From a virus, in the IMG/VR virus record IMGVR_UViG_3300049597_000050, positions 1 to 25,331 of that record: DNA of 25,331 nucleotides; one strand, written 5' to 3'. Shown piece by piece: positions 1 through 25,331 of the stretch. The number at the start of each line of letters is the position of its first letter. Position 1 is the first letter of the stretch. A program made the position numbers and the translations under genes. The notes beneath the pieces were generated by a model. The model ran no database searches, was not told the DNA's origin, and saw only the letters and a program-made list of their open reading frames with translations.

Positions 1-300
1 AGATACGAGCAAGCAAGCATAGAAGCTTGGGGACTTGCAGTATATCACGCTGAACTTGCTCAGGAGACTTTAGAGAACATATCTCAGTTATATTGGCTAG
101 CACAAAAGGTAATCCAGGAGAACCAAATGATGGCAGGGTTCTATCTAGCGTTAGGTGGTTACGGTGAAGACAAAGCAGCTTATAAAGAACTTGGGCTAAC
201 ATATGAATCTGATAAGATGGTAGCAGAACAAGAGTTAAATATACTTGATGAAGATTACTATATAGAAGATGACGAAGATGAAGACGATGAGGAGTACTAA
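1..300 (+). CDS. Unknown protein, 3' end only (acidic C-terminus)
   Basis: Reading frame open from the left edge to the TAA at 298-300, giving 99 visible residues with no certain start inside the window, so this is the 3' part of a gene that begins upstream. The visible part looks helical (AELAQETLENISQLYWLAQKV) and ends in a strongly acidic tail of Asp and Glu. Its stop overlaps the terminase start by one base (TAATG), so it is translationally coupled to the large terminase and probably belongs to the packaging operon. A small terminase subunit often occupies this place, but I see no HTH in the visible part and a better small-terminase candidate lies at 19305. Function not recognised. Confidence 0.75.
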   Translation, partial: RYEQASIEAWGLAVYHAELAQETLENISQLYWLAQKVIQENQMMAGFYLALGGYGEDKAAYKELGLTYESDKMVAEQELNILDEDYYIEDDEDEDDEEY

Positions 301-1706
301 TGGTAGAGTTACCTAGAGACCCTGATACGCTAGCTCGTGTTAAGAAAGTTTTAGAAGATAGAGCGTTTGCTAAGAGATGGCGTTGTGATATTGACAACTG
401 TGATGGGGAACCACACGAGGGTCGCCCTGTTCGCCACGCTAGAACCGCTCAAACACCACCTTGGAAAGACAATATGAATCAAGATGGTATTATTCGTAAA
501 TGGTACCTTAGAGGCGGTAGAGGATCTGGTAAGACTTGGGCTGGTTCTCACGCTCTTGCAGAGATAATCTTATGGCACGGCGGTACAGATAGTAATGGTG
601 ACCAAAGACAGTATGGTATAGTAGGACCTGACTTCAGGCACACCCTGGAAACCTGTATGGAAGGACCTTCTGGTCTTATCGCTGCACTAGGTGGAGAATC
701 AGGTGGCTATATTAGAAACTTTAACCGTGCAACAGGAGACCTACACTTAGAGAACGGTGCTATTGTTTATGTATCGGGAGCTGACTCATTCGGTCGTCGT
801 ATTGAGGGTAAGAACTTGACATCAGTATGGGCTGATGAGGTTGGTCTATGGTCGCTTAGAAGATGGCAAAGAACTTGGGAGCAAGCTATTCAGTTCGCTG
901 TTCGTAAGAAGCCTTCTCTTTATATTATGACTGGAACACCTAAACAGGGACATCCTTTAGTACAAAGATTGGTTGCTGACCCTACTGTTAAGACTGTTGT
1001 TATGTCTACCAAGGATAACAAGGCTCTTGACCCAGAGCAGTTAGCACAATGGGAAGCTGCTTATGCTGGTACTCGTCTAGGTAGGCAAGAGCTAGAGGGA
1101 GAGGTTCTTATGGATACCCCTGGTGCCCTATGGAGTATCGCACAAATAGAATCAAGTAGACTTGAGGTATCTCCCGAAGATCTTGTTAGAATCTTCATCG
1201 GTTGGGACCCTGCTGTTACATCTGGAGAGAACTCTGACGAACACGGTATTATTGTTGCTGGACAAATAGCGGGAGACCCTGCTCGCTTCTGTGTATTGGA
1301 AGACGGTTCGGGTAGATATTCTCCTATGGAAGCTGTTCGTAAGGTTACTGACTTGTTTGAGAAGTGGGGTGCTGATAAAGTTATCGCTGAAACTAACAAT
1401 GGTGGCGATATGATTGGTGCCTTATTGCGAACGGGTGAAGTAATAATACCTTATGATAAAGTAACTGCTACTAGGGGAAAACGCTTGCGTGCAGAACCTA
1501 TTGCTTCTTTATCTGAACAAGGAAGACTTCATATGATTGGAGCTCATCCTAAACTGGAAGAACAGATGACCACCTGGTCCCCTGAACAACCTGGTTCCCC
1601 AGACAGGCTAGACGCTATGGTTTGGGCAATAACTGCATTACAAGAAAAGAGTGCCACATCACGCGGGTATGTTGGCAAACATCGTATCTCTGTTAGGAGT
1701 AAATAA
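300..1706 (+). CDS. Terminase large subunit (packaging ATPase and nuclease)
   Basis: Motor that drives phage DNA into the prohead and cuts the concatemer. The 468-aa length is usual. The N-terminal ATPase domain shows a Walker A motif RGGRGSGKT at about residues 71-79 and a Walker B-like VWADE at 176-180 (D179, E180), followed by the coupling motif TGTP at 211-214. The C-terminal RNase H-like nuclease has acidic residues in the expected order: D303 in GWDPA, E364 in AETNN, and D435/D438 in SPDRLDAMVWA. The start at 300 overlaps the upstream stop, with a GAGGAG ribosome site just before it. The stop overlaps the portal start by one base. Family identification is secure. Packaging mode (cos or headful) cannot be told from this sequence. 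Confidence 0.96.
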   Translation: MVELPRDPDTLARVKKVLEDRAFAKRWRCDIDNCDGEPHEGRPVRHARTAQTPPWKDNMNQDGIIRKWYLRGGRGSGKTWAGSHALAEIILWHGGTDSNGDQRQYGIVGPDFRHTLETCMEGPSGLIAALGGESGGYIRNFNRATGDLHLENGAIVYVSGADSFGRRIEGKNLTSVWADEVGLWSLRRWQRTWEQAIQFAVRKKPSLYIMTGTPKQGHPLVQRLVADPTVKTVVMSTKDNKALDPEQLAQWEAAYAGTRLGRQELEGEVLMDTPGALWSIAQIESSRLEVSPEDLVRIFIGWDPAVTSGENSDEHGIIVAGQIAGDPARFCVLEDGSGRYSPMEAVRKVTDLFEKWGADKVIAETNNGGDMIGALLRTGEVIIPYDKVTATRGKRLRAEPIASLSEQGRLHMIGAHPKLEEQMTTWSPEQPGSPDRLDAMVWAITALQEKSATSRGYVGKHRISVRSK

Positions 1707-4165
1707 TGGGTCTATGGGACCGTATCACAGGATCTTTTGATAAGCGTAGCACTGAAATCGTAGGACCTCAGGGCGAAATGCTTAATAAAAATGAGTATAA
1801 AGGATTATGGGCGTCTGCTATTGGTGCAAACTCAGCAGCTGCTTCAGAACTAAACAAAATAAAGCCACACGCTGATGAGGCAACTAACCTATCAGCAGTA
1901 GCAGCAAGATCTATTGACATTATCGTTGATACTCTATCTGCATTAGACTTACAGGTTACTACCTCTACTGGTGAACCAGTGGATGACCATTTCTTAGAAC
2001 AACTATTTAACCACACTCCAAACCCTTCTGAGTCTGCTAGACTATTTAAGAAGTCAATGTGGTATCGTATCTACAATCAAGGTGAAGCGATAATCGTACT
2101 TGACCGTGGTCCTTCTCGTGTAGATACTCCTAAGACTGCACACTTACACTACGGTAAAACCCGTGTTAGACTATCTAAGCCTACTCCTCAGGCTCCTCAG
2201 GGCGATATCATCGCTTTTGAGATAGAGGTAGATAAGAAGTGGTATGTTCTATCTCCTAGCGAAGTATTATGGCTAAGAGAGCCACAGCCAGGCAACCCTT
2301 GGAAATCCCGTGCACCAATGGAAGCCGCATTAGAGTCAATCGGACTATCTCGTGCCGCTAAAGGCTGGCAAGCAGGTCAACTACTAAACGGTGCAAATCC
2401 TAACGGTATCGTTTACCTAGGAGACCCAGAGAACGATGACGCTTACTTCTTAGCCCGTGAAGAAGTAGAAGCTGCACTAACAGGACCAAGCTCAGCAGGT
2501 CGTATTGCTACATTTGCTGGACCTGTAAAGCCTGAATACATCAAGGTAGGATTCAACGCCCAAGAGGTAGCTTACCTTGACACTCTTAAAGTATCAGATG
2601 AGCAGATTGTACAGGCTCTAGGTGTACCAAGAGACTTAGTATTCGGCGGTAGCACTTATGAGAACCAGGAGCAAGCTCTTAAGGTTCTATGGGAGCACAC
2701 ACTACTTCCTAAGCTTGCTATTATTGCTAGCGAGATTAACAGACAGATTCTTTCTGACACTGATTTGTTTGCTACCTTTGATACTTCATCAGTTACTGCA
2801 TTACAGCAGAACCTAGATGCTATTGCTTCCCGTATTACTAGCGTTATTGACAAAGACATCATCACTATCAACGAAGCCCGTGCTGCATTAGGTTATGACC
2901 CACTAAGTGAAGGTGGAGATGTTACCCTATCGGCTTACAAGGTATCCCTTGGGCTACCAGTGCCAGGAGTAAATGCTGCTCTTCCAGAAGCTCGTACCAT
3001 TGAGGTTGATGACTCAAAAAAAGCATTTAGGAACATCGTAGAAACACCTGCAAAGCGTGTATATGATGTTCCTCAGTATATCCAAGATAATGCTGCTCGT
3101 GGTTTAAGATACTATGAGGAAGGCTTAGCAGGAGACGGTGTAACAGACCAGACTGTAGCGGAAGCTAGAGAAATGGCTGGCGGTTTTGTTAGCGAAGATA
3201 AGATTAAAAGAATAGGTCCTTGGATTGCTCGTCACTTAGTAGATCTTGACGCTCCAAAGAACAATGACCCAGAAGATGCAGAGTATCCAGGTCCAGGTCT
3301 TGTAGCTCACTTGCTATGGGGTTCAGGTCCAGACAAAACTACTGCTAATCGTGTTCGTCGTTGGGCTGAAAGAGAAGCAGCTAAGCTAGAAGATGCAGAA
3401 GATAGAACACACACTCGTGGTTTAGAGCCAGAAGATGTAGAGCGTAAGCTTGACAGTTTGGAAACCCAGGCTATCCGTGTTATTCGTCGTATGGCAGAAG
3501 CTATGCGTAGAGACGCTGAGAAGCGTTTACAGCGTGTAGGAGTTAGAGAGACAACATTCCCTGCTGATGCTAACTTAGTATTTAATGCTGCGGCTTGGAC
3601 TGAGAGAGCATATGAGTATCTACTACCTGTTATCGCAAGAGCACTAGAAGAAGGCTTTGAAGCTACCGCTAATGCTCTAGGTGTAAGCTTAAACTTTGAT
3701 GAGTACATTACAGTATCATCTGACGCTAGAACCAAGGTATTGGTTGACCAGGTTAACACAACTACCGCTAAGGTATTACAAGACCGTTTAACTGCTGCTG
3801 CTATCGCTGACAGAATCTCTGTTGACGAATATAAGAAAGCACTTAAGTCAACCTTTGATGATTTAACTTCTTGGCGTGCTGAGACTATTGCTAGAACTGA
3901 AATGATTGGTTCTTTTAATGGTGCTAGCCGTCAAGCTGCCGTAGATAGCGGTGTTCCAGTTTCTAGGGAATGGCTTGCTACTCGTGGACCTAGAACACGC
4001 CCCTCTCATATCGCTATTGATGGATATAAGACATTAGGAATGAATGACCCTTACCCAAATGGTTTAATGTATCCAGGCGACCCGTCTGGTGCCGCTAAAG
4101 AGACAGTAAACTGTCGCTGTGTTGAACTATTTATAACTGATTACTCCCAGGAAGGAAATATATAA
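1706..4165 (+). CDS. Portal protein fused to a C-terminal MuF-type head morphogenesis domain
   Basis: At 819 aa this is about twice the usual portal length. Residues about 1-430 are the portal: QILNGANPNG-like and LGVPRDLVFGG segments are typical of HK97/SPP1-type portals, the dodecameric ring that DNA passes through. Residues about 455-555 hold a small domain (RGLRYYEEGL, ARHLVDLDAP, VAHLLWGSG, RRWAEREA) that I know as a recurrent module in phage head proteins but cannot name with certainty. Residues about 570-660 look helical, and about 690-815 match the SPP1 gp7/MuF-type domain (IARTEMIGSFNGASRQAA, then WLATRGPRTRPSH, and the closing NCRCVE motif). The gene overlaps the terminase by one base and is followed one base later by the protease. 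A portal-MuF fusion means no separate MuF gene is needed. Confidence 0.93.
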   Translation: MGLWDRITGSFDKRSTEIVGPQGEMLNKNEYKGLWASAIGANSAAASELNKIKPHADEATNLSAVAARSIDIIVDTLSALDLQVTTSTGEPVDDHFLEQLFNHTPNPSESARLFKKSMWYRIYNQGEAIIVLDRGPSRVDTPKTAHLHYGKTRVRLSKPTPQAPQGDIIAFEIEVDKKWYVLSPSEVLWLREPQPGNPWKSRAPMEAALESIGLSRAAKGWQAGQLLNGANPNGIVYLGDPENDDAYFLAREEVEAALTGPSSAGRIATFAGPVKPEYIKVGFNAQEVAYLDTLKVSDEQIVQALGVPRDLVFGGSTYENQEQALKVLWEHTLLPKLAIIASEINRQILSDTDLFATFDTSSVTALQQNLDAIASRITSVIDKDIITINEARAALGYDPLSEGGDVTLSAYKVSLGLPVPGVNAALPEARTIEVDDSKKAFRNIVETPAKRVYDVPQYIQDNAARGLRYYEEGLAGDGVTDQTVAEAREMAGGFVSEDKIKRIGPWIARHLVDLDAPKNNDPEDAEYPGPGLVAHLLWGSGPDKTTANRVRRWAEREAAKLEDAEDRTHTRGLEPEDVERKLDSLETQAIRVIRRMAEAMRRDAEKRLQRVGVRETTFPADANLVFNAAAWTERAYEYLLPVIARALEEGFEATANALGVSLNFDEYITVSSDARTKVLVDQVNTTTAKVLQDRLTAAAIADRISVDEYKKALKSTFDDLTSWRAETIARTEMIGSFNGASRQAAVDSGVPVSREWLATRGPRTRPSHIAIDGYKTLGMNDPYPNGLMYPGDPSGAAKETVNCRCVELFITDYSQEGNI

Positions 4166-4166
4166 T

Positions 4167-5144
4167 ATGACAAACAAATGGATTGCAGAAACTCGTGCTG
4201 TTGAGCTAAGAGCTATTGTAGGACTAGAGAACTCTTTTGAGGGACTAGCTTGCCGCTATGGTGTAGAAGACTCTTATGGTACCACTTTCGTTTCAGGTTG
4301 CTTCACTCGTGGAGGACTAGATAAGGGTAGTTACTCACTACTATGGATGCACGACCCAAACCGCCCAGTTGGTACCTTTACAGCTGTTGAGCGTGCTGAT
4401 GGTCTATACATCGTAGGTAAATGGGATGACACTGCTGCTGGTAGAGATGCCCGTATGGCAGCTATGTCTGGTTCAGCTGGTGACCTATCAGTTGGATTTA
4501 CTTGGTACCAAGAACCAGGTCAAGATGAAGATTTGATTACTATCGCTAGACTACAAGAAGTTTCACAGGTTACTTCTCGCTTTGGTGCTGTCCCTGGTAG
4601 CGTGCTTACAGCCGTCAGGAACGCCGTAGAAGCCCTGGAAGACCGTTGGACTACCGAATACCCTAACAAAGAAGAAGCTGCCGTTACAAAGGATATTGAG
4701 CAGGGGACTCCAGAAGCAGAACAAGAAGAAGTTCAGGCTCCTGAGTTAGAGGAAACTGTTGAGGAAGTATTAGAAGAGACCGTAGAAGAAAGAGCAGAGC
4801 TAGGCGAACTAGCAGAAGGCGACTTCGTTTCTTTCGTATCTGAAGACGGTATAGAATACGGTCGTGTAGAATACATTATGACTGAGGGAACTTTTGGAGT
4901 AGAGGGAGACGCATTGTCTTTCCCAGCTTCTGAGGAGAACCCATTTGCTCTAATCCGTCTTTATGATAAAGAAGATGGGAAGTATGAGCCTACTACCACT
5001 TTTGTTGGTAAGAGCTTTGCAGAGCTAACTAAGATTGAACTTGTTGGAGATGTTACAGACGAAGAAACACCTCGTGAAGATAACAACGACGACAGAGCAA
5101 GCCGTATGGTATTGCTAGCCCGTTACATTCAAACATTGTTCTAA
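4167..5144 (+). CDS. Prohead maturation protease (HK97 U35/S78 type) with acidic linker and extra C-terminal domain
   Basis: Serine protease that trims the capsid during maturation. The catalytic residues are visible: H62 in LLWMHDPNRPVG, S108 in GDLSVGF, and an acidic candidate E131 in LQEVSQVTSRFG. The core takes about residues 10-155. It is followed by a Glu-rich low-complexity linker (about 165-210) and then a beta-rich domain at about 218-292 (EGDFVSF, GRVEYIMTEG, PASEENPFALIRLYD, ELTKIEL). That domain is one I have seen attached to proteases of actinobacterial phages and may act as scaffold. No separate scaffold gene is visible between this gene and the capsid gene, so the capsid delta domain and this C-terminal region are the likely scaffolding pieces. 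A hairpin follows the stop (5152-5186). Confidence 0.92.
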   Translation: MTNKWIAETRAVELRAIVGLENSFEGLACRYGVEDSYGTTFVSGCFTRGGLDKGSYSLLWMHDPNRPVGTFTAVERADGLYIVGKWDDTAAGRDARMAAMSGSAGDLSVGFTWYQEPGQDEDLITIARLQEVSQVTSRFGAVPGSVLTAVRNAVEALEDRWTTEYPNKEEAAVTKDIEQGTPEAEQEEVQAPELEETVEEVLEETVEERAELGELAEGDFVSFVSEDGIEYGRVEYIMTEGTFGVEGDALSFPASEENPFALIRLYDKEDGKYEPTTTFVGKSFAELTKIELVGDVTDEETPREDNNDDRASRMVLLARYIQTLF

Positions 5145-5151
5145 AAGATGT

Positions 5152-5186
5152 CTGGGGACTCTGTTGAGGGGTCGCTGGGTCCCCAG
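5152..5186 (+). repeat. GC-rich inverted repeat after the protease gene
   Basis: CTGGGGAC at 5152-5159 is perfectly complementary to GTCCCCAG at 5179-5186, with a 19-nt loop. No clean T-run follows (GCTTTCC), so a canonical terminator is doubtful. The arm sequence shares TGGGGA and GGGTCCCCA with the clear terminator at 7050-7097, so the two hairpins bracket the holin-like and capsid genes. It could attenuate transcription, protect or define an mRNA end, or separate two translation units. Confidence 0.6.
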
Positions 5187-5229
5187 GCTTTCCAAAAAAG
5201 AATCAGACTCCAAGTATAAGGAAAATATT

Positions 5230-5556
5230 ATGAGCACAAAGAACATCATTGATGTTATTACAGAAAAAGCAAGATTCTGGTTCCCACCTATCGTAGCATC
5301 TTGGACTCTATGGTTCTTAGGTATCTTTGCTACCTTCCTACTATCAGCAGCTAAGACTAACTTAGATAACGGTATCATTCCTCCACTAACATTTGGAGAC
5401 GCTGTAAACGCACTATGGGCAGCCATTGGTGCAGGTATCGCTGTTGCTATCCAGTATCTAGACAAGAAGTACACTCGTTACGGTGTAAATGCTTCTAACG
5501 CAGATGACATTGAGATGCCAACAGTAACAGAGGCTCCAGAGTTTAAACAGGACTAA
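5230..5556 (+). CDS. Small membrane protein with two membrane segments, holin candidate
   Basis: The protein is 108 aa from the ATG at 5230, which is preceded by a good AAGGAAA ribosome site. A longer in-frame start at 5164 would put the N-terminus inside the hairpin and has no such site. Two hydrophobic segments are visible, at about residues 15-39 (FPPIVASWTLWFLGIFATFLL) and about 56-76 (AVNALWAAIGAGIAVAIQYL), followed by a charged soluble tail. Small size, two membrane spans and a polar C-terminus fit a holin, but nothing in the sequence proves it. Its place between protease and capsid, 17 kb from the endolysin, is unusual. It is followed two bases later by a second small membrane protein, and the pair may act together. 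Confidence 0.75.
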   Translation: MSTKNIIDVITEKARFWFPPIVASWTLWFLGIFATFLLSAAKTNLDNGIIPPLTFGDAVNALWAAIGAGIAVAIQYLDKKYTRYGVNASNADDIEMPTVTEAPEFKQD

Positions 5557-5558
5557 TC

Positions 5559-5948
5559 ATGACTAACGAACTTACTCAGATAGTGCTTTCTGTTGCCGCT
5601 TTTATTACTGCCATTGGTGTTATCGCTATGGCTGCTAATAAGATTTATGGATTCGCTCGCCGTATTGAAAAGGCTATTGGCGAAGACAGTAAAGGCAGAA
5701 GCATATCTGACAGGCTCGCCAAAGTGGAGCACCAGGTATTCCCTAACGGTGGAGGGAGCTTATCCGACCAGATAAGCGATTTATCTACTGCCGTAACAAC
5801 ATTAGTAGCTAAGACTGAAACCATAGAGAATATGATGACAGGCATAACTGCTAACGCTATCAGTAATAATAATAAAAGATCTAGCCGCAGTCCTAGAGAA
5901 ACAGCAAAAAGCACGACTGTAAAAAACCCAACTACTACTAAAAAATAA
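5559..5948 (+). CDS. Membrane-anchored coiled-coil protein, possible holin partner
   Basis: The protein is 129 aa. One N-terminal membrane segment (about residues 7-30, IVLSVAAFITAIGVIAMAANKIYGF) is followed by a heptad-like region (about 50-105) and a basic Ser/Thr/Lys-rich tail rich in Asn (SNNNKRSSRS). This layout is common among small phage proteins annotated as holin-associated or membrane proteins. It starts two bases after the preceding gene, so the two are co-translated. The tail contains the 14-nt microrepeat AGTAATAATAATAA at 5862-5875, which recurs at 8850 and 10005. Function is not proven. Confidence 0.75.
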   Translation: MTNELTQIVLSVAAFITAIGVIAMAANKIYGFARRIEKAIGEDSKGRSISDRLAKVEHQVFPNGGGSLSDQISDLSTAVTTLVAKTETIENMMTGITANAISNNNKRSSRSPRETAKSTTVKNPTTTKK

Positions 5949-5962
5949 GGAAGGTTCCAGAC

Positions 5963-7018
5963 ATGGACATTCGTACACTACAGGCAGAAGCTGCAAACCT
6001 TGCAGCTATCGCTGAAAAAGGTGACCTAACCGAAGAGCAGAGCGTTCGCTTTGACGAGGTTATCAGCACCATTGAAAACAGAAAAGCACAGGCTGAGAAA
6101 GCTGCTCGTGCGATTTCACTAGTCAAAGACACTGAGGTTGTAGAGACCGTTGCTGTTGAGACTGCAGGCACCATCGGACAGACCTATGTTCGTTCAGGTA
6201 AGGCTGGTTCTCGTGACCGTGTCTCTGCTAACATGGAAATCCGTGCTACCCTAACTGGAGACATCGTTGTTAACCCAACTCTTGACAATGTTGCTACCCC
6301 ATCATTCAAGGCACCACTAACAAGCATCGTTTCAGTAACCCCAGTAACCACTGGTGACGTTACCGTTGTAACTGCTACTCCTACCTACGGCGACACAATC
6401 TTCACCGCAGAAGGAACCAACAAGGAAGAAGTTGAACTAACTTACACTTCTGAGGTTAAGGCACTTGGAACAATGACTGGTTTCATCAAGGCAAGCCGCC
6501 AGGCACTATCTGACTCAGCTCAGCTAGCTTCTGACATTGACCGTGAGCTAACCCAGAACCTAGTACGCAAGATCGAGAACCACATTGCTGGTACTCTATC
6601 AACAGCTACTTTCTCTGAGGTTGAGTCTGACGACATCCTTTCTGCAGCTTCTGTTGCAAAGGCTATCGTTGACAGCGGTCTATACACTGCTAACACCATC
6701 GTTCTAAACCCTATTGACAAGAGCAACATTGATGTTTCTGTTCTAGGTCTAGGCGGAACTTCTCCAATCGTAAACAACACTGTTTGGGGACTAAACATCG
6801 TTACCTCTGCTGCTGTTACTCAGGGAACCGCTTATGTTGGTGACTTCGCAGCTGCTGTTAAGTTCTACACCAAGAATGGCGTAGAGGTTTACACAACTGA
6901 CGCTGATGGAACCGACTTCATCAAGAACATCGTTACCGTTCTTGCAGAAGCTCGTGGAATCGCTGCTGTTGTAGCACCTGCTGCAATCGTAAAGATTGTT
7001 CCTGCAGTAGCTAGCTAA
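5963..7018 (+). CDS. Major capsid protein (HK97 fold, with N-terminal helical delta-like region)
   Basis: The protein is 351 aa and comes after the protease in the usual order. Residues about 1-50 are charged and helical (QAEAANLAAIAEKGDLTEEQ, IENRKAQAEKAARA), as expected of a delta domain that guides prohead assembly and may be removed by the protease. The rest has the alternating beta and Gly/Thr-rich character of HK97-type capsids, with FTAEGTNKEEVELTYTS resembling the E-loop/P-domain and GDFAAAVKFYTKNGVEVY the A-domain edge. AAGGAAGG precedes the start. Codon third positions are visibly richer in C than in neighbouring genes, which suits a very highly expressed protein. A strong terminator follows at 7050-7097. 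The cleavage site is not determined. Confidence 0.9.
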   Translation: MDIRTLQAEAANLAAIAEKGDLTEEQSVRFDEVISTIENRKAQAEKAARAISLVKDTEVVETVAVETAGTIGQTYVRSGKAGSRDRVSANMEIRATLTGDIVVNPTLDNVATPSFKAPLTSIVSVTPVTTGDVTVVTATPTYGDTIFTAEGTNKEEVELTYTSEVKALGTMTGFIKASRQALSDSAQLASDIDRELTQNLVRKIENHIAGTLSTATFSEVESDDILSAASVAKAIVDSGLYTANTIVLNPIDKSNIDVSVLGLGGTSPIVNNTVWGLNIVTSAAVTQGTAYVGDFAAAVKFYTKNGVEVYTTDADGTDFIKNIVTVLAEARGIAAVVAPAAIVKIVPAVAS

Positions 7019-7049
7019 TCGCTTTCTAACTAGGAACAAGAACCACTCG

Positions 7050-7097
7050 GAGGGTGGGGAACCTTGGGACTCCCTTGGGTCCCCACCCTCTATTTTT
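7050..7097 (+). terminator. Rho-independent terminator after the capsid gene
   Basis: GAGGGTGGGGA (7050-7060) pairs perfectly over 11 bp with TCCCCACCCTC (7080-7090) and is followed at once by TATTTTT (7091-7097). It separates the head block from the connector and tail genes. It probably limits read-through so that capsid message exceeds tail message, with leakage or an unseen promoter serving the tail genes. Confidence 0.9.
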
Positions 7098-7125
7098 AGA
7101 ACACAGACTTAATAAGGAGCCTAAG

Positions 7126-7773
7126 ATGGCATATTGCACAGAAGACGATGTAGAACTATACATCAACATAAACCAAGTACCAGATATTGAAGAAGTTATC
7201 ACTGCTGCTATGAACACAGTAGATACTTTTACTAAAGATATCTTTGAGTCAAGAGAGCTAACTGTTTATACTGAGGTTAATCGTTCTAATGTTGCTGAGC
7301 TTCCTTATGCAACACAGAGCATTGACAATATAGTAGCAGTACCATCACAAATAGAGATACCAGAGAACCTATGGGACTTTGAAGACGGTACAATAGCTCG
7401 CTTAAGGTTTTATACCATCGCTCCTTACAGCTTCCTTATAGTAGGAGCTGAACCTTATTCAGACCGCTATAAGCACGAACTTAGATTAAATGTAACTGGA
7501 ACATTCGGTTACCCAACAACACCATTTCAGATTAGAACTGCTACCGCACTACTTGCAGCTTACTACATTAGCCTAGCAGGATTTGGTGAACTAAAAGACG
7601 CAGCAACTAAACTTATTGGAACTTCTCCAGATATACAGTCATTAGAGGTAGAAGGATACAGAGTATCATATCGCCCTACTACTCAAGCAGCAGTAACTGA
7701 TAGTACTGGTCTAGTAGCCATTGACCGCCTATTAACACCTTTCAAGAGAACCAAACGAACAAAGGCAAACTAA
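7126..7773 (+). CDS. Head-tail adaptor (gp6/gp15-like connector)
   Basis: The protein is 215 aa from the ATG at 7126, which has AAGGAG just upstream. The frame is open further back to 7054, but that would start inside the terminator. It lies directly after the capsid gene, where the ring bound under the portal is normally encoded. The N-terminus YCTEDDVELYINI with an all-helical look, and the region FQIRTATALLAAYYISLAGFG near residues 145-170, fit the helical adaptor family. Function comes mostly from position and general fold. The stop overlaps the next start by one base. Confidence 0.78.
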   Translation: MAYCTEDDVELYININQVPDIEEVITAAMNTVDTFTKDIFESRELTVYTEVNRSNVAELPYATQSIDNIVAVPSQIEIPENLWDFEDGTIARLRFYTIAPYSFLIVGAEPYSDRYKHELRLNVTGTFGYPTTPFQIRTATALLAAYYISLAGFGELKDAATKLIGTSPDIQSLEVEGYRVSYRPTTQAAVTDSTGLVAIDRLLTPFKRTKRTKAN

Positions 7774-8126
7774 TGTTATTTGCAGGACCCAGTCTGGAAT
7801 CCCACGCAATCAGTGTTTACCGTAAGGAAAATGAGATTGACGAAGAGGGTATGCCTTCACAAGTCTTTGAGCTCGTAGAAGAGTTTAGAGGCGGTTTTGG
7901 TAGCGTTGCAACATCTAGAGAACTATATGTTGGTACTCCTTCACAGAGAGTAGATGCCGCTATCTCTACCTTCACAAATACACAAGCACAAATCGGCGAC
8001 AAGATAAATGTCAACGGTAGAGACTGGAAGTGTGTAGGAGTATCTACTACTGGACCTACTATCCGCATTTTTCTAGTTACTTGGGGACTTAATGTTGCAA
8101 GTACCAATAACGGAGGCGAAAGCTAA
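7773..8126 (+). CDS. Head-tail stopper or closure protein
   Basis: The protein is 117 aa and predominantly beta (SHAISVYRKENEID, VFELVEEFRGGFGSV, GDKINVNGRDWKCVGV, RIFLVTWGL). Size, beta-barrel character and place between the adaptor and the gp10-like gene fit the stopper that seals the head after packaging. It has one-base TAATG overlaps at both ends. Assigned by synteny and shape, not by a catalytic motif. Confidence 0.72.
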   Translation: MLFAGPSLESHAISVYRKENEIDEEGMPSQVFELVEEFRGGFGSVATSRELYVGTPSQRVDAAISTFTNTQAQIGDKINVNGRDWKCVGVSTTGPTIRIFLVTWGLNVASTNNGGES

Positions 8127-8461
8127 TGGATATTGACACCAGTGCATTTGAGAGAACAGCAAAAGCTTACCTTAAAACAGTAGAAGACCAGCTTTACAAA
8201 GATTTAGTTGGAGCAGGTCAAGAGATTCGTAACGAATCAGTCAGGGCTACCCCTGTTGACACTGGTGCCCTAAGAGCAGGATGGCAAGTAAGACAGAGTA
8301 GAACTCAGTATACAGCCGAAGTAGAGATATTTAACAAAGTACCTTATGCTGGTTATGTAGAATACGGCACAAGATACCAAAGATCTCAGCCTATGTTAAG
8401 ACCAGCAGTCAATAAGATTCTACCTAGACTTATTGCTAAGATAAGGAGATATGGAAAATAA
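8126..8461 (+). CDS. HK97 gp10-like neck / minor tail protein
   Basis: The protein is 111 aa. The family signature is clear: ATPVDTGALRAGWQV at about residues 39-53 followed by VPYAGYVEYGTRYQ at about 71-84 and a C-terminal basic helix. These proteins sit at the head-tail joint and are needed for tail completion. Overlaps of one base at each end place it in a tightly coupled connector cassette. Confidence 0.87.
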   Translation: MDIDTSAFERTAKAYLKTVEDQLYKDLVGAGQEIRNESVRATPVDTGALRAGWQVRQSRTQYTAEVEIFNKVPYAGYVEYGTRYQRSQPMLRPAVNKILPRLIAKIRRYGK

Positions 8462-8850
8462 TGACAGCAACGCTAGCAGGCTCTATAAGGGCTCGTATTT
8501 TAGAAGTTATACCAGAACTCCAAGTATATCGTAATGAGGCTCCTACGGGCGTCTCAGAGCCTCTCGTGGTCATATCTGACCCATTCTCCACAGTAAGTGA
8601 AGACCTAGGCAGCGATGTAGTTCTAAATGAAGAACTACAGTTAGATATCTATCTACCTTATGGTAGCATTTCTAACTTGGCTGACCAGATTCACGCTACA
8701 CTACACAGGGCTACCATTGATTACAATGAGTCCCAGGTTTATCGTTGCTCCGTAAGTGATAGAGTATATAATATCGCTGGCGAAGGTAACGATGATGGCA
8801 TATATCGTATTACAATGACTGTTGTAATCCGTAGAATGCTAACGCTATAA
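8461..8850 (+). CDS. Tail terminator / completion protein
   Basis: The protein is 129 aa. It occupies the position of the tail terminator (lambda gpU-like, DUF3168-like), between the gp10-like gene and the tail tube gene. The alternating alpha/beta pattern (LEVIPELQVYRNEAPTG, LQLDIYLPYGSIS, YRITMTVVIRRML) matches that fold: an N-terminal helix, then strands ending in a hydrophobic strand. It probably caps the tail tube hexamer and joins it to the neck. Called from synteny and length. Confidence 0.75.
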   Translation: MTATLAGSIRARILEVIPELQVYRNEAPTGVSEPLVVISDPFSTVSEDLGSDVVLNEELQLDIYLPYGSISNLADQIHATLHRATIDYNESQVYRCSVSDRVYNIAGEGNDDGIYRITMTVVIRRMLTL

Positions 8851-8899
8851 GTAATAATAATAAATAACCGACCCACAAAACCTAGGAAAGGTCTCAAAT

Positions 8900-9442
8900 A
8901 TGTCTGATTTAACAACACATGTATTCGGTGCACAACACGCCGAAATCGCTGAGCTACTGACTGATGACGCTGAAACTGGTCCAACATATGGAACACCTTT
9001 TGATGTCCCAGGACTAAAGAGCATCTCAGTATCTCCATCCTCAAATAGCGTAGAGCTAAGAGGAGACAACCAACTTCTTGCCAAGGAGACCGTTCTACAG
9101 ACCGTAGAAATCACCCTTGAGTTCGCTAAGTGGGATGCTCGTATCTATGCACTACTAACTGGTTCTACTATTGTAGAAGATGTAGAAACTGGTACTTACT
9201 CAGTACTATACAACACTTCTTCTACTCCAGCAATGTTTAGCCTAATGGCTGACTCAGCTGGTGCTACATCTGGTGCAACAGTCTCTATCTTCTTCCCGAA
9301 GCTACAGATTACCAACCTACCTGACATGATCGGTCTAGCTGAAGAAGACTTCAAGACTGTAACTGTTACCTGTGAAGCAATCCCTACCGCTGGTGGCGAC
9401 TGGATGAGCTTCTCATATTCACCTGCTGGACTAGAGTCCTAA
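8900..9442 (+). CDS. Major tail (tube) protein
   Basis: The protein is 180 aa, encoded directly before the tail chaperones and tape measure, which is the invariant place of the tube protein. It is rich in beta-prone segments (GLKSISVSPSSNSVELRG, ETVLQTVEITLEF, KTVTVTCEAIPTAGGDWMSF). It forms stacked hexameric rings around the tape measure. GGAAAGG lies upstream of the start. The 49-nt spacer before it holds the microrepeat at 8850-8863. Certain as a structural tail gene, and very probably the tube. Confidence 0.87.
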   Translation: MSDLTTHVFGAQHAEIAELLTDDAETGPTYGTPFDVPGLKSISVSPSSNSVELRGDNQLLAKETVLQTVEITLEFAKWDARIYALLTGSTIVEDVETGTYSVLYNTSSTPAMFSLMADSAGATSGATVSIFFPKLQITNLPDMIGLAEEDFKTVTVTCEAIPTAGGDWMSFSYSPAGLES

Positions 9443-9486
9443 GCAACAACTCCCCGACCCCATTATATAACTTATAGGAGAAACAA

Positions 9487-9855
9487 ATGAGCACAGATAA
9501 CTTATCATCACAAGTCCAGGCACCTGGTCGCAAGATAACACTAGCAAATAGCAACGAGATAACCATTAGATATGGTATGTCTGCTTTGGTAGAGTTAGAA
9601 AGAGAACACGGGTCTATTGGTGCACTAGTTAAGGTCCTGGAAAACGCTGAGACCAGCCAAGTATTCAGTGCTCTATCGCACGCACTATGGGCTGGTAGTT
9701 CAAGGAAGCTTCCTTTGGTTGCATTCATTGACCTACTAGACCCTAGGCGTGTCGGTGAATACTCACAAGCATTTGGTGAAGCACTATCAGAAGCAACTGG
9801 TAGCGGTGATAGCCAGGGGGAAGCACAAGCCGTCGGGGAGACGGCGACGAGCTAG
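9487..9855 (+). CDS. Tail assembly chaperone, short form (gpG-like)
   Basis: The protein is 122 aa. It lies between tail tube and tape measure, as the lambda G gene does. Its middle (EITIRYGMSALVELEREHGSIGALVKVL) is the usual helical chaperone core, and SALSHALWAG follows. A GGAG ribosome site is present (ATAGGAGAAAC). Near the 3' end lies a run GGGGGAA at 9816-9822, in the zero frame as CAG GGG GAA, where a -1 shift would continue translation into the next frame (see the long form). The short form folds or coats the tape measure protein before tube assembly. Confidence 0.88.
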   Translation: MSTDNLSSQVQAPGRKITLANSNEITIRYGMSALVELEREHGSIGALVKVLENAETSQVFSALSHALWAGSSRKLPLVAFIDLLDPRRVGEYSQAFGEALSEATGSGDSQGEAQAVGETATS

Positions 9856-10115
9856 TTCCTTGGGACGAGTGGTATTACATTGCCACCGTGGTTTTCGGGC
9901 GAACCGAAAAACAGTTCTGGAAGATGACCCCCGCACAACTGGGCATCCTATCAAATACACACGCTAAGGTTAATAACCCTGATGGGCACAAATCTAACGG
10001 TATGAGTAATAATAATAAGGGATCTCGTAGACTAAATCGTCTAGACCCTGATGATGTTAGAACTCCAGCTGTTCTTGCTGGATTAGCATCTATGAAACTA
10101 CCAAGAAAGCGATAG
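9487..10115 (+). CDS. Tail assembly chaperone, long form by -1 frameshift (gpG-T-like)
   Basis: The -1 frame is open without interruption from the slippery run at 9816-9822 to the TAG at 10113-10115. It encodes WDEWYYIATVVFGRTEKQFW and then TPAQLGILSNTH, a typical T-domain with the Trp-rich helix that recruits tape measure and tube. Shifting at GGG GAA would give about 209 aa. The downstream frame has only a GTG (9888) that would cut off the conserved WDEWYY segment, so independent initiation is unlikely. The frameshift itself is known for this gene pair in most long-tailed phages. The exact slip site here is inferred. Confidence 0.85.
9816..9822 (+). other. Programmed -1 ribosomal frameshift site
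   Basis: The heptamer is G GGG GAA, located 33 nt before the zero-frame stop at 9853-9855. In a -1 slip the glycine tRNA re-pairs perfectly on GGG and the glutamate tRNA can hold GGA with one G-U pair. A weaker option is C GGG GAG at 9834-9840. No strong downstream pseudoknot was worked out by eye. Confidence 0.7.
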
Positions 10116-10124
10116 GAGTGCACA

Positions 10125-11723
10125 ATGGCTAATGAGATAGCACCTATTAGTGTAAAGTTTACAGTTGACACCACAGGGTTAAAGAAAGCAGAATCTGCTA
10201 TATCACAATCTGGCGAACAGATTAAAGGTAAGTTTTCTGGCATCGGTAAAGGTGCAGGACTAGCCCTAGCAGCTGGTATAACAGCAGCAGCAGTAGGTAT
10301 TGGTAAGACAGTAATATCTGCTATTAAGACATCTATTGATGCTGCCAGCAATCTTGAAGAAAGTATTAGCAAGACTTCTGCCGTATTCGGAGATGAAGCA
10401 CTACCAGCTCTGGAAGACTGGGCAGCAGGGGCTTCCACAGCATTTGGGCAATCAAAACAGCAAGCCTTAGAAGCAGCGGGTTCTTATGGTAACCTATTAC
10501 AAGCATTTGGTTTAACTCGCGAACAAGCACAGGGCATGTCTGTTGATATGGTAGAGCTCGCTTCTGACCTAGCATCTTTTAACAACACTTCTGTTGATGA
10601 TGCATTAAATGCTATTCGTTCAGGACTATCAGGAGAGACTGAGCCTCTAAAGAGATTCGGTGTAGCTTTAAGCGAAGTAAGACTTAAAGAAACAGCAGAA
10701 GAAATGGGACTTGTTGCCAAGGGTACCAAGGGTCCCCTATCGGTAGCCATTAAATCACAAGCAGCTTATGCTCTTATCCTAAAAGACACTAGCCTAGCAC
10801 AAGGTGACTTCGCTAGAACATCTGACGGTCTTGCTAACTCACAAAGAACCCTAGAATCAGAACTAGCAAATGTTAAGACAGAGATTGGTGTAGCATTTAT
10901 TCCTATTATGAAAGAGCTAGTAATAGCATTTAGAGATGCACTACCTGAGATTAAAGAGAAGCTAGTCCCAGCATTAGGTGAGATGGCAGATAAGTTTAAG
11001 GCTGATATATTACCTGCTCTTATAACACTTATTCCAGCTATTACAGGATTATTTATTCTACTAGCTGAGAACATTGACACAGTTGTTACCTTAGTAACCA
11101 CATTAGGAACACTAACAGCTATTATTAAGACTTTTACAGTGCTACAAGCAGGACTAAACCTAGTACTATATGGTAACCCTATTCTATTAGTGGTAGCAGC
11201 TGTAGCACTTTTGGTTGCAGGTATTGTTTACCTGGCTACCCAGACCACCTTCTTCCAAGACACTTGGCAGAAACTAGCTGAGGCTTTCAGTTATGTTAAA
11301 ACTGTAATCGCTGACACATTTGAGAATGCTAAAGCAACTATCTCTGGCTTCTTTGACACTATCTTCGGATTCCTAAACGGTCTAGGAGACCAGCTATACA
11401 GTTTTGGTAAGACAGCGTGGGAAATGTTCGTACAGGGAGCCCTGGATGCCCTTCTAACTCTACCAAGCCTAGTTGCTGACGTCGTAGGGTCTATACCTGG
11501 CTTAGAATGGCTAGGAGACGGTATTAACAGCGGTATAGGAGCAGTTAGAGACACAGTATCAGCAGCTACAGGTACAACTAACCGTGGACAGACTAACCAG
11601 CCTGCAAGAGGACAAATAGTTAACAACTATAATGTTCAGGCAAGAGGATTAACAGTATCTGAAGTAGCAAGAGATGCTAAGCGTAGAAGCAACTTAATGT
11701 CACCAGTACTCGGAGGAGCATAA
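10125..11723 (+). CDS. Tape measure protein
   Basis: The protein is 532 aa, the length ruler of the tail. The N-terminus (ISVKFTVDTTGLKKAESAI) and the Gly/Ala-rich region at about 30-60 are typical, followed by a segment common in tape measure proteins (SISKTSAVFGDEALPALEDW, SYGNLLQAFGL, DLASFNNTSVDDALNAIRSG). Hydrophobic stretches lie at about 300-385 (ALITLIPAITGLFILLAENI, PILLVVAAVALLVAGIVYL), as expected of a protein that enters the host membrane. At roughly 1.5 angstrom per residue, the family rule, the tail would be near 80 nm. AGGAG precedes the start. No muralytic domain is visible. Confidence 0.93.
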   Translation: MANEIAPISVKFTVDTTGLKKAESAISQSGEQIKGKFSGIGKGAGLALAAGITAAAVGIGKTVISAIKTSIDAASNLEESISKTSAVFGDEALPALEDWAAGASTAFGQSKQQALEAAGSYGNLLQAFGLTREQAQGMSVDMVELASDLASFNNTSVDDALNAIRSGLSGETEPLKRFGVALSEVRLKETAEEMGLVAKGTKGPLSVAIKSQAAYALILKDTSLAQGDFARTSDGLANSQRTLESELANVKTEIGVAFIPIMKELVIAFRDALPEIKEKLVPALGEMADKFKADILPALITLIPAITGLFILLAENIDTVVTLVTTLGTLTAIIKTFTVLQAGLNLVLYGNPILLVVAAVALLVAGIVYLATQTTFFQDTWQKLAEAFSYVKTVIADTFENAKATISGFFDTIFGFLNGLGDQLYSFGKTAWEMFVQGALDALLTLPSLVADVVGSIPGLEWLGDGINSGIGAVRDTVSAATGTTNRGQTNQPARGQIVNNYNVQARGLTVSEVARDAKRRSNLMSPVLGGA

Positions 11724-11724
11724 A

Positions 11725-12159
11725 ATGTCAAGACAGATTACAATAACTAGAACTGAACTTAGCCTAGATGATTTAGACCTAAACGACCCTACAAACGGTT
11801 ATTTTGTGTCAGATGACTGGAGACCAGGCGGAGTAACTTGGGAGCGTTATGAGGCGTCTACAAGCCCGTTCGCACACGGTTCTACCATCGTTGCACAACG
11901 CAAAGTCAACCAAGATGAGATATTCACAGTTTATATTAACGCACTAGACCCAGAAGACTATCAAGATCTTTTAGATGCACTAAGAGAAGCACTATCACAG
12001 TTTAGATATTTTCTAACAATAAACTGGGATGGTAAAATCGTAACCTATGAAGCAGTAGGTGCGGGAGACATCGTAGCAGAGGGAGACAGGGTTGACCCTA
12101 TCCTTCACAGAGCTGGATGGCACCCATTCACAATAACAATCCCAAGAAGACCAGAATAA
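11725..12159 (+). CDS. Minor tail protein, probable distal tail component
   Basis: The protein is 144 aa, encoded one base after the tape measure stop. Beta-strand rich (RQITITRTELSLDDL, KIVTYEAVGAGDI, WHPFTITIPRRPE). Position and size match the short distal-tail or minor tail proteins seen after the tape measure in phages of actinobacteria. It probably forms the ring joining tube and tip. No enzymatic motif seen. Confidence 0.72.
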   Translation: MSRQITITRTELSLDDLDLNDPTNGYFVSDDWRPGGVTWERYEASTSPFAHGSTIVAQRKVNQDEIFTVYINALDPEDYQDLLDALREALSQFRYFLTINWDGKIVTYEAVGAGDIVAEGDRVDPILHRAGWHPFTITIPRRPE

Positions 12160-12173
12160 GGAGACCCTAGAAA

Positions 12174-12569
12174 ATGTTTTCAAATGCAGTAGTAAATACT
12201 ATGTTAGACGGAGTAGTAACAACCTATGGCGATATGAGCATAGGACTAACTACAACAATGCCGTACCTATCAAGCGGTTCAATCGTTGGTGTAACAGAGC
12301 CATCAGGTGGAGGCTATGCAAGAGCATCACTACCTGTAGCGTCTTGGGGACCAGCGGTCAACAGGGCGAAACCAACAGATACCGCAGTTACATTTCCAGG
12401 ACCTACTGGTACTTGGGGCTTTATAGTAGCAATCGTAGTATATGACACTAGCAGCGGATTACCAATATTTTATGGACCACTATCTTCAGGTGTAAGTATT
12501 GATGTATCAGTAGATGCTCCAAGAATCGTAGCAGGTGCTATTAGCTTAGCATTACCTGCCGTAGAATAG
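12174..12569 (+). CDS. Small tail fibre-like structural protein
   Basis: The protein is 131 aa. GYARASLPVASWGPAVNR (about residues 43-60), followed by TFPGPTGTWGFIVAIVVYD, is a pattern I associate with a small family of phage tail fibre or tip-associated proteins. It is wholly beta and Gly/Ser-rich, with no charged helix. It lies between the distal-tail-like gene and the hub protein, so it is probably part of the tip and may contact the host surface. AAGGAG is upstream of the start. Function is inferred from location. Confidence 0.65.
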   Translation: MFSNAVVNTMLDGVVTTYGDMSIGLTTTMPYLSSGSIVGVTEPSGGGYARASLPVASWGPAVNRAKPTDTAVTFPGPTGTWGFIVAIVVYDTSSGLPIFYGPLSSGVSIDVSVDAPRIVAGAISLALPAVE

Positions 12570-12583
12570 AGAGGCTATAACTA

Positions 12584-15472
12584 ATGTCTAAATGGATAGC
12601 AGCAGGTAGAACTATAGCTGGTGGTATTACTACACCAACAATAGTTCAGACAACTGACGGTATTAACTGGACCACTGTAACAACATCTGGATTACCTTTA
12701 AGAGGACAAGTTGATGCCGTACATTTTGGCGATGACTTATTTTTAGCTACCATAAGCGGAGCTACTATTTCTACCGAAAATGGTATATATAAATCAGCAG
12801 ATGGAATAACTTGGGTACAAGTAAACACATCTCAAGGAACAGTAGAGTTTGCTTGGGGTGAAGATATTTGGGCAAGAATACAACAGAGTAATGCTTCTAT
12901 ATCTTTTAATGATGGTACTACTTGGACTACTGCTCCTTTTACTTTGACAAATGCAAATAGGATTGCATATGGGTCTGGTAGATTCTTAGTATTTGCTAGG
13001 TCAAGCGGTAGTACTATTGCACTTCGTAGATATACAATAGGTACAGGTTGGGACCTTGTAAATATATCAGGACCAAGAGGTGGAAACTTTTCGGTAACAG
13101 GTTTAGAATATAACAATAATCGTTGGGTAGGAATAATAACATATTCAACTGGTCCAGCGTCTGTATATTCTATGCAATCCTTAGATAATGGTAATACTTG
13201 GACTTTTAATATAATATCTACTGCAACCGCTTCAGGTGGACTTGCTTATGGTAAAACACCAGGTGGACCTAGAGTATGGGTGACTGGTGTAGCGGTTGGT
13301 GCAACTATTTTTACTGCATATTCTACAGATTTAGTCACTTGGACTTTAGGAACTAATCCTTTTCCTACTCAAGTTATTGGTGCTGTAAACTATGCGAACA
13401 GTGTATTCTTTGTATCTCAGTCTACCGTAACAGGACAGTTAGCTCGTTCTTCTTCTAATCCTCCTTCTTTTAGCCTTGTTGCTGGTTCTCCTTTAATGAC
13501 AACAATATTTGGTCTATCAGATACTTTCCCTAGAGAAGATGACCCTTTTACTGATATTGAAGCATTGGGTAACAATGGGCACACGGTATACCAGCCGTCT
13601 TACATTTATGCTAGCCTACTATATAGAGGTCCATTAGTAAATGCTGAAAATGCTCTAACCTTATATACAGTACAAAAGGATTACAGATATGATAGTGCAA
13701 CAGAACTAGTTCCTGTATCACCTAAGGTATCAGATGATGGACTACCTTTCTACACTGATGTATATCCAGTAGGTGGAGACCCTGAAGATGATGAGTTTAG
13801 TACTAGACCAGGACAGGTACCTTATCACTCTGAAACTATATCACCTTGGGGTAAGATAGGTATTCTTATAAATAACGAAGATGTTACCTTCTTCCGTGAT
13901 GCTCCTACTATTATTGAAAGCATAAGCTGGCAGACATTTGGTAACTTTGAGACTTTGTCGCTATACTTCCCTCACATTACTGTTTATGACAAGCTTGGAC
14001 TTGCTACACCTACTACAAGCTCTGGAACAGGCGGAGGAGTAATCGCTTCATCTATTCCTTGGCTAAACGATAGTAACAATGTTGAGATTAGAAGACTAAA
14101 ACCAGATAACACAGAAGAAACCCTATGGATAGGTTCTATAAATGGTTTAGAACTAGATCCTAGCGGTTATGGTGTTAGACTAACTTGCTCTGGATTACTA
14201 TATGATACTAATCATCAACTTATACCTGGAGCATTTAGAGAAGTTGAGTTCGTAGCTCCTGAAGATGTTGGTATTATTACTGCTAATACTCTAAATAGCC
14301 TATCTGGTAGATGGACTTATGCTGAGCCTGCAACAGTTGGAGTAGAGACTATTAAGATTGGTAACTGGGATAACGCATTGGATTTCCTGAGAGCCTTGAA
14401 TACCTTTGGTACACCTAAGCTATGGTTTGATACTAATGCTACTCCTTTCGTAACTGGTAGACCAGATATGAATGAGTTTGATCTAGTTGCAGGACAAGAA
14501 GGTGTAGAGTTAAACCTTGCTTATGACTCTAACGCTATTCCTACACACATTTATGGTACAGGTACTATACCTTCTGGTGCAGCTTGGAGAAATGTTATCT
14601 ACCCTAGAATGACTGGTGATGATGCACAATACAGATGGCCTTTTGACGATGTAAACGCTACTCTAAGTAAGGGTATGAGAAATAGAGATACTATTAACAA
14701 CAATGGTCTTACTGCTCTTGGATTTATGCTTCAAGATAAAGCTTTAATATCTCCTTTTGCTCCGCCTCTAACAAGATTTAGCAACAGCGTACAGGGATTC
14801 GTAGAACAACTACAAGAGATTTACGAGCAAGAAGTTACAGGCGATGTTGACATTGAGCTATGGAACAACTTAGTTAGTGATACTCGTGGAGTAGGTAACT
14901 CTGTAGGTAATGCTTATATAGCTCCATTGTATGTTTCTCCGCTTGTAGACCCTACCAGCCCTTCTTATGACCCAAATGTTAAGAAGGTAGAACAGTTCAT
15001 TGACTTCGGTGGAGATATCACTCTAGAAGAAGGTATAGCTGTAGCTGAGTCTATCGTTCTAAGAGATTTGATTAGGGTTAACACTGGAGAACCAGCGGTA
15101 TACCGCCCACGCAAGAGCGTAACTGGTAATATTACTCTTACTGTATGTCCTGCTACCATATCTCGTTGGGATATAAAACCAGGCGATAGAGTTAAAGTCT
15201 GGACGCACTTATTTGCTCCTATCCCGAAAGATACACACAATACTGTTGAAGGCTTTACACAAGAAGCTGGAGAATGGGGTGGCTCTGTTGTACTATATGT
15301 ATCTAGAGTAGACTGGTCTTTCAATGGAACTCCAACTGTTACCTTAGAAGTATCATCTCGTGACTTAGAATACAGTGAGCTAGAAGCAGCTAAGAATAGA
15401 ACAAGAGTATCTAATGCTCAGGCTAGCGAGATTACAAGAATCAAGAAAGCTATTACTAAACCTAATAACTAA
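12584..15472 (+). CDS. Tail hub protein with N-terminal seven-repeat propeller-like domain
   Basis: The protein is 962 aa. Residues 1 to about 310 contain seven imperfect repeats about 37-50 residues apart, each with an Asp-box/BNR-like core: TDGINWTTV (24), ADGITWVQV (72), NDGTTWTTA (109), GTGWDLV (153), DNGNTWTFN (201), TDLVTWTLG (248) and a degenerate PPSFSLVAG (293). That is the layout of a seven-bladed beta-propeller, often used for sugar binding. From about residue 340 the sequence changes to that of a minor tail or tail-associated protein (WGKIGILINNEDVTFF, DWSFNGTPTVTLEVSSRDL). This part likely forms the tip hub, with a helical C-terminus. The propeller region appears more AT-rich than the rest, suggesting a swapped-in receptor-binding module. 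No peptidase motif seen. Confidence 0.82.
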   Translation: MSKWIAAGRTIAGGITTPTIVQTTDGINWTTVTTSGLPLRGQVDAVHFGDDLFLATISGATISTENGIYKSADGITWVQVNTSQGTVEFAWGEDIWARIQQSNASISFNDGTTWTTAPFTLTNANRIAYGSGRFLVFARSSGSTIALRRYTIGTGWDLVNISGPRGGNFSVTGLEYNNNRWVGIITYSTGPASVYSMQSLDNGNTWTFNIISTATASGGLAYGKTPGGPRVWVTGVAVGATIFTAYSTDLVTWTLGTNPFPTQVIGAVNYANSVFFVSQSTVTGQLARSSSNPPSFSLVAGSPLMTTIFGLSDTFPREDDPFTDIEALGNNGHTVYQPSYIYASLLYRGPLVNAENALTLYTVQKDYRYDSATELVPVSPKVSDDGLPFYTDVYPVGGDPEDDEFSTRPGQVPYHSETISPWGKIGILINNEDVTFFRDAPTIIESISWQTFGNFETLSLYFPHITVYDKLGLATPTTSSGTGGGVIASSIPWLNDSNNVEIRRLKPDNTEETLWIGSINGLELDPSGYGVRLTCSGLLYDTNHQLIPGAFREVEFVAPEDVGIITANTLNSLSGRWTYAEPATVGVETIKIGNWDNALDFLRALNTFGTPKLWFDTNATPFVTGRPDMNEFDLVAGQEGVELNLAYDSNAIPTHIYGTGTIPSGAAWRNVIYPRMTGDDAQYRWPFDDVNATLSKGMRNRDTINNNGLTALGFMLQDKALISPFAPPLTRFSNSVQGFVEQLQEIYEQEVTGDVDIELWNNLVSDTRGVGNSVGNAYIAPLYVSPLVDPTSPSYDPNVKKVEQFIDFGGDITLEEGIAVAESIVLRDLIRVNTGEPAVYRPRKSVTGNITLTVCPATISRWDIKPGDRVKVWTHLFAPIPKDTHNTVEGFTQEAGEWGGSVVLYVSRVDWSFNGTPTVTLEVSSRDLEYSELEAAKNRTRVSNAQASEITRIKKAITKPNN

Positions 15473-15615
15473 TAACTGTAATGTTTATGTAATGTGTTAC
15501 ATTTTATTACATAGTATTACACCGACTGCTGAAAACCCGTATGTCGGTTAACCGTGCGTCGGTTATCTGGGTGCTATAAGAACACCCAAGAAGAAAGAAC
15601 ATAAGAAAATAGCTG
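15473..15615 (+). repeat. Gene-free region, left part: TGTAA/TTACA and GTCGGTTA repeats
   Basis: No gene is credible here. An AT-rich dyad TGTAA-TGTG-TTACA lies at 15488-15501, inside a wider set of TGTAAT and ATTACA repeats (15477-15520). Two direct repeats GTCGGTTA stand at 15543-15550 and 15558-15565, with an inverted partner ACCGAC at 15521-15526 and a GGTTAACC palindrome at 15546-15553. A 6-bp hairpin TGGGTG/CACCCA lies at 15568-15588. The first dyad may be the end signal of the tail unit or an operator. No T-run marks a classic terminator. The cluster could also be part of an origin or a larger RNA. Confidence 0.6.
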
Positions 15616-15748
15616 GGTTGGTTTTAATAGGTTAAGTTGATCTATGGTTGAGTTATACGCCGACTAATCGGCGGACTCTCCAAAAACAATATTCAATGAA
15701 GATAAAAACAATCACTTTATCTGTTATAACTCTTCTTCTAAACCAGCC
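15616..15748 (+). ncRNA. Predicted multi-helix RNA in the gene-free region
   Basis: Nested pairings can be drawn by eye. The outer helix is GGTTGGTTT (15616-15624) with AAACCAGCC (15740-15748), 9 bp with one G-U. The inner helix is GAGTTATA (15650-15657) with TATAACTC (15725-15732), 8 bp perfect. Inside it, hairpin CGCCGA-CTAA-TCGGCG sits at 15658-15673, stacked directly on the inner helix, and hairpin AGATAAA/TTTATCT at 15700-15722. This makes a three-way junction closed by a long outer stem, which is more order than expected of random AT-rich DNA. There is no open frame, no tRNA features and no known RNA family that I recognise. It could be a leader, a small RNA or an origin structure. Confidence 0.45.
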
Positions 15749-15762
15749 AATCTGATATCATA

Positions 15763-15778
15763 TCGTTAGAGATATAAT
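15763..15778 (+). promoter_or_regulatory. Promoter candidate (TCGTTAGA + TATAAT)
   Basis: TATAAT at 15773-15778 is preceded by TCGTTAGA at 15763-15770. The same TCGTTAGA-TATAAT pairing occurs at 25167-25180, where it precedes a leader hairpin. No good -35 hexamer is seen at 17 nt. It would give a second start site about 60 nt upstream of the promoter at 15809-15838, so the operon may have tandem promoters. Confidence 0.5.
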
Positions 15779-15808
15779 AGTTAAAATAAATCTAAAAGTT
15801 TTTTCCTT

Positions 15809-15838
15809 GAAATATAAAAACACGCCGATATATATACT
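15809..15838 (+). promoter_or_regulatory. Phage promoter, copy 1 of the GCCGATATATATANT class
   Basis: GCCGATATATATACT (15824-15838) ends in a -10-like TATACT. An A-tract ends 4 nt before GCC, and upstream GAAAT matches copy 3. A TTGAAA at 15807-15812 could act as -35, but it is not kept in copies 2 and 3. The predicted start lies just before the leader hairpin at 15847. It drives the nuclease-like and sigma-like genes. Confidence 0.7.
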
Positions 15839-15846
15839 ATGAAACA

Positions 15847-15862
15847 GAGAGTGGCAGCTCTC
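15847..15862 (+). promoter_or_regulatory. Leader hairpin, copy 1
   Basis: Stem GAGAG (15847-15851) with CTCTC (15858-15862), loop TGGCAG. It is followed by CTTAAGAAAGAAGAGAAAT and the ATG at 15884, 21 nt after the stem. The arm sequence differs from the other copies yet still pairs, while the loop is identical. CTCT (15858-15861) could alternatively pair with AGAG (15874-15877) in the ribosome-binding stretch. Confidence 0.75.
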
Positions 15863-15883
15863 CTTAAGAAAGAAGAGAAATAA

Positions 15884-16549
15884 ATGAGTTTAGAACGAAA
15901 CGCAGGATATGCAAAGGGTAAGCCTAAAGAGGCTATATCTATTGCACGATTTACCGACTTCTTATCTAAGAAGATTACCACTGACTTTAATATTGTCACA
16001 GACAAAGAAACTCAGTGGCAGTTCGGAGATATCAAACTGGGCAATGAAAAGTTTATTGAAGTAAAAGGTCAAGGTATCAACCCTAACAAGTATGGAGGTA
16101 AGAACTTCATAGAACTTGGAGAGATGACCTTTAATGAAAAGCACTCTGGTGGCTTTAACCGATTAAAGGATATCCTTGGTATTCCAGATTTGGAGAACCA
16201 GGTTGTCAGCGACCGTAATAAGAATGTTGATAGACCTTTCGGCAGCCCAGAGATGTTTAATGTTGGTCTAACACCTGCATCAAACGATACAATGTATGCT
16301 TATGTCAATAATAAGCACGATAACGCAGATGAGGTTTATATCTACCTGTACTCAGCTAAGAACTTGCTATCTCTAGTTAGAAACGCTATACTATCAGATA
16401 CTAAGGTAACACTGGGTGCAGGTGGAGCTAACAATGTAACCTTCGGTATTACAATCCCTGTTGCTAAAGCAGTATGGAGACGCACCAATGGCGAATGGAC
16501 TTTTGTAGGGAGTGGAAATGAGCAAGAAATCATCAAAGCCATCTCCTAA
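15884..16549 (+). CDS. PD-(D/E)XK-like putative nuclease
   Basis: The protein is 221 aa. The segment FGDIKLGNEKFIEVKGQG carries the arrangement D49...E59-x-K61, which fits the catalytic core of the PD-(D/E)XK nuclease fold (D on one strand, ExK on the next). The N-terminal helix ISIARFTDFLSKKIT and an upstream Q/E-rich stretch fit the helix that precedes this core. The remainder (YAYVNNKHDNADEVYIYLYS, then GITIPVAKAVWRR) is not recognised. It might be a restriction-like or recombination nuclease, or a decoy without activity. It is the first gene behind the copy-1 leader and overlaps the sigma gene by 32 nt, so the two are co-expressed. Confidence 0.6.
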   Translation: MSLERNAGYAKGKPKEAISIARFTDFLSKKITTDFNIVTDKETQWQFGDIKLGNEKFIEVKGQGINPNKYGGKNFIELGEMTFNEKHSGGFNRLKDILGIPDLENQVVSDRNKNVDRPFGSPEMFNVGLTPASNDTMYAYVNNKHDNADEVYIYLYSAKNLLSLVRNAILSDTKVTLGAGGANNVTFGITIPVAKAVWRRTNGEWTFVGSGNEQEIIKAIS

Positions 16550-17261
16550 GCTTACACCTGAACAGGCTAAGCTTGTAGAAGACCATATCGCACTCGCAAG
16601 AAGTATTGCTAGGAAGATGACTCCTAAGGTTTCCCAAAACTTACTATCTTATGAAGATGTAGAGTCAATAGGATATCTAGCTTTATGTGTAGCCGCTATA
16701 TCGTTTGACCCAACTAAGGGCTTTGCATTTAGTACTTATGCTACTAGTGTAGTTAGAGCTGAGATTATTAAAGCTAACCGTAAAGGCTTTTCAAGTGTAT
16801 CTATTAGTGAGAGTTTACATATCACTATTTGGAACATTAACAAAGCGGTCAACAATGGCATTCCAGAGACCGTAGAAGCCCTCTCAGAGGCTCTTAATGA
16901 ACGACCTAGTAAGATTAGGCAGGCACTAGATCTAAAGGATTCTACAATAGGTTCAACAGATACTTATGTAAATATTCCTGAGCACTATTCATCGTTTATA
17001 GATGGTATAAAAGATACGGACGCACCAGTTGAAGAACAAGTGATGGATAATATCGCTGGGGAAGAAGTTCGTGCAGCAGTAAGAATGTTACCACCTAACT
17101 TCAGAGAGCTTATCGGGTATCGTTTCGGATTTATCACTGGTGAGCCAATGTTATCCGAAGAGGTTAGAGAACTAATAGATGTTGATGTAGATACTTATAG
17201 CAATATGGAATCAGCTGCTATGGAATATCTAGAAGCAATACTAAGAGGCTACAAAAAATAG
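16518..17261 (+). CDS. Phage sigma-70-family factor
   Basis: The protein is 247 aa from the ATG at 16518 (AGGGAG upstream). An in-frame GTG at 16512 is less likely. Region 2 is clear at about residues 18-90: LVEDHIALARSIARKM, then YEDVESIGYLALCVAAISFDPTKGFAFSTYATSVVRAEI, which in order resembles the core-binding and -10 recognition helices of sigma-70 (the FDPxxGFxFSTYA box). A region 3-like helical segment follows (about 113-140). Region 4 is recognisable but degenerate at about 180-243 (AAVRMLPPNFRELIGYRFG, then a weak HTH and AMEYLEAIL). It probably redirects host RNA polymerase to phage promoters, and the GCCGATATATATANT class in this window is an obvious candidate target. Confidence 0.85.
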   Translation: MSKKSSKPSPKLTPEQAKLVEDHIALARSIARKMTPKVSQNLLSYEDVESIGYLALCVAAISFDPTKGFAFSTYATSVVRAEIIKANRKGFSSVSISESLHITIWNINKAVNNGIPETVEALSEALNERPSKIRQALDLKDSTIGSTDTYVNIPEHYSSFIDGIKDTDAPVEEQVMDNIAGEEVRAAVRMLPPNFRELIGYRFGFITGEPMLSEEVRELIDVDVDTYSNMESAAMEYLEAILRGYKK

Positions 17262-17277
17262 TTAAAAAAATATTGGA

Positions 17278-17308
17278 AACTTTGGAAAAGGTTGCCGATA
17301 TATATAAT
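17278..17308 (+). promoter_or_regulatory. Phage promoter, copy 2 of the GCCGATATATATANT class
   Basis: GCCGATATATATAAT (17294-17308) ends in a perfect TATAAT, with AAAA four nt before GGTTGCC as in the other copies. No standard -35 at the right spacing is seen, which argues for an atypical sigma or activator. It lies just after the sigma-like gene stop, and the predicted transcript begins near the hairpin at 17318. Confidence 0.72.
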
Positions 17309-17317
17309 ATAACAACC

Positions 17318-17333
17318 GAGGGTGGCAGCCCTC
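17318..17333 (+). promoter_or_regulatory. Leader hairpin, copy 2
   Basis: Stem GAGGG (17318-17322) with CCCTC (17329-17333), loop TGGCAG. The 3' side continues as CTTAA, so CCTCCTTA resembles the end of 16S rRNA. TCCT (17332-17335) is complementary to AGGA (17343-17346) in the Shine-Dalgarno stretch AGGAAAGAG. The start codon at 17358 is 24 nt after the stem. Confidence 0.78.
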
Positions 17334-17357
17334 CTTAACAATAGGAAAGAGAATAAA

Positions 17358-17582
17358 ATGAATCTAAAAGATTGGAACAAGCTAGAACTAGAACCAGCAG
17401 AGCTTGGTTTATGTGTATCGCTATTCAACGAAAAGAACAAAGCAGCAACAGAACAAGAAGCAGACCGTTATGAGGTCCTATTCATTGAGGGTATTATACA
17501 GCTAGCAAAGAAGTACAATGCTCAACCACACGCAGTACTAAACATCGTAACAGAAGAGCTAAAGAAGGGAGAAAACAACTAA
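17358..17582 (+). CDS. Small protein of unknown function
   Basis: The protein is 74 aa from the ATG at 17358, chosen because the conserved leader and AGGAAAGAG lie just upstream. The longer frame from 17322 would run through the hairpin. The product is acidic and helical (LNEKNKAATEQEADRYEVLF, IQLAKKYNAQPHAVLNIVTE), with no membrane segment or known motif. The stop overlaps the next start by one base, so it is coupled to the winged-helix gene and may work with it. Not recognised. Confidence 0.75.
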   Translation: MNLKDWNKLELEPAELGLCVSLFNEKNKAATEQEADRYEVLFIEGIIQLAKKYNAQPHAVLNIVTEELKKGENN

Positions 17583-18214
17583 TGCAAATCATACGAGCAC
17601 CAAGACCAGAGACTGGTTACACTACTATCCGTAATGATGTCCTTAGAGACACCAAACTATCATTCAGAGCTCGTGGGGTACTATCCTACTTGCTATCACA
17701 CACTGACAACTGGAGAACAGATGCAGAGTCTATGGCAGCTGTTGCAGCCGAGGGTCGCCAGGCAATCCAGACAGCTATGAAGGAACTAAAAGCAGCTGGT
17801 TATGTAGAGACTCGTAAGTCTCAGGACGCACTTGGTCATTGGATAACTACAACTATCGTTTATGATACTCCTGTAGATCTAAGAAACGCTAAGGCAGCTG
17901 TTAACTCTCGTAAAGGTAAGAAAGAGCGTGTAGACAACGCTTCTCACACTGCTAGCGAGATTGTAGCTAACGCTTGGGAACCTAACTCTAAGAACAATGT
18001 ACAAGCACCAGTAGCAGTTGTAAAGATTGTTGCTAATGCTCTTCGCAACGGTGTATCAGACCGTAAGATTACTAAGGCTCTTATCACTATCGCAGCAGCG
18101 GGTGAGACAGTAACCAACTACCGCCTAAACAAGGTTCTCCAAGGTTATCCAACTAGGGGAACAATAGCGGCAGATGTATCAGTTGACTGGTCTAAGGAAA
18201 GTACAGTACTCTAA
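17582..18214 (+). CDS. Winged-helix DNA-binding protein (replication-initiator or regulator-like)
   Basis: The protein is 210 aa. The N-terminal half (YTTIRNDVLRDTKLSFRARG, VLSYLLSHTDNW, and then MAAVAAEGRQAIQTAMKELKAAGYVETRK) is the winged-helix pattern shared by phage replication organisers and DnaD/RepA-like proteins: helices, a recognition helix, then a wing with YVETRK. A linker rich in Lys/Ala follows (about 100-135), then a second helical block (about 135-185). It overlaps its upstream neighbour and the downstream zinc-finger gene by one base each. Origin binding is possible but not shown. Confidence 0.72.
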   Translation: MQIIRAPRPETGYTTIRNDVLRDTKLSFRARGVLSYLLSHTDNWRTDAESMAAVAAEGRQAIQTAMKELKAAGYVETRKSQDALGHWITTTIVYDTPVDLRNAKAAVNSRKGKKERVDNASHTASEIVANAWEPNSKNNVQAPVAVVKIVANALRNGVSDRKITKALITIAAAGETVTNYRLNKVLQGYPTRGTIAADVSVDWSKESTVL

Positions 18215-18525
18215 TGACTGACAATGTATCAAAGCGTTTAGACGATATGATATCACAAGAAAGACTAGAAGATATCGCTAGCGGTACGGGTAAGAAAGCT
18301 CGTGCCGCTAGGCATCGTCTACGCCGCAAAGTCAATAGCAACAGGGATACCTGCCCACAGGGACACGGATACACAGATGAGAACACTCTGCATAACTCCA
18401 GAGGTTCAAGAATGTGCTTAAAGTGTCTAAGAGATAGAAGAGTCTATCCAGACAGAACTTCAACAGGTAAAGACAATATCAACGGTAGAGAAATAATAAA
18501 GCTTGACGATATATCGCCGCAATAG
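18214..18525 (+). CDS. Small zinc-finger protein (HNH-type CxxxH...CxxC)
   Basis: The protein is 103 aa. A basic region with RAARHRLRRK lies at about residues 29-38, followed by CPQGHGYTDENTLHNS and MCLKCLRDRR: the ligands C-x3-H and C-x2-C of the treble-clef finger common in phage HNH and related proteins. I see no HNH catalytic His pair, so it may be only a nucleic-acid-binding finger. The stop codon is surrounded by a hairpin (18505-18538). Couples by one-base overlap to the winged-helix gene. Confidence 0.72.
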   Translation: MTDNVSKRLDDMISQERLEDIASGTGKKARAARHRLRRKVNSNRDTCPQGHGYTDENTLHNSRGSRMCLKCLRDRRVYPDRTSTGKDNINGREIIKLDDISPQ

Positions 18526-18538
18526 ACCCCATATCGTC
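18505..18538 (+). repeat. Hairpin across the zinc-finger gene stop codon
   Basis: GACGATAT (18505-18512) pairs with ATATCGTC (18531-18538), 8 bp perfect, loop 18 nt. The TAG stop of the zinc-finger gene (18523-18525) lies in the loop. It stands 7 nt before the terminator hairpin at 18546, so the two may stack or compete. Confidence 0.55.
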
Positions 18539-18545
18539 ACCTAAG

Positions 18546-18589
18546 ATGCCTCCCAGCTTGCAGACCTCCTGGGAGGCATTACCGTTTTT
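18546..18589 (+). terminator. Rho-independent terminator, long perfect stem
   Basis: ATGCCTCCCAG (18546-18556) pairs with CTGGGAGGCAT (18569-18579) over 11 bp with a 12-nt loop. TTTTT follows at 18585-18589, five bases after the stem, which is a little far for an ideal terminator. Ends the unit that began with the sigma-like gene region. Confidence 0.75.
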
Positions 18590-18637
18590 AGAGGCAACGG
18601 GTACAGTAATAATATATAGTAACCCCTCAGGAGAGAA

Positions 18638-18787
18638 ATGTCAATAGAAGCATATGTAGCACAAAAGATGCTTAAAGTATTTACTATACTTATTTTCTTT
18701 GGCTCGCTATCAGCACTAATAGCAACACCTTATGAAAGTATCTACATATTGCCATTACTAGTCTCAGGTTATTACTTAACCAAGTAA
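18638..18787 (+). CDS. Small membrane protein, 49 aa
   Basis: An ORF from ATG 18638 to TAA 18785-18787, with CAGGAGAG directly upstream as ribosome site. Sequence begins MSIEAYVAQKML and contains two hydrophobic segments (about residues 12-30, VFTILIFFGSLSALIA, and about 35-47, IYILPLLVSGYYL). Two short spans with a charged N-terminus suggest a hairpin membrane protein. Could affect the host membrane or exclude other phages, but the sequence gives no specific clue. It is separated from the upstream gene by a terminator and is followed by the ParB-like gene 10 nt later, so it is probably the first gene of that unit. Confidence 0.75.
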   Translation: MSIEAYVAQKMLKVFTILIFFGSLSALIATPYESIYILPLLVSGYYLTK

Positions 18788-18797
18788 GGACATCAGA

Positions 18798-19301
18798 ATG
18801 AAGAAACCAGTAATAGACAATACGATATACGATGTGCCAGTATCAGCTCTGGTAGAATACCCTGGTAACGCTCGTGTAGGGTCCGTAGAAGCCATAGCAG
18901 AGTCTCTGCGAGTAAATGGTCAATATCGCCCTATCGTAGTCCGTAGGGAGACCAGGGAAATCCTTGCAGGCAATCACACTTGGAAAGCTGCTAAACACAT
19001 CAAATGGGATACTATCAAAGTAACCTATGTAGAAGGACTAACAGACCAACAAGCAAAGCGTATCGTTTTAGCAGATAACCGTTATAACGATATCGCTACA
19101 TATAATGTTCCAGATCTTACTGCACTATTAGAAGGACTACCTTCTTTAGAGGGTACAGGTTTTGACGATTATGTATTAACTAACTTAGAAGCCGCTTTTA
19201 CCCCAGCTCCTGAACCAGTGGGAACCTTGGGTAACGGGGAAACCGAAAGACAACCGCAGGTATTAACCTGCCCTAACTGCAACCATGTATGGGAGAAATA
19301 A
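18798..19301 (+). CDS. ParB-like nuclease-domain protein with C-terminal zinc ribbon
   Basis: The protein is 167 aa. The ParB/sulfiredoxin-like core is at about residues 10-100: YPGNARVGSVEAIAESLRVNGQYRPIVV, then GNHTWKAAKHIKWDTIKVTYVEG and ADNRYNDIA. The GNHTWKAA box corresponds to the CTP/ATP-binding motif of ParB-fold proteins. The C-terminus CPNCNHVWE looks like half of a zinc ribbon. In many phages such genes accompany DNA methyltransferases, as here (two genes downstream). Role: binding or cleaving DNA during modification or packaging, not certain. Confidence 0.88.
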   Translation: MKKPVIDNTIYDVPVSALVEYPGNARVGSVEAIAESLRVNGQYRPIVVRRETREILAGNHTWKAAKHIKWDTIKVTYVEGLTDQQAKRIVLADNRYNDIATYNVPDLTALLEGLPSLEGTGFDDYVLTNLEAAFTPAPEPVGTLGNGETERQPQVLTCPNCNHVWEK

Positions 19302-19304
19302 CAA

Positions 19305-19808
19305 ATGGCTAGACCAACAAGATTAAATCAAGAAAAGATGGAGAAGATAGCTCAGCTAATATCAGCTGGCAACTTCGCCGAAACAGCAGCACAAGCATCA
19401 GGCATTAGTAAAGCAACTTACTATAACTGGTTAGCTCGTGGTAAGGCTGAGAAGGACCGTTTAGAGAAGGAAGATAAGAGCAATCCTAAGGCATCAGAAA
19501 AGCCTTATGTAGAGTTTCTGGACACCATAGAAAAAGCAAAAGCGGAGGCAGAAGCTCGTATGATACTAGTTATTAGCAAGGCTGCAAGTGACCCAAAGAG
19601 CTGGACAGCGGCTGCTTGGTGGCTAGAACGCGTGTTTCCTCAGAAATATGGTAAGATTACCCGCACGGAAATCTCGGGACCCGATGGTTCACCTATCAAG
19701 TCTGAGACTAAGCAAGTAGCGTTATCTGAGGCAGAAATCATCGCTTTAGCTGACGAAATACTAGGATTTAAGCAAAAAACCGACAATAATGAGAAAGTAG
19801 AGAACTAA
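19305..19808 (+). CDS. HTH protein resembling small terminase subunit
   Basis: The protein is 167 aa. The N-terminal HTH is clear: GNFAETAAQASGISKATYYNWLARG at about residues 22-46. A helical spacer and SWTAAAWWLERVFPQKYGK (about 98-116) follow, a segment typical of small terminase subunits (the WxLERxxPxxxG pattern), then a short beta turn SGPDGSPI. If it is TerS it would recognise the packaging site and recruit the large subunit encoded at 300. The 18-kb separation is unusual, and the partner genes (ParB-like, methyltransferase) suggest it may instead serve as a DNA-binding helper. It ends one base before the methyltransferase start, with TAATATG. Confidence 0.72.
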   Translation: MARPTRLNQEKMEKIAQLISAGNFAETAAQASGISKATYYNWLARGKAEKDRLEKEDKSNPKASEKPYVEFLDTIEKAKAEAEARMILVISKAASDPKSWTAAAWWLERVFPQKYGKITRTEISGPDGSPIKSETKQVALSEAEIIALADEILGFKQKTDNNEKVEN

Positions 19809-19809
19809 T

Positions 19810-21690
19810 ATGACACAGACCCCTAATGATAAAGATATAAAGCTAGAGAATGCTCTGGTAATGTATGGAGATGCTATCAAGCGTCTTAAAGAGCTACCAG
19901 ATAACTCTGTTGACAGTATTGTTACTGACCCACCTTATGGACTATCAGATAACAAGTATGTTGCAGATACTATTGCTAAATGGATTAACGGCGAGCGAGA
20001 CTTCATTCCTGACGGTAAGGGATTTATGGGGAAAGCCTGGGACTCCTTTGTTCCCCCTCCTGCTATCTGGGATGAGTGCCTAAGAGTTCTTAAACCAGGC
20101 GGTCATTTACTTGCTTTCTTTGGTAGCCGTACACAAGATGTTGGAGCACTCTCTATTCGTCTTGCTGGCTTTGAGATTAGAGACAGTATTAGCTGGGTAT
20201 ATGGTTCAGGTTTCCCTAAGTCGCTTGATATCAGTAAAGCTATAGATAAGAATAATGGAGAGACTGATAGACTTCAACGCTTTACTGCTTTTATGAGAAC
20301 AACAGGATTAACTGCTAAACAGTTGAATGATTGTACAAACTCAAATATGGGAAGTCATTATATAACAGATAAATCACAGCCTGCTATACCAACAGCTTCA
20401 TATTGGAAACTTATTCGCTCACTTATCACTATTGAGATTCCTGAATGGGTTGACAAGTTGGTTGACCGTATTGAAGCAGAGCGTGAAGTTATAGATAGTA
20501 AGCCAGCTTATGGTATTGGTAATAATGGTGCTGCTTTTAATGGTCACAAAGAAGGTGCTATGGCTATTACTTCTCTTCCTGCTACCGACGCTGCTAAGAA
20601 ATACGAGGGTTGGGGCACTGCTCTTAAACCTGCTCACGAGCCTATTGTGGTTGCTCGTAAGCCTTTGTCTGAGTCTACTGTGGCGAACAATGTTCTCCAA
20701 TGGGGAACAGGGGGCTTGAACATAGACGCAAGTAGGATTGGGTTTGCAAGTGAAGAGGACCAAGCATTTTATGACTCAGAGATTAAAAGAAACTATGGTA
20801 AAATATATTCTAATGAAGCATGGATAGCTGTTGCTGGTAAAGTTGCAAAACCAAATGGTAGTAAGATTGGTCGTTTCCCTGCTAACTTTATTCTATCGCA
20901 CACTGAGGACTGTGAGGATACAGGTGAGGTTATTACTGAGACTTATACTAACCATAATGCACCTAAGGGAACATTTGCTGGTGGAGAACCAGATAGGGGT
21001 AGCGATACTTCAGAGTATAGGGGACAGACTACTTCTACCCCTGTTTTCAGGTGTGCCGAGGGTTGCCCTGTTGCCGAGTTAGACAAGCAGAGTGGAGTTA
21101 GTAAGTCAGTAAGTGCTAATATGGGTGCTGGACTTATTGAAGGTATTGGTGCTAAAGGACTAAGTAAGAATGCTGAAACTTTTGAGTCAGTCCGTGGACA
21201 TAATGACTCTGGCGGTGCTTCTCGTTTCTTCTATGTAGCCAAGGCTAGCAAGAAAGACAGGAACGAAGGTATGACTGAAACTAATAACTTCCATCCTACT
21301 GTTAAGCCTACTCAGTTGATGGAATACCTTATTAAGTTAGTTACCCCAGAAGGCGGGACTGTGTTAGATCCTTTCACTGGTTCTGGCTCTACAGGCAAGG
21401 CTGCACTGTTAAACGGTTTTAAGTTTATCGGTTGTGAACTAACAGAAGACTATCTACCTATTATTGAGGGTCGCTTGTCTTGGGCTTCGGCTAATAAAGA
21501 TAAGTATCAGGCTGATAAGGTAGCGGCTGTTACCAAGGCGAACAAGGTAGCCCAGAATACCCGCTCAAAAGCCACAGGAGGCTCTCTGACGGCATTAGAC
21601 GCTGCAGAGGTAGCATTACAGCAGATAGCGGCAAAGAAGGCTAATAAGGCAGATAATCAACTACCGTTATTTGACGAGGTGGAAGAGTAA
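19810..21690 (+). CDS. DNA methyltransferase (N6-adenine/N4-cytosine type) with a large insertion
   Basis: The protein is 626 aa, long for a phage methyltransferase. Catalytic motif IV DPPYG is at about residues 40-44, and the SAM-binding motif I DPFTGSGSTG at about 520-529. Motif IV therefore precedes motif I, as in beta-class enzymes. The segment LGHLLAFFGSRT-like region at about 95-110 (GGHLLAFFGSRTQD) fits motif V-VI. Between motifs lies a long insertion with an HTH-like block at about 155-195 (FMRTTGLTAKQL, then SHYITDKSQPAIPT), likely the target-recognition part. The C-terminal tail is lysine- and alanine-rich. It protects phage DNA from host restriction by modifying a specific sequence that I cannot deduce. 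Confidence 0.92.
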   Translation: MTQTPNDKDIKLENALVMYGDAIKRLKELPDNSVDSIVTDPPYGLSDNKYVADTIAKWINGERDFIPDGKGFMGKAWDSFVPPPAIWDECLRVLKPGGHLLAFFGSRTQDVGALSIRLAGFEIRDSISWVYGSGFPKSLDISKAIDKNNGETDRLQRFTAFMRTTGLTAKQLNDCTNSNMGSHYITDKSQPAIPTASYWKLIRSLITIEIPEWVDKLVDRIEAEREVIDSKPAYGIGNNGAAFNGHKEGAMAITSLPATDAAKKYEGWGTALKPAHEPIVVARKPLSESTVANNVLQWGTGGLNIDASRIGFASEEDQAFYDSEIKRNYGKIYSNEAWIAVAGKVAKPNGSKIGRFPANFILSHTEDCEDTGEVITETYTNHNAPKGTFAGGEPDRGSDTSEYRGQTTSTPVFRCAEGCPVAELDKQSGVSKSVSANMGAGLIEGIGAKGLSKNAETFESVRGHNDSGGASRFFYVAKASKKDRNEGMTETNNFHPTVKPTQLMEYLIKLVTPEGGTVLDPFTGSGSTGKAALLNGFKFIGCELTEDYLPIIEGRLSWASANKDKYQADKVAAVTKANKVAQNTRSKATGGSLTALDAAEVALQQIAAKKANKADNQLPLFDEVEE

Positions 21691-21691
21691 T

Positions 21692-21805
21692 ATGAACAAG
21701 ATAACATTTATAGCTCTAGTTACCTTTACAATGATATCGTGTATCGCTCTTGCACTACTACCTCTTTACATTATGCTAAGAATGATGATACCAGAGATAT
21801 GGTAA
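21692..21805 (+). CDS. Small membrane protein, 37 aa
   Basis: ATG at 21692 to TAA 21803-21805, starting one base after the methyltransferase stop (TAATATG). Begins MNKITFIALVTF and consists almost entirely of one hydrophobic segment (about residues 4-28) with a short Met-rich end. GGAAGAG upstream can serve as ribosome site. It lacks a known motif. Similar in kind, not in sequence, to the 49-aa membrane protein at 18638. Confidence 0.65.
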   Translation: MNKITFIALVTFTMISCIALALLPLYIMLRMMIPEIW

Positions 21806-21823
21806 ACCAGGAGAACAGGGGAA

Positions 21824-22540
21824 ATGGACATAGTTTACATTAACAAATATGGAACCAATGAAGAGCTACGCTACTCATTAAGGTCTCTAGACAATATCAA
21901 CCACGATAATGTATTTGTTGTTGGCGGCAAACCAAACTGGTATACAGGTAGTTATATACCAGTCCCATTCAATGGGCATAAATACTCCCACGCAAGAGCT
22001 AACCTGCATAAAGTAGTAAAGAGCGATAAGATTAGCGAAGACTTCATCCTAATGAACGATGACTTTTATATCGTCAAACCAATAGGAGATCTTAAAGTAT
22101 ATCACCAAGGACTATTAAAAGACAAGGTAGATACCTACCTATCCTTCGCTCCTAAATCTCATTATACTAAGATGTTAATAGCTACATATGAATACCTGGT
22201 AGCCCAGGGGTGCAAGAAACCGTTATGCTACGACCTGCACGTACCAATGGTAATGAATAAACAGAAACTAAAAGAAGCACTAGATACCAACCTACTATGG
22301 CGTTCCATATATGGTAACTTAAATAAGATTGGTGGCACTAAAATGGATGATGTTAAAGTATATAGCGATAAAGGTGTAGAGAGAATAAAATACGATTACC
22401 TTAACAGTAAGTCACCATTTCTATCAAGCCAAGACAATACATTCCCAATATTAAAAGAGATGCTAAAAGAGCTATACCCGAATCAAAGTAAATATGAAGC
22501 AGTAGTTAAAGTCTACAATAGGAAAATAGATATAAGATGA
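21824..22540 (+). CDS. Stealth-like glycosyl- or sugar-phosphate transferase
   Basis: The protein is 238 aa. The start (MDIVYINKYGTNEELRYSLRSL) has the look of a nucleotide-sugar-binding Rossmann-like strand and helix. FILMNDDFYIVKPI at about residues 74-87 is the acidic DD motif characteristic of the Stealth family and of GT-A-like transferases, and CYDLHVPMVMNK at about 135-146 matches the conserved D-x-H downstream block. The family moves sugar phosphate or sugars in capsule synthesis. In a phage it could decorate DNA, protein, or the host surface. AGGGGA precedes the start. It sits between methyltransferase and an unknown gene with ATGA overlap. Substrate unknown. Confidence 0.75.
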   Translation: MDIVYINKYGTNEELRYSLRSLDNINHDNVFVVGGKPNWYTGSYIPVPFNGHKYSHARANLHKVVKSDKISEDFILMNDDFYIVKPIGDLKVYHQGLLKDKVDTYLSFAPKSHYTKMLIATYEYLVAQGCKKPLCYDLHVPMVMNKQKLKEALDTNLLWRSIYGNLNKIGGTKMDDVKVYSDKGVERIKYDYLNSKSPFLSSQDNTFPILKEMLKELYPNQSKYEAVVKVYNRKIDIR

Positions 22541-22788
22541 TGAAGCCTAAGTATATTACAGCTGTAGCTATGATATCGTTTGATAGCGTGCCAGCAGATG
22601 AAGATCTTATGATATCGGTACAGGAAGCTTGGTTCGGTATTACAGGCAGGTTTCATAATATAGACCCTGAGAGTGGAGAGCTAAGCGTTCCTATTATCAC
22701 TAACGATGATAAGATTGTTTATGCCTACACTATGAAGACCATAGACGGTAGCGAGCTAGAACCGTCTTATATAAGAGATACTTACTAA
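22537..22788 (+). CDS. Small protein of unknown function
   Basis: The protein is 83 aa (start at 22537 or the adjacent ATG at 22540). It overlaps the stop of the upstream transferase gene (ATGATG), so the two are co-translated. Acidic with mixed strands and helices (ITAVAMISFDSVPADEDLMI, KIVYAYTMKTIDGSELEPSY). No signal peptide, membrane segment or motif that I recognise. The next gene begins 42 nt later behind its own AAAGGAG, and the spacer contains AGTAATAATAG at 22800. Confidence 0.7.
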   Translation: MMKPKYITAVAMISFDSVPADEDLMISVQEAWFGITGRFHNIDPESGELSVPIITNDDKIVYAYTMKTIDGSELEPSYIRDTY

Positions 22789-22830
22789 TCAACAGTATAA
22801 GTAATAATAGATAATGATAAAGGAGTTATA

Positions 22831-23769
22831 ATGACATTAAAGATTAAATGGGTAGGAAGCCCTAACTTCCGTAGCCAAAGCGGAGTAAAGAAGCAGTTTA
22901 TCGTTCTACACTGGATGGTAGGCAGCCTAGCTGGAACTGATAGAGTATTCCAAGATGCTAACCGTAAAGTAGCTACTAACTATGGCATTGAGGAGAACAA
23001 GGTTCACCAGTATGTTAAAGATGAGGACTATGCGTTTGGTAGCGGTACTACTCACGCTAACAAGTTTGGTATTAGCATTGAGCACGAGGGTGGCTGGATG
23101 CAGAAAGACGGTACCCGTAAAGTGCCTACAAGGGGAACCTTGGACACCTCTGCTGAACTATGTGCTAAGATCGCAAGAGAGCACAACCTAGGCAAGTTAA
23201 AGCTTGGAGTAAATGTATTCCCACATAATCACTTTGTTGCTACCCAATGCCCTGGTACATTAAATATGAGCTATATCGTAGATAAGGCTAATGAGATTAA
23301 CGCAGAGCTGGACGCACCTGTTGCACCTGTTGCTCCAGCTCCTAAGCCTATCGTTCTAACTAATCCTGCACAGTACCACATCGTACAGCCTGGAGAGTTC
23401 TTATCTCGTATCGCTGCTAAATATAAGATTAGTTTAGAAGAGCTAGTTAAGAAGAATAACATCAAGAATGTTAACCTGGTATTCCCTGGTCAAAAGCTTC
23501 TTATTAAAGATGCTGTTACTGTCAGCAAACCAGTTCAGAAACCAGCTCCTGCAGCTCCTGTAAGCCCTGTACAGCCTCCAAAGGTAGAAGCACCTAAGCC
23601 AGCAGCTAAGCCTGTTGTAGAGGCTCCTAAGACCTATACAGTAAAGCCTAATGATAACCTTACTAACATCGCTAGAGCACACAAGACTACTATCGCAGTA
23701 CTAAAGAAGCTAAACGGTATTAAGAACGCTAACCTTATTCAGGTTGGTCAAGTTATTAAACTGCCGTAA
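22831..23769 (+). CDS. Endolysin: N-acetylmuramoyl-L-alanine amidase with two LysM repeats
   Basis: The protein is 312 aa. The N-terminal Amidase_2 (T7-lysozyme-like) domain covers about residues 20-160 and has the zinc-ligand pattern H27 (VLHWMVG), H132 (FPHNHF) and C140 (QCPG); H132 and C140 are 8 apart, as in the T7 enzyme. It cuts the amide bond between muramic acid and the peptide. A Pro/Ala-rich linker follows (about 162-180), then LysM 1 at about 182-225 (YHIVQPGEFLSRIA...PGQKLLI), a second Pro-rich linker and LysM 2 at about 269-311 (YTVKPNDNLTNIA...VGQVIKL), which bind peptidoglycan. AAAGGAG stands before the start. It has no signal peptide, so holin-mediated release is needed; no holin is adjacent (see 5230). 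Confidence 0.95.
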   Translation: MTLKIKWVGSPNFRSQSGVKKQFIVLHWMVGSLAGTDRVFQDANRKVATNYGIEENKVHQYVKDEDYAFGSGTTHANKFGISIEHEGGWMQKDGTRKVPTRGTLDTSAELCAKIAREHNLGKLKLGVNVFPHNHFVATQCPGTLNMSYIVDKANEINAELDAPVAPVAPAPKPIVLTNPAQYHIVQPGEFLSRIAAKYKISLEELVKKNNIKNVNLVFPGQKLLIKDAVTVSKPVQKPAPAAPVSPVQPPKVEAPKPAAKPVVEAPKTYTVKPNDNLTNIARAHKTTIAVLKKLNGIKNANLIQVGQVIKLP

Positions 23770-23781
23770 TGCAGTAACGCA

Positions 23782-23799
23782 TATATAACTCCTTATATA
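23782..23799 (+). repeat. AT-rich palindrome before the lysin terminator
   Basis: TATATAA-CTCC-TTATATA pairs perfectly over 7 bp. It lies nine bases before the terminator at 23808. It could extend the terminator structure or act as an operator; nothing separates these. Confidence 0.5.
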
Positions 23800-23807
23800 G
23801 CAGAGAG

Positions 23808-23828
23808 CCTTCCTTCGGGAAGGTTTTT
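23808..23828 (+). terminator. Rho-independent terminator with UUCG loop
   Basis: CCTTCC (23808-23813), tetraloop TTCG, GGAAGG (23818-23823), then TTTTT (23824-23828). The UUCG loop is exceptionally stable. Ends the transcription unit of the endolysin. Confidence 0.93.
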
Positions 23829-23861
23829 CTGTTTCTCAGCCAGTTACAAAATAGTTTGCTA

Positions 23862-23891
23862 GAAATCTAAAAGCTAGCCGATATATATATT
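23862..23891 (+). promoter_or_regulatory. Phage promoter, copy 3 of the GCCGATATATATANT class
   Basis: GCCGATATATATATT at 23877-23891 with TATATT at the -10 register. Upstream GAAATCTAAAAGC matches copy 1 (GAAATATAAAAAC). Here the hairpin begins directly after the -10, whereas copies 1 and 2 leave 8-9 nt; so the start site would lie inside the hairpin 5' arm unless the promoter is read with a different spacing. Confidence 0.68.
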
Positions 23892-23907
23892 GTGGTTGGC
23901 AGACCAC
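23892..23907 (+). promoter_or_regulatory. Leader hairpin, copy 3 (stem sequence differs)
   Basis: Stem GTGGT (23892-23896) with ACCAC (23903-23907), loop TGGCAG. All five pairs are kept although both arms differ from copies 1, 2 and 4. ACCT (23906-23909) can alternatively pair with AGGT (23919-23922) in the ribosome-binding stretch GAAGAGGTAAAA. Start codon at 23927. Confidence 0.75.
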
Positions 23908-23926
23908 CTAAACAGAAGAGGTAAAA

Positions 23927-24295
23927 ATGAGTACAACAGGTATAACAGCGATAGCTGCTTTAGCCTTGATTGGTGCTGCGGCTATCCTGGGACCCCAGGC
24001 AATCCAAGACGCAGAACTATCAGTAGCAAACTATGAACTACCAACATTAGAGACTATCAAGAAAGCTTATGGTATTAGCGACCTTGTATGGGACTGTGCA
24101 GCGGACGCACTTTCTGGTAAAGATGTTGATGGTTTAGTAACATTTATTGAGAGTGAAGTACCAACTGCTGGAACCCCAGAAGAGACTCCACTTGCAGGAC
24201 AGTTAAAAGCTTGTGTCTACCAAGACCCATTTGGTTGGCACGGTACAGAGAACGAATGGGCGATTGAACTACTAAATACAGAGGAGTGGAAGTAA
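23927..24295 (+). CDS. Small exported or membrane-anchored protein of unknown function
   Basis: The protein is 122 aa. A hydrophobic N-terminus at about residues 5-25 (ITAIAALALIGAAAILGP) is a signal peptide or membrane anchor. The rest is acidic, with two Cys (WDCAADAL and KACVYQDP) that could form a disulfide outside the cell, and a GWHGTENEW segment. First gene behind the copy-3 leader and coupled by TAATG to the next gene. Not recognised. An exported protein in this place might act on the host envelope, for example superinfection exclusion, but that is speculation. Confidence 0.78.
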   Translation: MSTTGITAIAALALIGAAAILGPQAIQDAELSVANYELPTLETIKKAYGISDLVWDCAADALSGKDVDGLVTFIESEVPTAGTPEETPLAGQLKACVYQDPFGWHGTENEWAIELLNTEEWK

Positions 24296-24627
24296 TGTTA
24301 GTCAATATAAATAACTGGTTAGAATATAAGTTATATTTTGCCGAAACTTATACAGAAAAAGCCTTTGCTATAATGGAAGTTAGAGATAAAGTAACAAAAG
24401 AAAAAGTCGCTACAGTAAGTAAGCAAACAGTTAAGCCAGTATCTGTTAATGAACAGACAAGAAAGGCTCAGTTATTAAAAGAGTTTAAGTTATTATCTGA
24501 ACTTTTAACACCAGAAGATTATAATAACATAGCAAAATATGAGGATGCCGAATGGGTATTAACTCATAGAGTTATGTATGTTCTAACACAAGAAAAACTA
24601 CAAGAACTAGAAGAGGAGCTAAACTAA
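24295..24627 (+). CDS. Small protein of unknown function, paralogue A
   Basis: The protein is 110 aa. The start at 24295 overlaps the upstream stop and has GAGGAG before it; an in-frame GTG at 24286 is an unlikely alternative. Two beta strands (LEYKLYFAETYTEKAFAIME, VATVSKQTV) precede a helical C-terminal half ending YVLTQEKLQELEEELN. The same plan and similar residues (EVRDxVTxxxVA; MxxLxxEExQxLEEEL) occur in the next gene, so the two appear to be tandem paralogues. Lower GC than its neighbour. Not recognised otherwise. Confidence 0.75.
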   Translation: MLVNINNWLEYKLYFAETYTEKAFAIMEVRDKVTKEKVATVSKQTVKPVSVNEQTRKAQLLKEFKLLSELLTPEDYNNIAKYEDAEWVLTHRVMYVLTQEKLQELEEELN

Positions 24628-24998
24628 TGTATACTAAAACCTTATCTAAAGATATGACTGTGTCAGTTTATGTAGAGAACCCAGAAGTAAGAGACTACAC
24701 AACTCTATTGCTATATGTAGAGTGGAGAGACAGTGTAACTAACCGTGTTATCGCTGGTAAGTCTATGTATGCACTTAATCAGCCTGGAACCCTGTTACCC
24801 GATAGGTTCGCCAGGAATGCCGAGGAGCTTATCAAGGTAGCTTATGCTACATTAGATGGAGACCTAAGTGCAGAGATAGATGCTTATATGACACCATCAG
24901 GTGCAAATGATATGAGAACAATGATTAAAACGGACGCACTTTTTATGCTATCCGAAGAAGAAATGCAAGATCTAGAAGAGGAGCTTTACAATGCTTAA
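24627..24998 (+). CDS. Small protein of unknown function, paralogue B
   Basis: The protein is 123 aa; TAATG overlap with paralogue A. Strand-rich N-terminus (DMTVSVYVENPEVRDYTTLL, YVEWRDSVTNRVIAGKSMYA), helical middle (ARNAEELIKVAYATL) and a C-terminus LFMLSEEEMQDLEEELYNA that closely resembles the end of paralogue A. Diverged duplication is the simplest reading, with paralogue B having higher GC. Possible roles include dimeric partners or paired inhibitors; no motif supports one. The stop lies inside the start region of the next gene. Confidence 0.75.
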   Translation: MYTKTLSKDMTVSVYVENPEVRDYTTLLLYVEWRDSVTNRVIAGKSMYALNQPGTLLPDRFARNAEELIKVAYATLDGDLSAEIDAYMTPSGANDMRTMIKTDALFMLSEEEMQDLEEELYNA

Positions 24999-25173
24999 TG
25001 ATATCATTATCAACATCATCGCTGGTATCATAGGTTTTACAGTAGTAACTCCTATCCTAATAGCATATGTCTACTTTGGTGGACATAACTATCTTGCTAA
25101 GAAACTTAGGAAATCTTTTGACATTCAATACAATGGAGAACAGTTTCCGACCATTACAAAAAGAGTTCGTTAG
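24991..25173 (+). CDS. Small single-span membrane protein
   Basis: The protein is 60 aa; GAGGAG is 8 nt before the ATG at 24991, which overlaps the upstream gene by 8 nt. One membrane segment at about residues 4-29 (DIIINIIAGIIGFTVVTPILIAYVYF) followed by a basic tail (KKLRKSF ... TKRVR) suggests the C-terminus stays in the cytoplasm. Promoter copy 4 overlaps its 3' end. Function unknown. Confidence 0.72.
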   Translation: MLNDIIINIIAGIIGFTVVTPILIAYVYFGGHNYLAKKLRKSFDIQYNGEQFPTITKRVR

Positions 25174-25180
25174 ATATAAT
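25167..25180 (+). promoter_or_regulatory. Promoter candidate, copy 4 (TCGTTAGA + TATAAT)
   Basis: TATAAT at 25175-25180 preceded by TCGTTAGA at 25167-25174, the same pairing as at 15763. It overlaps the last codons of the preceding gene. Unlike copies 1-3 it lacks GCCGATATATATA, but the distance from -10 to hairpin (8 nt) matches copies 1 and 2. It may be read by a different sigma. Confidence 0.65.
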
Positions 25181-25188
25181 ATATAACC

Positions 25189-25204
25189 GAGGGTGGCAGC
25201 CCTC
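25189..25204 (+). promoter_or_regulatory. Leader hairpin, copy 4
   Basis: Stem GAGGG (25189-25193) with CCCTC (25200-25204), loop TGGCAG, identical to copy 2. TCCT (25203-25206) is complementary to AGGA (25214-25217) within AGAAGGAAAGAG. Start codon at 25227, 22 nt after the stem. Confidence 0.78.
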
Positions 25205-25226
25205 CTAATCAGAAGGAAAGAGAAAT

Positions 25227-25331
25227 ATGAGAAAGTCAGTAAAAGCAGAAAAGACCAAGAACGGTCGTATGATTCTAAGAAGCCTAGATGGACAGCTAGC
25301 AGGTTCATTACCAGGTGCTCCAACTATTACA
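25227..25331 (+). CDS. Unknown protein, 5' end only
   Basis: Starts at the ATG 25227 behind leader copy 4 with AGAAGGAAAGAG as ribosome site and runs off the right edge with 35 codons read. The visible part is basic at the start (MRKSVKAEKTKNG) and then mixed (MILRSLDGQLAGSLPGAP). Too short to recognise. It is supported by the leader, which marks the start of real genes at three other places. Confidence 0.7.
   Translation, partial: MRKSVKAEKTKNGRMILRSLDGQLAGSLPGAPTIT

Follow-up and report, generated by a model that had tools for sequence, protein, structure and literature searches.

Beta-propellers occur in several phage proteins that take part in host recognition. In the available text of PMC4901313, phi11 gp45 is a receptor-binding protein with a beta-propeller whose cavity could accommodate GlcNAc, and PRD1 P2 and phiKZ gp131C are cited there as other propellers in phage host recognition. 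Propellers are also present in crassvirus and T7 tails, according to the accessible part of PMC10172136. Propeller adhesins are thus known; a propeller fused to the N-terminus of a tail hub was not found described in the literature searched, which was partly accessible and had most subscription journals outside its coverage. Such a fusion was predicted in the viral DNA analysed here (the window: 25,331 nucleotides, positions 1 to 25,331 of IMG/VR record IMGVR_UViG_3300049597_000050).

Architecture of the propeller-hub protein

The gene (12584-15472, plus strand) encodes 962 residues in a reading frame intact over 962 codons, as correctly given, coordinates included, in the original prediction. 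Its parts and the neighbouring features are listed in Table 1.

Table 1 Coordinates of the fusion gene parts and of neighbouring features in the window.
Feature	Position	Strand	Basis
Propeller module, seven Asp-box units	12584..13522	+	Residues 1-313; repeats and shuffles, propeller profile, AF2, structural alignment
Propeller unit starts	12584, 12734, 12863, 12977, 13118, 13268, 13400	+	Repeat analysis
Linker, residues 314-420	13523..13843	+	No confident structure; hub homology begins past the linker
Tail-hub part, residues 421-962	13844..15472	+	Homology to Pam4_36, EBPR6 gp9 and L015; fold matches
Stretch aligned to the peptidoglycan-binding domain of relatives, ~residues 705-765	14696..14878	+	Alignment; borders approximate, by eye
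Tape measure protein	10125..11723	+	PHROGs phrog_1535, 111.7 bits
Dit-position protein, 144 aa	11725..12159	+	Alignable to same-place genes; name Dit inferred from position
Gp80-like protein, 131 aa	12174..12569	+	Pfam PF23140, 40.6 bits (cut-off 27); counterparts in relatives
AT-rich 411-base stretch 3' of the hub gene	15473..15883	.	No ORF of at least 80 aa

A seven-repeat module had been predicted at residues 1-310, and seven units were indeed found (residues 1-50, 51-93, 94-131, 132-178, 179-228, 229-272 and 273-313; 38-50 residues each). Five of them carry the canonical Asp-box core [DN][GL]x[TN]W, with the tryptophan at positions 29, 77, 114, 206 and 253, and the cores of units 4 (IGTGWD) and 7 (SSNPPSF) are degenerate. 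Five canonical cores were reached by none of 20,000 composition shuffles of the module (shuffle maximum, 2), and a pattern scan of residues 320-962 found no canonical core. Leave-one-out profiles supported unit 1 (real score reached by 2 of 500 shuffles), unit 2 (0/500) and unit 3 (2/500), supported unit 5 weakly (16/500) and gave no support to units 4, 6 and 7 (164, 488 and 379 of 500 shuffles, respectively). Units 1-6 are nevertheless in register, because the core aromatic positions 29, 77, 114, 156, 206 and 253 meet a W or F in all eight propeller-bearing rows of the combined alignment; unit 7 is putative, being called from its predicted strands and its length as a repeat.

We then scored the protein with a profile built from seven rows of other phage propellers, leaving out the window row and the two propellers of L017, a prophage-like stretch of an Acidimicrobiaceae MAG, so that L017 was left testable. 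The module scored 65.4 bits and the remainder of the protein -0.7 bits, and the highest score among 1,000 shuffles was 1.6 bits; the score of the module is not fully independent, since the window module headed the alignment whose similarity searches had supplied these rows. The Pfam BNR model, only 12 positions long, was not among the matches of the window protein at E values up to 1, and it also misses the propeller of L017 (13.3 bits, cut-off 27). PHROGs gave no match for the fusion protein or for either half, NCBIfam matched two propeller-type families, both far under their cut-offs, and sequence searches of solved structures with each half alone returned chance-level matches.

The AF2 model of the full-length protein, made from a 13-row alignment, gave a ten-residue mean pLDDT of 50-85 over residues 1-280 and a pLDDT below 50 for residues 280-421. 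Within residues 1-280 each unit shows roughly four strands, the region near residues 213-235 being the exception. A model of residues 1-353 made without alignment was discarded (pLDDT 34). The model thus arranges predicted four-stranded blades as a propeller, the outcome that had been anticipated for AlphaFold. Aligned with VIA-align 2, residues 1-306 matched the lectin PLL (8q7u) with a Z score of 21.6 and an rmsd of 3.3 A over 292 residues, and similar matches were obtained with WDR4, virginiamycin B lyase and GH74 enzymes (xyloglucanases). A Foldseek search of viral models retrieved numerous phage proteins of this type, and some of them bear a BNR or DUF6242 annotation. Such likeness of fold to lectins or enzymes shows no function. 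Taken together, these data confirm the repeats and predict that residues 1-313 fold as an Asp-box (BNR) beta-propeller. The same module occurs in other contexts in other phage proteins, such as those of phage contig L023, where four adjoining genes (L023:3680-8826) of ~390-430 residues, alike at their ends and with seven Asp-box cores apiece, form an array of propeller adhesin genes.

Hub family, gene order and variation at both ends

Whole-protein searches of the phage records and IMG/VR found no relatives, and these were therefore reached from the hub half and by way of alignments. Residues 427-957 match Pam4_36 (pairwise E 1e-8) and residues 432-952 match gp9 of EBPR siphovirus 6 (pairwise E 6e-12), while the hub of L015 matches the hub half with an E value of 8e-30. 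Together with the fold matches below, this supports the proposed fusion to a hub-type protein. Hub sequence had been said to follow from residue 310; a hub part does follow, but its homology begins at about residue 421, past a linker of about 107 residues. Residues ~421-957 belong to a rare hub family: when three of its members were searched against 50,697 phage records, each retrieved Pam4, EBPR6 and MT835568 and no other record. Pam4 is a siphovirus by microscopy, according to the available text of PMC9382816.

Pfam gave no match for the hub half. PG_binding_1 was over its cut-off in the hub of Pam4 only and under it in those of EBPR6, L015 and L017, and the window protein had no Pfam match to a peptidoglycan-binding domain. 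The hub half of the AF2 model is confident only in patches (~421-470, 491-540, 631-650, 841-870 and 901-930). Foldseek listed for it baseplate hub, minor tail and COG3500 phage protein D entries, with low TM-scores and patchy pLDDT, and also 7b5h_AJ, a base plate chain of an injection system. These fold matches agree with a hub, the predicted model being too weak to prove one.

The gene order also speaks for a hub. Tape measure, Dit-position, Gp80-like and hub genes follow one another in the window, so that one small gene, the Gp80-like one, lies between the Dit-position gene and the hub. The same four genes are consecutive in L015, and the last three in L020; one gene separates the Gp80-like gene from the hub in L021, and two in Pam4. 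The Dit-position protein shares 15-24% identity with the same-place genes of L015, L016, L020, L021 and Pam4. Searches with the capsid, portal and tape measure proteins gave distant or incomplete neighbours: L003, L004 and L006 carry other tail genes where read, L009, whose portal is 66% identical, ends short of the tail tip, and L014 carries a different protein at the hub position. Among 395 genomes of the class of L017, 271 matched the hub profile and were not counted as hubs because, among the matches listed, all but the genome of L017 cover only positions ~257-375 (peptidoglycan-binding).

Elsewhere in the window, a portal protein and a Mu F-like head morphogenesis domain are fused in one 819-residue gene (1706-4165). 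On the 3' side of the hub, the stretch 15473-15883 may contain the border between the tail genes and those that follow. No family of Pfam, PHROGs or NCBIfam matched the gene at 15884-16549, a sigma-factor-like protein (phrog_351, 115 bits) is encoded at 16512-17261, and a ParB-like protein, a small gene and a 626-residue N6/N4-type DNA methyltransferase stand in a row at 18798-21690.

We compared nine members of the hub family: the window, Pam4, EBPR6, L015, L016, L017, L020, L021 and L050 (a 780-aa frame). The hub motif (DVTFFR at residue 433 of the window protein) is preceded by 432 residues in the window, 618 in Pam4 and 459 in L017, and by 67 in EBPR6, 94 in L015, 22 in L016, 72 in L020, 23 in L021 and 121 in L050; six of the nine thus have a short N-terminus (22-121 residues) and three one of more than 400. 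Two of the nine, the window and L017, bear an N-terminal Asp-box propeller, so that the comparison with relatives that had been suggested does reveal a module present in some and absent from others. EBPR6, for which no profile score is listed, was counted without propeller because 67 residues are too short. The ~600 N-terminal residues of Pam4 had no Pfam match. The fusion had been called unusual, which holds for most relatives but not for L017, with its own propeller, nor for Pam4, with a different N-terminal region of ~600 residues. The L017 hub (L017:3256-8738) carries, besides its N-terminal propeller, a second insert of repeats, different in type, within the hub, and the gene next to it is a separate Asp-box propeller gene.

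The opposite end varies as well. A C-terminal domain of ~130 residues is present in all eight relatives, and the window hub stops ahead of it. Nor was this domain found at 15473-15883 or elsewhere in the window; a one-sequence search gave a best E value of 1e-4 at 4203-4436, in the head-protein region, which was judged a chance match.

Base composition and origin of the module

The module had been described as more AT-rich than the hub. The difference is slight in total GC (38.1% against 39.8% in the rest, about 1.6 points) and holds at third codon positions (Met and Trp excluded), where GC is 12.5% in the module and 22.4% in the hub half, a gap reached by 7 of 5,000 synonymous-codon permutations. 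Of the 29 segments tested, the module has the lowest third-position GC (z -5.9), but the value for the hub part is low as well (z -3.75). Such values fit a foreign origin or a common selection on the gene and date no exchange. The major head protein gene (window 5963-7018) deviates in the other direction, with 38.3% third-position GC against 27.2% expected (z 5.0).

The unequal codon bias of the two halves, and the fact that the exact gene was found in this record only among the searched collections, would also be expected if the fusion were an assembly artefact of the metagenomic contig. We regard this as highly improbable: the gene is a single intact frame of 962 codons, L017 shows a second fusion of the same kind, and, relative to the other genes of the window, both halves are poor in third-position GC.

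As for recent domain exchange, which had been suggested from the composition, it was not demonstrated: no donor was found among the sequences compared, identity between the module and any of them reaches no more than ~34%, and that over a local stretch, and the codon bias is only suggestive. The propellers of the window and L017 occupy the same place ahead of the hub, and might have been inherited from an ancestor of both hubs and lost elsewhere, without any exchange. This seems unlikely, as the window module matches propellers from other phage proteins better (best E 4e-12) than it does the L017 propeller (E 0.004), and the L017 hub propeller is closest to that of its own neighbour gene. This argument is weak, because the tree has one well-supported branch only and long end branches. 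Separate acquisition of the two propellers is thus favoured by the sequence comparisons, not proven, and we infer that, in this hub family, additional modules come and go at the N-terminus and are swapped there.

Proposed role and comparison with known systems

We propose that the module is an adhesin on the N-terminus of the hub, putatively binding the host surface, and consider this reading probable though far from certain. A siphophage-type tail-tip hub would carry a seven-bladed Asp-box propeller on its N-terminus via a flexible linker. The hub part, presumably a trimer, would close the tail tube beneath a Dit-like ring, and the propellers, probably three because there would be one per hub chain, would hang off the tip and bind a surface glycan or another receptor. 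The propeller would then do the job of separate receptor-binding proteins and, perhaps, that of the C-terminal domain kept in the relatives. We favour the adhesin as the best supported reading because the propeller is present in some members and absent from others, the linker is long and lacks confident structure, the fold is lectin-like, no recognised adhesin gene follows the hub and the C-terminal domain of the relatives is absent. The search for such a gene 3' of the hub covered this record, for which there is no estimate of completeness and which is classified as lacking end repeats, so that an adhesin gene could lie outside it.

The crassvirus muzzle and T7 nozzle propellers are, in the accessible part of PMC10172136, structural parts of the tail, and the present one might similarly pack around the tail tip or the Dit ring and make no receptor contact. 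Seven of the nine hub-family members, however, do without a propeller, and the module sits on a long linker that has no confident structure, which makes a purely structural role quite unlikely. We hold it for very unlikely that the propeller is a glycan-degrading enzyme (a sialidase-, xyloglucanase- or lyase-like depolymerase) clearing surface polysaccharide. GH74 xyloglucanases and virginiamycin B lyase are among its structural neighbours, the phage propeller profile matches GH74 enzymes and sialidases with E values of 2e-4 to 6e-3, and an annotated polysaccharide lyase lies directly ahead of the Pam4 hub; but lectins devoid of enzyme activity score equally high, and fold alone shows no function. 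Sialidases (GH33-like) carry an R-I-P type motif, and a pattern search found no R-[IVL]-P motif in residues 1-319.

More tentatively, the adhesin reading may be extended to the whole family: adhesins would sit on the hub N-terminus, in the reverse of the usual Tal order, propellers would have been plugged in at least two times, and the propeller of the window would have replaced the lost C-terminal domain, one gene thus encoding both hub and receptor-binding protein. If the adhesin reading is right, a core tail protein would offer a natural docking point at which host-binding modules vary while the hub stays constant. A role would also be suggested for hubs still annotated hypothetical, such as Pam4_36 and EBPR6 gp9, and one more case would join the few propellers known from phage proteins of host recognition, for which ligand data are few.

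Compared with described proteins, the window protein resembles phi11 gp45 in that a beta-propeller is part of a siphophage protein for host recognition, putatively so in the window; as given in the available text, the gp45 propeller differs in having five blades and in belonging to an RBP gene of its own, with stem and tower, whose six trimers stand round the baseplate, outside the hub. With phiKZ gp131C it shares, according to the same partial sources, a seven-bladed propeller, at the baseplate periphery in phiKZ, with a guessed role in receptor binding or surface degradation, the function being unconfirmed there too; phiKZ is a myophage, and its propeller is the C-terminal domain of another protein. 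Within the hub family, Pam4_36 and EBPR siphovirus 6 gp9 hold the same place in the tail gene order, but both keep the C-terminal domain, and their N-terminal regions are another one of ~600 residues and a short one, respectively. L017 is alike in its N-terminal Asp-box propeller and its hub family, and unlike in its second repeat insert, its retained C-terminal domain and the further propeller gene beside it. Finally, siphophage Tal proteins with extensions or CBMs are, in the accessible part of PMC7291167, likewise hubs encoded after the tape measure and Dit that bear host-binding modules; there the modules lie after or within the N-terminal structural domain, whereas in the window protein the module stands ahead of the hub domain.

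Follow-up and report, generated by a model that had tools for sequence, protein, structure and literature searches.

RNAs from gene-free gaps have been seen by RNA sequencing in the actinobacteriophages D29, L5 and StarStuff (PMC5712189), and one of them, the D29 63-64 intergenic RNA, has no known function (PMC5712189). Cluster K mycobacteriophages carry a short repeated element, SAS/ESAS, just upstream of start codons, with inverted repeats in ESAS (PMC3203893). Here we describe two kinds of candidate RNA element in a 25,331-base virus record (hereafter, the window, meaning the whole stretch that was analysed). One is a branched fold at positions 15616-15748. Like the RNAs of D29, L5 and StarStuff, it lies in a gene-free phage gap; unlike them, it is a prediction from sequence, and the phage collection yielded nothing related to them by sequence. 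Those three are phages of Actinobacteria. The fold also resembles the hairpins and terminators in the 3' untranslated regions of phage late operons in lying just past the last structural gene, as an inverted repeat in a relative does, but it has no U-tract and is branched rather than a single hairpin. The other candidate, a set of leader hairpins with the loop TGGCAG, resembles SAS/ESAS in position and differs from it in sequence, in having a constant loop on a variable stem, and in standing directly after a promoter-like sequence.

The gene-free spacer and its surroundings

The recognised genes of the window all lie on the + strand, and the 411-base spacer at 15473-15883 is its largest gene-free gap (Table 1). 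No open reading frame resembling a gene was found in the spacer: frames inside it are at most 45 amino acids long, and antisense and downstream frames only overlap its end. The first-pass annotation had recognised no gene, tRNA or known RNA here, and the open reading frame list, ARAGORN and Rfam agree with this for the region. ARAGORN reported no tRNA or tmRNA, Rfam 15 gave no match in the window at the gathering cut-off, and relaxed limits returned only a chance match on the other strand (11.6 bits, E 2). The annotation had also placed the region at the border between the tail genes and the regulatory block, which the gene order bears out.

Table 1. Coordinates of genes and candidate elements in and around the spacer.
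Feature	Position	Strand	Remarks
Terminase-to-tail genes (late, structural)	300-15472	+	
Gene-free spacer	15473-15883	+	From tail gene stop codon to gene 15884-16549; open reading frame list, gap table
A+T-rich palindrome	15477-15521		19% GC; TGTAAT/ATTACA repeats; just 3' of the late operon's last stop codon
GC-richer island	15520-15600	+	49% GC; three successive hairpins, CCGAC..GTCGG, TAACCG..CGGTTA, TGGGTG..CACCCA
Branched fold	15616-15748	+	Outer stem 15616-15624/15740-15748
8-bp hairpin	15627-15645	+	Pair probability ~0.8; makes the outer junction three-way
Competing local hairpin	15646-15681	+	GAGTT 15650-15654 with GACTC 15674-15678, lengthening the CGCCGA-CTAA-TCGGCG hairpin; centroid fold
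Inner 8-bp stem	15650-15732	+	15650-15657/15725-15732; closes second junction
7-bp hairpin AGATAAA/TTTATCT	15700-15722	+	Pair probability about 0.56-0.68
Promoter-like repeat TTGAAA ... GCCGATATATATACT	15807-15841	+	Downstream of fold; repeated at 17294 and 23877
5' leader hairpin GAGAG-TGGCAG-CTCTC	15847-15862	+	One of four copies
Gene without known family	15884-16549	+	No Pfam or PHROGs match
Sigma factor gene	16512-17261	+	
Predicted replication-initiation-like (rep-like) gene	17582-18214	+	
HNH-like gene, ParB-like gene, small terminase, methyltransferase-like gene, amidase with LysM domains	After rep-like gene	+	

The spacer is uneven in composition, with a GC content of 19% and 27% on either side of its core, and 323 bases of it contain the repeated 6-mers ATTACA (four times), CGGTTA (three times) and ACCGAC (three times). 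The A+T-rich palindrome is no more stable than its shuffles (z -1.3). The GC-richer island folds at z -3.3, as does the longer stretch 15520-15760 (~240 nt), with 0/200 shuffles as stable in either case. The segment 15616-15748 starts 144 bases past the last late-gene stop codon, and ~58 bases separate its end from the promoter-like repeat. A search of the + strand of the spacer (15473-15883) gave neither a U-tract terminator nor a promoter-like site, and a GC-skew switch is absent there. By eye, stems followed by a T-run, as in terminators, are seen elsewhere at 18547-18590 (after the HNH-like gene) and 23805-23832 (after the amidase gene), with none at the end of the tail genes.

Two minor coding features were noted. 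A hydrophobic 19-codon frame, MKIKTITLSVITLLLNQPI (15696-15755, within a 35-codon open reading frame), looks like the start of a signal peptide; it was set aside as a gene, being very short and having no apparent Shine-Dalgarno site, and is probably due to chance. In the gene at 15884-16549, the stretch KFIEVKGQG in our own judgement resembles a PD-(D/E)XK nuclease motif.

Helices and predicted stability of the 15616-15748 fold

Four mutually compatible stems had been proposed by eye, and all four are present where they had been placed, with a single G-U as the sole pair that is not Watson-Crick. The outer stem, GGTTGGTTT/AAACCAGCC, consists of eight Watson-Crick pairs and this G-U; the inner stem, GAGTTATA/TATAACTC, pairs perfectly; the hairpin CGCCGA-CTAA-TCGGCG occupies 15658-15673; and the fourth is the 7-bp hairpin of Table 1. 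The minimum-free-energy fold of the 133 nt (-34.6 kcal/mol) contains them all together. The three-way junction described at the same time is there but is not single, as the overlooked hairpin at 15627-15645 gives two nested three-way junctions.

In the partition function, the pairs of the outer stem have probabilities of about 0.7-1.0 and those of the inner stem only 0.34-0.46. The inner stem is less than 50% populated because its GAGTT also pairs with GACTC at nearly equal energy: the competing stem has a probability of ~0.53, and the local-hairpin form folds at -34.0 kcal/mol, compared with -34.6 kcal/mol for the minimum-free-energy form. These two near-equal forms could constitute a switch, or the fold could just be ambiguous.

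At fixed boundaries, the + strand of the segment is far more stable than its shuffles, with z -4.7 (200 shuffles) and z -4.5 (1000 shuffles, 0/1000 as stable), while the - strand of the same segment reaches z -1.5, with 76/1000 shuffles as stable. In this folding model, the strand asymmetry favours an RNA made from the + strand, which is the sense strand for every gene, and the excess is smaller when the segment is folded as DNA (z -3.9 and -2.2). Across both strands of the whole window, 15616-15748 ranked lowest in z among 764 equally long segments, in a scan that used 25 shuffles per segment and whose register favoured 15616-15748.

The fixed-boundary z-scores overstate the case because the boundaries were picked by eye. 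When boundaries were left free, a 133-nt stretch folding at -34.6 kcal/mol or lower turned up in 28/1000 shuffles of 15473-15795 (2.8%), and two long-range stems, one nested in the other and at least 9 and 8 bp long, in 71/2000 (3.6%). Within the spacer, the 133-nt stretch with the most stable fold is 15550-15682 (-36.7 kcal/mol), not the one first proposed, and the whole 411-base spacer folds at z -2.7 on the + strand and z -3.1 on the - strand, with the strands about equal. After boundary correction, the excess stability is therefore modest, a few per cent of shuffles matching it. The shuffled-sequence control that the first-pass annotation had called for thus divides the claim: at fixed boundaries no shuffle is as stable, but ~3% do as well once the boundaries are free. 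The helices found by folding by eye are real, but freedom in the choice of boundaries reduces a striking z-score to a level reached by ~3% of shuffles.

Relatives of the spacer and the reading of the fold

Searches among phages found no DNA relative of the spacer, and none of the relatives of the flanking proteins in viral and genome contigs spans it. A terminase search identified six contigs of the same family (L004-L009), with terminases 55-73% identical and the gene order of the window; the junction from tail to sigma factor is covered by none of the virus-family contigs. Among relatives, G005, whose tail protein is 44% identical, ends 84 bases past the stop codon of its tail gene; ~10 bases past that stop stands a GC-rich inverted repeat, 14 bp long and perfect, without sequence similarity. 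G006 starts upstream of its sigma factor, inside a different, unrelated gene. A single-sequence covariance model run against 54 other loci recovered itself and weak matches only, none of them credible. The best outside match (L063, 16 bits) falls within a 305-codon open reading frame on the other strand with many pairs broken, and was rejected as chance. Relative to the window, two of the family contigs have an additional ~300-400 bases midway through the portal gene (L008:5423-5820 and L009:12693-13159).

We tentatively read the spacer as an untranslated region following the late operon that, if transcribed, would contain a branched 3' untranslated structure, with any role being in cis; both its transcription and any role are what we infer. 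The spacer would separate the late (structural-gene) operon from the promoter of the sigma-factor operon, and it would form a 3' untranslated region on any late transcript that continues beyond the stop of the tail gene. In that RNA, a branched structure could then alternate between two nearly equal forms, and the likeliest role, if there is one, would be that of a barrier in cis, shielding late mRNA at its 3' end or keeping the two operons insulated from each other. The difference between the strands (z -4.5 on + and -1.5 on -) and the lowest z in the window support this reading, as do the position of the fold between the late-gene stop and the next promoter-like repeat and the presence of a strong inverted repeat at the same position in G005. 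It is also supported by the spacer having no + strand U-tract terminator, though by eye the phage has such terminators elsewhere. Counting against it are the modest boundary-corrected excess (2.8% and 3.6% of shuffles), an inner stem that is less than 50% probable, the - strand of the whole spacer folding as well as the + strand, and the GC content of the segment, which at 35% is below the 42% of the genome, unlike that of many stable RNAs. More generally, on these folding predictions the spacer may give a functional RNA; a real one would add an orphan structured RNA, from a phage family not in culture, to the many candidates of this kind.

Nearly as likely as the 3' untranslated structure is a chance fold of an A+T-rich regulatory spacer, selected by eye in the one long gap without genes, on which nothing depends. 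The shuffles with an equally stable 133-nt stretch or a comparable nested stem pair are what such a fold would lead one to expect, as are the other best 133-nt stretches of the spacer, which differ from the one first proposed, and the failure to find the fold in any relative searched; chance accounts less readily for the complete lack of equally stable shuffles at the original boundaries, for the clear strand asymmetry and for the first rank of the segment by z among 764. A discrete, trans-acting small non-coding RNA, perhaps including the 15520-15600 hairpins (about 240 nt in all), is unlikely: the z-scores of 15520-15760 and 15520-15600, the local rise in GC content to 49% and the RNAs expressed from gene-free gaps by D29, L5 and StarStuff (PMC5712189) speak for it, and the spacer offers neither a + strand promoter-like site nor a U-tract terminator, neither an Rfam match nor a relative. 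More improbable again is the specific proposal that 15520-15760 encodes a novel non-coding phage RNA, ~240 nt long, with a 3' half that would toggle between the long-range 8-bp stem and the local hairpin, acting as a switch at the border of the late and sigma-factor operons. A site acting at the DNA level, such as an origin of replication with putative binding repeats, seems the most remote of these readings. The A+T-rich flanks, the TGTAAT/ATTACA and GTCGGTTA repeats and the predicted rep-like gene about 2 kb away would suit an origin, but GC skew does not switch, some of the repeats are merely the two arms of hairpins, and the excess stability is greater for a one-strand RNA than for DNA. 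The small RNA and origin readings are less likely than either the 3' untranslated structure or chance folding.

Promoter-like repeat and TGGCAG leader hairpins

The first-pass annotation had also suggested a riboswitch-like leader. The gene at 15884 has its promoter-like repeat and its leader hairpin from ~15807 onward, 3' of the structure, and a transcript starting from this repeat would omit the fold; judged from this arrangement, 15616-15748 is unlikely to be the leader of that gene. Copies of the promoter-like repeat ending in GCCGATATATATA occur three times (15807-15841, 17270-17310 and 23855-23890), and a variant, TTAGATATAATATA, precedes 25189. The sigma factor that the phage itself encodes may recognise the repeat.

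Four hairpins of the window have the hexaloop TGGCAG (15847-15862, 17318-17333, 23892-23907 and 25189-25204), each on a 5-bp stem: GAGAG/CTCTC, GAGGG/CCCTC (twice) or GTGGT/ACCAC. Every one of them directly follows an A+T-rich -10-like sequence, which in 3/4 cases carries GCCGATATATATA, and they stand about 12-25 nt ahead of a start codon. In 200 shuffles of the whole window, the commonest hexaloop reached four copies once. Among the loci compared, TGGCAG is the commonest hexaloop on such a stem before a start codon, with 6 cases, and three other loops have 5. The count alone is thus not exceptional, and the strength of the sequence pattern would lie in the shared promoter context together with stems that vary yet remain paired. 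A scan of viral sequences for the combination of promoter and leader hairpin returned a sole match (L105), where TGGCAG has no paired stem, and this was set aside as chance. In the relative L004, this hairpin arrangement of the window occurs once (around 151-172), with GCCGATAATGTAA and an 8-bp stem. On the sequence comparisons, the TGGCAG leader hairpins appear to be a better-supported RNA element than the 15616-15748 fold and, with stems that differ yet pair, a better entry to RNA-level control in this phage.
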